A stretch of DNA of 64,000 nt from NCBI GenBank assembly GCA_903844635.1, contig CAIMUF010000074.1, forward strand, positions 1 through 64,000, given 5' to 3'. Each line of letters starts with the position of its first letter. The stretch's first letter is position 1. Under the pieces are notes generated by a model that was not told the origin of the DNA, ran no database searches, and was given only the letters and a program-made list of their open reading frames with translations. The position numbers and the translations under genes were made by a program. This document shows, piece by piece, positions 1 to 64,000 of the stretch. The DNA comes from an uncultured Sulfuricurvum sp. GTDB lineage: Bacteria > Campylobacterota > Campylobacteria > Campylobacterales > Sulfurimonadaceae.

Positions 1-53
1 ATAAAGCATTCGAGCTTGGCGTTGGCGGCGAAGTCCTTTGTACAATTTGGTAA
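1..53 (+). CDS. rpsH: 30S ribosomal protein S8, C-terminal end (partial)
   Basis: Only the last 16 codons are present, open from the window edge in the frame beginning at base 3 and ending with TAA at 51-53. They read KAFELGVGGEVLCTIW, which matches the very conserved S8 C-terminus (GVGGE followed by a Cys and a terminal Trp). S8 binds 16S rRNA and precedes L6 in the spc operon, exactly as here: rplF starts 9 nt downstream behind a GGGGATAAG ribosome site. The 5' part lies outside the window. Confidence 0.9.
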   Translation, partial: KAFELGVGGEVLCTIW

Positions 54-62
54 GGGGATAAG

Positions 63-599
63 ATGTCACGTATTGGAAAACTTCCTGTTTCTATCCCAGC
101 TGATGTAAATGTTACTCTTGATGGAGCGGTTATTACTTTTGTAAAAGGTGATACAACTCACACTCTTGATACCCGTGGAAATTGTGGTGTTTCGTATGCA
201 GATAATGCATTAACGTTTGCTACAAACTCTGACGATCGTGCTCACCGTGCCTTTTGGGGTACTTACCGCGCACTTGCACAAAATATTGTTGTGGGCTTAA
301 CTGCTGGTTTTGAGAAAAAACTCGAAATCAATGGTGTTGGTTACCGTGCTGCTGTTGAAGGTGCTATTTTGAAACTTCAATTGGGCTTCAGTCATGATAT
401 TCTTTTTGATATTCCTGCTGGCGTTGCAATTAGTGTTGAGAAAAACGTTATTACTATCAAAGGTACTGACAAGCAACAAATTGGACAAATTGCAGCTGTA
501 ATCCGTTCATTCCGTCCACCTGAGCCGTATAAAGGCAAGGGTGTTAAATACTCTGATGAGATTATCCTGCGTAAAGCCGGTAAGACATCTAAGAAATAA
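63..599 (+). CDS. rplF: 50S ribosomal protein L6
   Basis: L6 binds 23S rRNA near the sarcin-ricin loop and the factor-binding site of the large subunit. The 178-residue product has the usual length, begins [15 protein letters not shown] and carries the family C-terminal signature with [13 protein letters not shown] at about residues 150-162, followed by a Lys-rich tail. It is the second gene of the spc-operon segment, between rpsH and rplR, with 11 nt to the next gene. A GGGGATAAG sequence before the ATG supports this start. Co-transcription with the other ribosomal genes is inferred from tight spacing. Confidence 0.98.
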
Positions 600-610
600 G
601 GGGCGATGAT

Positions 611-967
611 ATGACAGGTAAAACACTTAAAAATAAATCGGCAAAGCGTCTTCAGCGTAAACGCCGTATTCGCTCTAAAATCTCAGGATGCGCGACTTTG
701 CCACGTATCTCAGTATTTCGCTCTAACCGCTTTATCAGCGCACAAGCGATTAACGATGAACAAGGGGTAACTCTTGCAGCCGTACACTCAAAAACTTTGG
801 GTCTTAAAGCTAACATTGAAAGCGCTGAAAAAGCGGGTGCAGTGTTCGCAAAAACCTTAAAAGATGCTGGGATTAATGAAGTTACGTTCGATCGTAACGG
901 ATTTTTGTATCACGGTGTCGTAAAAGCGTTTGCCGAAGCACTTCGTGCAAATGAAATCAAGTTTTAA
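611..967 (+). CDS. rplR: 50S ribosomal protein L18
   Basis: L18 helps load 5S rRNA onto the large subunit. The 118-residue protein has a very basic N-terminus (KNKSAKRLQRKRRIRSK) for RNA contact. Its C-terminal part contains FDRNGFLYHGVVKAFAEALR, the normal L18 signature. Length and operon position (rplF-rplR-rpsE) fit the family. The ATG follows a GGGGCGATGAT sequence. Nothing unusual is seen. Confidence 0.97.
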   Translation: MTGKTLKNKSAKRLQRKRRIRSKISGCATLPRISVFRSNRFISAQAINDEQGVTLAAVHSKTLGLKANIESAEKAGAVFAKTLKDAGINEVTFDRNGFLYHGVVKAFAEALRANEIKF

Positions 968-977
968 GGGCTGATGA

Positions 978-1421
978 ATGAATCCTATTAATAGAGAAGA
1001 ATTTTCAGAAGCGATCGTAAATATCGGTCGTGTAACCAAAGTTGTAAAAGGTGGACGTCGTTTTCGTTTTACTGCACTTGTGGTTGTAGGTAACAAAAAA
1101 GGGACTGTCGGTTACGGCGTCGGTAAAGCCAAAGAGGTTCCCGATGCTATCCGTAAAGCGGTAGATGAAGCGTTCAAAAATCTTACAGTTGTTAAGATCA
1201 AAGGAACTACTATCGCACACGACATCGAAGTAAAATACAACGCAAGTCGTATGTTGCTTAAACCAGCATCTGAAGGTACAGGAGTTATCGCCGGTGGCGC
1301 TGCACGTCCTGTTCTTGAGCTTGCTGGAATCCAAGACATTCTTACGAAGTCTTTGGGTTCAAACAATCCAAACACCGTGGTTCGTGCAACAGTAGATGCA
1401 CTTTCACGTATCAAAGGATAA
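978..1421 (+). CDS. rpsE: 30S ribosomal protein S5
   Basis: S5 sits near the mRNA entry tunnel and contributes to decoding accuracy. The 147-residue product has the N-terminal double-stranded RNA-binding-like domain ([26 protein letters not shown] around residues 22-47) and the C-terminal domain with [20 protein letters not shown]. It is followed after 3 nt by rplO. In many bacteria rpmD (L30) lies between these two genes; here there is no room for it, the usual Campylobacterota arrangement. Confidence 0.97.
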
Positions 1422-1424
1422 GGT

Positions 1425-1823
1425 ATGGCACTCGAAAATTTAACACCTGCTGAGGGGTCAACCCACAGCAGAAAACGTCTTGGACGTGGCGCTGGTAGTG
1501 GTACTGGTAAAACTTCTGGTAAAGGACACAAAGGTCAAAAAGCTCGTGGAGGTTACAATGAAAAGCGTAACTTCGAGGGTGGACAACAACCTCTTGCTCG
1601 CCGTTTGCCAAAAGTTGGATTTACGTCTCGTGTCGTAAAACCAACGATCATTAACGTTGAAAAAACAAATGTAATCGCTGAGCTTTCAGAAATTACAATG
1701 GAAACAATCCGTAGCGTACACCGTTTGAAAAAATCGGTCACTCAAGTTAAACTTGTTGGTGCAAGCGCAAAAGATTTAGCATCTAAAATTAAAGACGAAA
1801 ACGTTACAACTACTGGTAACTAA
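1425..1823 (+). CDS. rplO: 50S ribosomal protein L15
   Basis: L15 is a late-assembling large-subunit protein. The 132-residue sequence has the Gly/Arg/Lys-rich N-terminal extension ([21 protein letters not shown], residues about 17-37) and [17 protein letters not shown], both hallmarks of L15. Its TAA overlaps the secY ATG in the TAATG arrangement at 1821-1825, implying translational coupling to the translocase gene. It is slightly shorter than the roughly 145 residues of E. coli L15. Confidence 0.97.
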
Positions 1824-3085
1824 TGAACCAGCAACTTGTAAACAAGATCTTAATTACGATCGGTTTTCTCTTTATCTACCGTCTATTGGCATACGTGCCA
1901 GTACCGGGTGTTGACACAGCCGTCATCGCTTCATTTTTTAATTCACATCAAGCTGACGCGTTAGGTTTATTCAATATGTTTAGCGGTAAAGCCGTAGAAC
2001 GATTCTCCATTATCTCCCTTGGTATCATGCCTTACATCACCGCATCTATTATTATGGAATTATTAGCAGCAACTTTCCCAACTTTAGCGCAAATGAAAAA
2101 AGAGCGTGATGGTATGGTTAAATACATGCAAATTATCCGTTACGCAACGATTGTGATTACGATTGTTCAAGCAATTGGTGTGAGTGTTGGATTGCAGCAT
2201 ATGGGTGGTAAAGATGGCGGAAGTGCTATTTTGGTTGATCATTCAACTTTTGTACTTCTTGCTGTTGTTTCGATGTTAGCAGGAACGATGTTATTGATGT
2301 GGATTGGCGAGCAAATTACTCAAAGCGGCATTGGTAACGGTGTCTCTTTGATCATCTTTGCAGGGATTGTTTCGGCTATTCCTAGTGCTATTGGGCATAT
2401 GGTTACGATGGTGAATACGGGGGCAATGAGTCCTTTAGTTGTCCTGGCAATCATAGCATTGGTAATATCAACGGTACTGGTCATTATTTATGTAGAGCTT
2501 GGTGAACGTCGTATTCCGGTTACGTATGCAAAAAAGACTATGCTTCAAAATCAAAACAAACGGGTTATGAACTATATCCCGGTTAAAGTAAACCTTTCGG
2601 GTGTTATTCCTGTTATTTTTGCTTCAGCGATTTTGATGTTTCCGATGACGGTTCTCTCAAGCAGTACGAATCCGACGATTCAAGCTATTGCAGATGTTCT
2701 TAATCCGAATCACTATTTCTTTAATGTGTTACAATTTACGTTTGTTGTATTCTTTGCATTTTTCTATGCCTCTATCGTATTTAATGCCAAAGATATTGCT
2801 GACAATCTTAAGCGTCAAGGTGGATTTATTCCCGGTGTTCGCCCAGGGGAATCGACAAAAGCATTTTTGAATGAAACAGCAGGGCGTTTGACCATTACGG
2901 GTGCGATTTATCTCGGATTGATTGCAACGCTTCCATGGGTTATTGTTAAAGCGATGGGTGTGCCTTTCTTCTTTGGAGGGACAGCAGTTCTTATCGTGGT
3001 TCAAGTAGCACTGGACACGATGCGTCGGGTTGAAGCGCAAGTGTATACATCTAAATACCAAACTCTTAGTGCGGTTGGCCTGTAA
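1823..3085 (+). CDS. secY: Preprotein translocase channel subunit SecY
   Basis: SecY is the inner-membrane channel of the general secretion pathway, working with SecE, SecG and SecA. The 420-residue protein has about ten hydrophobic segments. It shows GIMPYITASIIMELL near residue 70, RRIPVTYAKK in the large cytoplasmic loop near 230, and the C-terminal LGLIATLPWV region, all SecY hallmarks. The start overlaps the rplO stop. The next gene, map, begins 2 nt after the stop, so secretion and N-terminal methionine removal share a transcript with ribosomal genes. Confidence 0.98.
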   Translation: MNQQLVNKILITIGFLFIYRLLAYVPVPGVDTAVIASFFNSHQADALGLFNMFSGKAVERFSIISLGIMPYITASIIMELLAATFPTLAQMKKERDGMVKYMQIIRYATIVITIVQAIGVSVGLQHMGGKDGGSAILVDHSTFVLLAVVSMLAGTMLLMWIGEQITQSGIGNGVSLIIFAGIVSAIPSAIGHMVTMVNTGAMSPLVVLAIIALVISTVLVIIYVELGERRIPVTYAKKTMLQNQNKRVMNYIPVKVNLSGVIPVIFASAILMFPMTVLSSSTNPTIQAIADVLNPNHYFFNVLQFTFVVFFAFFYASIVFNAKDIADNLKRQGGFIPGVRPGESTKAFLNETAGRLTITGAIYLGLIATLPWVIVKAMGVPFFFGGTAVLIVVQVALDTMRRVEAQVYTSKYQTLSAVGL

Positions 3086-3087
3086 CT

Positions 3088-3846
3088 ATGGCAATTGCAC
3101 TACGTAAAAATGATGAAATAGCCAAACTCCGTGAAGCGAATAAAATCGTTGCGGGGACGCTAGAGCTACTGAGAGATCATGCAAAAGTGGGTATTTCGTT
3201 AAAAGAATTGGATGCGATGGGTGAAGAATATATTCGTTCATTCAACGCAAAACCTTCATTTAAAGGTCTTTACGGCTTTCCAAGTGCGGTATGTACTTCT
3301 CTTAATAACGTTATTATTCACGGAATACCTACGGATTATCGACTTGAAGAAGGCGATATTATCGGCTTCGATGTCGGTACTCAAAAAAATGGTTATTTTG
3401 GTGATGCTGCCATAACGGTGGGTGTTGGTCAAATTACCAAAGAAGATGAGGCATTGATCGCATGCGCGAAAGATACCCTCTACCACGCCATTGAGATTAT
3501 CGAAGATGGAATGCGATTCAAAGAGCTTTCTTATGAGATGGAAAAATTCATCTTGAGCCGTGGTTATGTCCCATTACGCAATTTTTGTGGACACGGTATT
3601 GGAAAAAAGCCTCATGAAGAGCCTGAAATCCCTAATTATTTCGATGGAACAAATCCTAAAGCGGGACCAAAAATTAAAAACGGAATGGTTTTTTGTTTGG
3701 AACCGATGATTTGTCAAAAAGACGGTATGTCTAAAATTTTGGCAAATGGTTGGGATGTGGTGAGTGTGGATGAGCTGAGAGGCTCTCATTACGAGCATAC
3801 GGTTGCGATTATCAACGGTAGAGCTGAAATTTTATCAATCACGTAA
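3088..3846 (+). CDS. map: Methionine aminopeptidase, type I
   Basis: Removes the initiator methionine from nascent proteins using a dinuclear metal site. The 252-residue product is of type I length. Expected metal and active-site residues are all visible: His78 (IIHGIP), Asp95 (FDVGT), Asp106 (GYFGDAA), His169 (GHGIG), His176 (KPHEEP), Glu205 (CLEPM) and Glu236 (YEHTVA). It lies between secY and infA, the common spc-operon order. Confidence 0.97.
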   Translation: MAIALRKNDEIAKLREANKIVAGTLELLRDHAKVGISLKELDAMGEEYIRSFNAKPSFKGLYGFPSAVCTSLNNVIIHGIPTDYRLEEGDIIGFDVGTQKNGYFGDAAITVGVGQITKEDEALIACAKDTLYHAIEIIEDGMRFKELSYEMEKFILSRGYVPLRNFCGHGIGKKPHEEPEIPNYFDGTNPKAGPKIKNGMVFCLEPMICQKDGMSKILANGWDVVSVDELRGSHYEHTVAIINGRAEILSIT

Positions 3847-3855
3847 AGGAATTTT

Positions 3856-4074
3856 ATGGCAAAAGATGATGTCATTGAAGTAGACGGAAAGATTGTTGAA
3901 GCGCTACCGAACGCAACGTTTCGTGTGGAGCTTCCAAATGGGCATGTGATCTTATGTCACATCGCTGGAAAAATGCGTATGCACTATATCAAGATCTTAC
4001 CGGGTGATACGGTTAAACTCGAACTCACTCCGTATAGTCTTGATAAAGGGCGTATTACGTACCGTTACAAGTAA
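3856..4074 (+). CDS. infA: Translation initiation factor IF-1
   Basis: IF-1 occupies the ribosomal A site during initiation. The 72-residue product is exactly the family length: one S1-like OB fold with [20 protein letters not shown] and the end RGRITYRYK-type sequence (here KGRITYRYK). An AAGGAATTTT ribosome site precedes the ATG. In many relatives rpmJ-rpsM-rpsK-rpsD-rpoA-rplQ follow directly. Here an unrelated Sel1-repeat gene follows, so the ribosomal cluster ends at this gene. Confidence 0.98.
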
Positions 4075-4077
4075 CTA

Positions 4078-4105
4078 TTTTCTCCCCTTTAATCAGGGGA
4101 AAAAA
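4078..4105 (+). terminator. Weak terminator-like hairpin after infA
   Basis: A TCCCC/GGGGA stem (4083-4087 with 4096-4100) is flanked by a T-run on the left and an A-run on the right, extending the pairing. It sits 9 nt after the infA stop. A T-rich stretch follows only at about 4111. It could end the spc transcript in either direction, but the core stem is short. Confidence 0.4.
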
Positions 4106-4135
4106 CTAATGATTTTTTGATAAGGTTTTGGTTTT

Positions 4136-4753
4136 ATGAAAAAATTATTATTGCTTCTCTGCTTCTTCTTTTTACCTTCTTTATTTGCTTCATCACAAGA
4201 CTCTTTTTGGGACAGTTATACTAATGCTCTTCGTGGGGATAAAATTGCTGAATTTCAAGTCGGTGTCATGTTTGAACGGGGAATCGGTATTGATATCAAC
4301 CAAGCTCAATCGGCTAAATGGTATGAAAAAGCTGCTATTCAAGGACATATGGATGCTCAGTATAATTTAGGACTAATGTACGCAAGTGGAAGAGGTGTAG
4401 AACAAAACGACCAGTTTGCAATGATGTGGTTAGCCTCTGCAGCCAAACAGGGCGATAACGAAGCACGAAAACTACTTATTGATATTATTGACGGAAAGCT
4501 TGAGAAAAAAACTGATAATACAATGAATGGAGAATTAGAGAACATAAAAGCAATAGCGTTTACAGCTAAAGAGGGGGCAAAAGTATGTGATGGTAATGGT
4601 AAATGTGAACCATATAAGGCTAATACTACATTTACTTCTAAAATTAAACGAAAAAATTATTATAAAATAAGCGGTATTGTAACTTCAATCGGGTGGACAA
4701 CGTATGATAAAGAAGGATGGATAGAAGAGAATAGCGTCGTAATACGACGCTAA
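4136..4753 (+). CDS. Secreted Sel1-repeat protein with C-terminal SH3-like region
   Basis: The 205-residue product starts with a clear signal peptide (MKKLLLLLCFFFLPSLFASS), so it is probably periplasmic. Residues about 35-125 hold two to three Sel1-like repeats: FQVGVMFERGIGIDINQAQSAKWYEKAA, then the clearer YNLGLMYASGRGVEQN and a following helix. Such repeats usually mediate protein-protein contacts. The C-terminal 75 residues contain AKEGAKVCDGNGKCEPYKANTTF and end in GWIEENSVVIRR, resembling a bacterial SH3 fold. The precise role is unknown. It stands alone between infA and the convergent ppnP. Confidence 0.7.
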   Translation: MKKLLLLLCFFFLPSLFASSQDSFWDSYTNALRGDKIAEFQVGVMFERGIGIDINQAQSAKWYEKAAIQGHMDAQYNLGLMYASGRGVEQNDQFAMMWLASAAKQGDNEARKLLIDIIDGKLEKKTDNTMNGELENIKAIAFTAKEGAKVCDGNGKCEPYKANTTFTSKIKRKNYYKISGIVTSIGWTTYDKEGWIEENSVVIRR

Positions 4754-4756
4754 AGT

Positions 4757-5071
4757 CTATTTTACATAACTGCAGCAATAATCACTAAGTGTTTTTACTT
4801 TCAGATTGAATGAGCTGTTGGCAGGAACTTCGAATGATTCTGGTCCTTTAATCGTAATCCACGCTTCATTGTCAGGAAGCTGGATATCCATCTCACCGCT
4901 CATGATTTCCATGATCTCTTTATCTGCTGTACCAAAAGTATATTCACCAGGATTCATAATACCTAGAGTTTTTATACTACCGTCAGAAAAATGGAGCGTA
5001 CGGCTGGTAACATTCCCGTCAAAATAAATATTGGCTTTTTTGTCTGCAGTAACGTTTTCAAATTGTGTCAT
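4757..5071 (-). CDS. ppnP: Pyrimidine/purine nucleoside phosphorylase PpnP
   Basis: PpnP (formerly DUF1255/YaiE) is a small cupin that phosphorolyses several nucleosides. The 104-residue sequence matches the family along its length: [17 protein letters not shown], the core [25 protein letters not shown], and [14 protein letters not shown] near the C-terminus. The ATG is preceded by AAAAGGG with a suitable gap and a TATAAT box at 5098-5103. It is convergent with the Sel1 gene, leaving only 3 nt between their stops. Confidence 0.9.
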
Positions 5072-5097
5072 GGATACCCTTTTAAAAATTTGGGAAA

Positions 5098-5103
5098 ATT
5101 ATA
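5098..5103 (-). promoter_or_regulatory. TATAAT -10 box for ppnP
   Basis: On the minus strand GCTATAATTTT lies about 26 nt upstream of the ppnP ATG. It overlaps the last codons of the upstream 71-residue gene. No clear -35 element is seen, as is usual in Campylobacterota, where extended -10 elements dominate. Confidence 0.55.
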
Positions 5104-5314
5104 GCGGATTGAGCTCTTTTTTCATATTTTTAGGAAGATGAGCAAATGGATATTTTAGATCAATTCTCTCTTCATCTCCATCTTTGATGTGAATTTCCAG
5201 TGTCATTTCACTTCGATCGAAATTGACAAGTGTGTAAACTTTATCGTCTTCTATGTACGATAAACGTCGTCCTTGAAGATTCATAAAAGCTCTTTTTTTA
5301 GGTCTATATCCCAT
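5099..5314 (-). CDS. Small conserved-looking hypothetical protein (71 aa)
   Basis: A 71-residue protein rich in charged residues, beginning MGYRPKKRAFMNLQGRRLSYIEDDKVYTL and ending KYPFAHLPKNMKKELNPL. The alternating pattern suggests a small beta-rich domain without signal or membrane segment. Its start overlaps the end of the cvfB-like gene by 11 nt, which implies translational coupling and argues that it is a real gene. I do not recognise the family. A link with RNA metabolism would be only a guess from position. Confidence 0.6.
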   Translation of the reverse strand: MGYRPKKRAFMNLQGRRLSYIEDDKVYTLVNFDRSEMTLEIHIKDGDEERIDLKYPFAHLPKNMKKELNPL

Positions 5315-6143
5315 AAATTCCGTTCTCCTTGATGGTTATTTTTTTAGCGTCGCTGAGTTTTGTGAGTGCCAGTTTGAAATTCTTTTTACTGAGTCCGAAC
5401 TTTTTTTGGATTTGATCCGCATCACTTTTATAGTTGTACGGCAGCATTCCACCATTATCAATGAGCATATCGAGAACTTTTTGACTCGAATCATCCGATT
5501 TTGATTTACCTGTTTTTTGGAGTGTCAAATCCAGTTTTCCATCCTCGCGGCGAAGTTTTACAAAACCATGTTTGATTTGCCCAGAGTGAATTTTCTCAAA
5601 CATCTCATTGGCGTATATCATCCCCTCATATTTGTCATCCACAATCGCTTTATATCCCATAGGGGTTTTGGCAATAATCATAAATTTAACGGGGGTGTTG
5701 GGGTAAAAATCTCGAGGAGCATCAACAAGAGCCTGACTGATTTTTTCAGTTCCCACGAGACGGTTCGTCTGTTCATCTAAGATAACACGGACAATACGCT
5801 TTTCGCCTACCTTGAAAGGGACTTTTTGCATGACACGTGGAACAAAAAGATCTTTGGGCAAGCCCCAGTTTACAAATGCCCCGATAGGAGTAGTATCGAC
5901 TACTTCTACGAAGGCTAGTTGATTGACCATCGCTTTTGGCAACACGGTACTTGCTACGGGGCGATCTTCGCTGTCTGTATAGACAAATACATCGATGGTA
6001 TCGCCGATGTGCATTGAGTCCGTGACGTATTGGTTGGGCAATAAAATATCGCTCTCATCTAAGGCGCGTAAAAAAAGCCCAGGAGTTGTATCTCTATCGA
6101 TAGTGAGGATATTTATTTCCCCGATTTTTAGTGTTTCATTCAT
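5304..6143 (-). CDS. CvfB/YitL-type S1-domain RNA-binding protein
   Basis: The 279-residue product fits the CvfB family: several S1-like OB folds followed by a C-terminal winged helix. The first half shows the typical GLFLRALDESDILLPNQY and GAFVNWGLPKDLFVPR segments. A third OB segment (KAIVDDKYEGMIYANEMFEKIHSGQ) and the helix-rich end (residues about 215-275) complete it. CvfB proteins bind RNA and influence gene expression. The TATAAT box lies only 7 nt before the ATG and no Shine-Dalgarno sequence is visible, so the mRNA may be leaderless. Divergent from the SDR gene. Confidence 0.8.
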   Translation of the reverse strand: MNETLKIGEINILTIDRDTTPGLFLRALDESDILLPNQYVTDSMHIGDTIDVFVYTDSEDRPVASTVLPKAMVNQLAFVEVVDTTPIGAFVNWGLPKDLFVPRVMQKVPFKVGEKRIVRVILDEQTNRLVGTEKISQALVDAPRDFYPNTPVKFMIIAKTPMGYKAIVDDKYEGMIYANEMFEKIHSGQIKHGFVKLRREDGKLDLTLQKTGKSKSDDSSQKVLDMLIDNGGMLPYNYKSDADQIQKKFGLSKKNFKLALTKLSDAKKITIKENGIYGI

Positions 6144-6146
6144 GGG

Positions 6147-6156
6147 TATAATTATA
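6147..6156. promoter_or_regulatory. Palindromic bidirectional -10 element
   Basis: TATAATTATA reads as overlapping -10 boxes on both strands: TATAAT at 6147-6152 for the SDR gene (ATG at 6184) and TATAAT at 6156-6151 for the cvfB-like gene (ATG at 6143). Both genes would be initiated from the same few bases, and the two polymerases should exclude one another. Confidence 0.55.
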
Positions 6157-6183
6157 GCTAAGATTCACTATCACGGAGGAAAA

Positions 6184-6936
6184 ATGCGCATAATCATTAC
6201 GGGAGCCAGCAGTGGACTAGGTGAGGCATTAGCGCTTCATTATGCACAAGCATCAAATAGCCTTGTATTGATTGCCAGACGTTCACAGAAACTTGAAGCT
6301 GTAGCAAGTCAATGTATGGCCCTGGGGGCGAAGGTCGAAATGATCGTGGCAGATGTGAGTGATTTTGATTTAATGAAGAGCATTGGAGAAAAGCTTGCAG
6401 ATTCTCAGATTGACCGAATTATCCTGAATGCGGGTATTTCGGTAGGTCATTCAGGTGGAGTAACACCGTTTGAGGATTTTTATCGTCTGTTTAAAACCAA
6501 CTTTTTGAGCGTTCACGCATTGCTGGAGCCGATAATTCCTAAACTTATTGCACAAAAGTCAGGTGAAGTAGTTTTTATCTCTTCGCTTGCGTCACTGCTA
6601 TCCATGCCTACATCGGTTGCTTACAGTGCATCTAAGCGAGCATTGAATGCATATGCAGAAGGTTTGCGATATCAGTTGAAGCCTTATGGAATTGATGTCA
6701 TGACGATATTGCCGGGATTCATTGATTCAGAGATGACTCAAAAAAATCGATTTAAGATGCCTTTTTTATTGAGTACCCAAGCTGGAGTCAAGAAAATAAC
6801 TGATGCAATTGCTTCAAAAAAGCACTTTTACCCGTTTCCGTTGAGATTTTACTTAATGATTCGAATTGCATTACTACTTCCGCAGTCCTTAAGAGACAAA
6901 ATTGTAAACTTCACTAATTATAAAAAGGGTAGTTAG
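6184..6936 (+). CDS. Short-chain dehydrogenase/reductase (SDR)
   Basis: A 250-residue NAD(P)-dependent oxidoreductase of the classical SDR fold. The nucleotide motif is TGASSGLGEA at the N-terminus, NAGIS follows near residue 83, and the catalytic Ser and YSASK appear in SSLASLLSMPTSVAYSASKRAL. A hydrophobic, basic C-terminus (LRFYLMIRIALLLPQSLRDK) may touch the membrane. I chose ATG 6184 because GGAGG lies just upstream and the nucleotide fold begins at once; the reading frame is open further upstream but that would run through the divergent promoter. Substrate unknown. Confidence 0.85.
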   Translation: MRIIITGASSGLGEALALHYAQASNSLVLIARRSQKLEAVASQCMALGAKVEMIVADVSDFDLMKSIGEKLADSQIDRIILNAGISVGHSGGVTPFEDFYRLFKTNFLSVHALLEPIIPKLIAQKSGEVVFISSLASLLSMPTSVAYSASKRALNAYAEGLRYQLKPYGIDVMTILPGFIDSEMTQKNRFKMPFLLSTQAGVKKITDAIASKKHFYPFPLRFYLMIRIALLLPQSLRDKIVNFTNYKKGS

Positions 6937-6953
6937 CCCCCTAAGGAAGTTTT

Positions 6954-9029
6954 ATGGTCATCGACAGCGTTTGTACCTATTGTGGCGTGGGATGCGATAT
7001 TTCCGCTGAGGTCGAAGACAACAAAATTCAGAAGATTTTTGCTAAAGAAGAGGGACTTGTTTCCCAAGGACGACTTTGTATCAAAGGAAAGCAGGGGTGG
7101 GATTTTGTAACTCATCCTAAACGCCTTCGAAATGCTCGTGTGCGAAAGTCATTTTTGGCAAAAAATGCTGCATTGTTTGCCGATTTGGATATGGATTACC
7201 TTGAGCCTATCGATCATGATTTTTATGAGATTAGTTATGAGAGTGCATACGAACTCGCGGCTCGCAAACTAAAATCAATCACCGATGAGTATGGCTCGCA
7301 CTCGTTTGCTTCCATCGGTGGGGCACGTACAAGTTGTGAAAGTTCTTATTTATTTCAGCACTTTACCCGTCATGTTGTCGGTTCGCCTCACGTCGATAAC
7401 TGTGCTCGTGTATGTCATTCACCGTCACTAAAAGGGATGCGTACGACCATAGGAGAGGGTGCTGCTACCAATCCGTTTGATGATATTTATGAAACAGAGT
7501 TTATGATCGTCATGGGTTCTAATACCACCGAGGGGCATCCCATCGTTGCAAATAGAATGTTGGATGTGATCAAAGACAAAGGAATTGAACTGGCCGTGCT
7601 TGATGTGCGCAGACTGCAACTTTCAAAATCTGCCACCCATCATCTTAGTATCCCGTATGAAGCGAATTTGATGATTCTCAACATGATGACATTTGTCATT
7701 ATTTCTGAAGATTTAGTGAATGATGATTTTATTGCATCACGAACCAAAGGATATGAAGCATTCAAGCAGGCCATTTTAGAGGATCCGTATGCAAATCCTG
7801 AGTATTTGCTTCAAATTCCAGGGTATGAATCACTCGTTGAAGAAATAAGAACGGTTTCCCGTAAATACGCAACGCGCAAAAGCCTATTTTTCTGGGGACT
7901 TGGGATTACGGAGCAGTTAGACGGGTCGTATGCGGTTATGGCGATTACGCATCTTGCGTTAATAACGGGAAATATTGGTAAACGTGGCGCTGGATTGATG
8001 CCTCTTCGTGGTCAAAACAATGTTCAGGGAACGTGTGATGTCGGGATGCTGCCATACTATGCACCCGATTATCAACCGCCTAAAGAAGTGGGGCTGATGA
8101 CTCCTGATTTGATTAATGCGATGGTGGATGGGAAAATAAAAGCCCTTTTTAACATCGGTGAAGATATTGCCCACATTCATCCTAATCAAAATAAAATTCA
8201 TTCGGCGCTTAAAAATCTTGATTTATTGATTGTCAATGAACTTTTCAACAATGAAATTACCAAGTTCGCGGATATTATTTTTGGAGTCAAAAGTGCCTAT
8301 GAAAAAACGGGTGTGTATGTGAATGCAGAACGCCGACTTCATCTTTCACAACCTTTGATTCATGTTACGATGCCCGATGACTGGGAAGTAATCGCTGAAA
8401 TTTCTAAACGCTATGGGACGGATTTTGGTTTTAAAGATTCTAAAGATGTCTGGGAGAGAGTTCGAGTCGATGCCCCTGTCCGTTTTGGAGGAGCGAGTTA
8501 CGAAAAACTTGAAGCCAATCGCTTACGCGGATTGCAATGGCCGGTACAAGAGGAAGATACCCCGGTGTTACACCTCCATGATTTCAGAACAAAAGATGGA
8601 ATTGCTTCCTTTCGTTACAAGCAGTATGAGCCTCGCGGTCAAGTAGCAGAGCTTTTACGTGCTCCAAACTATGAGGGTTATTACCTCACAACGGGACGTG
8701 TATTGGTTCACTATAACAACGCTGCACAGACGAATGCGTGTGAAAAGCTTAGTCGCTCTCACAGTGAAGATACATTGCTCGTGAGTGTCGATGATGAAGA
8801 GTTTTTCGAATATAAAGATTTTGTGGTGCTTAAAAGCGAATACGGGCAAAGTGCTCCTTTGCGCGTAAAAGTGAGTACCACGGTTAAAAAAGGGACACTC
8901 TTTACGACGTTCCATCACGCAAAAAGTCAGATTAACTTTTTATTCGGAGACGAGTCGGACGAGCTGATTAAAACAGCACGATTTAAATCAATCAAAGTTG
9001 AAATCATCAAACCCGATTATTTGGACTAA
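6954..9029 (+). CDS. Cytoplasmic formate dehydrogenase-type molybdopterin oxidoreductase
   Basis: A 691-residue bis-MGD enzyme of the FdhF type. The [4Fe-4S] motif is Cys7, Cys10, Cys14 and Cys42. The Mo ligand is Cys154 followed by His155 (NCARVCHSP), the cysteine form of the selenocysteine site of E. coli FdhF. GSNTTEGHPIVANRM and PLRGQNNVQGTCDVG (with the substrate Arg near residue 351) are formate dehydrogenase signatures. The C-terminal MGD-binding domain is present. There is no twin-arginine signal, so it is cytoplasmic. No electron-transfer or membrane subunit is adjacent; the partner is unknown. Another activity of the same superfamily is possible. Confidence 0.8.
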   Translation: MVIDSVCTYCGVGCDISAEVEDNKIQKIFAKEEGLVSQGRLCIKGKQGWDFVTHPKRLRNARVRKSFLAKNAALFADLDMDYLEPIDHDFYEISYESAYELAARKLKSITDEYGSHSFASIGGARTSCESSYLFQHFTRHVVGSPHVDNCARVCHSPSLKGMRTTIGEGAATNPFDDIYETEFMIVMGSNTTEGHPIVANRMLDVIKDKGIELAVLDVRRLQLSKSATHHLSIPYEANLMILNMMTFVIISEDLVNDDFIASRTKGYEAFKQAILEDPYANPEYLLQIPGYESLVEEIRTVSRKYATRKSLFFWGLGITEQLDGSYAVMAITHLALITGNIGKRGAGLMPLRGQNNVQGTCDVGMLPYYAPDYQPPKEVGLMTPDLINAMVDGKIKALFNIGEDIAHIHPNQNKIHSALKNLDLLIVNELFNNEITKFADIIFGVKSAYEKTGVYVNAERRLHLSQPLIHVTMPDDWEVIAEISKRYGTDFGFKDSKDVWERVRVDAPVRFGGASYEKLEANRLRGLQWPVQEEDTPVLHLHDFRTKDGIASFRYKQYEPRGQVAELLRAPNYEGYYLTTGRVLVHYNNAAQTNACEKLSRSHSEDTLLVSVDDEEFFEYKDFVVLKSEYGQSAPLRVKVSTTVKKGTLFTTFHHAKSQINFLFGDESDELIKTARFKSIKVEIIKPDYLD

Positions 9030-9032
9030 TCG

Positions 9033-9365
9033 GTGCATACCAAAGCCAAGGGGAATTTGGCAGAGGAAAAAGGGTGTGATTATCTCAGATCACACGGATT
9101 TCGAATTATAGACCGAAATGTTTATAACAGATTTGGAGAAATCGATATTATCGCTTTTAAAGATAATGTCTTGCATTTTGTCGAAGTCAAAAGCGCTCAA
9201 AGCTACGAGCAAGCTGTCAATAATATTACCGCTTCAAAACTTCAAAAACTAAACCGTACGATTCAAACCTACCTGCAGAAAAAAAAGTTTTCACTTGATT
9301 ATTGCATTGATGCATTAATTGTTACAGGTGATGAAATTGAGTGGATTGAAAATATCACACTTTAA
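9033..9365 (+). CDS. YraN/UPF0102 family endonuclease-like protein
   Basis: A 110-residue protein with the UPF0102 pattern: KGNLAEEKGCDYLRSHGFRIIDRNVYNRFGEIDIIAF, then LHFVEVKSAQS. The GEID...VEVK residues are the Holliday-junction-resolvase-like nuclease core. It starts at GTG 3 nt after the molybdoenzyme stop, so it is probably translated from that transcript. YraN beside trxA and trxB is also the Campylobacter arrangement. Biological role remains poorly known. Confidence 0.85.
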   Translation: MHTKAKGNLAEEKGCDYLRSHGFRIIDRNVYNRFGEIDIIAFKDNVLHFVEVKSAQSYEQAVNNITASKLQKLNRTIQTYLQKKKFSLDYCIDALIVTGDEIEWIENITL

Positions 9366-9379
9366 GATAGTGTTTGAAC

Positions 9380-9457
9380 GACAAAGGAATAAGATCCCTT
9401 TGTCTGCGCTAGCCGCTAAGGCACTAAAGTCTGCTTCTTTGAAGCAGAAATCTTATT
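9380..9457. repeat. Structured intergenic element with possible loop-tail pairing
   Basis: Two perfect hairpins occur between yraN and the trxA promoter: GACAAAGG/CCTTTGTC (9380-9387 with 9397-9404) and TCTGCTTC/GAAGCAGA around a TTT loop (9430-9437 with 9441-9448). The loop of the first, AATAAGAT (9388-9395), is the exact reverse complement of ATCTTATT at 9450-9457. A pseudoknot or alternative fold is therefore possible. The CACTAAAGTC word resembles the palindromic element at 17300-17361, so it may be a divergent member of that family. Confidence 0.5.
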
Positions 9458-9504
9458 AATTAAATGAAAATTTTTGTAATAAGACGTTTTAAAGAAAGGG
9501 GCGT

Positions 9505-9510
9505 TATAAT
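9505..9510 (+). promoter_or_regulatory. TATAAT -10 box for trxA
   Basis: GCGTTATAATTGC lies 31 nt upstream of the trxA ATG, the usual distance for a short leader, in a T-rich context without an obvious -35 box. It places the transcription start downstream of the 9380-9457 element, so that element is not part of the trxA leader. Confidence 0.6.
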
Positions 9511-9541
9511 TGCTTATCATATAAAACTCAAGGAAATTAAA

Positions 9542-9859
9542 ATGGGTAAATACATCGAATTAACAAACGCAAATTTTGCTGATACAACAAAAGAGGGCGT
9601 AGCTCTTGTAGACTTTTGGGCACCATGGTGTGGACCTTGTCGTATGATCGCTCCAGTTATTGAAGAATTGGCAAACGATTTTGATGGTATCGCAAAAATC
9701 TGTAAAGTAAATACAGATGAAGAACAAGACATTGCCGTAAAATACGGTATCCGTTCAATCCCTACAATCCTTTTCTTCAAAAATGGCGAAATGGTTGATC
9801 AAATGGTTGGTGCTGCTTCTAAACAAGCGTTTACTGACAAAATTAACTCACTTTTATAA
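9542..9859 (+). CDS. trxA: Thioredoxin
   Basis: A 105-residue thioredoxin with the redox motif WCGPC (Cys30 and Cys33), preceded by VDFWAP and followed by the cis-proline segment IRSIPTILFF. It reduces protein disulfides and is recycled by TrxB, encoded 240 nt downstream. ATG 9542 was chosen because AAGGAAATTAAA precedes it and the family N-terminus fits; the frame is open further upstream but that runs across the promoter. Confidence 0.97.
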   Translation: MGKYIELTNANFADTTKEGVALVDFWAPWCGPCRMIAPVIEELANDFDGIAKICKVNTDEEQDIAVKYGIRSIPTILFFKNGEMVDQMVGAASKQAFTDKINSLL

Positions 9860-9867
9860 TCAAGAAT

Positions 9868-9887
9868 AGAGAGGAGCTATCCTCTCT
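9868..9887 (+). terminator. Perfect hairpin after trxA
   Basis: AGAGAGGA (9868-9875) and TCCTCTCT (9880-9887) form an 8-bp stem with a GCTA loop 8 nt after the trxA stop. The following bases are GGTTATATC, without a T-run, so it may be a processing or stability hairpin rather than a full intrinsic terminator. Confidence 0.5.
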
Positions 9888-9934
9888 GGTTATATCAATA
9901 TTTACTCTCCTTCTTTTTTATCCTCATTTTTCTT

Positions 9935-10080
9935 TTAGCAGTCATTTTTAAAGATACATTCTACTATTTCTGAGTTTTTAATGTAGTCTAAAAGTTTTCT
10001 AAAACCATTTTTCTTTTTATCAATTTCTAGCGTCCTTTAACAGCAATACAGTACCATACGTCCAATTTGAAATGAATCAT
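9935..10080 (-). pseudogene. Possible remnant of a small frameshifted gene
   Basis: Between trxA and trxB the minus strand reads [17 protein letters not shown] then a stop (10080-10027). In the next frame it continues LEIDKKKNGFRKLLDYIKN and on to SEIVECIFKNDC before TAA (to 9935). Joined by one frameshift near 10030 this gives about 48 residues of protein-like sequence in otherwise AT-rich DNA. I do not recognise a family, and chance cannot be excluded for so short a stretch. Confidence 0.25.
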
Positions 10081-10097
10081 ACTATGAGGTGTTAACT

Positions 10098-11045
10098 ATG
10101 TTGGATTGTGCGATTATCGGAGGGGGACCTGCGGGTTTAACGGCAGGTTTGTATGCAACACGCGGCGGATTGGATAATGTTGTTATGTTTGAAAAAGGGA
10201 TGCCTGGCGGTCAAATCACCATGAGTTCCGAGATTGAAAATTATCCTGGCGCAACAGCTCATAATCTCAGCGGAATGGATTTTATGTCTCCATGGCCTGA
10301 ACAGTGTCAGCGTTTTGGATTGAAGCATGAGATGTCTGAAGTAACACGTATTTCTCGTAATGAGGATGGAACCTTTACGATTCATAAATCCGATGGAAAA
10401 ACGGATATGGCTAAAAGTGTCATTGTGGGGACGGGATCAACACCAAAACGTGCCGGATTTATTGGTGAAGATAAATATTTCGGTCGGGGTGTGAGTACCT
10501 GTGCAACGTGTGATGGCTTTTTCTATAAAGGAAAAGAAGTGGCGGTGATTGGTGGCGGTGATACGGCTCTTGAAGAGGCGCTTTATTTGGCAAAAATTTG
10601 TTCAAAAGTGTATCTTATCCACCGTCGTGACACGTTTCGCTCAGCCCCAAGTACGATTGAACGCATCAAAAATACGGCAAATATCGAGCTTGTTCTCAAT
10701 GCTTTTCCTGAAGAAGTACTTGGGGATGCTATGGGTGTGACGGGGATTCGTGTTGCATTTAAAGACGCTTCCACTCGTCAGATAGATGCTCCAGGGGTAT
10801 TTGTATTTATTGGAAATAATGTTAATAATCAAGTATTAATCCAAGAAGACGGCAGTTTTTTATGCGATATGACACCCTCAGGTGAGGTCATTGTTGATTT
10901 GAGCATGAAAACATCGGTTGCAGGATTGTACGCTGCTGGTGATATGCGCATTGCCGCACCTAAGCAAGTGGTAAGTGCTGCAGGTGATGGTGCAGTTGCG
11001 GCATTGCAGGCAATTTCGTATGTGGATGAACATTTTCACGGATAG
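10098..11045 (+). CDS. trxB: Thioredoxin reductase
   Basis: An FAD- and NADPH-dependent flavoenzyme that reduces thioredoxin. The 315-residue protein has the FAD motif [13 protein letters not shown], the redox pair Cys135/Cys138 in CATCDGFF, the NADPH motif [11 protein letters not shown] and the FAD-closing [24 protein letters not shown] 10098 is chosen since GAGGTG lies at the right distance; a GTG three codons earlier is the alternative. It forms a pair with trxA although about 240 nt separate them. Confidence 0.96.
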
Positions 11046-11077
11046 TTTTATATCGTCATCGTCCGTAGAACATTCCC

Positions 11078-11149
11078 GTCATACCGTACTTGATACGGTA
11101 TCTACTCATTAAATGTTACTAGATTCCGTGTCGTTGCACGGAATGACGG
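11078..11149. repeat. Inverted-pair palindromic element (copy 1)
   Basis: Two hairpin units face one another: GTCA-TACCGTA-CTTGA-TACGGTA-TC (from 11078) and GA-TTCCGTG...CACGGAA-TGAC (to 11149). Each stem is perfect (7 and 8 bp). The outer GTCAT and ATGAC words are the shared ends of this family, found also at 18823, 21418 and 25211. It fills most of the gap between trxB and dapB. Confidence 0.75.
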
Positions 11150-11193
11150 AGTGCGCGAACGGCGATTTTCGTCCTTTTAAAGTCTAAAACGAT

Positions 11194-11199
11194 ACAATT
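11194..11199 (+). promoter_or_regulatory. Probable -10 (TACAAT) inside a small palindrome, upstream of dapB
   Basis: TACAAT lies inside AAACGATACAATTCGTTT, whose 6-nt ends are inverted repeats, about 30 nt before the dapB start. The palindrome around the -10 could be an operator. A similar CGATACAAT palindrome occurs at 33709-33727. Confidence 0.4.
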
Positions 11200-11229
11200 C
11201 GTTTTTACTATTGTAAACGGGAGATGACC

Positions 11230-12003
11230 ATGATTAGAGTAGGTGTATTTGGCGCGGGTGGGCGTGTTGGAAAGTTGATTATTGAAGATTTACGTCAGGA
11301 AAGTGACATATCACTGGGTGCTGTGTATGTACGCAATGAGCTTAACTTTTCGATTGATCCGTCTGTCCTTGTTACCAACGATATGAATGTGTTGCTCAAA
11401 AGTTCCGATGTTATTATCGATTTTTCACTTCCGGAAGCGACTCAAGCACTTTTAGAGTGCGCGATGGCTCATCCTCGTCCTCTAGTTATCGGTACTACCG
11501 GTATGGATGCACATCAGCTTAATTTACTAAAAAGTGCCAGTGAATTAATGCCGATTTTGTACGCAACCAATATGTCACTTGGCGTAGCATTACTGAATAA
11601 ACTTGTCTATGCAGCTTCGAAAACGCTCAAAGAATTTGACATCGAGATCGTAGAGCAGCATCATCGTCACAAAAAAGATGCTCCAAGCGGTACGGCATTG
11701 ACTTTGGCGCACTCAGCAGCACTTGCTCGCGGTTTGGATTTGGATAAGGTTCGTATCAGTGGCCGTGATGGTAATATCGGCGAGAGAACCAAAGATGAAA
11801 TCGCGGTAATGGCATTACGCGGTGGTGATATTGTGGGACGTCATACGGTTGGTTTTTACAACGAAGGTGAGTTTGTCGAACTTCACCATACAGCAACCAG
11901 TCGTAATACATTTTCAAAAGGGTCAATTCGTGCTGCCAAATGGTTAGCCAGTCAAGAGAACGGATTGTATAATATCAGCGATTGTTTGGAATTAGGAGAA
12001 TAA
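11230..12003 (+). CDS. dapB: 4-hydroxy-tetrahydrodipicolinate reductase
   Basis: DapB makes tetrahydrodipicolinate in the lysine/diaminopimelate pathway using NAD(P)H. The product is 257 residues, with the nucleotide motif [11 protein letters not shown] near the start. The family signature [20 protein letters not shown] includes the catalytic His and Lys. ATG 11230 is preferred to the ATG two codons earlier (11224), because the CGGGAG ribosome site would otherwise abut the start codon. Its TAA is immediately followed by the purF ATG. Confidence 0.95.
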
Positions 12004-13353
12004 ATGCGTAGTATGAATGAAAAATGTGCAGTTGTTGGTATCTTTGATCATCCCGAGGCTTCAAAATTAGCCTATTTCTCGCTTCATGCTCAACAGCATC
12101 GAGGTCAAGAAGCAGCAGGAATCAGCACCAGTAATGGTGAAAAACTCTATACGATTAAAGATCGCGGATTGGTTACGCAAGTTTTTGATAATCAAAAGTT
12201 AGCAACCCTAAAAGGTCAAATGGCCATTGGACATACACGCTATTCGACTGCTGGAGATGATTCTATTCTCGATGCTCAGCCGGTATTTGCCCGTTATGAC
12301 CTTGGAGAGATGGCAATTGTTCATAATGGAAATCTCACTAATGCTAAAGAAGTACGGGATGCGCTCATCAAAAAAGGGGCAATCTTCCAAACTTACATGG
12401 ATACTGAAAACCTTATCCATCTGATTGCTAAAAGTGATCAGCATCATTTGACAGATCGTATCATTGATGCAGTTAAAAAGATTGAAGGGGCATATTCCCT
12501 CGTCTTTTTGAGCCGTTCTAAAATGTTTGCAATGCGTGACCGTTTTGGATTCCGACCTCTCAGCCTTGGGCGTTTGGGCGATGGTTATGTGGTAGCATCG
12601 GAGACATGTGCTTTTGATTTGATCGGTGCAGAGTTTATTCGTGACGTAGAACCGGGTGAACTTTTGATCTTTGAAAAAGGAAAAGCTCCGCAATCGATCA
12701 AAGTCTTCGAGCCAACACCAAAGCATTGTATTTTCGAATACGTCTATTTCGCTCGTCCTGATTCCAATGTTTATGGGCAAAATGTCTATGAAATGCGTAA
12801 AGCAATGGGTAAAAAATTGGCACAAGAGCAGCCAATGATCGCGGATATGATCGTTCCTGTTCCTGATGGCGGTGTTCCTGCGGCGATTGGGTACTCACAA
12901 GAAAGCGGTATCCCTTTCGAGATGGCAATTATGCGTAACCACTACATCGGACGTACCTTTATTGAGCCAACACAAGAGATGCGTGATTTGAAAGTCAAGA
13001 TGAAACTCTCTCCGATAGAGCATCTGATCAAAGGTAAACGCTTGATCGTTGTCGATGACTCCATCGTACGTGGTACTACAAGCCGTCGAATTGTCCGTAT
13101 GCTCAAAGAAGCGGGTGCGCTTGAAGTTCATATGCGTATTTCAAGCCCTCCAACAACTGATCCCTGTTTTTACGGTGTTGATACACCGGATAAAGATAAG
13201 CTGATTGCTGCCAACATGACCAATGCAGAAATCTGCGCATTTATCGAAGCTGATTCGCTTGGTTATTTGAGTAATGATGGATTATTGCTGAGTGTAAACG
13301 GCAAAGAAGAAAACTATTGTACGGCGTGTTTTACCGGCAATTATATCATTTGA
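12004..13353 (+). CDS. purF: Amidophosphoribosyltransferase
   Basis: First committed enzyme of purine synthesis, moving glutamine amide nitrogen onto PRPP. The 449-residue protein has a seven-residue propeptide before the catalytic Cys8 (NEKCAVVGIF), then the glutaminase motifs QQHRGQEAAGI and GHTRYST. The PRPP loop is VVDDSIVRGTTSRRIV near residue 345. Start supported by AGGAG 5 nt upstream. Joined end to end with dapB, so co-transcribed. A strong intrinsic terminator follows at 13443-13465. Confidence 0.97.
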   Translation: MRSMNEKCAVVGIFDHPEASKLAYFSLHAQQHRGQEAAGISTSNGEKLYTIKDRGLVTQVFDNQKLATLKGQMAIGHTRYSTAGDDSILDAQPVFARYDLGEMAIVHNGNLTNAKEVRDALIKKGAIFQTYMDTENLIHLIAKSDQHHLTDRIIDAVKKIEGAYSLVFLSRSKMFAMRDRFGFRPLSLGRLGDGYVVASETCAFDLIGAEFIRDVEPGELLIFEKGKAPQSIKVFEPTPKHCIFEYVYFARPDSNVYGQNVYEMRKAMGKKLAQEQPMIADMIVPVPDGGVPAAIGYSQESGIPFEMAIMRNHYIGRTFIEPTQEMRDLKVKMKLSPIEHLIKGKRLIVVDDSIVRGTTSRRIVRMLKEAGALEVHMRISSPPTTDPCFYGVDTPDKDKLIAANMTNAEICAFIEADSLGYLSNDGLLLSVNGKEENYCTACFTGNYII

Positions 13354-13360
13354 TGTTACG

Positions 13361-13500
13361 CATTAAAACGAACTCGTCCGTTTCAATGGCAGGGACGCCT
13401 AGTAGTCGGTACTTCGTACATCGACATAGGTTCCAAAGCTACAAAAGCCAAGCAGTTGGCTTTTTAAACGCTTTTCACCCTTGCAACCCCCTAAAGCTAC
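13361..13500. repeat. CTAAAGCTAC-associated palindromic element (long copy)
   Basis: This purF downstream region shares two stretches with 40599-40672: TAAAA-CGAACTCGTCCGTTT followed by GGCAGGGAC, and CCTTGC...CTAAAGCTAC followed by an AAAACTTT-type tail. Between them lie an imperfect long hairpin centred on GTAC-TTC-GTAC (13409-13419), a first AAAGCTAC word near 13434 and the terminator. It looks like a composite of nested palindromic units. Confidence 0.6.
13443..13465 (+). terminator. Intrinsic terminator of dapB-purF
   Basis: AAAAGCCAA (13443-13451), a GCAG loop and TTGGCTTTT (13456-13464) form a perfect 9-bp stem ending in a T-run. It is the clearest rho-independent terminator in the window and lies inside the palindromic element, so the repeat may have been co-opted for termination. 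Confidence 0.8.
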
Positions 13501-13527
13501 AAAAAACTTTATTTTTTGAGAAATGAG

Positions 13528-14496
13528 ATGATAGTGCGCGAACAGATTTTTACTTTTGGACAGTATTTGAGTGAAAAGTTTGGGTGCAAAGTCTCCAAGG
13601 TTCCTGTCTCTATTTCAGGATTTACCTGCCCTAATATTGATGGTAACGTTGCAAAGGGTGGATGCACTTTTTGCGAAAATGATTCCTTTAGTCCGAGCTT
13701 GGACAAAGCGAAGCCTCTTAAAGGTTTTTTTCTTAACCTTGAATCCTCCGAAAACCCTTATCTCGAAAAACAAATTGAACAGCTCCAGTGGCAGTTTGAT
13801 GCGCTTTCTCAAAAACTAAGTGCCCAAAATGGGACACAAAAATATCTCGTCTATTTTCAAAGCTTTACCAACACGTACGCCCCGCTAGACACGCTTAAAG
13901 CGCTGTATGAAAAAGCTCTTAGTTTTGATAATGTGGTGGGTCTTAGTATTGGCACACGCTCGGACAGTATCAGTGACGAGGTGTTTGAATATTTGTGTGA
14001 GCTTTCCCAAAAAACAGAATTGTGGATCGAGTTTGGAATTCAATCGATATTTGATGAAACATTGGAAAAAATCAATCGTGGACACAATGCTCAAAGTGTA
14101 AAAGATGCCATACTAAAAGCTAAAAAGTATGGATTAAATGTATGCGGACATCTTATCTTCGGACTCCCTGGAGAAGACAAAACGATGATGCTTCAAACGG
14201 CTCAGGTAGCATACGATTTAGGGGTAGATTCACTCAAATATCATCCTCTTTATGTGGTAAAACGAACGGCATTGGCAAATGAATATGGCCGGGGTGAATT
14301 TACCCCAATCACAGAAGAACTGTATTTGGAAGTATTGAGCGAAGCATTAAAAATGAAGCCAAAGGGTATTAGTGTCCAGCGTCTGACAGCAGGAATTGAT
14401 GATGAATCACTTATTGCTCCGCAGTGGTGTCGAGATAAAAACAACCAATTAAAAGCTATCAATAACGCTCTCAAAGAGATTGGATTAAAATACTAA
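13528..14496 (+). CDS. YhcC/TIGR01212-type radical SAM protein
   Basis: A 322-residue radical S-adenosylmethionine protein. Its cluster motif is the long-spaced form typical of the YhcC family: FTCPNIDGNVAKGGCTFC, i.e. Cys-x12-Cys-x2-Cys near residues 35-50. Conserved family segments follow: LVYFQSFTNTYAP, ELWIEFGIQS, IFDETLEKINRGH, and HLIFGLPGE. The family is widespread but its substrate is not firmly known. ATG 13528 is the first ATG; a TTG four codons earlier is less likely. It is separated from purF by the terminator, so it needs its own promoter. Confidence 0.85.
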   Translation: MIVREQIFTFGQYLSEKFGCKVSKVPVSISGFTCPNIDGNVAKGGCTFCENDSFSPSLDKAKPLKGFFLNLESSENPYLEKQIEQLQWQFDALSQKLSAQNGTQKYLVYFQSFTNTYAPLDTLKALYEKALSFDNVVGLSIGTRSDSISDEVFEYLCELSQKTELWIEFGIQSIFDETLEKINRGHNAQSVKDAILKAKKYGLNVCGHLIFGLPGEDKTMMLQTAQVAYDLGVDSLKYHPLYVVKRTALANEYGRGEFTPITEELYLEVLSEALKMKPKGISVQRLTAGIDDESLIAPQWCRDKNNQLKAINNALKEIGLKY

Positions 14497-14500
14497 CTCC

Positions 14501-15037
14501 CTATTGACCATATGCTCTAACGTAGCTTGTATACCCTTTAAAATAGGAAGGGTGAGGCATAATAATTCTAAATTCTTTTCGCTGCCCTGGCTTGAGATTA
14601 GTGGCCACTACTTCGGTCACGATTAGATAAGAAGGCTTAACTCTGCCATCTCCGATGAGTTCCGCAAACGCATTCGACTGATAAGAGGGTTTTCCTTCTA
14701 GTGCAGGAGTGTCTTTGTTGACTATTTTGATTTCTACACTAACTTCACCGATCGTATAATTACCAGTATTTCGTACAGACCCAATAAAAAATATTTTTTC
14801 TGTCGGAAGAAAACGGTGGTCTTTAACATCGGACAAGGTTGTTTTTTTTGTGTAACTATCTATAACCAAAAGTGCACCAAACATAAATCCAGGTATAACA
14901 AGAACATAGGTGAAAATGATGGAAACTTTTGAAGTAGATTTAGGTTGCTTGAGTGTTAAAATAATGAGAAAAATTAGTAGTAACGTAAAAAAAATAACCG
15001 CCCCGTAGTGCCAAAAAGTAAAGTAGGTATTCATCAT
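14501..15037 (-). CDS. DUF2393-type membrane protein, second of a pair
   Basis: A 178-residue protein with two N-terminal hydrophobic helices (around residues 10-30 and 45-65) and a soluble beta-rich domain of about 110 residues. That domain contains FIGSVRNTGNYTIGEVSVEIKI and NLKPGQRKEFRIIMPHPSYFKGYTS. This fits DUF2393, a Campylobacterota family of unknown function. ATG 15037 overlaps the upstream TGA as ATGA and has GGGGAG 7 nt before it. It shares architecture with its neighbour, so the two are probably a duplicated pair. Confidence 0.65.
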   Translation of the reverse strand: MMNTYFTFWHYGAVIFFTLLLIFLIILTLKQPKSTSKVSIIFTYVLVIPGFMFGALLVIDSYTKKTTLSDVKDHRFLPTEKIFFIGSVRNTGNYTIGEVSVEIKIVNKDTPALEGKPSYQSNAFAELIGDGRVKPSYLIVTEVVATNLKPGQRKEFRIIMPHPSYFKGYTSYVRAYGQ

Positions 15038-15552
15038 CTGCAAACTCCCCACGCTGTAACGCTAAATTTCTTTGGATAACTAAAGGGTTCAATTAAGAGT
15101 TTAAACGTCTCTGAGTCATTGGGTTTTATAGGCTGCTTGATACTGAGTGTTTGACGATGAAAAGGGAGATAAGGATAAACCTTATCGTTGAGTATTTTAA
15201 TGGAGGATGTCTTTGATACACCGAAATAAATAGTACATTCTTTGAAGCTTTGATTGGAGGTGTTGTTGATGTCGCCTTTTAACAGCAGAGCCTCAGTAAA
15301 TTCGAGATCTTGGACGGTAGTTAGTGTAATCGTATGTTTGTAAACATATTTATGTAAAAGTAGATAACCACCCAGTGGTGCACCTAAAAGAAGTAGAAAT
15401 GCGCTGAGGATAAGACTGATAGCAAGGGTGAGCTTGTGATGGAACAGTACTGCCAAGATAAGAAAAAGAAAAAAGAAAAAAAGGATTCCCCCAAAAAGGA
15501 GGTAATCATAAAGAGCTAAGGTATGAATAAAATGAAGCAATTGAGTTTTCAT
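15034..15552 (-). CDS. DUF2393-type membrane protein, first of a pair
   Basis: A 172-residue protein built like the next one: two hydrophobic helices (residues about 17-40 and 42-68, very rich in Phe and Leu) followed by a domain containing LLKGDINNTSNQSFKECTIYFGV and IKPNDSETFKLLIEPFSYPKKFSVTAWGV. The 'xGxxxNTxNxxxxxCxI' pattern is shared with its partner, so both domains are probably displayed across the inner membrane. Its ATG overlaps the hisIE stop as ATGA, and its TGA overlaps the next ATG. Function unknown. Confidence 0.65.
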   Translation of the reverse strand: MKTQLLHFIHTLALYDYLLFGGILFFFFLFLILAVLFHHKLTLAISLILSAFLLLLGAPLGGYLLLHKYVYKHTITLTTVQDLEFTEALLLKGDINNTSNQSFKECTIYFGVSKTSSIKILNDKVYPYLPFHRQTLSIKQPIKPNDSETFKLLIEPFSYPKKFSVTAWGVCR

Positions 15553-16223
15553 TTGGTCCTAGAGTTTTTCTCTGCGATTCCGCTTACCCCTGAACGTCGG
15601 GCAAGCTCTTGTTTGATGCGATCGGGAGAGATGTTTTTATGTCCCAGTGCTACCAAGACATGATAGACTAAATCGGCACATTCGTAAATAATTTCATCTT
15701 CATTGTTGTCTTTGACAGCAAAGGCAAACTCACCCGCTTCTTCAACTACTTTTTTCAAAATAGCGTTGTCGCCGCTGCTAAGAAGTTTTGCTGTCCATGA
15801 GCTTTTTGGATCACTGTTTTTACGGCTTAAAATAGTATGGTAGAGTTCATCGATAATTCCATAGGTGCTGACTGTATCAATTTCAGGCTCACTGATAATA
15901 GTTCCAGATTCGATATCAGTAAAGAAGCACGATTTACGCCCTGTGTGACAGGCAACACCTTCTTGGCGTACCATGATGAGGAGCGTATCGTTGTCGCAAT
16001 CGAGTAAAAATCGTTCGATGTGCTGAAGATGACCGCTGCTTTCCCCTTTTTTCCATAAGCGCTGTTTTGAGCGTGAAAAATAGTGTGCAACTTTAGTAGA
16101 GAGGGAAAGTTCCAACGATTCACGGTTCATGTACGCCATCATCAAGACTTCCAGTGTTGTGGAGTCTTGGACAATGACGGGAAGAAGATCAGACTTTGCC
16201 CAGTCGATTTGATCAAGATTCAT
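15549..16223 (-). CDS. hisIE: Bifunctional phosphoribosyl-AMP cyclohydrolase / phosphoribosyl-ATP pyrophosphatase
   Basis: Catalyses steps two and three of histidine synthesis. The 224-residue protein joins a HisI domain to a HisE domain. HisI (about residues 1-115) has HYFSRSKQRLWKKGESSGHLQ and the metal site DCDNDTLLIMVRQEGVACHTG. HisE (about 125-210) has KKVVEEAGEFAFA and ECADLVYHVLVAL. ATG 16223 is preferred to a TTG one codon earlier; GGGAAA lies upstream. It follows the SPFH gene after 3 nt and overlaps the DUF2393 gene. Confidence 0.95.
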   Translation of the reverse strand: MNLDQIDWAKSDLLPVIVQDSTTLEVLMMAYMNRESLELSLSTKVAHYFSRSKQRLWKKGESSGHLQHIERFLLDCDNDTLLIMVRQEGVACHTGRKSCFFTDIESGTIISEPEIDTVSTYGIIDELYHTILSRKNSDPKSSWTAKLLSSGDNAILKKVVEEAGEFAFAVKDNNEDEIIYECADLVYHVLVALGHKNISPDRIKQELARRSGVSGIAEKNSRTK

Positions 16224-16226
16224 CAA

Positions 16227-17270
16227 TTATTTCCCTGTTGAACTGATTTTTTGATTATCTGCTGTTTTAGTATCAAGCCAGATATTAGGAGTTGAACCAC
16301 CAGGTGTGAGGAAAATCTTCGCATCTTTGTTCTCTTTGAGAGCATCGTTAAATTTGCCTTGCACTTTGATTTGCTCCAGCTTGAGCAAGCCAGGTGTGAG
16401 TGACTGTCCTACGAGATGGTTGGCTTGAGCTTGAGCTTTAGCTTCGATAGTAAGGGCATTTGCCGTACCTTGTGCTTCTGTTTCTTTTTTGAACGCTTCT
16501 TGTTTTGCACGCTCAACGTCTTGCTGCGCTTTTTCAACTTCTTGTTTAGCGACTTGAACGCGCTCGATTTGATCTTTCACTTTTTGAGGAAGACCAATTT
16601 CGCGCAATTGGATTGACTCGAGATCAGCAGGACCATTTTTTTGGCGATTAACATTATCACGAATACCTGCTTCGATTTTTTGGGCAATCGCATTTCGCAT
16701 AATCGGCAAAGTTTCTGCATCGTATTGACCGATAACATTACGTACGACATCACGAGCTACAGGATCGATAATTTTATCTTCCCAGCTGAAACCCCAGTTG
16801 GAGATGGTTTGAGCTGCCAGTTGGGCATTAAGACGATATTGGACGGTCATATCGATGGATACCGGAAGTCCACGTTTATCTAAAACAGTGATAGCGGGTT
16901 TAAGTAAAATCCCATCTCCTGCGGTTGACGCACGATCGATTTTATCCGCATAGTTGATAATACGTACTTTTGTATCCACAATATAGACATTTTGAATAAC
17001 AGGAAGGAGAAAATGAAGTCCAGGCATTAATGCGTTATCGCTGTATTTACCGTTAGTAGAGAGAATTCCGCGTTCCCCTTCGTTAATGATAATAAAAGGT
17101 TTTGCTAAAAATAAGAGAACGATAAATCCTCCAACGAGCCAAAGTATACCCGCTTTTTGAGGGTTCATATTGAAGTCAATTTTAGGAGGTTTTGGAGGAG
17201 TAAATCCTCCATCGCTCTTCTTTTCTTCATTTTTTTTCTTATTAAAATAATCGTTCATATCAGTTGCCAT
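16227..17270 (-). CDS. SPFH/prohibitin-type membrane protein
   Basis: A 347-residue protein of the band-7/SPFH family. A disordered N-terminus rich in Lys, Glu and Pro leads to one transmembrane helix (GILWLVGGFIVLLFLAKPFIII, about residues 41-62). The SPFH domain follows, and then a coiled coil of about 60 residues (QRVQVAKQEVEKAQQDVERAKQ and on). Such proteins form large oligomers in the membrane and often guard proteases. AGGAAATTTT precedes the ATG. It lies downstream of ilvE on the same strand, as in Campylobacter jejuni. Confidence 0.85.
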   Translation of the reverse strand: MATDMNDYFNKKKNEEKKSDGGFTPPKPPKIDFNMNPQKAGILWLVGGFIVLLFLAKPFIIINEGERGILSTNGKYSDNALMPGLHFLLPVIQNVYIVDTKVRIINYADKIDRASTAGDGILLKPAITVLDKRGLPVSIDMTVQYRLNAQLAAQTISNWGFSWEDKIIDPVARDVVRNVIGQYDAETLPIMRNAIAQKIEAGIRDNVNRQKNGPADLESIQLREIGLPQKVKDQIERVQVAKQEVEKAQQDVERAKQEAFKKETEAQGTANALTIEAKAQAQANHLVGQSLTPGLLKLEQIKVQGKFNDALKENKDAKIFLTPGGSTPNIWLDTKTADNQKISSTGK

Positions 17271-17299
17271 AAAATTTCCTTTTTACTTGATGTTACATA

Positions 17300-17361
17300 C
17301 ATTACGAGCAAAGCCCGTAATGTAGCAAGGACTAAAGTCCTTTGCAATCCCCTAAAGCTAC
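17300..17361. repeat. CTAAAGCTAC-associated palindromic element (short copy)
   Basis: Two hairpins lie between ilvE and the SPFH gene: CATTACG/CGTAATG (17300-17322) and GCA-AGGACT/AGTCCTTTGC (17325-17345). They are followed by AATCCCCTAAAGCTAC. The tail matches the ends of the elements at 13361-13500 and 40599-40672, so all three belong to one dispersed family. Confidence 0.6.
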
Positions 17362-17400
17362 CCTCATTTTAGAATGCGGGAGATTTTACCTGTTTTAAAA

Positions 17401-18321
17401 TCAATCGATGTATGTTAAATAGTGATCGTAATCAGGATTACGTCCGTATACGATGTCAAAATAGCTGCTTTGCAGTTTTTCAGTGATTGGACCACGTCCG
17501 CCTGCGCCCAACACACGTGCATCTACTTCGCGAACAGGAGTGAGTTCTGCTGCTGTTCCTGTGAGGAATGCTTCATCCGCAACATAAATTTCTTCACGGG
17601 TGATTTTGCGACGAGTTACTTTCATTCCCATTTTTTCTGCCATTTCGATGACTGTTTTTTGGGTAATGGATGCGAGAGAGTTATCATTTGGAGGAGTGAT
17701 GATTTCACCGTCTTTTATCATGAAAAACGACGCTCCGCTGGCTTCTGCGACATAACCTTCATCATCCAGAAGAAGTGCCTCATCGTAACCGGCTTCTACT
17801 GCTTCAAATTTTGCCATTTGAGAGTTGAGATAGTTAGCGACTGCTTTGGCTTTACCCATATTGGATTTGTTGTTTGGACGGCTGAATGAAGAGATCTTGA
17901 GACGAATACCACGCTTCATTCCTTCTTCACCCAAATAAGCACCCCATTCCCATGCAGCAACGGCAACTTCAACAGGAGCTTCTTTATGATAGATTCCCAT
18001 AACGCCATATCCTAAATAGACAATAGGACGAAGATAGACATTTTCACCCGTAAAATCGTTGGATTTAATGAGATCAATTTGTGCTTGGTTGAGTTCTTCA
18101 AGAGTATAAGGAACCGTGATGAGGGTCATCTTTGCCGATTCAATCAAACGTTTTGTATGATCGTTTAGACGAAAAATAGCATAACCTTTTGGAGTTTTAT
18201 AGACTTTCGTCCCCTCGATGGCACCGTTACCATAGTGGAGCGTATGAGAAAGGACGTGGATCTTTGCGTCATTCCAAGGTACTAGTTTTCCGTTCATCCA
18301 AATATTTTTGGCTTCGTTCAT
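17401..18321 (-). CDS. ilvE: Branched-chain amino acid aminotransferase
   Basis: A PLP-dependent fold-type IV aminotransferase for the last step of Leu, Ile and Val synthesis. The 306-residue sequence contains NIWMNGKLVPWNDAKIHVLSHTLHYG at the N-terminus. The PLP-lysine region is NYLNSQMAKFEAVEAGYDEALLLDDEGYVAEASG. The C-terminal EAFLTGTAAELTPVREVD is also typical. ATG 18321 is chosen over an upstream TTG because GGAG lies at a proper distance before it. A TAGAAT box at 18352-18357 is likely its promoter. Confidence 0.95.
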   Translation of the reverse strand: MNEAKNIWMNGKLVPWNDAKIHVLSHTLHYGNGAIEGTKVYKTPKGYAIFRLNDHTKRLIESAKMTLITVPYTLEELNQAQIDLIKSNDFTGENVYLRPIVYLGYGVMGIYHKEAPVEVAVAAWEWGAYLGEEGMKRGIRLKISSFSRPNNKSNMGKAKAVANYLNSQMAKFEAVEAGYDEALLLDDEGYVAEASGASFFMIKDGEIITPPNDNSLASITQKTVIEMAEKMGMKVTRRKITREEIYVADEAFLTGTAAELTPVREVDARVLGAGGRGPITEKLQSSYFDIVYGRNPDYDHYLTYID

Positions 18322-18351
18322 AGTGAAAATCTCCAAAATAAAAATTAGGTG

Positions 18352-18357
18352 ATTCTA
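18352..18357 (-). promoter_or_regulatory. Probable -10 (TAGAAT) for ilvE
   Basis: On the minus strand GCTAGAATCACC lies about 31 nt before the ilvE ATG. Weak evidence: one mismatch to TATAAT and no -35 box. Confidence 0.4.
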
Positions 18358-18388
18358 GCGCAGATGCCATTTAACATTGATTAAGCGG

Positions 18389-18394
18389 TATAAT
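18389..18394 (+). promoter_or_regulatory. TATAAT -10 box for the 131-residue gene
   Basis: GCGGTATAATTCTC lies 26 nt before the ATG at 18420. It is the divergent partner of the ilvE promoter in an 98-nt shared intergenic stretch. Confidence 0.55.
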
Positions 18395-18419
18395 TCTCTA
18401 AAAAAAAGGTGCTCTAATT

Positions 18420-18815
18420 ATGTTACGAATAGTTTTATTGGCTGTTTTATTGAGTGTGTCTGGTATGGCTGAAGTTTCTTCATTGGATGCCTTTCGTTCC
18501 AAACTTATGACGTCTGCAGTATCCATGTATTTTAGTTCAAAAGGGTACGGTAAAGTTGAAAATGTGACGGTGGACACGACCAAAAGAACCCTTAATTTTA
18601 TTTTACTTCCTGAGGGAGAGACACAAAAGCTTACGATAGCGATTGGCTATTATCATACGGAAGTGATTGACAAAGAAGATACTTTGGTGTTGCAAAAAAT
18701 CCAAACAAATCGTATTTGGTTGACCCGATTTTTCGCGGATCACATGGAAGGGGGAATAAAAGTCCCTCTTGGCGTGGCTTCCAAGGGATTTGGCGGGTTG
18801 TTACTTAATTTGTAA
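18420..18815 (+). CDS. Small secreted hypothetical protein (131 aa)
   Basis: The product begins with a short signal peptide (MLRIVLLAVLLSVSGMAEV) and is probably periplasmic. The mature part contains FRSKLMTSAVSMYFSSKGYGKVENVTVD, KLTIAIGYYHTEV and ends FADHMEGGIKVPLGVASKGFGGLLLNL. It looks like a compact alpha/beta domain with a hydrophobic C-terminus. I recognise no family. It stands alone, divergent from ilvE, with its own TATAAT box, and is followed by a palindromic element rather than an operon partner. Confidence 0.65.
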   Translation: MLRIVLLAVLLSVSGMAEVSSLDAFRSKLMTSAVSMYFSSKGYGKVENVTVDTTKRTLNFILLPEGETQKLTIAIGYYHTEVIDKEDTLVLQKIQTNRIWLTRFFADHMEGGIKVPLGVASKGFGGLLLNL

Positions 18816-18822
18816 TATTTCT

Positions 18823-18912
18823 GTCATCCTCGGGCTTGACCCGGGGATCCATCCCTATCAGCGTATAGCTGGATTCACCCAGGGGCACTTCGCCCGCCTT
18901 CGCTGGAATGAC
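18823..18912. repeat. Inverted-pair palindromic element (copy 2)
   Basis: The left unit is GTCAT-CCTCGGG-CTTGA-CCCGGGG-ATC (18823-18849). The right unit begins GGATTC near 18870 and ends CGCTGGAATGAC at 18912, with extra sequence (ACCCAGGGGCACTTC) within it. It sits between the convergent 131-residue gene and the hemoglobin gene. It has the same GTCAT/ATGAC outer words as the other copies, but GC-richer stems. Confidence 0.7.
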
Positions 18913-18915
18913 GAG

Positions 18916-19362
18916 TTAATGCACTGGTGTATTGACCATCCAAATTGAAAAAACATCAAGATAATCCCAAAACGACTGAATGTACTCAGGACTGATCCCC
19001 TCCGCTTCGAGCGCCGGAAGCAAGACAGCATAAAACTCGAGCCAGCGACGACGTCCGTTTTCATCGATTCGGAACGGTGCATGGCGTCCAACCATACGAG
19101 GCTCACCACGGCTTTGTGCAAAATAATCAGGTCCTCCGCAAATTTGGATCAAAAAATCTGCAGCATGTTTTTTGGCTGTACTGAAATCCTCTTCATCATT
19201 AACCGGAAATAAAAAGGCAATATCGCTGGTACGGATCATTTCATAATGATCGTCAACCAGTTTTCGAAAACGCTCTTCCCCTACTTGGAAAAAAAATCCC
19301 GGATGAGGTTTAGTCACTGGAGGGCGTACCCCTAAAACACCGTCTGTTATGGTCAAGTTCAT
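18916..19362 (-). CDS. Truncated hemoglobin (group II-like)
   Basis: A 148-residue globin. The diagnostic segment is GGPDYFAQSRGEPRMVGRHAPF, with the likely proximal His in RHAPF, then GRRRWLEFY. This pattern is typical of group II truncated hemoglobins. The N-terminal 20 residues, with PPVTKPHPGFFF, form a small extension. Such proteins bind O2 or NO and protect from nitrosative or oxidative stress; role here inferred. AAAGGGACA precedes the ATG. It is divergent from the aldehyde dehydrogenase gene. Campylobacter Ctb is a group III globin, so this is a different type. Confidence 0.8.
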   Translation of the reverse strand: MNLTITDGVLGVRPPVTKPHPGFFFQVGEERFRKLVDDHYEMIRTSDIAFLFPVNDEEDFSTAKKHAADFLIQICGGPDYFAQSRGEPRMVGRHAPFRIDENGRRRWLEFYAVLLPALEAEGISPEYIQSFWDYLDVFSIWMVNTPVH

Positions 19363-19458
19363 TATTGTCCCTTTGATAAATATGGGGATATTCTAAAACA
19401 TATCCAACAAAAAACGCCTTAAAGTGAGTGCATCTTTCTCTTTTTAGGTGATGATTTG

Positions 19459-19464
19459 TATAAT
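19459..19464 (+). promoter_or_regulatory. TATAAT -10 box for the aldehyde dehydrogenase gene
   Basis: TTTGTATAATAAAAG lies 30 nt before the ATG at 19495 in a T-rich upstream region. No -35 element is evident. Confidence 0.55.
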
Positions 19465-19494
19465 AAAAGAATAATTTACCTATGAGGCTGATGT

Positions 19495-20910
19495 ATGGAT
19501 GCGCATGTTTGGATGGGATCAGAAGAAATCAAACGTAATAATATGATGGAACGATTTAGCCCGTATGATGGGCGAGTTGTGTCACGTTCATCAGTATGCA
19601 GTGCAGATGATGCTCGTCAAGCACTTAATATTGCACAAAATGCGTCTAAAATCGCTAAAAAAGTTCCGCTTCATCAACGATGCTCATGGCTCACGGATGT
19701 TGCAAATAAACTGCGAGAACAGCGCGAGGAGTTTGCCCGTGTTTTGTGTGATGAGGTAGGTAAGCCGATTGCCTATGCACGTATTGAAGTCGATCGTTGC
19801 ATCGAAACCATTACTCTCTCTGCCGAAACAATGCGTACACTGCACGGTGAGACGATCAATACCGATGCAATGCCAAGCGGACGAAAAGCGCATGCGTATT
19901 GGCAGAGAGTTCCGTGTGGTGTTGTCGTAGCGATTACCCCGTTTAATTTTCCGCTCAATCTTGTTGCGCATAAACTTGCCCCCGCATTGGTAGCAGGGAA
20001 TGCCGTGGTGCTAAAACCCACTCCCGAAGCGCCTCTTTGTTCGTACAAGCTGGCGAAACTGTTTATCGAAAGTCCCTATGCAACCAAAGATGCGCTGAGT
20101 GTCGTTTACGGTGATGCGGAAGTTGGAAGCGCATTAGTAGGGAGTGATATTCCCAGAGTCATTAGTTTTACCGGTTCCGTTGGGGTAGGAAACATTATCA
20201 CGAAAAGTGCAGGGATTAAAAAAGTCTCATTGGAGCTTGGCGGTAATGCAGCGACCTATATCGATGACAGTGCTGATTTGGATTATGCCGCATCGCGTTG
20301 TGCCATCGGAGCATTTGTCAACTCAGGGCAGGTGTGTATCTCGCTTCAGCGTATTTATGTTGATAGTTCTGTGTACGATGAATTTTCTACCAAAATGGCA
20401 GACGCAACAGCCAAACTAATCGTGGGTTCTCCCTATGATGAAGATACTTTTCTAGGACCGCTTATCAATGATGAAGCAGCACTTCGAGCAATGAGTTGGG
20501 TCGAGAGCGCCATTACAGAAGGGGCACGCGCATTGACGCCACCACGATGTGAAGGACGCATCTTTTATCCGTGTGTGATGGCGGATGTGACGGAAAACAT
20601 GAAAATCGTCTGCGAAGAAGTTTTTGCCCCCATCGTTAGTTTGGTAAAAGTGGATGGAATCGATGATGCAATCATGAGAATGAATAACTCACCGTACGGA
20701 TTACAGTTTTCCATATTTACCAACAATTTGGCTCATGCCACTCAAGCGATAGAAGAACTCGATGCAGGCGGTGTTGTCATCAACGATATGCCGACTCTTC
20801 GTTTTGACATTCAGCCCTATGGCGGAGTGAAGCTCAGCGGAGTAGGGCGAGAAGGTCCACGTTTCGCTATCGAAGAAATGACAGAAATTAAATCAATCGT
20901 AATTTTATAA
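19495..20910 (+). CDS. NAD(P)-dependent aldehyde dehydrogenase
   Basis: A 471-residue enzyme of the aldehyde dehydrogenase superfamily, oxidising an aldehyde to the acid. Visible are the cofactor segment TPFNFPLNLVAHKLAPALVAGNAVVLKP, the SFTGSVGVG loop, catalytic Glu in SLELGGNAA (near residue 247) and catalytic Cys in NSGQVCISLQRIYV (near residue 280). EEVFAPIVSLV and the NDMPTLRFDIQPYGGVKLSG end are also typical. The ICxSxQRIYV form recalls lactaldehyde- and glyceraldehyde-phosphate-type enzymes; I cannot fix the substrate. GAGG precedes the ATG. bcp follows after 14 nt. Confidence 0.85.
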   Translation: MDAHVWMGSEEIKRNNMMERFSPYDGRVVSRSSVCSADDARQALNIAQNASKIAKKVPLHQRCSWLTDVANKLREQREEFARVLCDEVGKPIAYARIEVDRCIETITLSAETMRTLHGETINTDAMPSGRKAHAYWQRVPCGVVVAITPFNFPLNLVAHKLAPALVAGNAVVLKPTPEAPLCSYKLAKLFIESPYATKDALSVVYGDAEVGSALVGSDIPRVISFTGSVGVGNIITKSAGIKKVSLELGGNAATYIDDSADLDYAASRCAIGAFVNSGQVCISLQRIYVDSSVYDEFSTKMADATAKLIVGSPYDEDTFLGPLINDEAALRAMSWVESAITEGARALTPPRCEGRIFYPCVMADVTENMKIVCEEVFAPIVSLVKVDGIDDAIMRMNNSPYGLQFSIFTNNLAHATQAIEELDAGGVVINDMPTLRFDIQPYGGVKLSGVGREGPRFAIEEMTEIKSIVIL

Positions 20911-20924
20911 CAAAGGTATTAGTA

Positions 20925-21392
20925 ATGTTAGAACTAGAAAGCACCGCCCCCGATTTTTGTTTAAGTAATCAAGACGACGTAGAGATTTGTCTACGCGATT
21001 TACGCGGTAAATGGATTGTCCTTTATTTTTATCCGAAAGATTCAACTCCCGGTTGTACGACTGAAGCGTGTGAATTTACGGCGTCTGTGGATGAATACGA
21101 TGATATGGGAGCGATTATTTTAGGTGTGAGTGCCGACAGTACTAAAGCGCATCGTAACTTTATTGAGAAACAAAATCTCGGTATTACACTGCTCAGTGAT
21201 CCAACCACGCAAATGATGCAAGCTTACGGCGTATGGGCGATGAAAAAGAATTATGGCAAAGAGTACATGGGGATTGTTCGCTCAACGTATATCATCGATC
21301 CAAGAGGGGTTGTAAAAGCGATGTGGACGAATGTAAAAGTAAAAGATCATGTCTTGAAAGTGAAAGAAGAGTTGGTGAGATTGCAAGGGTAG
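20925..21392 (+). CDS. bcp: Thioredoxin-dependent peroxiredoxin, Bcp/PrxQ type
   Basis: Reduces H2O2 and organic peroxides, recycled by thioredoxin. The 155-residue protein has KWIVLYFYPKDSTPGCTTEACEF: the peroxidatic Cys is in PGCT and the resolving Cys five residues on, the Cys-x4-Cys form of Bcp. GVSADSTKAHRNF and MGIVRSTYIIDPRG complete the match. ATG 20925 has AAAGGTATTAGTA before it. Probably co-transcribed with the aldehyde dehydrogenase, suggesting a shared oxidative-stress context. Confidence 0.93.
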   Translation: MLELESTAPDFCLSNQDDVEICLRDLRGKWIVLYFYPKDSTPGCTTEACEFTASVDEYDDMGAIILGVSADSTKAHRNFIEKQNLGITLLSDPTTQMMQAYGVWAMKKNYGKEYMGIVRSTYIIDPRGVVKAMWTNVKVKDHVLKVKEELVRLQG

Positions 21393-21417
21393 TATTTCAT
21401 CATCGCGGCATTAGGCT

Positions 21418-21486
21418 CGTCATCCCGTACTAGATACGGGATCCACTCTTAGTGCTGTTGGATACCGTGTCAAGCACGGTATGACG
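21418..21486. repeat. Inverted-pair palindromic element (copy 3)
   Basis: The left unit is CGTCAT-CCCGTA-CTAGA-TACGGG-ATCC from 21418. The right unit is GG-ATACCGTG-TCAAG-CACGGTAT-GACGG to 21486. Both stems are perfect. It lies between bcp and the convergent DUF3373 gene and could act as a bidirectional transcription barrier. Confidence 0.75.
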
Positions 21487-21493
21487 GAGAAGT

Positions 21494-23035
21494 TTAAAAT
21501 TTATAACGAATGTAGGCGCGAATGTCTTGGGCTTTATCAACGATTTGAGAGCCATACCCTGCATTTACTGCATCGCTCATGCTCATAGGAGTACCAGTTG
21601 TTGTCCCGAAGAAGCCATTACTCCCGCTATAGTTATAGTTAATATACGTGTAGCGAAGTTGAAAAGTAAGGATGTCACCGACAAGAGGCTCAGTGAAATA
21701 AAGTTCATAAGCATCCCCTCGTGCAGCAATTTTAGAGCCAATGAGAGTATCTTCACCATAGGTAATTGGGCGCCAGTATTGAGAGCCATGGTTAAACTCT
21801 GCTCCCCATCGACCCTCATCACTGATAAGAGATGGAAATTGTGTCCCTATCCAATAGCTGTATCCTGTTTTGCTCTCCATTGAACCTAGCATTCCTTGGT
21901 GACCTGCATATGGATCAGTTTTTGACATTGCTCCACTGATGAATAATGTGGTATTGTCCAAAAATTCACTCCATCCATCACCAATTCCATTAACCATAGC
22001 AAATGCAGTTGCTGTATGCAGTCCTCCAACTGTTTCAAGAGCTGCACCACTAGGATTTGATTGATTATTATCGATTAAATTATTGGCATATGTGTATTGC
22101 ATCCCAGCACTGTACTGTTTATCATCATAAGGGACAAGAATAATTCCTGCCATATCAATGTCATTAGTTTTTAAATCAGCACTATGTGCATAAGGGGCTG
22201 AATTAAATCGTGGTTCAGCATTACTCATTCCTCTCCCCGCACAGAGTTTAAAATAAGAACCCGTTAACCCCGTAATCTCATCCATCCCAAACTTAGCACT
22301 TGCTCCATCAAACTCTACGTTAATAGTATGTGCAAGGGGAGAGGATGCATGGTCATCATCACGAAGATTGATAAGGTGTCCCTCGGTAGATGGGCGACGA
22401 CCGATACTTATGGTCCAAGGGATGTCTAATCCTGCAAGTTCATCGTTAGTATAGAAGAAATAGGCAGAACGAACACGAAGCGTATCATCGTATGCTGATT
22501 CACCGCTGACCCAATCAAAACTATCATAATTACTTAGACTACTATCAGGACTTTTAGCACGTTCTCCAAAAGTTTTATTATAAGCAAGTTGTCCTACGAA
22601 ACTTAAGTTTTTAGTAGCCGCATAGCTCATCCCAAGCCATAGACGATTACTTAACAGCGCATCATTTTTAACTTTATCTCCATTGGCCATGGTGTACTGA
22701 AGATTATCATAACTACTGCGGAAATCAACATTCCATTTTAGATTATTCCCATTCGTTTTTTTGTTGATACTGCTTAATTGATCTTTAATGTCATCAATTT
22801 CTTTAGCAACGTCCTCATTGGAAACAATCGGTGATTTATCAGTAGTTGGAGCAGCAACAACCGCTGTTTTTTGAATTGATTCAGCTTTTTGGGCTTTAAG
22901 TGTGTTTAGCTCTGCTTTGAGAGCTGCCATCTCTTTTTCCATTTTATCAAACCGCTGCATGAGTGTATCATCAGCGATTACAGTTGTAGAGAGGAGCGCT
23001 GCAGCGACGATCGATCCTAAAAACTTTTGTTTCAT
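21494..23035 (-). CDS. DUF3373-type outer-membrane beta-barrel protein
   Basis: A 513-residue protein with a signal peptide (MKQKFLGSIVAAALLSTTVIAD). A short coiled coil follows (LMQRFDKMEKEMAALKAELNTLKAQ, about residues 25-50), as in trimeric porins anchored to the cell wall. The rest is beta-strand-rich with many aromatic/Gly alternations and ends with DIRAYIRYKF, a C-terminal Phe as expected for outer-membrane proteins. It fits DUF3373, found in Campylobacterota. AAGGAGTCAAT precedes the ATG. Likely a porin-like channel; substrate unknown. Confidence 0.8.
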   Translation of the reverse strand: MKQKFLGSIVAAALLSTTVIADDTLMQRFDKMEKEMAALKAELNTLKAQKAESIQKTAVVAAPTTDKSPIVSNEDVAKEIDDIKDQLSSINKKTNGNNLKWNVDFRSSYDNLQYTMANGDKVKNDALLSNRLWLGMSYAATKNLSFVGQLAYNKTFGERAKSPDSSLSNYDSFDWVSGESAYDDTLRVRSAYFFYTNDELAGLDIPWTISIGRRPSTEGHLINLRDDDHASSPLAHTINVEFDGASAKFGMDEITGLTGSYFKLCAGRGMSNAEPRFNSAPYAHSADLKTNDIDMAGIILVPYDDKQYSAGMQYTYANNLIDNNQSNPSGAALETVGGLHTATAFAMVNGIGDGWSEFLDNTTLFISGAMSKTDPYAGHQGMLGSMESKTGYSYWIGTQFPSLISDEGRWGAEFNHGSQYWRPITYGEDTLIGSKIAARGDAYELYFTEPLVGDILTFQLRYTYINYNYSGSNGFFGTTTGTPMSMSDAVNAGYGSQIVDKAQDIRAYIRYKF

Positions 23036-23356
23036 ATTGACTCCTTAAGTCTTTGGTGGTGTAATAATTGATTCAATGCACTCGCATTGCTTTTACTGAT
23101 ATTAGCAAAAATTATATAAAAGCAATTTGAAAGCATTAATATTTAGTGATAAAGATGTGATTAAGCTAGAAATAGTGGTAAATACAGCTAATATTAAGAG
23201 GATTCCAAGTAAAATTCGCCCGATTTTCTCTCCTCTTATGACGTGAGTAAAAATTCGCAAGCGAATAAATTGTTCTCGTGCATCCGATGTTTCGTCGGCT
23301 CTGTTGATAATCGCCCAAGTAAACGAAGAGCAAATATTTTAATACAGGAGTTACTC
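23036..23356 (+). other. Intergenic region with a structured rpsB leader candidate
   Basis: 321 nt separate the divergent DUF3373 and rpsB genes. The left half is AT-rich and should hold both promoters; I cannot single out a convincing -10 for rpsB. The right half contains ATTCGCAAGCGAAT (23253-23266), CCGATGTTTCGTCGG (23284-23298) and GCTCT...AGAGC pairing (23298 to about 23331). These suggest a folded 5' leader of roughly 100 nt before the AGGAG at 23346. S2 autoregulates its operon through an rpsB leader in other Proteobacteria; equivalence here is untested. Confidence 0.4.
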
Positions 23357-24127
23357 ATGGTAACTATGAAAGACCTCTTAGAGTGCGGTGTACATTTCGG
23401 TCACCAAACACGTCGTTGGAATCCAAAAATGAAAAAATACATTTTTGGCGTTCGTAAAAACATCTATATCATCGATCTACAAAAAACATTGCGTTTTTTC
23501 CGTAGCGCATATCAGCAAGTTCTTGACGCTGCAGCTGAGGGACAAACAGTTCTTTTTGTAGGAACTAAAAAACAAGCACGTGTTGCTATCCGTGACGCAG
23601 CTATTTCATGTGGTATGCCATACGTTGACAACCGTTGGTTGGGTGGAATGTTGACAAACTTCCCAACAATCCAAAAATCAATCCGTAAACTTGAAATCAT
23701 CGAAGAGATGCAAGCAAACGGTCAAATGGGTCTTTTAACTAAAAAAGAAGCGTTGATGATGGGTCGCCAAAAAGACAAATTGATCGCATACCTTGGTGGT
23801 ATCCGTAACATGAAAACTTTGCCTGACATGATGTTCGTTATCGATGCAGTAAAAGAAAACATTGCAGTTCTTGAAGCGCGTCACCTCGGTATCCGTGTTG
23901 TTGCACCTCTTGATACTAACTGTGATCCAGACGTAATCGACATTCCAATCCCTGGAAATGACGATGCTATCCGTTCAATTCAACTTTTCTGTAAAGAAAT
24001 GGCAGAAGCGATCAACGAAGGTAAAGCACTTCGTAACGGTGGAAACGAAGAAGTAACTGAAGAAGAAATGGCTCCAGAAGCAGCAGCTGTTGAAGCTCCT
24101 GTTGCAGCAGTAGCAGAAGAAGCGTAA
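23357..24127 (+). CDS. rpsB: 30S ribosomal protein S2
   Basis: S2 binds the small subunit late, near the mRNA exit. The 256-residue sequence opens [30 protein letters not shown] and includes [15 protein letters not shown] and [27 protein letters not shown], all S2 signatures. It ends in an Ala/Glu-rich tail. ATG 23357 is chosen because CAGGAG is correctly placed and the family N-terminus fits; the frame is open upstream only across the leader. tsf follows after 2 nt. Confidence 0.97.
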
Positions 24128-24129
24128 TC

Positions 24130-25197
24130 ATGGCAGACGTAACAGCAGCAATGGTCAAAGACCTTCGTACGGCGACTGATGCGCCTATGATGGATTGTAA
24201 AAAAGCACTCACAGAGTGTGATGGCGACATGGAAAAAGCAAAAGAATTTTTGCGTGACCGTGGTATGGCTCAAACTGCTAAAAAAGCGGATCGTGTTGCA
24301 GCTGAAGGACTTTTGGGTCTTAAAATTTCTGAAACATTTACGTCTGCTTCTTTGGTAGAAATTAACTCTGAAACAGACTTTGTTGCAAAAAATGACGGCT
24401 TTATCGCTCTTGTTGGCAACACTGCAGCACACGTATTTACTACAGGTGTCAGTTCAGTAGAAGAGTTAAACGAAACTTCATACGAAACAGGAACTTTTTC
24501 GGAGTACTTTACTTCACAAGTTGCTCGTATCGGTGAAAAAATTGTAACTCGTCGTTTTGTAACACTTAATGCAGGCGAAAACGGATGTGTAAACGGTTAT
24601 GTTCACACAAACGGCCGTGTTGGTGTTTTGGTAGCAATCACATGTGATTCTCAAAAAACAGCAGCAGCATTGGCTCCAATGGTACGTAACATCGCAATGC
24701 ACGCATCTGCAATGAAACCTACTACTATGAGTTACAATGATTTTGATCCTGTATACGTTCAAGAAGAAACAATCGGTCGTATCGAAGCGATCAAAACTGA
24801 GAACGAAGAACTTGCACGTTTGAAAAAACCTCTCAAAAACGTTCCTCAGTATATCTCTATGTCTCAGTTAACTCCTGAAGTTATGGCTGCGGCAGAAGAA
24901 GCGATCAAAGCAAAATTACTAGCTGATGGCAAACCTGAAAAAATTTGGGCAAACATCATTCCTGGACAATTAGCTCGTTTCGTAGCAGACAATACAACTT
25001 TAGATAAAGAACTTGCATTGTTGGATCAAAACTACGTTATGGATGATTCTATGACTGTAGCGCAAGCACTGACAAAAGAAGCTGCCGCTCACGGCGGAAC
25101 AGCAAGCATCGTTGAATTCGTTAAATACGAAGTAGGCGAAGGCTTAGAGAAAAAAGTAGACAACTTCGCAGAAGAAGTCGCTGCTCAAATGGCGTAA
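24130..25197 (+). CDS. tsf: Elongation factor Ts
   Basis: EF-Ts is the nucleotide exchange factor of EF-Tu. The 355-residue protein has the N-terminal UBA-like domain ([19 protein letters not shown] and [14 protein letters not shown]). [18 protein letters not shown] at about residues 75-93 is the EF-Tu-contacting core. The C-terminal end [17 protein letters not shown] is conserved. It is longer than the roughly 283 residues of E. coli, as in other Campylobacterota. Part of the rpsB-tsf transcript, which ends at a palindromic element. Confidence 0.97.
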
Positions 25198-25210
25198 GGG
25201 GTAACCCTTA

Positions 25211-25272
25211 GATCCTGAATCAAGTTCAGGATGACGATAAATATTTCGTCATTGCGGACTTGATCCGCAATC
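25211..25272. repeat. Inverted-pair palindromic element (copy 4)
   Basis: The left unit has ATCCTGAA/TTCAGGAT (25212-25232). The right unit has ATTGCGGA/TCCGCAAT (25251-25271). ATGACGA and TCGTCAT words between them also pair. Here the units face inward with the GTCAT words at the centre, the reverse of copies 1 and 3. It separates tsf from the ABC ATPase gene; a CTCTTTTT follows, so it may also terminate transcription. Confidence 0.75.
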
Positions 25273-25296
25273 TGCTCTTTTTAACTTAATTTCCTT

Positions 25297-25302
25297 TATA
25301 AT
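25297..25302 (+). promoter_or_regulatory. TATAAT box immediately before the ABC ATPase start (leaderless candidate)
   Basis: TATAAT ends 6 nt before the ATG at 25309 and the intervening bases are TCCCCC. Transcription would begin at or next to the start codon. There is no Shine-Dalgarno sequence. The same layout occurs before the cvfB-like gene and miaA. Confidence 0.5.
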
Positions 25303-25308
25303 TCCCCC

Positions 25309-25953
25309 ATGATACTTTTAAAAGCAACCTCACTTTCTCATCGTTTTGATTATCCTCTTTTTAATGATATTTCATTGGAATTGCATGCCCGTGAATCAAT
25401 AGCCATTGTCGGTGTCAGCGGCAGCGGAAAATCGACGCTTTTGCACATACTCTCTTCACTTTTAAAACCCAACAGCGGCAATGTCGAACTTTTTGAAAAA
25501 GATATTTATGCTTTGGACGATAAGCAGTTAGTACAGCTTCGTCGGCATGATTTGGGTTTGATTTATCAAAGCCACTATCTTTTTAAAGGATTCAGTGCAT
25601 ACGAAAACCTTGAAGTTGCGGCAATTTTAGCGGGAGAAACTATTGATCCTCAGTTGTTAGTAAATCTTGGCATCCAGCAGGTGATAGGACAAAAAGTGAC
25701 GGAACTCTCAGGCGGTCAGCAGCAGCGTGTCTCTATCGCACGAATTCTTTCCAAAAAACCACGTCTTATTTTCGCCGATGAACCAACTGGAAATCTCGAT
25801 CACGCAACTGCGACAGAAGTAATGGATCTTTTTATGGACTATTTGACTCAGCATGATGCGGGGCTAGTTCTCGTAACGCATGATGAAGCATTGGCTGCAC
25901 GGTGTGACCATATTTACCGTATGGTCGATGGTACATTAGTAAAAGGCAAATGA
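25309..25953 (+). CDS. LolD-like ABC transporter ATP-binding protein
   Basis: A 214-residue ATPase with Walker A GVSGSGKST (residue about 38), signature LSGGQQQRVSIAR, Walker B LIFADEPTGNLD and the switch His in LVTHDE. It resembles the LolD/MacB/FtsE group, which powers transfer of lipoproteins or other substrates from the inner membrane. No membrane partner is adjacent. The fliR gene starts 3 nt downstream; the same ABC-fliR pairing is known in Campylobacter jejuni. Likely translated from a leaderless mRNA. Confidence 0.85.
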   Translation: MILLKATSLSHRFDYPLFNDISLELHARESIAIVGVSGSGKSTLLHILSSLLKPNSGNVELFEKDIYALDDKQLVQLRRHDLGLIYQSHYLFKGFSAYENLEVAAILAGETIDPQLLVNLGIQQVIGQKVTELSGGQQQRVSIARILSKKPRLIFADEPTGNLDHATATEVMDLFMDYLTQHDAGLVLVTHDEALAARCDHIYRMVDGTLVKGK

Positions 25954-25956
25954 TTT

Positions 25957-26721
25957 ATGGAATGGGCTGAGCTTTTTAGTGAAGGACGAACAGCTGCGTT
26001 TATCCTGTTGTTTGTCCGTTTTAGTGCCCTTTTTATGGCCGTGCCCATCTTTTCTCATGCCAATATCCCAATGTCGGTCAAAGCCGCTATGGCCTTCTTT
26101 TTTACCGTTTTCTTTTTTGGTGCATTACCACCGTTACAAATCCATTTGGATGCTGCTAGTTTAACCGTAGCAATTTTAGGTGAGATGCTCTTTGGATTGA
26201 CGGTAGGGATTATTTTACAACTCGCATATCACGTTATTACGTTTGCAGGGGGACAAATATCGTTCATGATGGGATTTACTTTGGCGTCTGCCATTGATCC
26301 TCAGTCGGGTGTTTCGATGCCGATTATCGGACAGTTTTTGGCGCTGGTCTCATTGATGGTATTGCTTTCTCTTGATATGCACCATTGGATTTTACTGTTT
26401 GCATCCGAATCCATCGCGTCCGTTCCACTAGGAGGTTTTATGGTGACTCCGGAGCTTTTTAAATACATTATGCACGGCATGCTCAATATGTTTGTGGTGG
26501 GCTTCATGATCGCATTCCCTATTACGGCACTTTCGATGCTTGCCGATGTTATTTTTGGAATGCTTATGAAAACAATGCCTCAGTTCAACTTGCTGGTAAT
26601 TGGAATGCCGATTAAAATCGGTGTCGCATTTGTAGTTTTAATGGCAACGCTTGCTGCGACTATGATGATTGTAAGTTCACAGATGCAAAGTGCATTTCAG
26701 ATTTTGGGAAAATTATTTTAG
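25957..26721 (+). CDS. fliR: Flagellar export apparatus protein FliR
   Basis: FliR is part of the FliPQR export gate at the core of the flagellar type III secretion system. The 254-residue protein is almost wholly hydrophobic with about six membrane helices. Typical segments are RFSALFMAVPIFSHANIPMSVKAAMAFFFT, GQISFMMGFTLASAIDPQSG and the C-terminal FNLLVIGMPIKIGVAF. It is not in a flagellar operon but follows an ABC ATPase gene, as in Campylobacter. Its 3' end overlaps the convergent PLD-like gene by 9 nt. Confidence 0.93.
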   Translation: MEWAELFSEGRTAAFILLFVRFSALFMAVPIFSHANIPMSVKAAMAFFFTVFFFGALPPLQIHLDAASLTVAILGEMLFGLTVGIILQLAYHVITFAGGQISFMMGFTLASAIDPQSGVSMPIIGQFLALVSLMVLLSLDMHHWILLFASESIASVPLGGFMVTPELFKYIMHGMLNMFVVGFMIAFPITALSMLADVIFGMLMKTMPQFNLLVIGMPIKIGVAFVVLMATLAATMMIVSSQMQSAFQILGKLF

Positions 26722-27195
26722 ATAGGGTTTTGAACGTGCCAAAATTCGGTTCGCATTTTGGTGTAGGGCAGGAATAAAATCACTATCATCACTGCAGAGT
26801 GCATTTTGACTTTTTTGCGACAGTTCATCATCATTTAACCCGCCTGAAACATGGCAGACTATCTCATCATCTATTAAAATCAACGTATCACTTAGAGAAC
26901 GAGCTTGGTAAAGATAAAGTTCAACTCCTCTGTAAGCAACAAGCTGTAATGGATCAGCAGAAGAGTTTTGAGTAATCAAAGTGAGCTTGACGCCCTTAGA
27001 AACGGATTGAATAAGTTGCCGACGCAATGCAGGATGATTCAGTGATGGAGTGAGCAAAATAACTTGGGTATGTGCTTTTTTGAGATGGTGTATTAGTTCA
27101 TGTTCAAATGCACTTTTTTCATCAGGAAGAAGAAAGGTCAGTGTTTGAGCATTTACAACACTTAATGTCAAAAATAAGGTGAGAAGTTTTATCAT
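26713..27195 (-). CDS. Secreted phospholipase D-like protein with degenerate HKD motif
   Basis: A 160-residue protein with a signal peptide (MIKLLTLFLTLSVVNAQ) and one PLD-like domain: HHLKKAHTQVILLTPSLNH..., KGVKLTLITQN. Where the catalytic HxKx4D motif should stand the sequence reads SLSDTLILIDDEIVCHVSGGLN: His and Lys are replaced, Asp and Asn remain. It is therefore probably inactive. Helicobacter pylori has the related nuclease NucT beside its poly-E-rich protein and gmk, so position is conserved although catalytic residues are lost. Confidence 0.65.
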   Translation of the reverse strand: MIKLLTLFLTLSVVNAQTLTFLLPDEKSAFEHELIHHLKKAHTQVILLTPSLNHPALRRQLIQSVSKGVKLTLITQNSSADPLQLVAYRGVELYLYQARSLSDTLILIDDEIVCHVSGGLNDDELSQKSQNALCSDDSDFIPALHQNANRILARSKPYLK

Positions 27196-27260
27196 TTTAT
27201 TCTTTTTTGGTTACAATGATACCATTTAGCTGACACAACATCAAGAAGGCAGTATTTGTT

Positions 27261-28634
27261 ATGAGAATCTTATTAGTAAATGATAATCCAGTTGTACGTA
27301 AATTGGTTGCCCTAAGTGCACAAAAAACGAAAGATGATTTGAATGTTGTGTGGTCTGTTGATGAGATAGAACATGATGTGTATGATTTACTGATTGTAGA
27401 TGATGCGTATTATAGTGAAGAGATAATGACTGCATTAGGTGAAAAAATCACCTATAAAACAAGCCTTCTTATGGCAACTCGAGGAAATGCTGTTCCTGCG
27501 GGCTTTGATAAAGTGATTAATAAACCTTTTTTACCAACGGATTTAGTTGAACTTTTTGCTAATATTGATAAATCATTACAAGCAGTCGTTAAACCAGAAA
27601 AAGAAAAATCGATTGATTTACCAAGTATTGAATTGGACGCAATGAACGATGAATCGGATGATGAGTTATTGGGGCTTGATTATGAGCTAGATTTTAATGA
27701 TGAAAAAGAAGAAGATTTAGTTAATCTTAAGGAATTGGATAGTTCTGCCGATGATTTGCTTCAAGGAATGAAGACCAATGTTCTGGATCAGGAAGAAGTA
27801 CAAGAACTTCAAGACCTTTTGGACGATACTGACACATTTGATGAAGATGAAGAGTTTAGTCTTGAAAGTTTAGATCTGGATGAAACAGAAGTAGCAGTAA
27901 TTCCTTCTTCTATCGAAAAATTGGTAGAGCTGGAAGAGCTTGATGAAGACGAATTTGATGATATTTTCAGTGGCCTTGGAGAAGATGAGAATGAAGAAGC
28001 TCTTAAAGTAGAAGATGAAGAGCTTGATAATGCATTACTTGATGATTTAATGTTGGATGGAATGGATGTCCTTGAATCAGAGGAAGAGCTGGAAGAACTT
28101 GAAGATTTACCTAGTATAGACGAGGTTGAGACGTCTCGCGAGCCGGTAAGTGATTTATTAAGTGATGATGAGTTTGATGATCTTGAACAACAAATTCAAG
28201 ATGCCGTAGGTGAATTGGATCTTGAAGATTTGGAATCTACACTGGATGATACGAATTTAGGTGATTTAGGATTAGATGATTTAGGCTCTTTTGATGAGAT
28301 TGATGAATTAGATGGTATTGATGAACGAGAGATGAAACTCGCAATCGGAGAGAGTGTCGAAGAAGAATTGAGTGTTCGAGTCGGTGCAGGAGAGCATTCT
28401 TCATTAGATGCCGAAGCACTACGTGAAGCTATGGGCAATCCATCAAAAGATTTAGAGATCAATGATAAAGCTGAGGCACCTGTTGCAGCTTCAGAAATAG
28501 AAAAGAAAAGTTCTCCGTCTGAAGGAATGGAAGCATTGCAGGCTCTTTTAAAAGCACTTTCAAATGATGATGTTGCTGCATCGCTCAAAGGACTTAATAT
28601 TAGTATTAATATCAACTTTGGGAATGAGAAGTGA
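27261..28634 (+). CDS. Receiver-like, extremely acidic protein (poly-E-rich/Cj1178-like)
   Basis: A 457-residue protein of two parts. Residues 1-about 105 look like a response-regulator receiver: MRILLVNDNP with Asp8, LLIVDDAYY with candidate phospho-Asp47/48, Thr73 in MATRG and Lys88 in NKPF. Residues about 120-400 are dominated by Asp, Glu and Leu (LDDLMLDGMD-type repeats). A small helical C-terminus (ALQALLKALSNDDVAASLKGLNISININFG) closes it. Position between fliR and gmk matches the Campylobacter 'highly acidic protein' and the Helicobacter 'poly-E-rich protein'. A flagellar role is suspected from context. Confidence 0.7.
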   Translation: MRILLVNDNPVVRKLVALSAQKTKDDLNVVWSVDEIEHDVYDLLIVDDAYYSEEIMTALGEKITYKTSLLMATRGNAVPAGFDKVINKPFLPTDLVELFANIDKSLQAVVKPEKEKSIDLPSIELDAMNDESDDELLGLDYELDFNDEKEEDLVNLKELDSSADDLLQGMKTNVLDQEEVQELQDLLDDTDTFDEDEEFSLESLDLDETEVAVIPSSIEKLVELEELDEDEFDDIFSGLGEDENEEALKVEDEELDNALLDDLMLDGMDVLESEEELEELEDLPSIDEVETSREPVSDLLSDDEFDDLEQQIQDAVGELDLEDLESTLDDTNLGDLGLDDLGSFDEIDELDGIDEREMKLAIGESVEEELSVRVGAGEHSSLDAEALREAMGNPSKDLEINDKAEAPVAASEIEKKSSPSEGMEALQALLKALSNDDVAASLKGLNISININFGNEK

Positions 28635-29248
28635 ATCAAACGAGTGGTGCCATTTTAGTTCTTTCCGGTCCTAGCGGGGCAGGAAAAAGTTCATTGATCA
28701 ATAAAATATTTAATGATATCGGTTCTACATACTTTTCCATATCTACTACGACGCGTGCTAAACGAGAAGGAGAAGTGGATGGTGTGCATTACCATTTTGT
28801 CTCTCAAGAAGAATTCAAACGCGAAATAGACGAAGAGATGTTTTTAGAATATGCGCTTGTGCATGGAAACTATTATGGAACATCATTAGGGCCTGTTAAA
28901 AAAGCACTAAAAGAGGGTAAATTAGTCATTTTTGACATTGATGTACAAGGGCATGATGCGGTACAAAATCGTTTAGCCGATATTACAACATCGGTATTCA
29001 TCACCACACCTACTTTGGATGAGCTCAAAAAGCGCCTTTTAAGACGATCTACCGACAGTGCAGAAATTATCGCTAAACGTCTTGACATGGCAACACGTGA
29101 AGTACAGCGTATCAGCGAATACGATTATTTAATTGTTAATGATGATTTGGAAGCTGCTGCGGATGTGCTCATTACGATTGCTAAAGCAGCGCGAATGAAA
29201 ATCCCGACACAGCAAATAAATGAATTTGTCCAAATGTGGGCACTCTAA
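28631..29248 (+). CDS. gmk: Guanylate kinase
   Basis: Phosphorylates GMP to GDP with ATP. The 205-residue sequence has the P-loop LSGPSGAGKSSL. The GMP-binding segment STTTRAKREGEVDGVHYHFVSQEEF and FDIDVQGHDAVQ are also typical. It starts with GTG in a GTGA overlap with the stop of the acidic-protein gene, so the two are translationally coupled. Length is normal. Confidence 0.95.
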   Translation: MNQTSGAILVLSGPSGAGKSSLINKIFNDIGSTYFSISTTTRAKREGEVDGVHYHFVSQEEFKREIDEEMFLEYALVHGNYYGTSLGPVKKALKEGKLVIFDIDVQGHDAVQNRLADITTSVFITTPTLDELKKRLLRRSTDSAEIIAKRLDMATREVQRISEYDYLIVNDDLEAAADVLITIAKAARMKIPTQQINEFVQMWAL

Positions 29249-29265
29249 GAGTAAAAAAAGTATAA

Positions 29266-29286
29266 GGGTCATTACAGCAATGAGCC
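29266..29286 (+). terminator. Hairpin after gmk
   Basis: GGGTCATT (29266-29273) and AATGAGCC (29279-29286) pair with one mismatch around an ACAGC loop, 17 nt after the gmk stop. No T-run follows, so termination is uncertain. A TATACT box follows at once. Confidence 0.35.
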
Positions 29287-29288
29287 GT

Positions 29289-29294
29289 TATACT
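29289..29294 (+). promoter_or_regulatory. Possible -10 (TATACT) for tatA-argS
   Basis: GTTATACTGC lies about 36 nt before the tatA ATG. One mismatch to TATAAT. A second AT-rich stretch TTTTATATAAAAGG follows and carries the ribosome site. Confidence 0.35.
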
Positions 29295-29329
29295 GCTCGA
29301 ATGTATTTTATATAAAAGGAAATGTACCT

Positions 29330-29569
29330 ATGGGTAGTTTTAGCACAAGTCATTGGTTGATAGTTCTTGGAATCGTTGTTTTGTTGTTCGGGGCAAAAAA
29401 AATCCCAGAGCTTGCAAAAGGTCTTGGTCAAGGAATCCGTAATTTCAAAAAAGAGATGAAAGATGATCAAGCTGAAGGATCAGAAGCTACTATCGTAGAA
29501 GCTCCTAAACAAGTAGAAACGCCTACAACCACAAGTGTTGAAGCTCCAAAAACTACAGCACAAGTATAA
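29330..29569 (+). CDS. tatA: Twin-arginine translocase subunit TatA
   Basis: TatA forms the protein-conducting assembly of the Tat pathway. The 79-residue product has one N-terminal membrane helix ([14 protein letters not shown]), the hinge [27 protein letters not shown] amphipathic helix, and a disordered Glu/Thr/Pro-rich tail. Length and arrangement are typical. AAAGGAAATGTACCT precedes the ATG. argS begins 2 nt after its stop. Confidence 0.95.
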
Positions 29570-29571
29570 TT

Positions 29572-31152
29572 TTGAAACAACGTGTCAGCGCGCTTTTGCG
29601 CGATAAATTCAACTGCGATATAATTCTTGAAAAGCCGAAAGATCGTTCTTTCGGACATTTTTCTACTCCTATTGCCTTTTCACTTTCTAAAGAACTACGA
29701 AAATCGCCTATGATTATTGCCGAAGAGATTGCTAACTCTTTTGGAGAGCATGAGATGTTTGGTGCGGTCGAATCGGTTAAGGGATACATTAATTTTCGTC
29801 TCTCAGAGGCGTTTTTAGATGAGTATGCTTCTTGGGCACTTTCAAATGATAAGCAATTTGGCAGTGATGATAAAAAAGGGACAATTTTACTCGAATTTGT
29901 AAGTGCAAATCCAACAGGACCACTTCATATCGGGCATGCACGTGGTGCCGTGTATGGTGATACACTGCTTCGTCTGGGTCGACATTTAGGCTATGACATG
30001 ACGGCTGAATATTACGTCAATGATGCGGGCAATCAAATCGATTTGCTGGGAACTTCGTTACAGCTTGAAGGGCGCAGTTCATTATTGGGCGAAGAAGTCC
30101 AATGGCCTGAAAAATATTATCGAGGCGAGTATTTGAGCGATTTAGCCAAAGAAGTTCAGTCTCTATTTGGAGATGATGCCTTGCGTGATGAAAGTCGTCA
30201 AAAAGAGTTAGCACTTTGGGCGAAAGATAAAATCTTAGAACTTATTGTTAATGATCTAAAAGCGATTAATGTACATTTTGATACATTCGTAGGAGAAGCC
30301 TCTCTGTATGATGAGTGGGATCGTGTTATGGCAAAAATGGGCGATGGTGTCTATGTCGATGAGGGCAAAACACTTATTCGTTCTTCAGGCCTAGGGGATG
30401 ACCATGACCGTGTGGTCGTTCGAGATGATGGACGTCCGACGTATCTTGCAGGTGATATTATTTACCATAACCAAAAGTTTGAGCGTGGATTTCAAAACTA
30501 CATCAATATTTGGGGAGCGGATCACCATGGCTATATCGCTCGCGTCAAAGCGGCCATTAGTTTCTTAGGATACGATCCTGAAAAACTCGAAGTACAGCTC
30601 TCTCAAATGGTAAGCCTTCTAAAAGACGGTGAGCCTTATAAGATGTCTAAGCGAGCAGGAACAGTCATTCAAATGAGTGATGTGGTGGAAGAAATCGGTG
30701 CAGATGCATTGCGTTTTATGTTTGCAAGCAAAAAATGTGACACAGCCCTTGAGTTTGACATTGAAGAACTGAAGCGTCAAGACAGCTCCAATCCTGTTTA
30801 TTATGTTCAGTATGCGCATGCTCGTATTCAAACGCTGGTTGCCAAAAGTGAGATGAGTTTAGAGGATATCATGAAGTCATCTCTCGTTGGGTTAAGTGCT
30901 GATGCTGATGGATTGCTGTTTGAAGCGCTGTTGTTGCCGGAGATTATCGAGGATGCTTTCGAATCACGTCAAGTGCAAAAACTTCCTGATTATCTCAAAG
31001 CACTTGCAGCAAAATTACACAAATTCTATTATGATACCCGCATTATTGGGCATGAAGATGAAGCTAAATTACTCAAACTTCTTCTCGTTGTTGCCCTTTC
31101 TATTAAAACAGGTCTTTCTCTTCTCGGAATTGAAGCCAAAGATCGAATGTAA
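29572..31152 (+). CDS. argS: Arginyl-tRNA synthetase
   Basis: Charges tRNA-Arg. The 526-residue class I synthetase shows the N-terminal additional domain (LEKPKDRSFGHFSTPIAFSLSKELRKSP), the HIGH motif in SANPTGPLHIGHARGAVYGD and the KMSKR-like MSKRAGTVI, with a C-terminal DALR anticodon-binding domain. The start is TTG at 29572 with no evident Shine-Dalgarno sequence; alignment to the family N-terminus supports it. Translation probably relies on coupling to tatA, whose stop is 2 nt upstream. Confidence 0.93.
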   Translation: MKQRVSALLRDKFNCDIILEKPKDRSFGHFSTPIAFSLSKELRKSPMIIAEEIANSFGEHEMFGAVESVKGYINFRLSEAFLDEYASWALSNDKQFGSDDKKGTILLEFVSANPTGPLHIGHARGAVYGDTLLRLGRHLGYDMTAEYYVNDAGNQIDLLGTSLQLEGRSSLLGEEVQWPEKYYRGEYLSDLAKEVQSLFGDDALRDESRQKELALWAKDKILELIVNDLKAINVHFDTFVGEASLYDEWDRVMAKMGDGVYVDEGKTLIRSSGLGDDHDRVVVRDDGRPTYLAGDIIYHNQKFERGFQNYINIWGADHHGYIARVKAAISFLGYDPEKLEVQLSQMVSLLKDGEPYKMSKRAGTVIQMSDVVEEIGADALRFMFASKKCDTALEFDIEELKRQDSSNPVYYVQYAHARIQTLVAKSEMSLEDIMKSSLVGLSADADGLLFEALLLPEIIEDAFESRQVQKLPDYLKALAAKLHKFYYDTRIIGHEDEAKLLKLLLVVALSIKTGLSLLGIEAKDRM

Positions 31153-31158
31153 TTTTGC

Positions 31159-31176
31159 CATATCCTATCGGGTATG
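31159..31176. terminator. Hairpin between convergent argS and flagellin-like gene
   Basis: CATATCC (31159-31165) and GGGTATG (31170-31176) form a 7-bp stem with a TATC loop 7 nt after the argS stop. An ACAAAAAAA stretch follows on the plus strand. It may serve as a bidirectional terminator but lacks a T-run on the plus strand. Confidence 0.4.
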
Positions 31177-31185
31177 ACAAAAAAA

Positions 31186-31920
31186 TTACCCCAACAATTG
31201 CGCAATATTTTGACGTAATGCATCATTTTGATGAGCAATTGCGATTTGAGAAACGTCAAGTTTTAAAGTGCTTTGCTGAAAATCTTGGATTGCTTTTGCT
31301 ATATCAGTATCGGCAATTTGACTACGTGCGGCAGAAGCCGTGCTTATTTGTCCAAGTAAAGTATTTGTAGTGCTGATAAGTCCATTCGTCGTAGAACCTA
31401 CATCGCTTTGTGTCTGAGATATACTTTGCGCGTATCTGGAAATACTTTCCTGATCATCAATAGCAAGTGTATCGGTTGACATATCTCCCAATGAAATACT
31501 TGATGAACCAAACGTATGGGTTGTATTAAATAAGCCTTGTCCATTATAGCTTGTACTTTGAACGGATTGATTCATCGATTCTAACGTTCGATTGAACTCT
31601 CCGGCAAGCCCTTGTTTTTGACTTTCGTTGAGCGAAGCGCTATTGTACCGAACGCTTAAATCGCTGAGTGTTTGAGTTTGTTCACTGAGAGAGCTTAGTG
31701 TACCGTCGGCAACTTGCATCATAGAGATGGAATCGTTAGTATTCATCAGCTCTTGAGTAAAAGTACTAACATCACTTTGCATCATCGAAGCTATGGACGC
31801 TAAAGCACTGTCATCGATTTTAACTTCAGCACCGGTTGCAATTTTCTCGAGAGTTTTATCCCGCTTGTTGATTTCTGTATTCATTTGAGGGAATGATTGG
31901 TATTGTGTGTTGAGTTGCAT
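31186..31920 (-). CDS. FlaC-like short flagellin-family protein
   Basis: A 244-residue flagellin-type protein. The N-terminal D0/D1-like helix region has TLEKIATGAEVKIDDSALASIASMMQSDVSTFTQELMNTNDSISMMQVADGTLSSL. The C-terminal D1/D0-like part ends ARSQIADTDIAKAIQDFQQ...QNIAQLLG. The variable middle (D2/D3) is nearly absent. This length and layout match Campylobacter jejuni FlaC, which is secreted through the flagellar export system rather than forming the filament. ATG 31920 has AAAGGAG 7 nt upstream. It may instead be a minor filament component. Confidence 0.8.
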   Translation of the reverse strand: MQLNTQYQSFPQMNTEINKRDKTLEKIATGAEVKIDDSALASIASMMQSDVSTFTQELMNTNDSISMMQVADGTLSSLSEQTQTLSDLSVRYNSASLNESQKQGLAGEFNRTLESMNQSVQSTSYNGQGLFNTTHTFGSSSISLGDMSTDTLAIDDQESISRYAQSISQTQSDVGSTTNGLISTTNTLLGQISTASAARSQIADTDIAKAIQDFQQSTLKLDVSQIAIAHQNDALRQNIAQLLG

Positions 31921-31950
31921 AGGTAACTCCTTTTTTAGCACGTTTCTATA

Positions 31951-31967
31951 GTGGTATAGAATACCAC
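31951..31967. promoter_or_regulatory. Perfect inverted repeat in the flaC-like/aguB divergent region
   Basis: GTGGTAT (31951-31957) and ATACCAC (31961-31967) are perfect inverted repeats around AGA. The site is 30 bp from the flagellin-like ATG and 64 bp from the aguB ATG, a position suited to a dimeric repressor or activator of either gene. Confidence 0.45.
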
Positions 31968-31998
31968 GTAATGTTTTAATATTTTATAAGTGCTGCGT

Positions 31999-32004
31999 TA
32001 TAAT
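31999..32004 (+). promoter_or_regulatory. TATAAT -10 box for aguB
   Basis: GCGTTATAATTTTAG lies 27 nt before the aguB ATG and is of the same GCGTTATAATT form as the trxA promoter. Confidence 0.6.
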
Positions 32005-32031
32005 TTTAGTACGAAGTAACAGGAGTTGACA

Positions 32032-32877
32032 ATGGTTAAAGTAGCCGCAATACAAATGCAAATGGGTGAAGATAAAACGGCCAATATTGTTAAAGCCGAA
32101 ATAATGGTTCGAGAAGCTTTTAAAAATGGTGCACAAATTATTTTATTACCTGAATTATTTGAAGGGTATTATTTTTGTAAGGATATGGACAAAAAGTATT
32201 TTTCGTGGGCACAGGAGCTTGAAGAGCATCCCGTGATTGCACGTTTTAGTGCATTGGCTCGCGAGCTTGGTGTTGTATTGCCTATCAGCTATTTTGAACG
32301 AGACGGGGAGCGTTATTTTAACTCACTTGTGATGATCAATAGTGATGGCACGGTGATGGAAAACTATCGAAAAACTCATATTCCTGATGGTCCTGGATAC
32401 GAGGAGAAATTTTATTTTGAGCCGGGTGACACAGGATTTAAAGTATGGGAAACTGCATTTGGGAATGTTGGTGTGGGAATCTGCTGGGATCAGTGGTTTC
32501 CCGAAACGGCACGCTGTTTGACACTGATGGGTGCGGATATGATTTTCTATCCCACGGCGATTGGAAGCGAGCCTGAAATAGGGGTTGATTCGGCATCGCA
32601 TTGGCAGCGTGTACAAATGGGCCATAGTGCCGCGAATATCATTCCTGTAATCGCTGCTAACCGTATCGGAGAGGAAGTTGGAGAAAGTTGTACTCTGACT
32701 TTTTACGGTAGTTCTTTTATTACCGATCATACGGGGCAAAAAGTGGCGGAGGCGTCACGCAATAAAGAGGAGATCCTCTACAGCGAGTTCGAGCCTGCTT
32801 CTATTCGCGAGCATCGTCAGTATTGGGGACTCATTCGTGACCGCCGACCGGAGTGTTACAAAAAAATCGTGGAATAA
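32032..32877 (+). CDS. aguB: N-carbamoylputrescine amidase
   Basis: Hydrolyses N-carbamoylputrescine to putrescine, CO2 and ammonia in the agmatine route to polyamines. The 281-residue nitrilase-fold protein has the catalytic triad Glu41 (LLPELFEG), Lys114 (NYRKTHIP) and Cys151 (GICWDQWFPE). The close fit of GYYFC, DQWFPETAR and AANRIGEEVGE supports the carbamoylputrescine group over other nitrilases. ATG 32032 has AGGAG 6 nt upstream; a TTG two codons earlier is less likely. No agmatine deiminase gene is in the window. Confidence 0.88.
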   Translation: MVKVAAIQMQMGEDKTANIVKAEIMVREAFKNGAQIILLPELFEGYYFCKDMDKKYFSWAQELEEHPVIARFSALARELGVVLPISYFERDGERYFNSLVMINSDGTVMENYRKTHIPDGPGYEEKFYFEPGDTGFKVWETAFGNVGVGICWDQWFPETARCLTLMGADMIFYPTAIGSEPEIGVDSASHWQRVQMGHSAANIIPVIAANRIGEEVGESCTLTFYGSSFITDHTGQKVAEASRNKEEILYSEFEPASIREHRQYWGLIRDRRPECYKKIVE

Positions 32878-32919
32878 TTTTTGCTTAATTGTTGTAATAC
32901 AATCAGAACGGGGGTATCC

Positions 32920-33708
32920 GTGAGAGTCGTTTTACGCAACAATGCTATTTTCGTTCACGGGGGATCAACTACTCTCGAAGAGCCGTGGATGGAAGAGTTT
33001 TTCGATCATCATATTCACAATACCCTCTTTTTAGACAATGGAGTTTTGGTTCTTAACAATGAAAACTCGTCGGAACAAAAAGAAGATTTTCTCGATTCTC
33101 TAACCGATCGCTATGTTAAAGACAACGACCTCTCCAGTCCATTTTATCGACGATCCCTTCGCAAATGCAAAAGTGCTGCAGTTCGTATTGAGATACCGTA
33201 TCGCAAAGCTGAAAAAGTGGATGTTGAGCTTTATGCCTTTGGTCCAAGCCGGGTTAAAATAACTTTTTTGAGCGATAACCGCTGGGTGATGCGCTATCTC
33301 AAGCAGCAGCTTTCTTCTTTGGTTATGAGCAGTACTTCCAATCAAATTTACATTGATGTTACAACACTGAGCGCCAAATCACGTTTAGAAAAAGCACTTA
33401 ATCGACGCGAAGTGCTCCATTATGTGATCAATTACAGTTATGACGATGAATTTATGAGTAAGCTTTACGGACACCACCAAGGGTGGGGTGAGGGAAGCGA
33501 TGCTATCGATAAGATGATTCGATATCATGCGCTTTTTGAGCTTCCAATCGGCAGTAAGCCAACAGATCTAAAGCAGCGTTATCGACAGTTGGCAAAACGA
33601 TATCATCCTGACCGCGTTCACACAAAAAGTCCTGAAGTGATCAACAAATATACGGAAAAATTTAAACTTCTGCAAGAAGCGTATGATGCATTAAAGGCAG
33701 CAAGTTAA
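32920..33708 (+). CDS. Protein with C-terminal J domain
   Basis: A 262-residue protein whose last 65 residues form a J domain: LKQRYRQLAKRYHPDRVH with the HPD tripeptide, then YTEKFKLLQEAYDAL. J domains stimulate DnaK ATPase. The 190-residue N-terminal region is unrelated to DnaJ and contains basic segments (RRSLRKCKSAAVRIEIPYRKAEK). It could recruit a specific client. GTG 32920 is chosen because GGGGG lies upstream; the frame extends 13 codons further to a TTG. Similar C-terminal J-domain proteins are found in Campylobacter. Confidence 0.75.
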   Translation: MRVVLRNNAIFVHGGSTTLEEPWMEEFFDHHIHNTLFLDNGVLVLNNENSSEQKEDFLDSLTDRYVKDNDLSSPFYRRSLRKCKSAAVRIEIPYRKAEKVDVELYAFGPSRVKITFLSDNRWVMRYLKQQLSSLVMSSTSNQIYIDVTTLSAKSRLEKALNRREVLHYVINYSYDDEFMSKLYGHHQGWGEGSDAIDKMIRYHALFELPIGSKPTDLKQRYRQLAKRYHPDRVHTKSPEVINKYTEKFKLLQEAYDALKAAS

Positions 33709-33727
33709 TTTCGATACAATATCGAAA
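33709..33727. promoter_or_regulatory. Perfect palindrome containing CGATACAAT before the aldo/keto reductase gene
   Basis: TTTCGATA (33709-33716) and TATCGAAA (33720-33727) form an 8-bp inverted repeat around CAA, 17 nt before the next ATG. It overlaps a TACAAT -10-like word. It may be an operator, a promoter palindrome or a terminator of the J-domain gene. Confidence 0.4.
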
Positions 33728-33744
33728 AACGCTCAGGAGAACTA

Positions 33745-34761
33745 ATGCAATATCGTTATATCGGACGCAGTGGTTTACGCGTTTCCCCCATTTGTTTGGG
33801 AACAATGACGTTTGGAAGTCAATGCGATGAGAAGAATGCGTTTGCTATTATGGACAAAGCATACGATGCCGGGGTTAATTTTTTTGATATGGCAGAACTC
33901 TATCCCGTACCTCCATCTGAACCATTGGCAGGATTGACTGAAGAAATGGTCGGTCGATGGCTGAAAACAAAACCGCGTGACAGTCTGATTTTAGCCACCA
34001 AAGTCGCTGGTGCCGCGTCAGGATGGTTCGTTCCTCCGATTCGTCATGGATACACGGCGTGTGATCGATTTCATATCGAGCGGGCTATCGAGGGTTCACT
34101 TAAACGTCTTGGGACGGATTATATCGATTTGTATCAGATGCATTGGCCAGACCCGATAGTCCCTATCGAAGAGACATTAAGAGCGTTTGATTTACTGGTG
34201 CAAAGCGGAAAAGTACGCTATATTGGAACCTCAAACGATACATCCCATGGGGTGATGAAAGCCACAATGACCTCAAAATATGAGAAATTAGCTCGCTTTG
34301 AATCCGTACAAAATAATTTTTCTCTCCTTAATCGCCGTGATTTAGATGGGATTAATGCGGTGTGTAAAAGTGAAAATATTTCTCTGTTACCATACTCACC
34401 ATTGGGCGGCGGGATATTGAGCGGAAAATACAATCAAGCAAGTGTCGCACAGGGACGTTTTAGTGATTATGTAAACTCCACCAACAAACGTCAGAGATTG
34501 ATGGCAGCACGTTTTCTAAACGATAAAACGCTGTCTTCTACACAAGAGTATCTTCGTATTGCCCATGAGGCAGGAATGGACATTGTCACGATGGCGATTG
34601 CATGGAGTAAGCAATTTGATTTTGTTGCCTCAACCATCATCGGAGCAATAACACCTCAACAGCTCGATGCGAGTTTGGCGGCGATGAACGTCACCCTTTC
34701 ACCTGAAATTAATCACGCTTTGGACGCGGTACATGCAAAAATACTTTATCCTATGGGTTAG
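33745..34761 (+). CDS. Aldo/keto reductase
   Basis: A 338-residue NADPH-dependent oxidoreductase of the AKR superfamily (Tas/YakC-like subgroup). It shows SGLRVSPICLGTMTFGSQCDE, the Asp of NFFDMAELYP, the catalytic Lys in ILATKVAG, and the His in DLYQMHWPD. YSPLGGGILSGKY and the C-terminal TTIIGAITPQQLDASL bind cofactor. AGGAG precedes the ATG. Substrate unknown. The lipoprotein gene starts within its last ten codons, an overlap of 29 nt. Confidence 0.88.
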   Translation: MQYRYIGRSGLRVSPICLGTMTFGSQCDEKNAFAIMDKAYDAGVNFFDMAELYPVPPSEPLAGLTEEMVGRWLKTKPRDSLILATKVAGAASGWFVPPIRHGYTACDRFHIERAIEGSLKRLGTDYIDLYQMHWPDPIVPIEETLRAFDLLVQSGKVRYIGTSNDTSHGVMKATMTSKYEKLARFESVQNNFSLLNRRDLDGINAVCKSENISLLPYSPLGGGILSGKYNQASVAQGRFSDYVNSTNKRQRLMAARFLNDKTLSSTQEYLRIAHEAGMDIVTMAIAWSKQFDFVASTIIGAITPQQLDASLAAMNVTLSPEINHALDAVHAKILYPMG

Positions 34762-35233
34762 TGCGTTCGCCCTCCTAGTAGGAGGATGCGCAACGAAACA
34801 CTATTCTATCAGCACCCCAAAAATGATTGTTATCAAAAGCCCCAAGCTGAAATACGCAGATATGGGATATCTTCGCTATGAAGGCGATGCAGTTGAGATG
34901 GAACTTTTTACCGCAGGCGTAGCAGTGGAAAAAATATCCATCGATAAACAAGTATGCGTGAGTGCCGGATGTATGAGTGAAGAAGCATTTGTAAGCGAAT
35001 ATCTCTATAAGGATTATCCGCGTGACACGATGCGTCGTGTGTTGCAGGGTGAACCTATTTTCGATGGCAATGGGACAAGCGAGTCATGCGGAGGGGTAAA
35101 AATCCAAAATATACGAAACGATGAGATGGATATAGTCTATCGCCGTTCTTCATCTGAAACGTTTTTTAAAGACCGACTGAATGGATTAATGATTAAGATC
35201 AGTGAGATCCGTGACGGTAATGAAACTAAGTGA
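34733..35233 (+). CDS. Predicted lipoprotein (166 aa)
   Basis: The N-terminus is a lipoprotein signal with lipobox LVGGC (MQKYFILWVSAFALLVGGCATK), so the mature protein is lipid-anchored at Cys19. The rest is polar, with a likely disulfide pair (QVCVSAGCMSEEAF). It contains FVSEYLYKDYPRDTMRRVLQGEPIFDG. It overlaps the aldo/keto reductase by 29 nt, implying shared transcription, though functions need not be linked. Family not recognised with certainty; similar small lipoproteins occur across Campylobacterota. Confidence 0.7.
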   Translation: MQKYFILWVSAFALLVGGCATKHYSISTPKMIVIKSPKLKYADMGYLRYEGDAVEMELFTAGVAVEKISIDKQVCVSAGCMSEEAFVSEYLYKDYPRDTMRRVLQGEPIFDGNGTSESCGGVKIQNIRNDEMDIVYRRSSSETFFKDRLNGLMIKISEIRDGNETK

Positions 35234-35252
35234 ATGAAATCTACTCGCAAGC

Positions 35253-35258
35253 TATAAT
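35253..35258 (+). promoter_or_regulatory. TATAAT -10 box for nfo
   Basis: AGCTATAATAGC lies 26 nt before the nfo ATG at 35285 in a short intergenic gap after the lipoprotein gene. Confidence 0.6.
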
Positions 35259-35284
35259 AGCATACTTGAAAACAGGAAAAATAT

Positions 35285-36130
35285 ATGTCTAAATACGTAG
35301 GAGCTCATGTCTCCGCTTCGGGTGGAGTCTTTAATGCCCCACTAAATGCTATGAAAATTGGGGCGAAAGCTTTTGCTCTTTTTACTAAAAACCAAAAGCA
35401 GTGGGCGGCAAAACCGCTTGAGGATGAGACGATTGGATTGTTTAAAGACAATCTTGCCAAAAGCGGTATACAACCCTGTCATATTTTGCCTCACGATTCA
35501 TATTTGATCAATCTCGGTCATCCCGAAGAAGAGAAACGTGAAAAATCATTGGAAGCATTTATCGATGAGTTGCAGCGTTGTTCACAGTTGGGGCTTGATC
35601 GATTGAATTTTCACCCCGGAAGCCATCTCAAACAAATCAGCGAAGAAGAGTGTATCGACCGTATCGCCATGAGTATGAATGTAGCGATTAAAATGGTGGA
35701 AGGTGTCAATCTCACCATCGAAAATACCGCTGGTCAGGGGTCTAATCTGGGGTGGAGATTCGAGCATATTGCAGCCATCATCGAGCGTATTGATGACAAA
35801 TCGCGGGTAGGCGTGTGTATCGATACGTGTCATATGTTCACCGCAGGATATGATATTCGTACCCGTGAGGCATATGATGCAACTTGGAAAGAATTTGATA
35901 CAATAATAGGGTTTAAGTATCTCAAAGGGATGCATATTAATGATTCCAAGCCTGATTTAGGGTCTCATGTCGATCGGCACGATTCACTGGGCAAGGGAAA
36001 AATCGGATTGGATGCATTCAGATTTCTTATGAATGATCCTCGCATGGATGATATTCCACTTGTTTTAGAGACGATTGATGAGACCATTTGGGCGCAAGAG
36101 ATAGAACTTTTATATTCAATGCAGGAGTAA
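35285..36130 (+). CDS. nfo: Endonuclease IV (AP endonuclease)
   Basis: Cleaves DNA at abasic sites in base excision repair using three zinc ions. The 281-residue TIM-barrel protein has [11 protein letters not shown] at the N-terminus and LNFHPGSH. Metal-ligand segments are [24 protein letters not shown] and [22 protein letters not shown], with the final ETID. Length is normal. AACAGGAAAAAT precedes the ATG. The FadL-like gene follows after 3 nt. Confidence 0.95.
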
Positions 36131-36133
36131 AGT

Positions 36134-37315
36134 ATGAAAATTATCGTAATTTCAGCGGTTGCAGCAGCGACACTTATGGCAGGGGGATACGCTATCCCTG
36201 AGAGTTCCATCAATGCAACGGCACTCAGTGCAGCCTATGTTGCTAATGCGCACGGTGCAGATGCAGCGTATTATAATCCTGCAGCTATGGTCTATAATGA
36301 GGATGCGAATTTACTCGAAGTGGATATGACTTATATTGGGTTAAGTGAGATTGATTTTTCAGGGACAACAGGAAATTACAGTTCTAAAAAAGAGAATTTT
36401 TTAGTTCCGTCACTTCATTATACGTCTAAAAAGTTAGGGGATAATGGGGCACGTGTTGGATTTAGTATTGTTGTTCCAGCTGGATTGTCAAAGCGATGGG
36501 ACAGTACTGTTCCAAAAGCGAGTGCGGAAGAATTTACCCTAAAAACGATTGAGTTTAATCCTTCTATTGCTATGCCACTTAGTGATACCGTGAGTATGGG
36601 TGTTGGATTTAGGGTGATTTCTAGTAGCGGAGTTGTTAAAAGTACTTATGTCGTTTCGCGGGATATGGAAGGGAGTGCGATTGATTATGGATATAATTTA
36701 GCACTAATGTACAAACCTTCATCTGCATTCAGTGTTGCGGCAGCCTATCGTTCGAATATTGACTTGTCAATCGAAGGAAGTGCAAAACTTTATTCTGGTT
36801 CAACGCTGGCATATAGTGGTGATGCCAGCGTAAGTGTCCCTCTCCCTGCTACATTGAACTTAGCGACTGCGTATACCTTTGATAGTGGGACAACAGTAGA
36901 AGCGGTTTATGAGCGAACGTTTTGGTCAGCGTATAAAAATTTGGATTTTAACTATCCTGTTTCCATAGGTGGATTGGCACCATATTTTGATGCACCAAAA
37001 GCAAAAAATTATGAAAGTTCTAACACTTACCGCCTCGGCTTAACCCAAAAATACGATAAATGGACGGCGATGGCAGGTTTGGCATACGATGAAACACCTG
37101 TTCCTGAATCAACTTTAGGTTATGAACTACCCGATTCGGATGCATGGATCGTGTCTATGGGCGGTCGTTATCAGATCGATAAATCATGGAATATTGGTCT
37201 CGCGGGACTCATTGATATGAAAAAAGATAGAGAAGTCCATAACAGTGCAATTAACGGTGAATTCTCCAATGCCCGTGCTTATCTCGTTACTGCAGGAATC
37301 GAGTATCGCTTTTGA
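36134..37315 (+). CDS. FadL/OmpP1/TodX-type outer-membrane transporter
   Basis: A 393-residue beta-barrel with signal peptide (MKIIVISAVAAATLMAGGYA). The FadL hallmark follows directly: AIPESSINATALSAAYVANAHGADAAYYNPAAM, whose NPA motif belongs to the N-terminal hatch. The C-terminus is VTAGIEYRF with terminal Phe. Such porins pass long-chain fatty acids or other hydrophobic molecules. It is followed, with overlapping ends, by an acyl-CoA synthetase gene, which supports uptake plus activation of a hydrophobic carboxylic acid. Actual substrate unknown. Confidence 0.85.
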   Translation: MKIIVISAVAAATLMAGGYAIPESSINATALSAAYVANAHGADAAYYNPAAMVYNEDANLLEVDMTYIGLSEIDFSGTTGNYSSKKENFLVPSLHYTSKKLGDNGARVGFSIVVPAGLSKRWDSTVPKASAEEFTLKTIEFNPSIAMPLSDTVSMGVGFRVISSSGVVKSTYVVSRDMEGSAIDYGYNLALMYKPSSAFSVAAAYRSNIDLSIEGSAKLYSGSTLAYSGDASVSVPLPATLNLATAYTFDSGTTVEAVYERTFWSAYKNLDFNYPVSIGGLAPYFDAPKAKNYESSNTYRLGLTQKYDKWTAMAGLAYDETPVPESTLGYELPDSDAWIVSMGGRYQIDKSWNIGLAGLIDMKKDREVHNSAINGEFSNARAYLVTAGIEYRF

Positions 37316-38853
37316 TTCAGTACCCGTTTGAAAATTTCTATGAGATGCTCAAATCGGTCACTCAGATGAATTCGAGTAAGAAAGCAATTTTTATTGCTAA
37401 TGAGAGCTATAGCTACAGTCAATTACTCAATAAAGTAGATGATCTTGCGCAATCGCTTCGTGCTTTGAGAGTAGGGAGCGGAGATCGCATTGCATTGATT
37501 TGTCCTAATAGTGTAGAGTTTGTCGTGAGTATTTTTGCTGCTAATAAAATCGGAGCCGTGGTTATTCCCATCAATACAATGCTTAAAAATGAAGAGTATC
37601 GCTATATTCTCCAAGACTGCTGTGCCAAAGTGTTGATTACGGGATATAAGCTCAAAGCTGAAACGCAAAGCCTGGAAAAAGATGTCCCAAGTCTCAACGC
37701 TACCATTTGGATAGATCAGTCCCCCCGTAATGCTTCGAACCATTACGAAATGAATGCCCTTCCTAAAAATGATGAAATCCGAGAAACTGAGTCGCTTGCT
37801 TTAGACGATACGGCCGTTATTTTTTACACCTCAGGAACGACGGGTAATCCCAAAGGTGCGATGATTAGCAATCGTAATTTGTTTTCCAATCTTATTGGGG
37901 CGCAGGAACGGTTTGATTTAAATCATCGGGATCGTTTTATTGTCTACCTTCCGATGTTTCATTCTTTTACATTTTCGATAATGGTGATGTTGCCATTGTT
38001 TTTGCAAGCCTCTTCCGTGATTGTCCCCTCGATCTTGCCTTTTAACAATATTCTAAAACAAACACTGCTCAAACAAGTAACGGTATTTATGGGAGTTCCG
38101 GATATTTACAATGCATTGCTTCGTGCTAAGCTCCCATGGTATTTTCTATGGTTCAACCGTATTCGCTGTTTTATCTCCGGTGGTTCAGCGTTGAGTGAAG
38201 ATACTATAAATCGTTTTCATGCTACTTTTAAACGTGCCACGATGCTCGAAGGATATGGGCTGAGTGAATGTTCTCCTGCGGTTGCGATTAATCCTATTGA
38301 AAAACAAAAGCTTCTTTCCGTCGGATTGCCGCTGGCGGGATATGACGTGAAAATTGTGGATGAAGAGATGCTTGAACTGCCGTATGGTGAGGTGGGTGAA
38401 CTGATTGTACGAGGGGATTGTGTGATGAGCGGGTATTTAAATGATCCGGTCGAGAGCGATAAAGTGATTCAAAATGGCTGGCTTCGCACCGGTGATATGG
38501 CAAAAGTCGATGAGGAAGGGTATATTTACATCGTTGATCGGATCAAAGATTTGATCATTTCTAAAGGACTTAATATCTATCCGCGTCAGATCGAAGAGTG
38601 CCTTATGTTATTGCCAAGTGTAAAGCTTGCTGCTGTGATTGGGCAAAGTGATCCGCACAGTGGTGAAGTTCCCATAGCGTTTATTGAGCTTGAAGAGGGG
38701 TTCGAACACATTGCTCCCTCTCAGATTAAATCTGAACTCAAAGAGCATTTAGCCTCGTTTAAAATACCTAAAACCATTACTGTGGTAGAATCCCTACCGA
38801 AAACCGCTACAGGTAAAGTACTCAAACGGGTACTAAAAGAAGGAACTTATTGA
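37312..38853 (+). CDS. Acyl-CoA synthetase (AMP-forming, FadD-like)
   Basis: A 513-residue ANL-superfamily ligase. Core motifs are visible: the P-loop FYTSGTTGNPKGAMISNRNL, YLPMFHSFTF, GYGLSECSPAVAIN, the RTGDMAKVDEEGYIYIVDRIKDLI hinge and the C-terminal catalytic Lys in PKTATGKVLKRVLK. It likely makes acyl-CoA from a medium or long carboxylate via acyl-AMP. It starts at TTG overlapping the FadL-type gene stop (TTGA), and its own TGA overlaps the next TTG. It could also be an acyl-ACP synthetase. Confidence 0.85.
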   Translation: MIQYPFENFYEMLKSVTQMNSSKKAIFIANESYSYSQLLNKVDDLAQSLRALRVGSGDRIALICPNSVEFVVSIFAANKIGAVVIPINTMLKNEEYRYILQDCCAKVLITGYKLKAETQSLEKDVPSLNATIWIDQSPRNASNHYEMNALPKNDEIRETESLALDDTAVIFYTSGTTGNPKGAMISNRNLFSNLIGAQERFDLNHRDRFIVYLPMFHSFTFSIMVMLPLFLQASSVIVPSILPFNNILKQTLLKQVTVFMGVPDIYNALLRAKLPWYFLWFNRIRCFISGGSALSEDTINRFHATFKRATMLEGYGLSECSPAVAINPIEKQKLLSVGLPLAGYDVKIVDEEMLELPYGEVGELIVRGDCVMSGYLNDPVESDKVIQNGWLRTGDMAKVDEEGYIYIVDRIKDLIISKGLNIYPRQIEECLMLLPSVKLAAVIGQSDPHSGEVPIAFIELEEGFEHIAPSQIKSELKEHLASFKIPKTITVVESLPKTATGKVLKRVLKEGTY

Positions 38854-40586
38854 AATATTTAATCGATTTTTTAGAAAATAAAACCATAGAAAAAAGTCAT
38901 ATTTTTGCGCAGCTCAAATGTACCGTTGAAGAGGCAAAAATTTTACAGCTTTTAACGCAAAAGTTTTTGCAGTCCCAAGAAGATATCCCTGTTTTTGAAT
39001 TGCTGCAAGAGATTTATGGTGCAGAGAATTATGAATACTTGACCCATTTTGGAGAAGTAAAAACCCTTTTGGAGCTTGGATGGATTACCCACCACTCTTT
39101 TACACCGATCAAAATCAGTGAACTCTCTGTATTGGAGCTTTTTAATACCCCAGTGGCACTTACATCAATTTTTATGAAACTTCTCGAAGAGGGGTCGTTA
39201 GAGATGACGCTTCCTGAGATCAAGCCGTATGCCGATCATTTGGAATACTTGCAAGACCAATTTTTTCGTATTGAGTTGTATCAGAAAATGTCGATTGTTC
39301 GCAACAGCGGGAACGATCATTCGCTGGGGATAAATCGGATTCAAAACAAGCTTGATTTGTTGGAAAAACGAATCGACGAACGAATTGCCCAAACTTCCCA
39401 AGATGTTGTACTGGATCGTTTTTTCAAGCAAAAAAAGTTAGAGCCAAAAGAGCAGGTGATTTTTTTAGCGTTGTTAAAAGAGGAATACAGTGCGACCGAA
39501 GGAAATCTGCGTGAGATGAATACTCTGATCGATCTCATCAGTTTTGATGATTATGAACGGATCAAAAATCGTGCATTGCTTGAAGACGGTGCGCGATTGA
39601 TTAACGATGATGTGATCGATTACGAAGAGATGCTCAACCCTTTTGGAGGGATAAGCCGTGCTTTTTACATCGTTGATGAGGTACTTCAAAGTATTATGCA
39701 CCCGCAAAAAAAGAAAAAAGCAAGCAAGCTCAAGCTCGATATGCTCATCAAAGAGCAAGAGATTTTTGAGCTGATCGAACCGGTTACCTCTTTAGAAAAT
39801 GTTGTTCTTAACACCTCTACGGAAAAAACGCTCCAAAACCTCATGCGTCAACTGGACAAAGAAGTAATAACGCGTTTGCATCAGTGGGGGGTGAAAGATA
39901 AAAAAGCGGGGATCGACGCACGAATTATTTTTTACGGTCCTCCAGGTACTGGTAAAACCCTCACGGCTCATTCGCTCTCACGTTCACTAAAACGTCAAGT
40001 GCTGAGTTTTGATTGTTCTAAAATTCTTTCAATGTACATCGGGGAATCGGAAAAAAATGTTCGTAAAATCTTCGATACCTACGCAGATTTGACCAAGCAG
40101 ACGAAAACAGAGCCGATTTTACTACTCAATGAAGCCGATCAGTTTTTGGCATCACGTTCAAGCGGTGTCGGCTCATCCGCCGATCAGATGCACAATCAAA
40201 TGCAAAATATCTTTTTAGAGCAAATCGAAAAATTTCAAGGGATTTTGATCGCTACGACAAACTTGCTTGAAAATATTGACAAAGCTTTTTCACGACGATT
40301 CAACTATAAAATTGAGTTCAAAAAACCGGATAAGGAACAGCGATTGGACCTTTGGAAGATGATGCTTCCTAAACATGCTCCATTTGAGGAAGGATTTAAT
40401 ATCGAAAAGCTTATTCACCACCCATTAACGGGGGGACAGATTAATCTGATCGTAAAAAATACCGCCTATAATGTCGCAGCTCGTGACAATGCCGTTTTCA
40501 TGCTGAGTGATTTTGAAGATGAAATCCTTAAAGAGAAACAAGGAAGTTTCGACAGTGAAAAATCAGTAGGATTTTTGAATCGCTAA
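38850..40586 (+). CDS. AAA-type ATPase with N-terminal helical region
   Basis: A 578-residue protein. Residues about 1-300 are helical and unrecognised. The C-terminal AAA module has Walker A FYGPPGTGKTLTA near residue 370, Walker B-like ILLLNEADQF in which the usual Asp is Asn, a loop with SSADQMHNQMQ, and arginine fingers in DKAFSRRFNYKIEF. The NEAD form is known in a set of bacterial AAA proteins related to CDC48/VAT. It starts with TTG overlapping the synthetase stop, with AAGGA upstream. Job in this operon unknown. Confidence 0.8.
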   Translation: MKYLIDFLENKTIEKSHIFAQLKCTVEEAKILQLLTQKFLQSQEDIPVFELLQEIYGAENYEYLTHFGEVKTLLELGWITHHSFTPIKISELSVLELFNTPVALTSIFMKLLEEGSLEMTLPEIKPYADHLEYLQDQFFRIELYQKMSIVRNSGNDHSLGINRIQNKLDLLEKRIDERIAQTSQDVVLDRFFKQKKLEPKEQVIFLALLKEEYSATEGNLREMNTLIDLISFDDYERIKNRALLEDGARLINDDVIDYEEMLNPFGGISRAFYIVDEVLQSIMHPQKKKKASKLKLDMLIKEQEIFELIEPVTSLENVVLNTSTEKTLQNLMRQLDKEVITRLHQWGVKDKKAGIDARIIFYGPPGTGKTLTAHSLSRSLKRQVLSFDCSKILSMYIGESEKNVRKIFDTYADLTKQTKTEPILLLNEADQFLASRSSGVGSSADQMHNQMQNIFLEQIEKFQGILIATTNLLENIDKAFSRRFNYKIEFKKPDKEQRLDLWKMMLPKHAPFEEGFNIEKLIHHPLTGGQINLIVKNTAYNVAARDNAVFMLSDFEDEILKEKQGSFDSEKSVGFLNR

Positions 40587-40598
40587 GCGATGCTATGC

Positions 40599-40672
40599 AC
40601 TAAAATGGACAAGTCCGTTTTAGTGGCAGGGACAAATATCCCTTGCCGCCGCATAAAGCTACGAAAACTTTC
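40599..40672. repeat. CTAAAGCTAC-associated palindromic element (third copy)
   Basis: ACTAAAATGGAC (40599-40610) pairs with GTCCGTTTTAGT (40613-40624) over 12 bp with one wobble. A second stem is GGCAGGGA/TCCC-T-TGCC (40625-40647). ATAAAGCTACGAAAACTT follows. The order hairpin, GGCAGGGAC, CCTTGC, TAAAGCTAC, AAAACTT repeats that at 13361-13516. The 12-bp stem may end transcription of the AAA gene. Confidence 0.65.
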
Positions 40673-40705
40673 ATTTTCAAGTATAACAGTGTATTTTTAC
40701 TTTTT

Positions 40706-40782
40706 GCGCTTTTAGCTCAGATGGATAGAGCATCGGCTTCCTAAGCTGAGGGTCACAGGTTCGAATCCTGTAAGGCGCACCA
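40706..40782 (+). tRNA. tRNA-Arg, anticodon CCU
   Basis: A complete 77-nt cloverleaf: acceptor stem GCGCTTT with AAGGCGC (one wobble pair), D arm GCTC...GAGC, anticodon arm TCGGC-TTCCTAA-GCTGA with anticodon CCT, T arm ACAGG-TTCGAAT-CCTGT and genome-encoded CCA end. It reads AGG arginine codons. It stands alone between the AAA gene and the nuo operon. Confidence 0.97.
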
Positions 40783-40795
40783 TCATTGTTTTGAA

Positions 40796-40810
40796 GTTAC
40801 TTTTAGTAAC
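40796..40810. promoter_or_regulatory. Inverted repeat GTTAC-N5-GTAAC (site 1)
   Basis: GTTACTTTTAGTAAC, a perfect 6-bp arm palindrome 13 nt after the tRNA gene. It could end the tRNA transcript as a small hairpin, or be a regulator site like those at 40920 and 40962. Confidence 0.4.
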
Positions 40811-40919
40811 GCAATCTTTATTCCTCTACTCGTAAGCTAAACTACACTGCTAAATTTTTCTTATTATCCCTTGCATATGTATCAAAACTAGTATAAAAAG
40901 CAAGAAAAAACATATTTTT

Positions 40920-40934
40920 GTTACAAAATATAAC
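40920..40934. promoter_or_regulatory. Inverted repeat GTTAC-N5-ATAAC (site 2)
   Basis: GTTACAAAATATAAC is 15 bp with one mismatched arm position. Its centre is 42 bp from that of site 3, close to four helical turns, which would put bound dimers on the same DNA face. Confidence 0.4.
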
Positions 40935-40961
40935 AATTTGCTGTTGCTATAAAACGTATGT

Positions 40962-40976
40962 GTTTACAAAAGTAAC
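40962..40976. promoter_or_regulatory. Inverted repeat GTTTAC-AAA-AGTAAC (site 3)
   Basis: GTTTACAAAAGTAAC is 15 bp with GTT/AAC ends like the other two sites. It lies 107 bp before the likely nuo -10 element at 41076. Confidence 0.4.
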
Positions 40977-41098
40977 AGAGTCAAAATAACTTCTTTTATA
41001 TAAGGGTTTGTTTAATTCACTTTTGGTTATAGTGCAATAATTGTTTATTTCAGGCATGTAAAAATGCAGGTATACCATAATACAAAAAGGTCGGACTC

Positions 41099-41488
41099 AT
41101 GGAGCACTACAACGTAGCAAATCCTTATTTTGGGGTATTTGTGCTGTTTGTACTTACGTTTGGGGCATTTTATGCGACAACGGTACTTGCACGCTTAGCC
41201 AGTCGCGCGCTCGCGGCTAAAGACACGGAAAAAATAAAACTTTCCCCGTACGAATGCGGACCAGAGGTGAGTAAGCAGCCAAACCGTATTTCAACGCAGT
41301 TTTATCTGTTTGCGTTGTTGTTTTTATTGTTTGATGTTGAGATTGTTTTTATGTTTCCGTGGGCGATTGATTTTAAATTGCTTGGCTGGTTTGGTTTTGC
41401 TGAGATGATGATGTTTATTCTCCTCTTGGCTATCGGATTTGTTTATGCGTGGAAGAAAGGAGCCCTCGAATGGCACAACATCAAGTAA
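41099..41488 (+). CDS. nuoA: NADH-quinone oxidoreductase subunit A
   Basis: A membrane subunit of complex I at the junction of the arms. The 129-residue protein has three hydrophobic helices, with [39 protein letters not shown] at its centre, the NuoA signature with ECG and DVE. Good AAAAAGG site before the ATG. The nuoB start lies inside its 3' end, an overlap of 19 nt. Confidence 0.97.
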
Positions 41489-41979
41489 ATTATTTAAAAG
41501 ACGGCGGTCTTCCTGTTGCACTGACTACAATTGACAAAGTTGTCAACTGGGGTCGTTCCAACTCGTTGTGGGCCTTGACATATGGTTTGGCGTGTTGCGG
41601 TATTGAGATGATGGCTTCGGGTGCATCTCGCTATGACTTTGACCGTTTTGGTACGATTTTCCGTGCTTCTCCGCGTCAAGCAGAACTGATGGTTGTTGCT
41701 GGGACATTGACCAAAAAGCATGCGGAATTTATTCGCCGTTTGTACGACCAAATGACAGAGCCGAAATGGGTTATTTCTATGGGTTCATGCGCGAATACGG
41801 GCGGTATGTTTAACACGTACGCAACTGTTCAGGGCGTGGACCGTGTTATTCCTGTTGATTTGTATCTTCCAGGTTGTGCACCTCGTCCAGAGACGTTGCA
41901 ATACGGCGTTATGATGCTTCAACAAAAAATTCGTCGTGAGAGTGCATCTCGTGCTCAAAAGCCAAAAAGGTTGATGTAA
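41470..41979 (+). CDS. nuoB: NADH-quinone oxidoreductase subunit B
   Basis: Carries the terminal [4Fe-4S] cluster N2 that reduces quinone. The 169-residue protein has adjacent cysteines in LACCGIEMM, plus [12 protein letters not shown] and LPGCAPRPE, the four N2 ligands. ATG 41470 is chosen because AAGGAG lies just upstream; an in-frame GTG seven codons earlier is improbable. Its stop overlaps the nuoC start. Confidence 0.97.
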
Positions 41980-42785
41980 TGAGAGCGTATACTCCTAAAG
42001 ACAACGTACAAAAGAAACCGTATTACACGGATCGTTATTGGGTTGCTCCACAAGTTGCGAAACATGACGTGAGCAGTGATGACGTATTTGCGCACGATCT
42101 TGATGCAATTAAAGCAAAATTTGAGGTTTTAGATGCGTATATCCAAGTCGATCAAATGGTGGTCATCATCAATGCGCACGATAATTTTGCCGTCATTGAA
42201 ATGCTCAAAAATGAGCGTGAATACAATCAGCTTTCTGAAATGAGCGCGATTGATTGGCTTGCAACTGAGGGAAAATTTGAGATTTTTTATCAAATGTTGA
42301 GTATGAGTAAACGTAAACGTCTCCGTATCAAATGTAAAATCGATGAAAAAGAGTCACTCCAAAGTGTTGAAAAACTTTTCCGCAGTGCTGACTGGTCTGA
42401 GCGTGAGATGTACGATATGTTTGGTGTGATCGTAAATAATCATCCGTTTATGAAACGTATTTTGATGCCTGATGATTGGGAAGGATTCCCATTGCGTAAA
42501 ACCTATCCGCTTCAAGGCGATGAGTTCGCAGCATGGTACGAAGTTGATAAAATATTCGGTAAAGAAGCACGTGAGATTATCGGACCTGAAAATCGTGATC
42601 CTGCACGTATCGACCGTTATGATACTGAGCGTTTTTCACGTTTAGGACATGAAGTGCCACGCGGTACAGATATTACCAATGGTGAGCCGGATACCCCACT
42701 TGTGTATCAAGAGCCAGAAGGTGTATTTTTAATCGAAAAATTTGATGCAGAGCAATCCGTTGTGATCTCTGATCGCCACCGTTAA
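41979..42785 (+). CDS. nuoC: NADH-quinone oxidoreductase subunit C
   Basis: The 30-kDa-type subunit of the peripheral arm. The 268-residue protein has an N-terminal extension of about 50 residues, then [66 protein letters not shown], the family signature. The C-terminal tail of about 75 residues beyond the signature is longer than in typical NuoC. It is separate from NuoD, unlike the fused NuoCD of E. coli. Confidence 0.96.
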
Positions 42786-42795
42786 GGAGCTATGA

Positions 42796-44022
42796 ATGCA
42801 ACAATCCAATCGCCTTAGACCCTTTTTTGAAAACATTACGTTTGATCGAGTCGATAATGAGATGATCCTTAACTTCGGTCCTCAACATCCATCGGCGCAC
42901 GGACAGTTACGTCTGATGCTGCACATGCAGCAAGAGCAGATTACCAAAGCGCATCCGGACATTGGATACCTTCACCGTGGTATGGAGAAGATGGCGGAGA
43001 ACATGATCTACAATGAGTTCATGCCGACAACGGATCGTATGGACTACATCGCGTCAAGCTCTAATAACTATGGCTTTGCCCTTGCAGTCGAGCGTTTGAT
43101 CGGTCTTGAAGTTCCGCGTCGTGCGAAAGTCATTCGTATGATGTTGCTCGAAACCAACCGTCTTATGTCTCACCTTTTTTGGTTGGCAACGACAGCGCTT
43201 GATATTGGAGCGATGACTGTATTTTTGTTCGCTTTCCGTGAACGAGAATATTTGATGGATTTGATCGAAGATTATTGTGGTGCACGTTTGACACACTCAG
43301 CTGTTCGTATCGGTGGAGTGCCATTGGATTTGCCGGATAATTTTATCGGTGATTTACGCAAATTTTTGGACAAGTTACCTGAAAATATTAAAGATTACGA
43401 AGACTTACTTGACACGAATCGTATTTGGTTGATGCGTATGGAAAATGTGGGTGTTATCTCTAAAGAGATGGCACTTAGCTGGGGATGTTCCGGCGTAATG
43501 TTACGTGCATCGGGCGTTGAGTGGGATATTCGTAAAGAAGAACCGTACGAATTATACGATGAAGTCGAGTTTAACGTTCCTGTTTCCGATAAAGGAGACA
43601 ACTATGCCCGTTATAAACTCTACATGGCAGAGATGAAAGAGTCGGCAAAAATTCTCTATCAAGTACTCGATATGTATTCGGAAACTGAGCCTGCATTAAT
43701 GGCACACGCACCACAATATATTTCTGCACCAAAACTGGATATTATGACTCAAAACTACTCGTTGATGCAACACTTTGTCCTCGTGACACAGGGAATGCGC
43801 CCACCGGTAGGGGAAGTTTATATTCCAACAGAATCACCAAAAGGCGAGCTTGGATATTACATTAATAGCCAAGGTGGAGCCTATCCGTACCGTCTCAAAC
43901 TTCGTGCTCCATCGTTTTGGCACACAGGTATTTTGACCGATTTGTTACCTGGGCACTATATCCCAGACGTAGTATCCATCATCGGGACGACCAATATCGT
44001 CTTCGGTGAAGTTGACCGTTAA
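42796..44022 (+). CDS. nuoD: NADH-quinone oxidoreductase subunit D
   Basis: The 49-kDa-type subunit that with NuoB forms the quinone site. The 408 residues contain [15 protein letters not shown] near the start, with the quinone-site His, then [26 protein letters not shown] and the C-terminal [46 protein letters not shown] precedes the ATG. Normal length. Confidence 0.97.
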
Positions 44023-44033
44023 AAAGGACCTTT

Positions 44034-44264
44034 ATGAAACGTTATGACCTTCGTCACCTCAAAGGTGCTTTTGAAAACCGTATGGTTGAGATTATGAAAG
44101 AAGAACAAGACCCGAAAGAGGTTTTGATTTTCTTGTTTGAGATTGGTGATTTTTCACCCATACAGCGTAGTGCTGACGTCGTTAAAGAAAGCGGATATGA
44201 GATGACAAATTCATTGAAATTTAATGAAGCGGACTGGACCATCGTGGTCAAGCGTAAGGACTAA
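44034..44264 (+). CDS. Small NuoE-position subunit of the epsilon-type complex I
   Basis: A 76-residue protein (begins MKRYDLRHLKGAFENRMVEIMKEEQDPKEVLIFLFEIGDFSPIQRSADVV). True NuoE has about 160 residues and four cysteines for a [2Fe-2S] cluster. This protein has no cysteine at all, so it cannot carry that cluster. Its slot between nuoD and the next gene matches the small protein known in Campylobacter (Cj1575c) and Helicobacter. It probably helps dock the electron-input protein. Start has AAAGGACC upstream. Confidence 0.8.
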   Translation: MKRYDLRHLKGAFENRMVEIMKEEQDPKEVLIFLFEIGDFSPIQRSADVVKESGYEMTNSLKFNEADWTIVVKRKD

Positions 44265-44266
44265 AA

Positions 44267-46303
44267 GTGAGCAAAGTCTATTTCTCCACATGGCGCGGAG
44301 AGCAGATCAACAACATCGGTAAGCCTGAAGAAGAATGGGAAATCTCTGCGTACAATCTGCCTGAGCAGTACAATGAACATTCCCATTCCAAAGCGTTTAT
44401 CGGTTGGGATGGTTTGGCGCTTTTTAATCCTGATATCGATGTCGTTCGTTTAGCTACAGAATATGCCGCGCAATATCAAGTCTATTCAGAAGCGTGCGGT
44501 CGCTGTGCACCTGGGCGATGGGGCGGACGTATTTTGTACGATTTGCTTGACAAGATCGCTCGTGGTGAAGGCGCTATGAGTGATATGGAACATCTAAAAG
44601 AAGTTTCAAAAACGATGCAAGAGACATCCAAATGTGAGATTGGTAAAACGGTTCCAACTCCATTGCTGGATTTGATGAACCATTTTGAAGCTGAATTTGT
44701 AGCGTGTATCGAGAGTCAAAAACCTTCCAAACATTATCACATGGAAGATACCAATTACATTGCCAAGATTACGGCACCGTGCATGGATGCTTGTCCTGCG
44801 CATGTCGATATTCCGGCTTACATAGAGGGCGTTCGCGATTTACGTTTTGATGATTCTCTTATGGCTACACGTCAAACCATGCCACTCGCTCATACGTGTG
44901 GACGGGTTTGTCCTCATCCATGCGAGACTGAGTGTCGCAGAAGTAATCTTGATGAGCCGATTTCAATCATGGAGCTCAAACGTTTAGGTGCTGATTATGA
45001 AACCGATCACGGTTTTGGATTTTTTCATCCGTATGAGCAGAAACCTTCAACGGGTAAAAAAGTTGCGATCATCGGATCAGGGCCTGCGGGACTTACGGGT
45101 GCATATTACCTTGCCCTTGATGGTGTAGAGGTTGATGTTTACGAAGAACTTCCAGTTCTAGGCGGTGAAGTTGCTGTTGGAGTACCTGAATACCGGATGC
45201 CTGTGGATAAGTACAATCAAGATATCGAAGCAGTACGTGATTTAGGGGTGAATTTTATCACCAATACCAAGGTCACTGCAGAGATGATGCGTCAATATGA
45301 AAATGATTACGATGGTATTTTGATAGCAACAGGAACGCGTATCTCGAAAAAAGTATATTGTGAAAACGAACGTGCTGAGATACAAGGATATTGGGGTGCG
45401 ATTGATTTTCTGGATAAAGTAAATCTCGAAGTGAAATATGGAATTATGGTCCCGGAAGCCGATCAAAAACAACATATGTTGGACAAAGATTATGTGGATT
45501 TGACAGGTAAAACCGTTGTCTGTGTCGGGGGTGGATTTACCTCTATGGACGTTGTTCGTTGTTCGATTCGTGCTAATGCCGCCAAAGTCGTGATGATCTA
45601 TCGTCGTGATGAGAGAACGATCATCAATAACACCACGTATGAAGAGTATCACGAAGCGGTTGAAGAGGGTGTTGAATTTATTTTTCACTCGGCAGTCGCT
45701 GAAATGCGTGATGAAAACAATGTACTGAAATCGTTATTGATTGACCGTTTTGAACTGGTTCCTGATCCTAATGGCGGTCGTGCTACCTTGGAGAAAATCG
45801 AGGGTGCATCGTTTGAAATGCCATGTGATTACCTTATCCCTGCGGTTTCTCAAAGTGCTGATTTGAAGCTTATACCGCAAGAATGGGAAGTTGAACGAAC
45901 TTCATGGGGAACGATCAAAACCAATGGTAAAGATTACATGACCTCACGCAAGGGTATTTTTGCCGCAGGTGACTGTGAATACGGACCGATGACGATTGTG
46001 AATGCGGTTGGGCAAGCTAAACGCGCAGCATCCGTTATATCACGTTATGTCGTTAACGGTGAAATTACGCTCAAAGACGATGAGATTATGGAAGATCACC
46101 TTCGTAAGCTCAAAGTCTATGACAAAAAAGAGAAAATTCAAGGCTGGCTCCCAGGTTTGCCACGTCAACACAGTGAAGTTTTGAGTGTAGAAGAACGTCG
46201 CGATAATAATCGTGAAGTTAAATATGCATTGACACAAGAAGAAGCGATGAGTGAAGCGGATCGTTGTATGCGCTGTTATTACATTGCCATGGTAGCACAC
46301 TAA
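44267..46303 (+). CDS. NuoF-like/GltD-like fusion: putative electron-input subunit of complex I
   Basis: A 678-residue protein in the nuoF position. Residues about 60-150 resemble the NuoF N3 region: Cys77, Cys80 and Cys123 sit at NuoF spacing, but position 83, the third ligand, is Gly. Residues 172-223 (CMDACPAHVDIP, TCGRVCPHPCETEC) are the two-cluster domain of GltD/dihydropyrimidine dehydrogenase-type proteins. FAD motif GSGPAGLTGAYY near 270 and pyridine-nucleotide motif VGGGFTSMDVV near 423 follow, with a CMRC at the C-terminus. The NuoF FMN domain is absent. GTG start, AAGGA upstream. Electron donor unknown; NAD(P)H or ferredoxin possible. Confidence 0.85.
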   Translation: MSKVYFSTWRGEQINNIGKPEEEWEISAYNLPEQYNEHSHSKAFIGWDGLALFNPDIDVVRLATEYAAQYQVYSEACGRCAPGRWGGRILYDLLDKIARGEGAMSDMEHLKEVSKTMQETSKCEIGKTVPTPLLDLMNHFEAEFVACIESQKPSKHYHMEDTNYIAKITAPCMDACPAHVDIPAYIEGVRDLRFDDSLMATRQTMPLAHTCGRVCPHPCETECRRSNLDEPISIMELKRLGADYETDHGFGFFHPYEQKPSTGKKVAIIGSGPAGLTGAYYLALDGVEVDVYEELPVLGGEVAVGVPEYRMPVDKYNQDIEAVRDLGVNFITNTKVTAEMMRQYENDYDGILIATGTRISKKVYCENERAEIQGYWGAIDFLDKVNLEVKYGIMVPEADQKQHMLDKDYVDLTGKTVVCVGGGFTSMDVVRCSIRANAAKVVMIYRRDERTIINNTTYEEYHEAVEEGVEFIFHSAVAEMRDENNVLKSLLIDRFELVPDPNGGRATLEKIEGASFEMPCDYLIPAVSQSADLKLIPQEWEVERTSWGTIKTNGKDYMTSRKGIFAAGDCEYGPMTIVNAVGQAKRAASVISRYVVNGEITLKDDEIMEDHLRKLKVYDKKEKIQGWLPGLPRQHSEVLSVEERRDNNREVKYALTQEEAMSEADRCMRCYYIAMVAH

Positions 46304-46314
46304 TGGAGGTCGGG

Positions 46315-48558
46315 ATGATTAATTTTACTATAAACAACCAACCTGTAACGGCGCTCAAAGGGGAAACAATTCTTCAAGTGGCACGAAAATCAGGGTTTTA
46401 TATTCCTACGATGTGTTATATTGAGAAAACGACTCCTTGTGCATCGTGCCGTTTGTGTGTCGTTGAGACGGATAAAACGGATGGTTTGATTTTAAGCTGT
46501 CAAACTCCTCCGACGCAAGGGCTTGCAGTGACCATTGATTCTGAAAGGTTGCAAACAGAGCGCACGAATATTATGCGTATGTACGATGTCAATCACCCAT
46601 TAGAATGTGGTGTATGCGATAAATCAGGGGCGTGCGATCTTCAAAACAAGACGTTAGAATTTGGGATATCAAGCCAACATTTCAGCGCAAAAGAACAAAA
46701 TCGAAAGATTGAACATTGGGGACTGATTAATTACGATCCTTCTTTATGTATTTTGTGTGAAAAATGCGTACACGTTTGTAATGAAATTATCGGTGATGAT
46801 GCTATTACACTTCAGTTTGGCGGATACAAATCAGCGGTTATTCCTAAAAACAGTGATGTTCTTGATTGTACTTTCTGTGGTGAGTGTATTGCCGTGTGTC
46901 CTGTGGGTGCATTGGTGAGTTCGAAGTTCCAGTACAGCGCTAATGCGTGGGAGTTGACCCAAATTCCTGCTACGTGTGCTCATTGTTCTGCCGGATGTTC
47001 ACTGACGTATGAAGTGCGTCATACCTCGAATTCTCTTGGAGCAAAGCCAAAAATTTATCGTGTAACGAATAATTTTGAAGTAGCAACTCTCTGCGGAGCG
47101 GGACGTTTCGGCTTTGATTTTGACATTCAAGCAGCCAAAGATGAAACATTATTCGAAAAAGCAGTCTTGGCATTTCAAAATGCGACAGCCATTCGATTTA
47201 GCTCACTGATTACGAATGAAGAGGCTTTGATTTTACAGCGTCTCAAAGAAAAGCTGGGCGTTAAACTCTTTAATGAAGAAGCAAGAGCCTATCAATCCTT
47301 TATGCAGGCATACAGCTCAATAAGCGGAAAAAGTGCCTTTAGCGGTTCACTTGACGCAATTGCACAAAGCGATGCGATTATCGTAATGGGCGGACGTGTG
47401 AGTACAGATAATCCTGCCGTTCGTTACGCAATGACTACGGCTGCACGTCACAACGGAGCAAAAATTGTTTACATGCATCCACTCGAAGATGCACTGCTGC
47501 AAAACGTAGTAACGCAGAATATTCGCTATGAAGCAGGTTCTGAAGAGGGCGTTATCGCAATGCTTGCACAAACTCTTTTAGAAGGGTGCGATGTAGATGA
47601 TGCAATAAAAGCCTTTTTAGAAAGTTTGGATGAGGGTTATTTATGCGCTGAATCCAATGTAGGGGATGAAGAGTTCGCTCAAATTTCAAAATCATTACGA
47701 CGCGCAAAGCGTAAAACACTCATTATCGGTTCGGATGTTTTGAGTCATAATCGTGCAGTAAACATCGCTCGTTTGTGTGCTTTGATTGAAACACATACCG
47801 ATTTTTCACTTATCGTGATTCCTCAAACGGTTAATACGGTAGGAGTATCTCTTATTTGTGATCTGGATAAAGATGAAAAAATTGCCAATGTTGTCGGATA
47901 TAACGCGCAGGGGGATTTTGTAATCGGCTCTATGGGCGAATGTGCGATGACGATGCCGTCATTAAACAGCCAAGAAGGGACATTCGTCAGTATCAACTAT
48001 CAACTTCTGGCGACGAATGTTGCGGTTGCTTTTGAGGGGCATTGCTTGAACGATATTGCGCAAGCTTTAGGGCTAAAAGCACTGAATACGATTGACTATA
48101 CAGCACAATTACCAGTAGAAAAAGGGTTTAAAGCGGTAGAATTTGATATGCTAGGTAACTTTTACGGAGCACTGGGTGAAGATTATCGCGGATATCAATT
48201 AGAGACCATGGACAGTGAGCTTGAGGGCGCATTGGAAGAGATTGATGATTTACCGGAATTTAATGGAACTGTTATTTATCAATGCAATCCTGTCAATCAG
48301 TTCAATGCGTATACTGCGCGAACATCTCAATTGGAAGCAGATACATCGCTTCGCGGTTCCGTACAGTTTGCGACGGCAGCTCGTATTAGTGATGGGGAAA
48401 GTATTAGCATTGAGGGACGTGAGGGTGTTAGAGTCTTTATCGTTGATGAAACACTCAAAGGAACCATTGCTCTTTTACCTACCTATGATACTGCCTTTGG
48501 CGGAGCGCATGAGGGTTACCGATTTGAGAAAATTAAACTACAAAGGATGGGGAGTTAA
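46315..48558 (+). CDS. nuoG: NADH-quinone oxidoreductase subunit G, first paralogue
   Basis: A 747-residue NuoG. N-terminal [2Fe-2S] ligands are Cys34, Cys45, Cys48 and Cys62 (N1b). HPLECGVCDKSGACDLQ is the His/Cys cluster motif, CILCEKCVHVCNE and CTFCGECIAVCPVGAL are ferredoxin-type clusters, and CAHCSAGCSLTYE with LCGAGRFGFDF is the N7-type site. The molybdopterin-like C-terminal domain is divergent. ATG 46315 follows GGAGG by 5 nt; an ATG four codons earlier overlaps the previous stop and is a weaker choice. A second nuoG follows after 3 nt. Confidence 0.93.
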   Translation: MINFTINNQPVTALKGETILQVARKSGFYIPTMCYIEKTTPCASCRLCVVETDKTDGLILSCQTPPTQGLAVTIDSERLQTERTNIMRMYDVNHPLECGVCDKSGACDLQNKTLEFGISSQHFSAKEQNRKIEHWGLINYDPSLCILCEKCVHVCNEIIGDDAITLQFGGYKSAVIPKNSDVLDCTFCGECIAVCPVGALVSSKFQYSANAWELTQIPATCAHCSAGCSLTYEVRHTSNSLGAKPKIYRVTNNFEVATLCGAGRFGFDFDIQAAKDETLFEKAVLAFQNATAIRFSSLITNEEALILQRLKEKLGVKLFNEEARAYQSFMQAYSSISGKSAFSGSLDAIAQSDAIIVMGGRVSTDNPAVRYAMTTAARHNGAKIVYMHPLEDALLQNVVTQNIRYEAGSEEGVIAMLAQTLLEGCDVDDAIKAFLESLDEGYLCAESNVGDEEFAQISKSLRRAKRKTLIIGSDVLSHNRAVNIARLCALIETHTDFSLIVIPQTVNTVGVSLICDLDKDEKIANVVGYNAQGDFVIGSMGECAMTMPSLNSQEGTFVSINYQLLATNVAVAFEGHCLNDIAQALGLKALNTIDYTAQLPVEKGFKAVEFDMLGNFYGALGEDYRGYQLETMDSELEGALEEIDDLPEFNGTVIYQCNPVNQFNAYTARTSQLEADTSLRGSVQFATAARISDGESISIEGREGVRVFIVDETLKGTIALLPTYDTAFGGAHEGYRFEKIKLQRMGS

Positions 48559-48561
48559 ATC

Positions 48562-51048
48562 ATGAATGAAATAACGATAACCATAGACGGCAAACAGGTA
48601 CGGACGCAAGAGGGTGAATACATTCTCAATGCGGCGCGTGCCAATGGGATATTTATTCCTGCCATTTGTTATCTAACACGCTGTTCACCAACCTTGGCAT
48701 GCCGTATTTGTTTGGTAGAAGCGGATGGAAAACAAGTTTATGCGTGCAATGCAAAAGCCAAAATGGGAATGGACATCAATACAAAAACTCCCGTTATTGA
48801 AGAAGAAAAACGCGCTATCATGGAAGTTTATGACGTTAATCATCCTTTAGAATGTGGCGTATGCGACCAATCGGGGGAGTGTGAGCTTCAAAATTACACA
48901 CTTGAAATTGGGGTAGATAAACAGCATTATTCCATCGCTGATACTCACAAGCCGGCACAAGATTGGGGTCTTATCCATTATGATCCTGCCTTGTGCATCA
49001 TGTGTGAGCGCTGTATTACCGTGTGTAAGGATATGATCGGTGATGCAGCACTTTCTACCGTTGCCCGTGGCAGTGAACCTCTTGATGCAGCGTTCAAAGA
49101 GTCAATGCCAAAAGACGCCTATGCAATGTGGAATAAGCTGAATAAATCACTTATCGCCCCAAATGCCGGTGATACTCTTGATTGTACCAACTGCGGCGAG
49201 TGTACGGCAGTTTGTCCTGTCGGAGCCTTGGTCAGCAGTGATTATCAGTACAGCTCAAACGCGTGGGAACACCAGCAAATTCCTGCAACATGCGCCCATT
49301 GCAGTGCCGGATGCCAAATCAGCTACGACATTAAACATACCGATATTGCAAACCCTGAGGCTAAAATCTACCGTGTCAAAAATGAGTGGAACTATGTCTC
49401 TCTTTGCGGTGCAGGACGTTATGGCTACGATTTCCAAAATTCCAATGTCACTAAAAATCCAGTTGCCTTTGATGCAGCAATCAAAGCTTTCAAAAAAGCG
49501 GATACCATTGCCTTTACTTCAACCATTACGAATGAAGAGGCGATGATCTTACAACGTCTTAAAGAGAAACTTGGGCTTAAACTCATCAACAACGAAGCAC
49601 GAGTGTTTAAAAATTTCCTCGACAGTTACAGTGCTGTCAGCGGGCAATCCCTTTACAGCGGTAATCTCAAAGAAGTGCATGAATCTGATTTTGTTGTTTC
49701 CATTGGAACAGCATTGAAGACTGACAATCCTAATGCCCGTTTTGCTATGAACAATGCATTATCGATGAACAAAGGTGCTGGATTGTATTTTCATCCGATC
49801 AATGATCCGGTCATCGAAGATATGTCCAAAAATTTAACTCAGTTCAATCATGCTCCCATGATGGAAGAAGCAGCGTTGTATTTGATGCTTGATCTTTTTG
49901 GAGATAAAACAGCAATGCCTTCAATCACTGTTGATTATCTGAAAAGTTTTCATTCTCTTAAAACGGTGACGGTTGAAGAAAGCGTCGATGAAAAAGTGAC
50001 TGAAACGGTCATTAAAAAAGTTCTCAATGAAGAAACAGGCGTTGAAGAAGAAGTAAGTGAAGAAGTAACGAAAACGGTGAAGAAAAAAGTTTCAAAAGAG
50101 ATAGAAGTAGATGAAAATCGCCTTTTAGATCTTTTAAACGCACCCACTGGATTTGCTGAAACACTGACGAAGTATTTAGCAAAAAAAGAGAAGTTTTCAC
50201 TCATGGTTGGACCGGATTTGTATACCCATCCGAATTCAGCTAATTGTGCGAGACTTGTTGCTTTAATTGAAAAATACACAGCGTTCAATGTAACCATGAT
50301 ACCCAATCTTGCTAATACACTAGGGGTTGCACTCATTTGTGACCTTGATGAGAAGGCTGGTGAATACACAATTGGTTATAATACAGCAGGAGATTTTACG
50401 TTAAGTGCATTAGGAAATGGTGATTTGGATATGCCAGCACTTAATCAGCAAGAGGGGACATTGACCAGTATTGATAAGCGCGTCAATCCAACCAATGTGG
50501 CACTTCCTTTTGGCGGCTATACCCTCAATGATGTAGCTTCTGCTCTTGGAGTATCTGCGGCATTGAGTGTTGACTACACCGTGCAACTTCCTGTAAGTGC
50601 AGGATTTAAAGCGGTAGAATTTGATACATTGCCAAATCATTACACCAATGCGGGCGAAGAAGTCCGTGGATATGTCCTTGATACTTTAAAAGTATTTTGT
50701 GGCAAAGATGAAAATGTTCAAGCTTTCGATGAAAAAGATGCTATGACAACATCTGTTGTTTATCTTGCCAATCCGGTGTTGCAGTTTACGCCGTTTACTG
50801 CACGCGCGCATCAGTTGAATGAAGAGGGCGGTTTGTACGCATCCAGTGAGTTTATGAGCAGTAATGGTTTGAACTTAGGTGATAACGTGCGGGTCAAGAC
50901 TCCAAAGGGTGAGATAGTAGTTTCTGTCATTAACGATTCAAAAATCAACGGAGATATAACGTATCTTCCGACGTTTGACTCAAAAATTAACTCACAAGCA
51001 TTGTTTGGTGATTATCGCTTTAGTAATGTAACGATTGAAAAGGTGTAG
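48562..51048 (+). CDS. nuoG: NADH-quinone oxidoreductase subunit G, second paralogue
   Basis: An 828-residue NuoG with the full motif set: N1b ligands Cys36, Cys47, Cys50 and Cys62; HPLECGVCDQSGECELQ; CIMCERCITVCKD and CTNCGECTAVCPVGAL; CAHCSAGCQISYD with LCGAGRYGYDF. It resembles the first copy along most of its length, e.g. TNEEAMILQRLKEKLG against TNEEALILQRLKEKLG. Residues about 466-521 are a charged insert of V/T/E/K-rich repeats (VTETVIKKV, EEVTKTVKKKV) absent from the first copy. AGTTAAATC precedes the ATG. Probably from tandem duplication. Confidence 0.93.
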   Translation: MNEITITIDGKQVRTQEGEYILNAARANGIFIPAICYLTRCSPTLACRICLVEADGKQVYACNAKAKMGMDINTKTPVIEEEKRAIMEVYDVNHPLECGVCDQSGECELQNYTLEIGVDKQHYSIADTHKPAQDWGLIHYDPALCIMCERCITVCKDMIGDAALSTVARGSEPLDAAFKESMPKDAYAMWNKLNKSLIAPNAGDTLDCTNCGECTAVCPVGALVSSDYQYSSNAWEHQQIPATCAHCSAGCQISYDIKHTDIANPEAKIYRVKNEWNYVSLCGAGRYGYDFQNSNVTKNPVAFDAAIKAFKKADTIAFTSTITNEEAMILQRLKEKLGLKLINNEARVFKNFLDSYSAVSGQSLYSGNLKEVHESDFVVSIGTALKTDNPNARFAMNNALSMNKGAGLYFHPINDPVIEDMSKNLTQFNHAPMMEEAALYLMLDLFGDKTAMPSITVDYLKSFHSLKTVTVEESVDEKVTETVIKKVLNEETGVEEEVSEEVTKTVKKKVSKEIEVDENRLLDLLNAPTGFAETLTKYLAKKEKFSLMVGPDLYTHPNSANCARLVALIEKYTAFNVTMIPNLANTLGVALICDLDEKAGEYTIGYNTAGDFTLSALGNGDLDMPALNQQEGTLTSIDKRVNPTNVALPFGGYTLNDVASALGVSAALSVDYTVQLPVSAGFKAVEFDTLPNHYTNAGEEVRGYVLDTLKVFCGKDENVQAFDEKDAMTTSVVYLANPVLQFTPFTARAHQLNEEGGLYASSEFMSSNGLNLGDNVRVKTPKGEIVVSVINDSKINGDITYLPTFDSKINSQALFGDYRFSNVTIEKV

Positions 51049-51051
51049 CAG

Positions 51052-52041
51052 ATGGATATGGCATTTATCATCGAAACGATTGTCAAAATCGTCGTCATTT
51101 TATTAGTGTTCTCGGCTCTCGCTGGGTTAGGTACCTATTTTGAGCGTAAAGTCTTGGCATTTATGCAACGCCGTCTTGGACCGATGCACGTTGGACCTTT
51201 TGGCTTGCTCCAAGTAGCAGCTGACGGAATCAAGCTTTTTACCAAAGAGGATATCATTCCTCAAAATGTCGTAAAGCCAATTTTTAAAATTGCGCCTGTT
51301 ATTACAGCAGCAACAGCTTTTATGGCAGCAGCCGCTATCCCGTTTTGGCCTCAATTCACGGTATTTGGTTATACGGTTCATCCTATCGTTGCAGATGTCA
51401 ATATCGGTATTTTGTACGTATTGGGTGTCATGGCGATTGGTCTTTACGGTCCATTGTTAGGCGGTATGGCGTCAGCAAATAAGTTTTCATTGATCTCTGC
51501 GGCACGTAGTGCAGCCGTATTTATCTCCTATGAAGTAATTAGTGGACTTTCATTGCTCGCTCCTCTTATGTTGGTAGGCTCTTTGTCTCTTATCGATATT
51601 AACAACTACCAAGCAGGCGGAATTGGTAACTGGATCGTTTGGTCGCAGCCGGTTGCCTTTATCCTTTTTTGGATTGCAGCATTTGCCGAGACTGGACGTA
51701 CTCCGTTTCACCTCGTTGCTAATGACCACGAGATCATTGACGGATTTGGAACTGAGTATTCAGGTATGAGATGGGGTCTTTTCTTTATCGGTGAATACGC
51801 GAACATGTTCTTTATATCATTTGTAATCGCTATCATTTTCTTAGGCGGTTTTGGTGATGGATCGATTGCTGGAGCATTTCAATTGCTCCTAAAAGTTGCA
51901 TTTTTCTTTTTCTTTTTCCTCTGGACCCGTGCTGCATGGCCAGATGTACGACCGGATCAGTTGATGTGGTTGTGCTGGAAAGTGTTAATGCCAATAGCCG
52001 TGATCAATGTTGTGATCACCGGTCTTGTGATGATGTTTTAA
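51052..52041 (+). CDS. nuoH: NADH-quinone oxidoreductase subunit H
   Basis: Membrane subunit at the base of the quinone channel. The 329-residue protein has about eight helices and the signatures GTYFERKVLAFMQRRLGPMHVGPFGLLQ, KEDIIPQ and AETGRTPFHLVANDHEIIDGFGTEYSGMRWGLFFIGEY. The first ATG (51052) is used; a second in-frame ATG lies two codons on. Length normal. Confidence 0.97.
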   Translation: MDMAFIIETIVKIVVILLVFSALAGLGTYFERKVLAFMQRRLGPMHVGPFGLLQVAADGIKLFTKEDIIPQNVVKPIFKIAPVITAATAFMAAAAIPFWPQFTVFGYTVHPIVADVNIGILYVLGVMAIGLYGPLLGGMASANKFSLISAARSAAVFISYEVISGLSLLAPLMLVGSLSLIDINNYQAGGIGNWIVWSQPVAFILFWIAAFAETGRTPFHLVANDHEIIDGFGTEYSGMRWGLFFIGEYANMFFISFVIAIIFLGGFGDGSIAGAFQLLLKVAFFFFFFLWTRAAWPDVRPDQLMWLCWKVLMPIAVINVVITGLVMMF

Positions 52042-52051
52042 GGAGGGATGG

Positions 52052-52666
52052 ATGCATAGTGAACCATTGAACGATCGTAATGTAAGTGAGCATAGCGCTT
52101 ACTATTATGTCGATATTGAAGAGTATCCAACCACTGGATGGGATAAGTTTAAACAAGTAGTCAAGCGTACGTTTAGAGGTGAATTGTTCGTCGGTTTGTG
52201 GGTCGTCATGCGTGAGATGATCAAGTTTGATATTCACACCGTCAAATATCCACTGGAAAAACTTCCAATCGGACCTCGTTATCGTGCAGTACACAAACTG
52301 TTGCGTTTGTGGGAATCGGGCTACGAGCGTTGTATCGGATGCGGATTGTGTGAAAAAATCTGTATTTCTGATTGTATCCGTATGGACACAAAAATCGATG
52401 AAAACAGCCGTAAAGAAGTAACCGAATACAGTATCAATCTTGGTCGTTGTATTTTCTGCGGTTATTGTGCAGAAGTATGTCCGGAGCTTGCTATTGTTCA
52501 TGGACAGCGTTATGAAAATGGATCTGAGCAGCGTGCCCACTTCGTTATTAAAGACGATATGCTCACTCCGCTTGATTTCCTGACATCAGGTCAGCAAGCA
52601 GAGTACCCAGGTTTCGGTGCCATTACCCCCAACGAGAGCGTTACCAAAACGCCTCTTGCGTATTAA
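52052..52666 (+). CDS. nuoI: NADH-quinone oxidoreductase subunit I
   Basis: Carries clusters N6a and N6b that link NuoG to NuoB. The 204-residue protein contains CIGCGLCEKICISDCIRM and CIFCGYCAEVCPELAIVHG, the two ferredoxin motifs. The N-terminal 70 residues hold amphipathic segments for contact with the membrane arm. GGAGG precedes the ATG. Position and length fit the family. Confidence 0.97.
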   Translation: MHSEPLNDRNVSEHSAYYYVDIEEYPTTGWDKFKQVVKRTFRGELFVGLWVVMREMIKFDIHTVKYPLEKLPIGPRYRAVHKLLRLWESGYERCIGCGLCEKICISDCIRMDTKIDENSRKEVTEYSINLGRCIFCGYCAEVCPELAIVHGQRYENGSEQRAHFVIKDDMLTPLDFLTSGQQAEYPGFGAITPNESVTKTPLAY

Positions 52667-52675
52667 GGAGAATAA

Positions 52676-53263
52676 ATGTTTGAAGCAATCGCTTTTTATT
52701 TGTTTGCGGCGCTTACCATTGTAATGTTTACTATTACCGTGATGACGTCTCAAGCATTGTATGCCTTGACCGCAATGGCAGCAGGGATGATTTTTATTTC
52801 AGCCTTTTTCTTCATTTTGGGTGCTGACTTTTTGGGTGCAATCCAAATTATCGTTTATACCGGTGCTGTCATGGCAATCTACGCATTTGGTATGATGTTC
52901 TTTGATACAACACGTAATGTGGTCGAAAAACGTTCCAATCCGCGTTTTGTGGTCGTTCTTGGAGCACTTGCAGCTGTTTTGGTCGTTTTTATCGTCCTTG
53001 CCCCTATTGTTACGACGAATTTAAATGCCAATTATCCGATTGACTTGGCAGTAGGAAATTCACAAGCTATCGGAATGGTGCTGTTTACAAAATATTTAGT
53101 TCCTTTTGAACTGGCAGCAGTTATGTTACTGGTTGCGATGATTGCTGGTATTGTTTTGGCAGGTAAAAAGATGGACAAATCGTTGACACTCATGACAGAA
53201 GAAGATATCGCTTTGATGCATGACTCTTTTACTCATGAATCAACTCAAGAGGAGGCGCACTAA
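52676..53263 (+). CDS. nuoJ: NADH-quinone oxidoreductase subunit J
   Basis: Membrane subunit of the proton-pumping arm. The 195-residue protein has five hydrophobic helices. The central segment GADFLGAIQIIVYTGAVMAIYAFGMMFFD is the NuoJ hallmark with its pi-bulge region. AAGGAGAATAA lies before the ATG. Its stop overlaps the nuoK ATG. Confidence 0.96.
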   Translation: MFEAIAFYLFAALTIVMFTITVMTSQALYALTAMAAGMIFISAFFFILGADFLGAIQIIVYTGAVMAIYAFGMMFFDTTRNVVEKRSNPRFVVVLGALAAVLVVFIVLAPIVTTNLNANYPIDLAVGNSQAIGMVLFTKYLVPFELAAVMLLVAMIAGIVLAGKKMDKSLTLMTEEDIALMHDSFTHESTQEEAH

Positions 53264-53568
53264 TGGAAATTACTTTAACGCACTATTTGGTTCTTTCAAC
53301 CGTTTTGTTCGCTATTGGTTTGATTGGGGTTATGCGTCGTAAAAATTTGTTGATGCTTTTTTTCGCGACGGAAATTTTGCTGAACGCTGTCAATATTGGC
53401 ATGGCTGCAATTTCTCACTATCGTGGGGATTATACAGGGCAGATGTTTGCATTTTTTATTATTGCAATCGCGGCATCCGAAGTAGCCGTAGGTTTGGGTC
53501 TTCTTATCGTATGGTATAAACGTACCGGTAAGATTGATCTTGATCAAATGACATCGATGAGAGGATAG
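53263..53568 (+). CDS. nuoK: NADH-quinone oxidoreductase subunit K
   Basis: Smallest antiporter-related membrane subunit. The 101 residues have three helices and the usual MRRKNLLMLFFATEILLNAVNIGM, whose Glu is the conserved proton-path residue, followed by AFFIIAIAASEVAVGLGLLI with a second conserved Glu. Standard length. Confidence 0.97.
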   Translation: MEITLTHYLVLSTVLFAIGLIGVMRRKNLLMLFFATEILLNAVNIGMAAISHYRGDYTGQMFAFFIIAIAASEVAVGLGLLIVWYKRTGKIDLDQMTSMRG

Positions 53569-53573
53569 GACAG

Positions 53574-55463
53574 ATGGAAGTTTATTTATACATTGCATTG
53601 TTTGCTCCGTTGGTGGGTTCACTCTTTGCGGGATTGTTTGGCGCGTATCCAAAGATGCTGTTTACAGGGGTAATTGCCTCAGGATTGCTTTTTGCATCTT
53701 TTGTAAGCAGTGCCATTTTGCTGAATTATGTTCTAACTGGACATACCGTTCATGTTGAAATGATGACTTGGATCGCGGCCGGAGATCTTTATATTCCTTT
53801 TGGTTTTGTGGTTGATCAAGTGAGTGTGACGATGATGATGGTTGTCTCTGTCGTTTCTACCGTTGTTCACGTCTACTCTATTGGTTATATGGCGCACGAC
53901 AAAGGGTTTAACCGTTTCTTCTCGTACCTATCAGCTTTCGTTTTCTCGATGATGGTCTTGGTTATGAGTGATAACTTTTTGGGTCTGTTTATCGGATGGG
54001 AAGGCGTTGGTCTTTGTTCATGGCTTCTTATTGGTTTTTGGTATCATAAAGAATCTGCAACATGGGCAGCGAATGAAGCGTTCATTATGAACCGTATCGC
54101 TGACTTGGCAATGTTGATCGGTATCTTTATGATGTACTGGAATCTTGGATCATTGCAATACGATGTTGTTTTCGCAAACGTTGCAACGCTTCCGATGCAC
54201 ATCATCACATGGATTGGGATTTTCCTCTTTATCGGTGCGATGGGTAAATCGGCACAGTTCCCTCTCCACACATGGCTTGCGGATGCGATGGAAGGTCCAA
54301 CTCCTGTATCGGCGTTGATTCACGCAGCAACAATGGTTACAGCAGGTGTGTATCTCGTGGTTCGTGCCAATCCGATCTACAGTGAAATCCCTGACGTAGG
54401 TAACGCAATCGCGTCTCTTGGTGCATTCGTTGCAATGTTTGCAGCAACCATGGCATTGGTCAATCGCGATATGAAGCGTATTATTGCGTATTCGACTCTC
54501 TCACAGCTTGGTTATATGTTTGTAGCTGCTGGTTTGGGAGCGTATTGGGTAGCGTTGTTTCACCTTATGGCACACGCATTTTTCAAAGCATTATTATTCT
54601 TGGGAGCAGGTAACGTTATGCACGCAATGCACGATGAACTTGATCCGTTTAAGATGGGTGGTTTGAAAAAATCGATGAAAGGCACATGGATATTCATGAC
54701 GCTTGCTTCCGTTGCACTTGCAGGTATTTATCCTCTTGCCGGATTCTTTTCAAAAGATTTGATTTTGGAAGTTGCATTTGTTGAACAGCACTATATTCTT
54801 TACACCGTATTGTTACTTACAGCTGGATTGACCGCATTTTACTCATTCCGTCTTGTTGCATTGATTTTCCATGGTAATGAGAGACATTTAGAACACGGTA
54901 TTCATCCGCATGAAGCGTATAGCTTTATGTTGTATGCCATGGCTCCTTTGGCTGTTTTGGCAGTGATCGCCGGTATGGTATTTAAAACCCCGTATTATTT
55001 GATGGTAACGAATCTTTTGCCAGCTATGACGTATCACATTCATAATCACACAACATTTTGGATTATGACAATCGGTACTCAATTGTTTGTGATTGCCGCA
55101 ATTACGTATGCTTACAAAAAATATGCAAAAGCCGTTAAAGTGGATAAAAAAGTGGAATCAGGTCTGTTGTATCAGCTGCTTTACAATCAATACTACATCC
55201 CTAAAATATACGATGAAGTGTTTTCGAAACCCTATTTAAAACTCTCTAAACTTGCATGGAAAGAGATTGATCTTAAAATTGTTGATGCGACCGTGGATGG
55301 CATTGCAAATGTGATTTACCAAACAGGTGAGAAAACGCATACAATGCAAAACGGAAATCTTTCCAGTATGTTGCGCTGGATGGTTATTGGTTTAGTGGTT
55401 TTATTGGTACTTGCTGTGGCGTTTACTGCGGGTTATAACGCAGTCAACCTGCAGGCAATGTAA
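53574..55463 (+). CDS. nuoL: NADH-quinone oxidoreductase subunit L
   Basis: The distal antiporter-like proton pump of complex I. The 629-residue protein has about sixteen helices. Signatures are LFIGWEGVGLCSWLLIGFW (conserved Glu), GAMGKSAQFPLHTWLADAMEGPTPVSALIHAATMVTAGVYL and FHLMAHAFFKALLFLGAG. The long lateral-helix region lies at the C-terminus. Length is typical. nuoM follows 10 nt after the stop. Confidence 0.97.
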   Translation: MEVYLYIALFAPLVGSLFAGLFGAYPKMLFTGVIASGLLFASFVSSAILLNYVLTGHTVHVEMMTWIAAGDLYIPFGFVVDQVSVTMMMVVSVVSTVVHVYSIGYMAHDKGFNRFFSYLSAFVFSMMVLVMSDNFLGLFIGWEGVGLCSWLLIGFWYHKESATWAANEAFIMNRIADLAMLIGIFMMYWNLGSLQYDVVFANVATLPMHIITWIGIFLFIGAMGKSAQFPLHTWLADAMEGPTPVSALIHAATMVTAGVYLVVRANPIYSEIPDVGNAIASLGAFVAMFAATMALVNRDMKRIIAYSTLSQLGYMFVAAGLGAYWVALFHLMAHAFFKALLFLGAGNVMHAMHDELDPFKMGGLKKSMKGTWIFMTLASVALAGIYPLAGFFSKDLILEVAFVEQHYILYTVLLLTAGLTAFYSFRLVALIFHGNERHLEHGIHPHEAYSFMLYAMAPLAVLAVIAGMVFKTPYYLMVTNLLPAMTYHIHNHTTFWIMTIGTQLFVIAAITYAYKKYAKAVKVDKKVESGLLYQLLYNQYYIPKIYDEVFSKPYLKLSKLAWKEIDLKIVDATVDGIANVIYQTGEKTHTMQNGNLSSMLRWMVIGLVVLLVLAVAFTAGYNAVNLQAM

Positions 55464-55473
55464 GGAGAATTTG

Positions 55474-57021
55474 ATGCAAGAACATATTTTATCGATTTTA
55501 ATTTTCTTCCCGGCATTGGCAGCAATGTTTGGATTTGTGGTTCATAAGGACAGCGTTCGTGCCTACGGAATTACCGTAGCAGCAATCGAATTTTTTCTAT
55601 CATTGTGGTTATGGAATTTGTATGATCCTATGACATCTGGAATGCAATTTATGGAAATGGCACCTCTTGTCTCGGCATTTGGTATCAGCTATTTAGTCGG
55701 CGTTGACGGTATTTCTCTTTTTATTATAATATTATCGACGTTTTTTACGTTAATCGGTATTGCTTCATTAACAGAGAAACGTCGCGTGAAAGACTTGATC
55801 ATTACGTTGCTTTTTTTAGAGATGACGATGGTTGGAGTATTCGCAGCACTTGATGCGATTGTGTTTTATGTTTTTTGGGAATTATCGCTTATTCCGATGT
55901 TGTATATCATCGGTGCATGGGGCGGACCTCTTCGTATTTATGCGTCGATTAAATTCTTTCTTTATACCTTTACGGGATCATTGGTGATGCTTGTAGGTAT
56001 GCTGTTTATGGCATATTTTTATTATCAAGCAACTGGTCAGTGGAGTTTCTCACTTCTCGAATGGTATCGCTTGATTTTACCGGTTAACATACAAATGTGG
56101 CTATTTGGAGCCTTTTTCTTGGGCTTTGCGATTAAAGTCCCAATGTTTCCGTTTCATACATGGCTACCCTATGCGCACGGCCAGGCACCCACTATCGGTT
56201 CGGTCATTCTTGCGGCAATTTTGCTCAAAATGGGAACGTACGCTTTTATCCGCTTTTCACTACCATTGTTTCCGGATGCATCGGTTATTTTTATGTTTCC
56301 TATCGCGATACTTGCGATTATCATGATTGTATACGCAGCGATGGTTGCATACGCTCAAGAGGACATTAAACAAGTCGTAGCGTATAGCTCTATATCGCAC
56401 ATGGGAGTTATTATTCTAGGAATTTTTGCTCTCAATGTAGAAGGGATTACCGGCTCCATCTTTTTGATGATTGCGCATGGAGTTGTTTCGGGAGCTCTGT
56501 TCTTACTTGTTGGGGTGATTTATGATCGCCGTCATACAAAACTTATGTCTGAATTTGGTGGATTAGCATCGGTTATGCCTCGCTATGCAACCATTTTCGG
56601 AATTATGATGATGGCGTCTGTCGGCTTGCCGCTTACCATCAACTTCGTGGGTGAATTTTTGAGCTTGCTTGGTTTTTACAAGCAGTCACATTCGTATACT
56701 TTAGTTGCAGGTACTGCCATTATTGTTGGGGCTATTTATATGCTCAGTGCGTATAAAAAAGCATTTTTCGGAAACGTTACCAAAGAAGAAAATAAAAATC
56801 TAAAAGATGTCAATCGTACAGAATTACTGGGTCTTGTTCCGTTAGTAATTGTAGCGATTTGGTTGGGTGTATATCCAAAACCACTTCTTGAACCGATCAA
56901 TAACAGTGTTGAAGCCATTGTACAGTTGATGCATGACAAAGCACAAACAGAGGAAGCAAAACAACGCATTCCTGATCTAGCCCATTCGGCAGGATTGAAT
57001 TCAATGCAGGAGGCACACTAA
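55474..57021 (+). CDS. nuoM: NADH-quinone oxidoreductase subunit M
   Basis: Antiporter-like proton-pumping subunit. The 515-residue protein shows [21 protein letters not shown]-like sequence (here [20 protein letters not shown] with conserved Glu), then [33 protein letters not shown] and [15 protein letters not shown] 55474 with AAGGAG upstream is chosen; the frame stays open upstream into nuoL only by chance. Its stop overlaps the nuoN ATG. Confidence 0.97.
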
Positions 57022-58526
57022 TGTTAGCGCCAATTTCGATTTCGTTAGCCTCACTGAACATTATGACAATGGCACCTATGTTGATTGCTATTGTGGGTGC
57101 ATTGGCTATTTTATGTATTGATCTAGTGAAAGAAGGTCTCCATAAATCTTTCTATGTCATGGTAAGTTTACTTTTCTTGTTGCTTGATTTGGGAGCTATC
57201 GTTGATTTTGGGAATATTTTCCTTAAAAGCGGGACTGTTCTTGGTATGTTTGATATGATGCTTATAGATGGGCTTGCGATTCTCTCACAGATCATTATTG
57301 TTGCAGGATCAATGCTCTTTATTCCATTAGCACTGACTTCAAAGCGATTTCATGAGTACAACTATCCTGAGTATTTTGCCCTGTTCTTGTTCATGATTGC
57401 AGGTTTCCAATTTATGGTTGCCAGTGATAATTTGATTTTGATTTTTGTAGGACTTGAAACAGCTTCTTTGGCATTGTATACACTTATAGCTCTTCATAAC
57501 CGATCTAAATCGTTTGAAGCAGCAGTAAAATACTTTACTATGGGTGCATTGGCAGCAGGCTTTTTTGCCTTTGGATCGATGATTTTTTACGCGATCACCG
57601 GTTCCGTTGAAATCAATCAAATCGCTCTTGCATTAGCAAAAGATGAGTATTTCAATATCGGCTTTGTCCTTGTTGCCGTTGTCTTTTTATTGGGTGCAAT
57701 CGGGTTTAAACTTTCCATGGTTCCTTTTCATACATGGACTCCCGACGTATATGAAGGTTCTTCTGCCGCATTGGCAGGATATATGTCAATTGTCCCTAAA
57801 ATTGCAGGTTTCGTAGTTGCAATGCGCTTATTTGAATTCTTAGTGCACAGTGGTGTTGTATGGCTTCAAGTCGTGTTGTATGTCGCAGTCGTAGTAACAA
57901 TGACAGCATCCAATATCTGGGCATTGGTACAAAACGATGTTAAACGTATGTTGGCATACAGCTCGATTTCCCATGCCGGTTTCGTCATGGCGGCAATTTT
58001 GATTGGAACAACTCAAGCCAATACGGCACTTTTCTTGTATTGGGCATTGTTCAGCTTCACGAATTTGGGTGCATTTTCGATGTTGTGGGTCAGTCGTCAG
58101 AAAAACCTTATTCCGGGACAAAGTTCGGATCATCCGTATGAAAAATTTGCAGGATTAGTACGAACCATGCCTATGGCTGCTATTATGATAGCCTTGTTTA
58201 TGTTATCTCTTGCAGGAGTTCCTCCATTTGGTCTCTTTTGGGGTAAAATTTATATGATCGGAGCTGCTGTTAGCGCTGGCTATACGATGTTAGCACTGAT
58301 CATGGCGTTAAACTCAGCGATTGCGGCGTATTACTATCTTAAACTCATTGTATTTATGTTTATGAAAGAGCCTATTGCTGAGTATCAGAAATATTATTTG
58401 ATGAATGCATCGCTTTCTCTTAAAACAATTATCGGGATTGCAGCGATTGGAACTATCTTTGCCGTATTTGCTGTTAACCCGCTTTTAAAAGTCATTACAT
58501 TATTCGTGTATAATAGCGGATATTAA
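57021..58526 (+). CDS. nuoN: NADH-quinone oxidoreductase subunit N
   Basis: Antiporter-like subunit nearest the peripheral arm. The 501-residue protein contains [19 protein letters not shown] with the conserved Glu, [32 protein letters not shown] and [14 protein letters not shown]. It ends the complex I gene set; pflA begins 19 nt downstream with no terminator visible between them. Confidence 0.97.
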
Positions 58527-58545
58527 ACCTAACTTGGGAGCGCCA

Positions 58546-60891
58546 ATGATTCGATGGCTTTTACTGCTGCACTTCATTTGGCTTCCATTAAATGCATTAG
58601 AACTCTCTATCCAAAGCGGTAGAGAAGCATCTCAAAATTACAGTATTTTACATTTAAGAGATCCATTGCCATTTCGTTGTGTTTCATATCGAAATGATTT
58701 TGATGAGATTATCCGAATTGAATGCAATTCTACAAAAATACGCTCCCTGCCTCCTATCGTAAACAATCAGTTTAGTATTACACAAACAGCAACCTCAATC
58801 ATTATCAAGCCAAAAACGAAAATAGCACTTTTCCCTGTTGGATTTGATCTTCGTTATGATTCTGAAATTTATTCTTCCGAGGTGCAAAAGGTCAATCACT
58901 GGACAATTATAGGCTACACTAAAGATTTACCTATGATTCCAACCGTTAAAGCCAATCCTGATGCCATCAATATTCCGATGAAGCTAGCCAAAGAGAGTTA
59001 CCCTTTTGTCGGTGGATTGGATCTCAAAGGCAATCCAATCAAGATGAAGAGTGTTCAAGACGTCAGTGACTATATGGAACTCAAAAAAGCATATAAAGCA
59101 AAAGATTATTCTAAAGTATTATATTTGTCACAAGATTCACTCAAAAAACATCCTGCTACTATATTTGCCAATGAGTTGATGCTGTATCAACTGCGTGCAT
59201 TGCATTATTTGGGTCAATATGAGCCGCTACTGACTCTCTCTAAGCGCTTTGTTCGACAGTATTCAAGTGATGCTAATATTGCTGAAGTGTTAGCGTATAC
59301 GGCTCATGCACATGGTGAATTAGGGCAAAATAATGATTCAGATTATTTTTATGATCGATTATTTACGGAACATGAAGAAGACCCTTTTTCAGCACAAGGA
59401 ATGTATTTTAAAGCGAAGCAATTAGAAGTCAAAGGCAGTGCTAAAAAAGCGGCAAAATATTATCGTGAGGCATTATCACGTACTAAAGATGTTAACTTAG
59501 CTTCCGCCTGCGCATTTGAATTAGCACGCATAGAAATGGGCGGTGAAAATTCAGAAAAAGCAAAAGAGTACATTAATAAAATTACACGGGTAAATCCTGA
59601 ATATTTTACTGAAGTACGTCCGGAAGCTGAAAAAATGATTGAGATTTTAGAAGGACACAAAGATCCACTTACAGCAGCAAAGATTACACAATGTCTTATT
59701 AAGGGTACTACCCACAAGTCAACTGAGCACGAAGCGCTTCTAAAAAACTTGGGAAAATTGTATGCTCAGGGGAATAAAAAAGCACAAGCACTTGAAGCTT
59801 TCAATGAGTACATAAAACTTTTCCCATATGGTGAAGGGATCGCTGAAGTACGACGCGCTAAAGATGGTTTATTTTTTGAAAAAGACGAATTAAGTACAGA
59901 AAGTGGGATAAAAAAATACGAAGATCTGATCGAACGCTATGGAAATGATTCTATCGGACAAAAAGCATTGTATAAAAAAGCGCAGCTTTTGTTTAAAGAG
60001 GGAAAATTTGAAGCAATACTAGAGATGGAAAATGAGCTTTATAAGCTCGAGACAACAGCGTATCCTGAGAGCAATGCTCTGATTTCTAAAAGTGCTATTG
60101 AAATTACCAAGAAAAAGCTTCAAAATGGAAAATGTGCTGAAGCACTTTCGATGCAAAAAATGTATCGAATTAAATTATTACCACAGTGGGATGGCTTAAC
60201 ATTTGATTGTGCACTTAAGATGGGAAATTTTCCTGTAGCCAAGTCATTAGCCCAAACTCACAGTAAATCTAAAAATATAAAAGAGAAACAGGTGTGGCTA
60301 AATCGTTTGGTAAAAACACATTTTGCATTGGGTGAATACGCTCAGGCTTTGGGTGTAGGAAAAGATGTCATTGCCTTGTTGGAAATAGAAAAGAATCCAT
60401 CTCTGAATGACATCTATCGTACAATGTTTGACAGTGCGCAGCGCAGTTCGGATGATGTAGGAATGATAAATTATATAAAAGGGTGCGAGACTGCTTTCGG
60501 AATTGACTTTAATGACATAGAGCGATATTCGCAGATGGTCTCACTGGGATTAAAGAGAAAGGATGAAGCAATGGTGCAAAGTTATTCCAACAAGGTTATG
60601 GCATTGCAAAAGCGAACCGCAACGAATACACAATCTCCATTCATTGAGTTTACTCTCGCACAATCTCTGATGAATCAAGAAAAAAACAAAGAAGCTTTAG
60701 CGGTTTTAAAAAGATTAAATACACTGAAGCTGAATCCTGAAAAGAAATCACGACAGCAGTATCTTATCGGCTCATTGGCAATGCAAATGGGAAATAAAAT
60801 CGAAGCTAAAGGAGCATTTAGCAGCAGTATCAAAGCAGATAAAACTTCAGCATGGGGAAAACTGGCTAAGGATGCGTTAGGATTGCTCTAG
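58546..60891 (+). CDS. pflA: PflA-type flagellar motor protein with TPR-like repeats
   Basis: A 781-residue secreted protein with a signal peptide (MIRWLLLLHFIWLPLNALE). A beta-rich domain spans about residues 20-150. The remainder is many helical TPR/SPOR-scaffold-like repeats, such as AKAYKAKDYSKVLYLSQDSL and KAKQLEVKGSAKKAAKYYREALS. In Campylobacter jejuni pflA (paralysed flagella) also follows nuoN, encodes a protein of about this size and forms part of the periplasmic motor scaffold. ATG 58546 follows TTGGGAG; a TTG four codons earlier is less likely. Its 3' end overlaps miaA by 26 nt, tail to tail. Confidence 0.8.
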   Translation: MIRWLLLLHFIWLPLNALELSIQSGREASQNYSILHLRDPLPFRCVSYRNDFDEIIRIECNSTKIRSLPPIVNNQFSITQTATSIIIKPKTKIALFPVGFDLRYDSEIYSSEVQKVNHWTIIGYTKDLPMIPTVKANPDAINIPMKLAKESYPFVGGLDLKGNPIKMKSVQDVSDYMELKKAYKAKDYSKVLYLSQDSLKKHPATIFANELMLYQLRALHYLGQYEPLLTLSKRFVRQYSSDANIAEVLAYTAHAHGELGQNNDSDYFYDRLFTEHEEDPFSAQGMYFKAKQLEVKGSAKKAAKYYREALSRTKDVNLASACAFELARIEMGGENSEKAKEYINKITRVNPEYFTEVRPEAEKMIEILEGHKDPLTAAKITQCLIKGTTHKSTEHEALLKNLGKLYAQGNKKAQALEAFNEYIKLFPYGEGIAEVRRAKDGLFFEKDELSTESGIKKYEDLIERYGNDSIGQKALYKKAQLLFKEGKFEAILEMENELYKLETTAYPESNALISKSAIEITKKKLQNGKCAEALSMQKMYRIKLLPQWDGLTFDCALKMGNFPVAKSLAQTHSKSKNIKEKQVWLNRLVKTHFALGEYAQALGVGKDVIALLEIEKNPSLNDIYRTMFDSAQRSSDDVGMINYIKGCETAFGIDFNDIERYSQMVSLGLKRKDEAMVQSYSNKVMALQKRTATNTQSPFIEFTLAQSLMNQEKNKEALAVLKRLNTLKLNPEKKSRQQYLIGSLAMQMGNKIEAKGAFSSSIKADKTSAWGKLAKDALGLL

Positions 60892-61765
60892 ATATTTTAT
60901 AGAGTTCTTCCACCGATCCATTCGTAACATGTTCAAATTGATTACTATTAAAAGTTTGTTGACGTTTTGCGAGTTGTGCGGTGTGGGTTGAAATGTCTTC
61001 AATAAGAATTATTTTATCTATTTTACCATCCAAAAATTCTAATGTTTCAATGATCCCGATTGCTTTCATACTGTTCGGCGCTCTTCCATAAAGCCGTTCA
61101 AGTTGGGCTACTTCATCAATTAATCCTGATTGGACCATTTTTTGTGTCCGTATCGCTATGCGTTCTCGCAAAAGCGGACGCTCAATGTCGATATTAAGAA
61201 TAGGGCAATTGGTAATAATGGGCTTTGGCGGATGTGCCTCAAACCATTGTGCAGGCGGTGTTGAGGTTTGGAGATAGAGATGGAGCATTTTTTCGATGCG
61301 ATACGAATCGTTAGGGGTAATCTTGGCCATCGTAATCGGATCAATTTGAGATAAAAAATGGTGCACTTCTTCAAGATTATGCAACATTTCAGCGGCAACA
61401 CATTTGGTTTCATCGCTGATTTCAGGGACATAGGACAAACCGTCAATCATGCTTTTAAGATAAAAGCTACTTCCTCCGACAAGAATGAGATTCTTTTTTT
61501 GCAACATTGCAGCTTCATACGCACGATGATATTCATGGATAAAAGTAAAAACTGTTGCGGTCTCATTGGGAGTAAGGCAATTGATCCCAAAATGTTCAAT
61601 GCTTGCAAGCTCATCATAAGAGGGTTTGGCGGAGGCAATATCAATCTCTTTGTAGATACTTAATGAATCAATGGAGAGGATGAGGGCGTTATGTTCCTGC
61701 GCAAGGGATAAGGCAAGAGCACTTTTTCCTGATGCGGTAGAGCCGATGAGTGCGAGTTGTTTCAT
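60866..61765 (-). CDS. miaA: tRNA dimethylallyltransferase
   Basis: Adds the isopentenyl group to A37 of tRNAs reading UNN codons. The 299-residue protein starts with P-loop LIGSTASGKSALAL, then ILSIDSLSIYKEIDIASAKP, LVGGSSFYLKSMIDGLS and NSMKAIGIIE near the C-terminus. All are family motifs. A TATAAT box ends 7 nt before the ATG and there is no Shine-Dalgarno sequence, hinting at a leaderless mRNA. Convergent and overlapping with pflA. Confidence 0.95.
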   Translation of the reverse strand: MKQLALIGSTASGKSALALSLAQEHNALILSIDSLSIYKEIDIASAKPSYDELASIEHFGINCLTPNETATVFTFIHEYHRAYEAAMLQKKNLILVGGSSFYLKSMIDGLSYVPEISDETKCVAAEMLHNLEEVHHFLSQIDPITMAKITPNDSYRIEKMLHLYLQTSTPPAQWFEAHPPKPIITNCPILNIDIERPLLRERIAIRTQKMVQSGLIDEVAQLERLYGRAPNSMKAIGIIETLEFLDGKIDKIILIEDISTHTAQLAKRQQTFNSNQFEHVTNGSVEELYKISRAILTHP

Positions 61766-61772
61766 GAAGCGT

Positions 61773-61778
61773 ATTATA
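61773..61778 (-). promoter_or_regulatory. TATAAT box just before the miaA start (leaderless candidate)
   Basis: On the minus strand GCGGTATAATACGCTTC leads straight into ATG. Only 7 nt separate the box from the start codon, the same layout as the cvfB-like gene. Confidence 0.5.
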
Positions 61779-61801
61779 CCGCTAAAGTCTTTTTAGTTTT
61801 A

Positions 61802-61861
61802 CCGTTCGCCCTGAGCTTGTCGAAGGGTAAGTTCATGGTTCGACAGGCTCACCACGAACGG
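61802..61861. repeat. CCGTTCG...CGAACGG palindromic element
   Basis: The 60-nt element has outer arms CCGTTCG (61802-61808) and CGAACGG (61855-61861). Inside are CCTGAGCTTGTCGAAGGG and GGTTCGACAGGCTCACC, which pair with each other. This is a well-known dispersed palindrome seen in many bacterial genomes. Single copy here, in the divergent miaA/ubiA-type region. Confidence 0.75.
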
Positions 61862-61923
61862 ATTTTACAGTGACAAAGACAAATTACGATAAAATAAAGT
61901 ACTTTATATAAAAAAGGGCATGA

Positions 61924-62784
61924 GTGAAAAGAATCACTAAACGTTTGCGAGATTTTAATGAACTGGTGATGTTTCAGCATTCCGTTTTTTCTCTCCCTTT
62001 TATCTTTATAGCAATGATAGTATCCGCGGATGGATGGTTTGGATTTAAACTGCTAATCTTAGGCGCTATTGCAGCAATCAGTGCTCGTAATACTGCGATG
62101 GGATTCAATCGTTATGTAGATAGAGCCTTTGATGTTCATAACCCTCGCACAGCTAATCGTCCCAGTGTGGATGGACGGCTTGACAGTGCATCCATAGCTA
62201 TTTTTACAGCAGTCAATGCACTGGTATTTGTAGCTACGGCTTATCTGGTGAATGATTTGGCATTTATGGTAAGTGTTCCGGTTCTTATTGTTTTGCTGAG
62301 CTACTCCTATTTTAAGCGTTTTAGTTCTATGGCGCATATTGTGTTGGGAATCTCCTTGGGACTTGCCCCGATGGCGGGAGCTATTGCTGTGAGTGCATTT
62401 GTGCCATTGTGGTCGATTTATCTCAGTATTGGAGTGATGTTTTGGGTGGCAGGCTTTGACTTGTTGTACTCCTTGCAAGACATGGACTTCGATAAAACAA
62501 ACAACCTCCACTCGATACCTTCTCGGTACGGCAGTCGTGTGACGATGAACCTTTCTTTGATATTCCATTTTTTAACCATTATTTTTTGGGGATTGTTTGT
62601 GGCAGCTGCCAACTTAGGAAGTGTTGCCCAATTCGGGATAGTTTTATCGATTCTTATGTTAGGATATGAACATTATTTAGTTCGTAAAGATTTTACTACC
62701 ATTGACCGAGCCTTTTTTACGGTTAACGGCTATTTAGGATTTGTATTTTTTGGATGTATAATTTTAGATAAGGTGATACGATGA
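61924..62784 (+). CDS. mqnP: UbiA-family prenyltransferase, probably MqnP of the futalosine menaquinone pathway
   Basis: A 286-residue membrane enzyme with about eight helices. The first Asp-rich site is NRYVDRAFDVHNPRTANRP and the second is DLLYSLQDMDFDKTNNLHSIPSRYG, the two Mg/pyrophosphate sites of UbiA enzymes. Campylobacterota make menaquinone by the futalosine route and use such an enzyme (MqnP) to attach the prenyl chain. It would supply the quinone for complex I. Start is GTG at 61924. Its stop overlaps the next ATG. Confidence 0.82.
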   Translation: MKRITKRLRDFNELVMFQHSVFSLPFIFIAMIVSADGWFGFKLLILGAIAAISARNTAMGFNRYVDRAFDVHNPRTANRPSVDGRLDSASIAIFTAVNALVFVATAYLVNDLAFMVSVPVLIVLLSYSYFKRFSSMAHIVLGISLGLAPMAGAIAVSAFVPLWSIYLSIGVMFWVAGFDLLYSLQDMDFDKTNNLHSIPSRYGSRVTMNLSLIFHFLTIIFWGLFVAAANLGSVAQFGIVLSILMLGYEHYLVRKDFTTIDRAFFTVNGYLGFVFFGCIILDKVIR

Positions 62785-63302
62785 GCAACATACGATTAGT
62801 AGATACCTCGCTAGAGATTGTGTATGATCTTCGAGAAGTGAATACAGACGAGTTTGAAAAAGAGTTTAACGGTATAAGTGAGCATGATGATGATGCGATA
62901 GGACAATGGCTCAGAAGCGCAAAAGTAAAAGGCGAAACCAGTGAGAGTGATCCTGCGGTATTGCATTTGATTGTTGAACTGTATCGTAAAATGGATCGTT
63001 TGGAAAATCTTATCCTAGGCAATGCCACTAAACGCCTTCCTCTTGAGATGAGGGCAACGATTGAAAAGATCGGATTAGAGCATTTTGAGCTCTCTCAGCC
63101 ACTTTTGGAGACGTCAAAGCTTTATTATGGACGAGTGGAGTTACCCGTTCTTCCACGCCATGAAACACCAATATATTTTGAAGCACTTTCACCGACGTTG
63201 GCAAAAATTACCCGAATACATGTCAAAGACAGTAATGAATGGGCGATTTACATGACAGCACGCGAGCGAAGTATGATTCGCCATTTAAAAGGACTTGAAT
63301 GA
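62781..63302 (+). CDS. Hypothetical cytoplasmic protein (173 aa)
   Basis: A 173-residue soluble protein. The N-terminal half is acidic and helical (NTDEFEKEFNGISEHDDDAIGQWLRSAK, then VLHLIVELYRKMDRLENLIL). The C-terminal half is beta-rich (LYYGRVELPVLPRHETPIYFEALSPTLAKITRIHVKD) and faintly recalls a PilZ fold, but I do not see the RxxxR motif, so that is not claimed. Starts in an ATGA overlap with the prenyltransferase stop and ends in another overlap with the next gene. The same order is known downstream of ubiA in Campylobacter. Confidence 0.6.
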   Translation: MSNIRLVDTSLEIVYDLREVNTDEFEKEFNGISEHDDDAIGQWLRSAKVKGETSESDPAVLHLIVELYRKMDRLENLILGNATKRLPLEMRATIEKIGLEHFELSQPLLETSKLYYGRVELPVLPRHETPIYFEALSPTLAKITRIHVKDSNEWAIYMTARERSMIRHLKGLE

Positions 63303-63814
63303 CTTTAGGGATTGAATTAGTTCTGATTGCTCTGGCTGCTTTGGTACTAGGCCTTATTTATTATTCAGTGACCAAAGAAAATGAGACCAATACTCGTCTT
63401 CGTGCTATTGCACACGCTGTCGAAGAATTACACCGTGAAGTATATAAAATAGATAAGCGTCTATCAGCAGAGATGGAGATACTCACATCATTGCAAGAGA
63501 GTGAGCCCGAAATATCTCAAAGAGTATACGAACAACGCGGCCATGATATGAATGAGCTGTCCGTACCGATTATGGAGTCATTGGGACACATCGAGGGGGC
63601 ATTTGGAGCCTACAAAGAAAAAACAGAAAACCGTCTGCGTTATTTAGAAGAACGAATCCGTAATTTATCACTGCCAACGTCGATAAGTGGTTTGGATGAT
63701 GAAAAAGTAATTAGCCGCTATAACCAAGGGCTTGAAGTGGATGTGATTGCAAAAGAGTTGCGATTATCAAAAGCTGAGGTTGAGTTTGTGTTAAAGATAA
63801 ATCAACTGAGATAA
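63299..63814 (+). CDS. Membrane-anchored coiled-coil protein with C-terminal HTH-like end (171 aa)
   Basis: One N-terminal membrane helix (IELVLIALAALVLGLIYYSV, residues about 4-23) is followed by a long coiled coil (residues about 25-125, with LRAIAHAVEELHREVYKIDKRLSAEMEIL). A compact C-terminal helical pair follows (VISRYNQGLEVDVIAKELRLSKAEVEFVLKINQL) that looks like a helix-turn-helix. The last part resembles DUF6115. Overlaps the previous gene by 4 nt. Could link membrane and nucleic acid or protein partners; role unknown. Confidence 0.65.
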   Translation: MTLGIELVLIALAALVLGLIYYSVTKENETNTRLRAIAHAVEELHREVYKIDKRLSAEMEILTSLQESEPEISQRVYEQRGHDMNELSVPIMESLGHIEGAFGAYKEKTENRLRYLEERIRNLSLPTSISGLDDEKVISRYNQGLEVDVIAKELRLSKAEVEFVLKINQLR

Positions 63815-63940
63815 TTGTTGAAGTTTGATTTGTGTGTTTAAAAGGAAAGTTGTATCATTCATTCTGATTAAAAATTCCTAAAAGCACTATTTTTTGCATA
63901 GTTATTCATGAGTTAATAACCATTTCCAAAGGGGAATAAA

Positions 63941-63994
63941 ATGTACGAGTTTGTTTCCGATACTCATGGATCCTTCACGATCTTTTGTGATTAG
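63941..63994 (+). CDS. Very short ORF at the window end (17 aa)
   Basis: ATG after a good AAAGGGGAATAAA site reads MYEFVSDTHGSFTIFCD then TAG. A GTTATT...AATAAC inverted repeat lies at about 63900-63919. It could be a leader peptide, the broken start of a gene beyond the window, or chance. The sequence ends six bases later. Confidence 0.25.
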   Translation: MYEFVSDTHGSFTIFCD

Positions 63995-64000
63995 AATACT

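Follow-up and report, generated by a model that had tools for sequence, protein, structure and literature searches.

Complex I of the NuoX/NuoY type (eNuo) in Campylobacterota is characterized as taking electrons from flavodoxin and not from NADH; NuoX and NuoY replace NuoE and NuoF in this enzyme, and NuoY is the flavodoxin-linked subunit of the Campylobacter complex (PMC6682613, PMC4178425). The Sporomusa-type Nfn, StnABC, which bifurcates, has been purified as a heterotrimer in which two flavin subunits resemble NuoE and NuoF, and its StnC is a GltD-NuoG fusion, which the authors compare with SfrA (NuoG-like) and SfrB (GltD-like) of a soluble Fe(III) reductase (PMC7483475). For the NUO-2 of Nitrospina, an additional NuoG cluster has been noted (PMC3578206). 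The operon described here quite probably encodes a single complex I, with a larger peripheral arm than usual and two gates for electrons, in which an input protein (Fglt) would pass electrons to one NuoG (G1), this to a second NuoG (G2), and G2 to NuoI.

Operon layout

The window, i.e. the whole 64,000 nt stretch of uncultured Sulfuricurvum sp. DNA that was analysed, contains a nuo operon extending in the ORF list from the nuoA start at 41099 to the nuoN end at 58526. This one operon encodes the complex I core subunits A, B, C, D and H–N. As the earlier note had claimed, two nuoG paralogues lie in tandem within it, at 46315–48558 and 48562–51048. The features are:

38850–40586, + strand: AAA ATPase on the 5′ side of the operon, one of two anchors for the synteny of orphan NuoY (59 % identity to the neighbour of the orphan Y in L211)
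41099–41488, + strand: nuoA (ORF and position)
41449–41979, + strand: nuoB (ORF and position)
41979–42785, + strand: nuoC (ORF; NuoC model NF006304, E 2e-121)
42796–44022, + strand: nuoD (TIGR01962, E 2e-174)
44034–44264, + strand: small NuoE-like subunit, 76 aa, cysteine-free, in the NuoX position (PF16514 NADH-UOR_E, E 3e-37)
44267–46303, + strand: Fglt, 678 aa (PF10589, E 1e-20; PF14691; PF07992; StnC/NfnL PDB matches; alignment)
46315–48558, + strand: nuoG1 (G1), 747 aa, putative accessory NuoG (NF006305, 871 bits; alignment, ligands)
46315–47124, + strand: Fe-S region of G1, aa 1–270, with N1b, N5, N4, the extra [4Fe-4S] and N7; gone from NuoY
47347–47838, + strand: G1 scaffold segment 1, aa 345–508, kept in NuoY (BLASTP, alignment columns)
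47527–47673, + strand: G1/NuoY signature, aa 405–453, with E406, D439, G441, E446 and E453; not in G2
48217–48555, + strand: G1 scaffold segment 2, aa 635–747, kept in NuoY
48562–51048, + strand: nuoG2 (G2), 828 aa, orthologous to the one NuoG that Campylobacter-type operons have (NF006305, 1174 bits)
51052–58526, + strand: nuoH, I, J, K, L, M and N (ORFs; NuoI NF004542, E 3e-99; synteny)
58534–60891, + strand: 785 aa repeat protein on the 3′ side of nuoN, the other anchor for the synteny of orphan NuoY (homologue at or near the orphan Y in L214, L215, L219 and L222)

The NuoX-like small subunit lies between nuoD and nuoG, as in eNuo, and the place before nuoG that NuoY occupies there is taken by G1, its full-length orthologue. 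NuoD is single, with one PF00346 match genome-wide, and the canonical FMN domain of NuoF (PF01512) and the [2Fe-2S] thioredoxin domain of NuoE (PF01257) have no match in the whole genome. G1 is preceded by a GGAGG ribosome site just 5′ of its start and by a gap of 11 nt to the previous stop; G1 and G2, and G2 and nuoH, are each separated by 3 nt. Scans for promoters and terminators across the nuo operon gave nothing above chance. A further protein of the molybdopterin-oxidoreductase family (PF00384, 147 bits) is encoded elsewhere in the window, at 6954–9029.

Two complete NuoG copies

The long similar stretches said to be common to the two copies amount to 45 % identity over 421 aa (BLASTP, 414 bits, E 2e-137), and the Campylobacter-type NuoG model NF006305 (cut-off 591 bits) is the best match for both. 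The cysteine motifs, including the N7-type site, are indeed intact in each: N1b with four Cys, N5 with His and three Cys, N4 with four Cys and N7 with four Cys. Four additional cysteines in G1 (C155, C185, C188 and C191), and likewise in G2, make up a second ferredoxin-type [4Fe-4S] motif, a cluster that is not known from classical complex I. The same cysteine pattern recurs in the aligned NuoG of 7q5y, the Aquifex enzyme, and in NAD-formate dehydrogenase chains. By themselves, the ligands in the two copies do not discriminate between wiring in series and in parallel.

Across 37 relatives the N1b, N4 and N5 ligands of G1 are invariant (37/37), the extra cluster has been lost in four lineages and N7 in one. 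As these losses include lineages that keep Fglt, some G1 clusters are not needed. In every G2 checked, N1b, N4, N5 and the extra cluster are invariant, and N7 has been lost in many. Against a congener, dN/dS is 0.13 for G1, 0.07 for G2 and 0.06 for Fglt; none of the three is thus decaying, and all are under purifying selection. G1 does evolve somewhat faster than G2 and has been truncated repeatedly, as might be expected of a dispensable or decaying duplicate, for which loss of key residues had been proposed as the sign. However, its core ligands are fixed, purifying selection on it is strong, it is lost only jointly with Fglt and even the remnant is conserved, so that decay is very improbable.

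The input protein Fglt

Residues 29–147 of Fglt correspond to the C-terminal N3-type domain of NuoF (PF10589). Residues 165–673 make up an FAD-NAD(P)H domain that resembles GltD and NfnL and has two [4Fe-4S] sites. Among solved structures, residues 165–671 are nearest to StnC-type and NfnL chains, and residues 29–174 to NfnB, HydB and NuoF; Fglt resembles StnC and NfnL in the part of them that binds NADPH. Among the matches listed, a Sulfuricurvum MAG protein is 92 % identical to the Fglt of the window. The eight GltD-type cluster cysteines and a YRR motif are invariant in an alignment of 17 diverse sequences, and a GltD-type YRR motif points to NADPH. In the N3-type motif (aa 77–123, CGRCxPG...KCE), three of the four cysteines are invariant in the same 17 sequences and the third is always Gly; because the site has three cysteines, a cluster there is uncertain, and it would either be held by three cysteines or have another ligand. 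The invariant R310 aligns with an arginine named in PMC7483475, which is only suggestive as a hint of bifurcation.

A GltD-like FAD/NADPH domain is thereby paired, within the operon, with a NuoG-like Fe-S protein, and by analogy Fglt and G1 probably work like StnC split in two. The two might form a soluble NAD(P)H oxidoreductase akin to SfrAB and Stn, with their genes merely housed in the nuo operon, given that together they resemble the GltD-NuoG fusion and that StnC is likened to the subunits of the soluble Fe(III) reductase in its own paper (PMC7483475). Such an enzyme is quite unlikely: the slot between nuoD and nuoH is invariant across all loci read, G1 is nearest to its operon's own complex I NuoG, and its remnant NuoY is placed by the literature in electron entry to C. 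jejuni complex I. The earlier note had also offered one NuoG serving a separate hydrogenase- or dehydrogenase-like module, of which the hydrogenase module is unsupported.

Distribution and linked loss of Fglt and the G1 wire

In a sample of 249 Campylobacterota genomes, 60 genomes from 28 of the 55 genera carry Fglt; named relatives, among the matches listed, include MAGs with the labels Sulfuricurvum, Sulfurimonas, Sulfurovum, Nitratiruptor, Nitratifractor and Hydrogenimonas. Every Fglt locus that is intact at contig ends (38 loci read) has the order A-B-C-D-small-Fglt-G1-G2-H-I-J-K-L. In operons lacking Fglt, a gene of 227–350 aa (Y) occupies the slot between the small subunit and G2. By its position we infer that it is NuoY/Cj1574c/HP1265 of Campylobacter and Helicobacter, to which these genomes would belong. 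Size varies in some operons of family f2 (L099, L100, L101 and L102), with enlarged Fglt (724–962 aa), G1 (781–1046 aa) and partly G2 (784–1012 aa). At L092:12938–14548 and the frame before, G2 is split into two ORFs of 309 and 537 aa, through fission, frameshift or assembly error. In most Y-type lineages the N7 ligands of G2 are swapped (NSxx), with retention in the Helicobacter-like ones, and the extra [4Fe-4S] of G2 is never lost.

An operon tree was built from NuoB, D, H, I and L of 64 operons. All operons with Fglt have a full G1 (37/37), all those lacking it have Y (27/27), and the mixed state does not occur (0/64). The two states require six changes on this tree, and a single origin of the Y-type operons is rejected (p 5e-85; AU tests on quick trees with some long branches). 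The switch from Fglt and G1 to Y has therefore occurred repeatedly. Because Fglt loss always comes with loss of the Fe-S part of G1, and the N1b, N4 and N5 ligands of G1 are fixed while Fglt is present, the G1 wire appears to serve Fglt; and because G2 is the NuoG that remains in Y-type operons, it would be G2 that feeds NuoI. This is the main argument on both points. Fglt-less lineages also keep the cut-down G1 beside G2, as would be expected if the two were structural neighbours, so that G1 and G2 most likely sit in one complex.

The two copies could instead build two alternative complexes on one core, in which G1 and Fglt make up an arm of the NAD(P)H type, G2 forms one of the flavodoxin type, and the two arms bind NuoI/NuoCD in turn. 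Both copies have the entire N1b-N4-N5 wire, so that either could dock on NuoI, and the genome has one core set only. Yet the G1 scaffold persists by G2 where Fglt is gone, whereas a swapped-out arm would be expected to be wholly lost once its donor had disappeared, and the fixed gene order and 3 nt spacing favour joint production. Alternative complexes, one of the possibilities raised previously, are unlikely on these grounds; the same evidence, with the single NuoD and the lack of canonical NuoE and NuoF, supports the other possibility raised, that both NuoG copies sit in one enlarged arm.

NuoY as a stripped G1

NuoY aligns to G1 at aa 348–508 and 635–745, with E values down to 1e-35, and much more weakly to G2. 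It matches no family in Pfam, and in NCBIfam only NuoG below threshold. Its predicted structure has a pLDDT of 91, and the model spans 260 of 270 residues of a molybdopterin-oxidoreductase fold (Z 21.4; Z 16.2 for E. coli NuoG). As modelled, NuoY would consist of the two C-terminal domains of the molybdopterin-oxidoreductase/NuoG fold. A tree computed from the shared columns unites G1 with Y and keeps G2 separate (SH-aLRT 99); Y is scattered at several places among G1, and a single Y clade is rejected (p 0.017; AU tests on quick trees with some long branches). NuoY is G1 without any Fe-S domain, i.e. the remnant of a second NuoG. This explains where an unclassified complex I subunit, known from Campylobacter and Helicobacter, originated.

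Orphan NuoY outside complex I

The NuoY model also matches genomes that have no Campylobacterota-type nuo operon. NuoD is absent altogether from several NuoY-bearing genomes (three g18 genomes, G087, G072, G071 and G103), and in three others (G043, G130 and G142) NuoD gives partial matches only, to hydrogenase-like frames. The loci are:

L211:9007–9774 and L212:8676–9443: orphan NuoY adjoining the upstream AAA ATPase, in genomes with canonical-type NuoCD elsewhere
L214:8970–9656, L219:8955–9698 and L222:8883–9749: orphan NuoY at or near the downstream repeat protein
L215:8043–8756: orphan NuoY at or near the downstream repeat protein; miaA and ubiA come next
L217:8084–8914: orphan NuoY in a genome that has lost the Campylobacterota-type nuo operon
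L208:8895–9602, L209:8965–9657 and L210:8875–9642: divergent NuoY, family f5

In most cases the intact orphan Y sits at the former operon site. The operon flanking genes were looked for and not found at L208–L210, L213 and L217. Family f5 is perhaps Nautiliaceae, which are described as lacking NuoG (PMC2628731). In L208, NuoY comes after a run of heme-biosynthesis genes, the last of which is hemN-like.

All orphans (11/11) keep E406, D439, G441, E446 and F685, the residues that mark G1 and Y and not G2. Since an intact NuoY survives the loss of complex I, the G1/Y scaffold has a role outside it. The scaffold is probably bifunctional, with a place in complex I and a separate conserved cell function exerted through the acidic signature around D439–E453, and for this reason the last nuo piece would be kept after complex I loss. 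NuoY retention does not track flavodoxin or pyruvate/2-oxoglutarate oxidoreductases: genus g26 has both and no NuoY, and G008 and G004 have NuoY with no flavodoxin match. The argument that Y is kept solely as the structural neighbour of G2 is weakened by the orphan genes but stands; to that extent these genes somewhat help the reading of alternative arms, as something else may account for the survival of the scaffold. Cj1574c was reportedly found by Weerakoon and Olson in 2008 to be essential, and other nuo genes not, and a bifunctional scaffold, if true, would explain why it alone among them is so. The finding that a complex I-derived protein outlives complex I makes its second role directly testable.

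Proposed complex and electron path

For the favoured single complex with its enlarged arm, we infer the following docking order, electron path, donor and direction. G2, being orthologous to the sole NuoG of Campylobacter-type operons, is indicated as the core NuoG that hands electrons to NuoI. G1 would be a lineage-specific duplicate, inserted as an additional wire. In Fglt the FMN/NADH domain of NuoF has gone and a GltD/NfnL-type FAD domain stands in its place; the protein is expected to oxidize NAD(P)H, probably NADPH in view of the invariant YRR motif. Its NuoF-type N3 domain would dock onto the N1b face of G1. Electrons from NAD(P)H would then enter at FAD and pass through two [4Fe-4S] clusters, the N3-like site, G1 (N1b, N4 and N5), G2 and NuoI to menaquinone. 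In all such complexes G2 is probably the point of entry for flavodoxin or ferredoxin, which would give the two electron-entry branches hinted at in the earlier note. Where Fglt was dropped, the G1 wire would have become useless and been deleted, with the scaffold staying as NuoY. Run in reverse, the enzyme may use proton-motive force to drive NAD(P)H formation for CO2 fixation. The sulfur-oxidizing, CO2-fixing Campylobacterota are thus predicted to have a complex I that is wired through two NuoG and receives electrons in two ways, and this bears on how reverse electron flow supplies them with NAD(P)H and with reduced ferredoxin.

Comparison with known systems

A literature search found no account of two NuoG in one complex or of the origin of NuoY; key older studies lay outside its coverage, and priority is uncertain. 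The NUO-2 of Nitrospina gracilis and Kuenenia differs from the window operon in having one NuoG and a different NuoF2 without a GltD domain (PMC3578206). StnABC and SfrAB likewise team a GltD/NfnL-like NADPH domain with a NuoG-like Fe-S protein (PMC7483475), but the pair in the window belongs to a nuo operon that also encodes membrane subunits and is accompanied by neither the NuoE-like nor the flavin-binding NuoF-like subunit of Stn. Canonical complex I (E. coli, Thermus) shares the NuoA–D and H–N core, the NuoG fold and the N1b, N4, N5 and N7 ligands of NuoG, whereas the window has neither a canonical NuoE nor an FMN-binding NuoF and has two NuoG, each with the extra [4Fe-4S] motif. Closest is the complex I of Campylobacter and Helicobacter, with the same operon order, a small NuoE-like subunit, an orthologous G2 and a NuoY orthologous to G1 (PMC6682613, PMC4178425); its NuoY lacks the Fe-S region and Fglt is absent, while the G1 of the window is full-length and stands with an input protein of the NAD(P)H type. 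Judged by gene content, and since the NuoE and NuoF that would mark canonical complex I or the Stn complex are lacking, the operon is best classed with neither of these but as a variant of Campylobacterota complex I.
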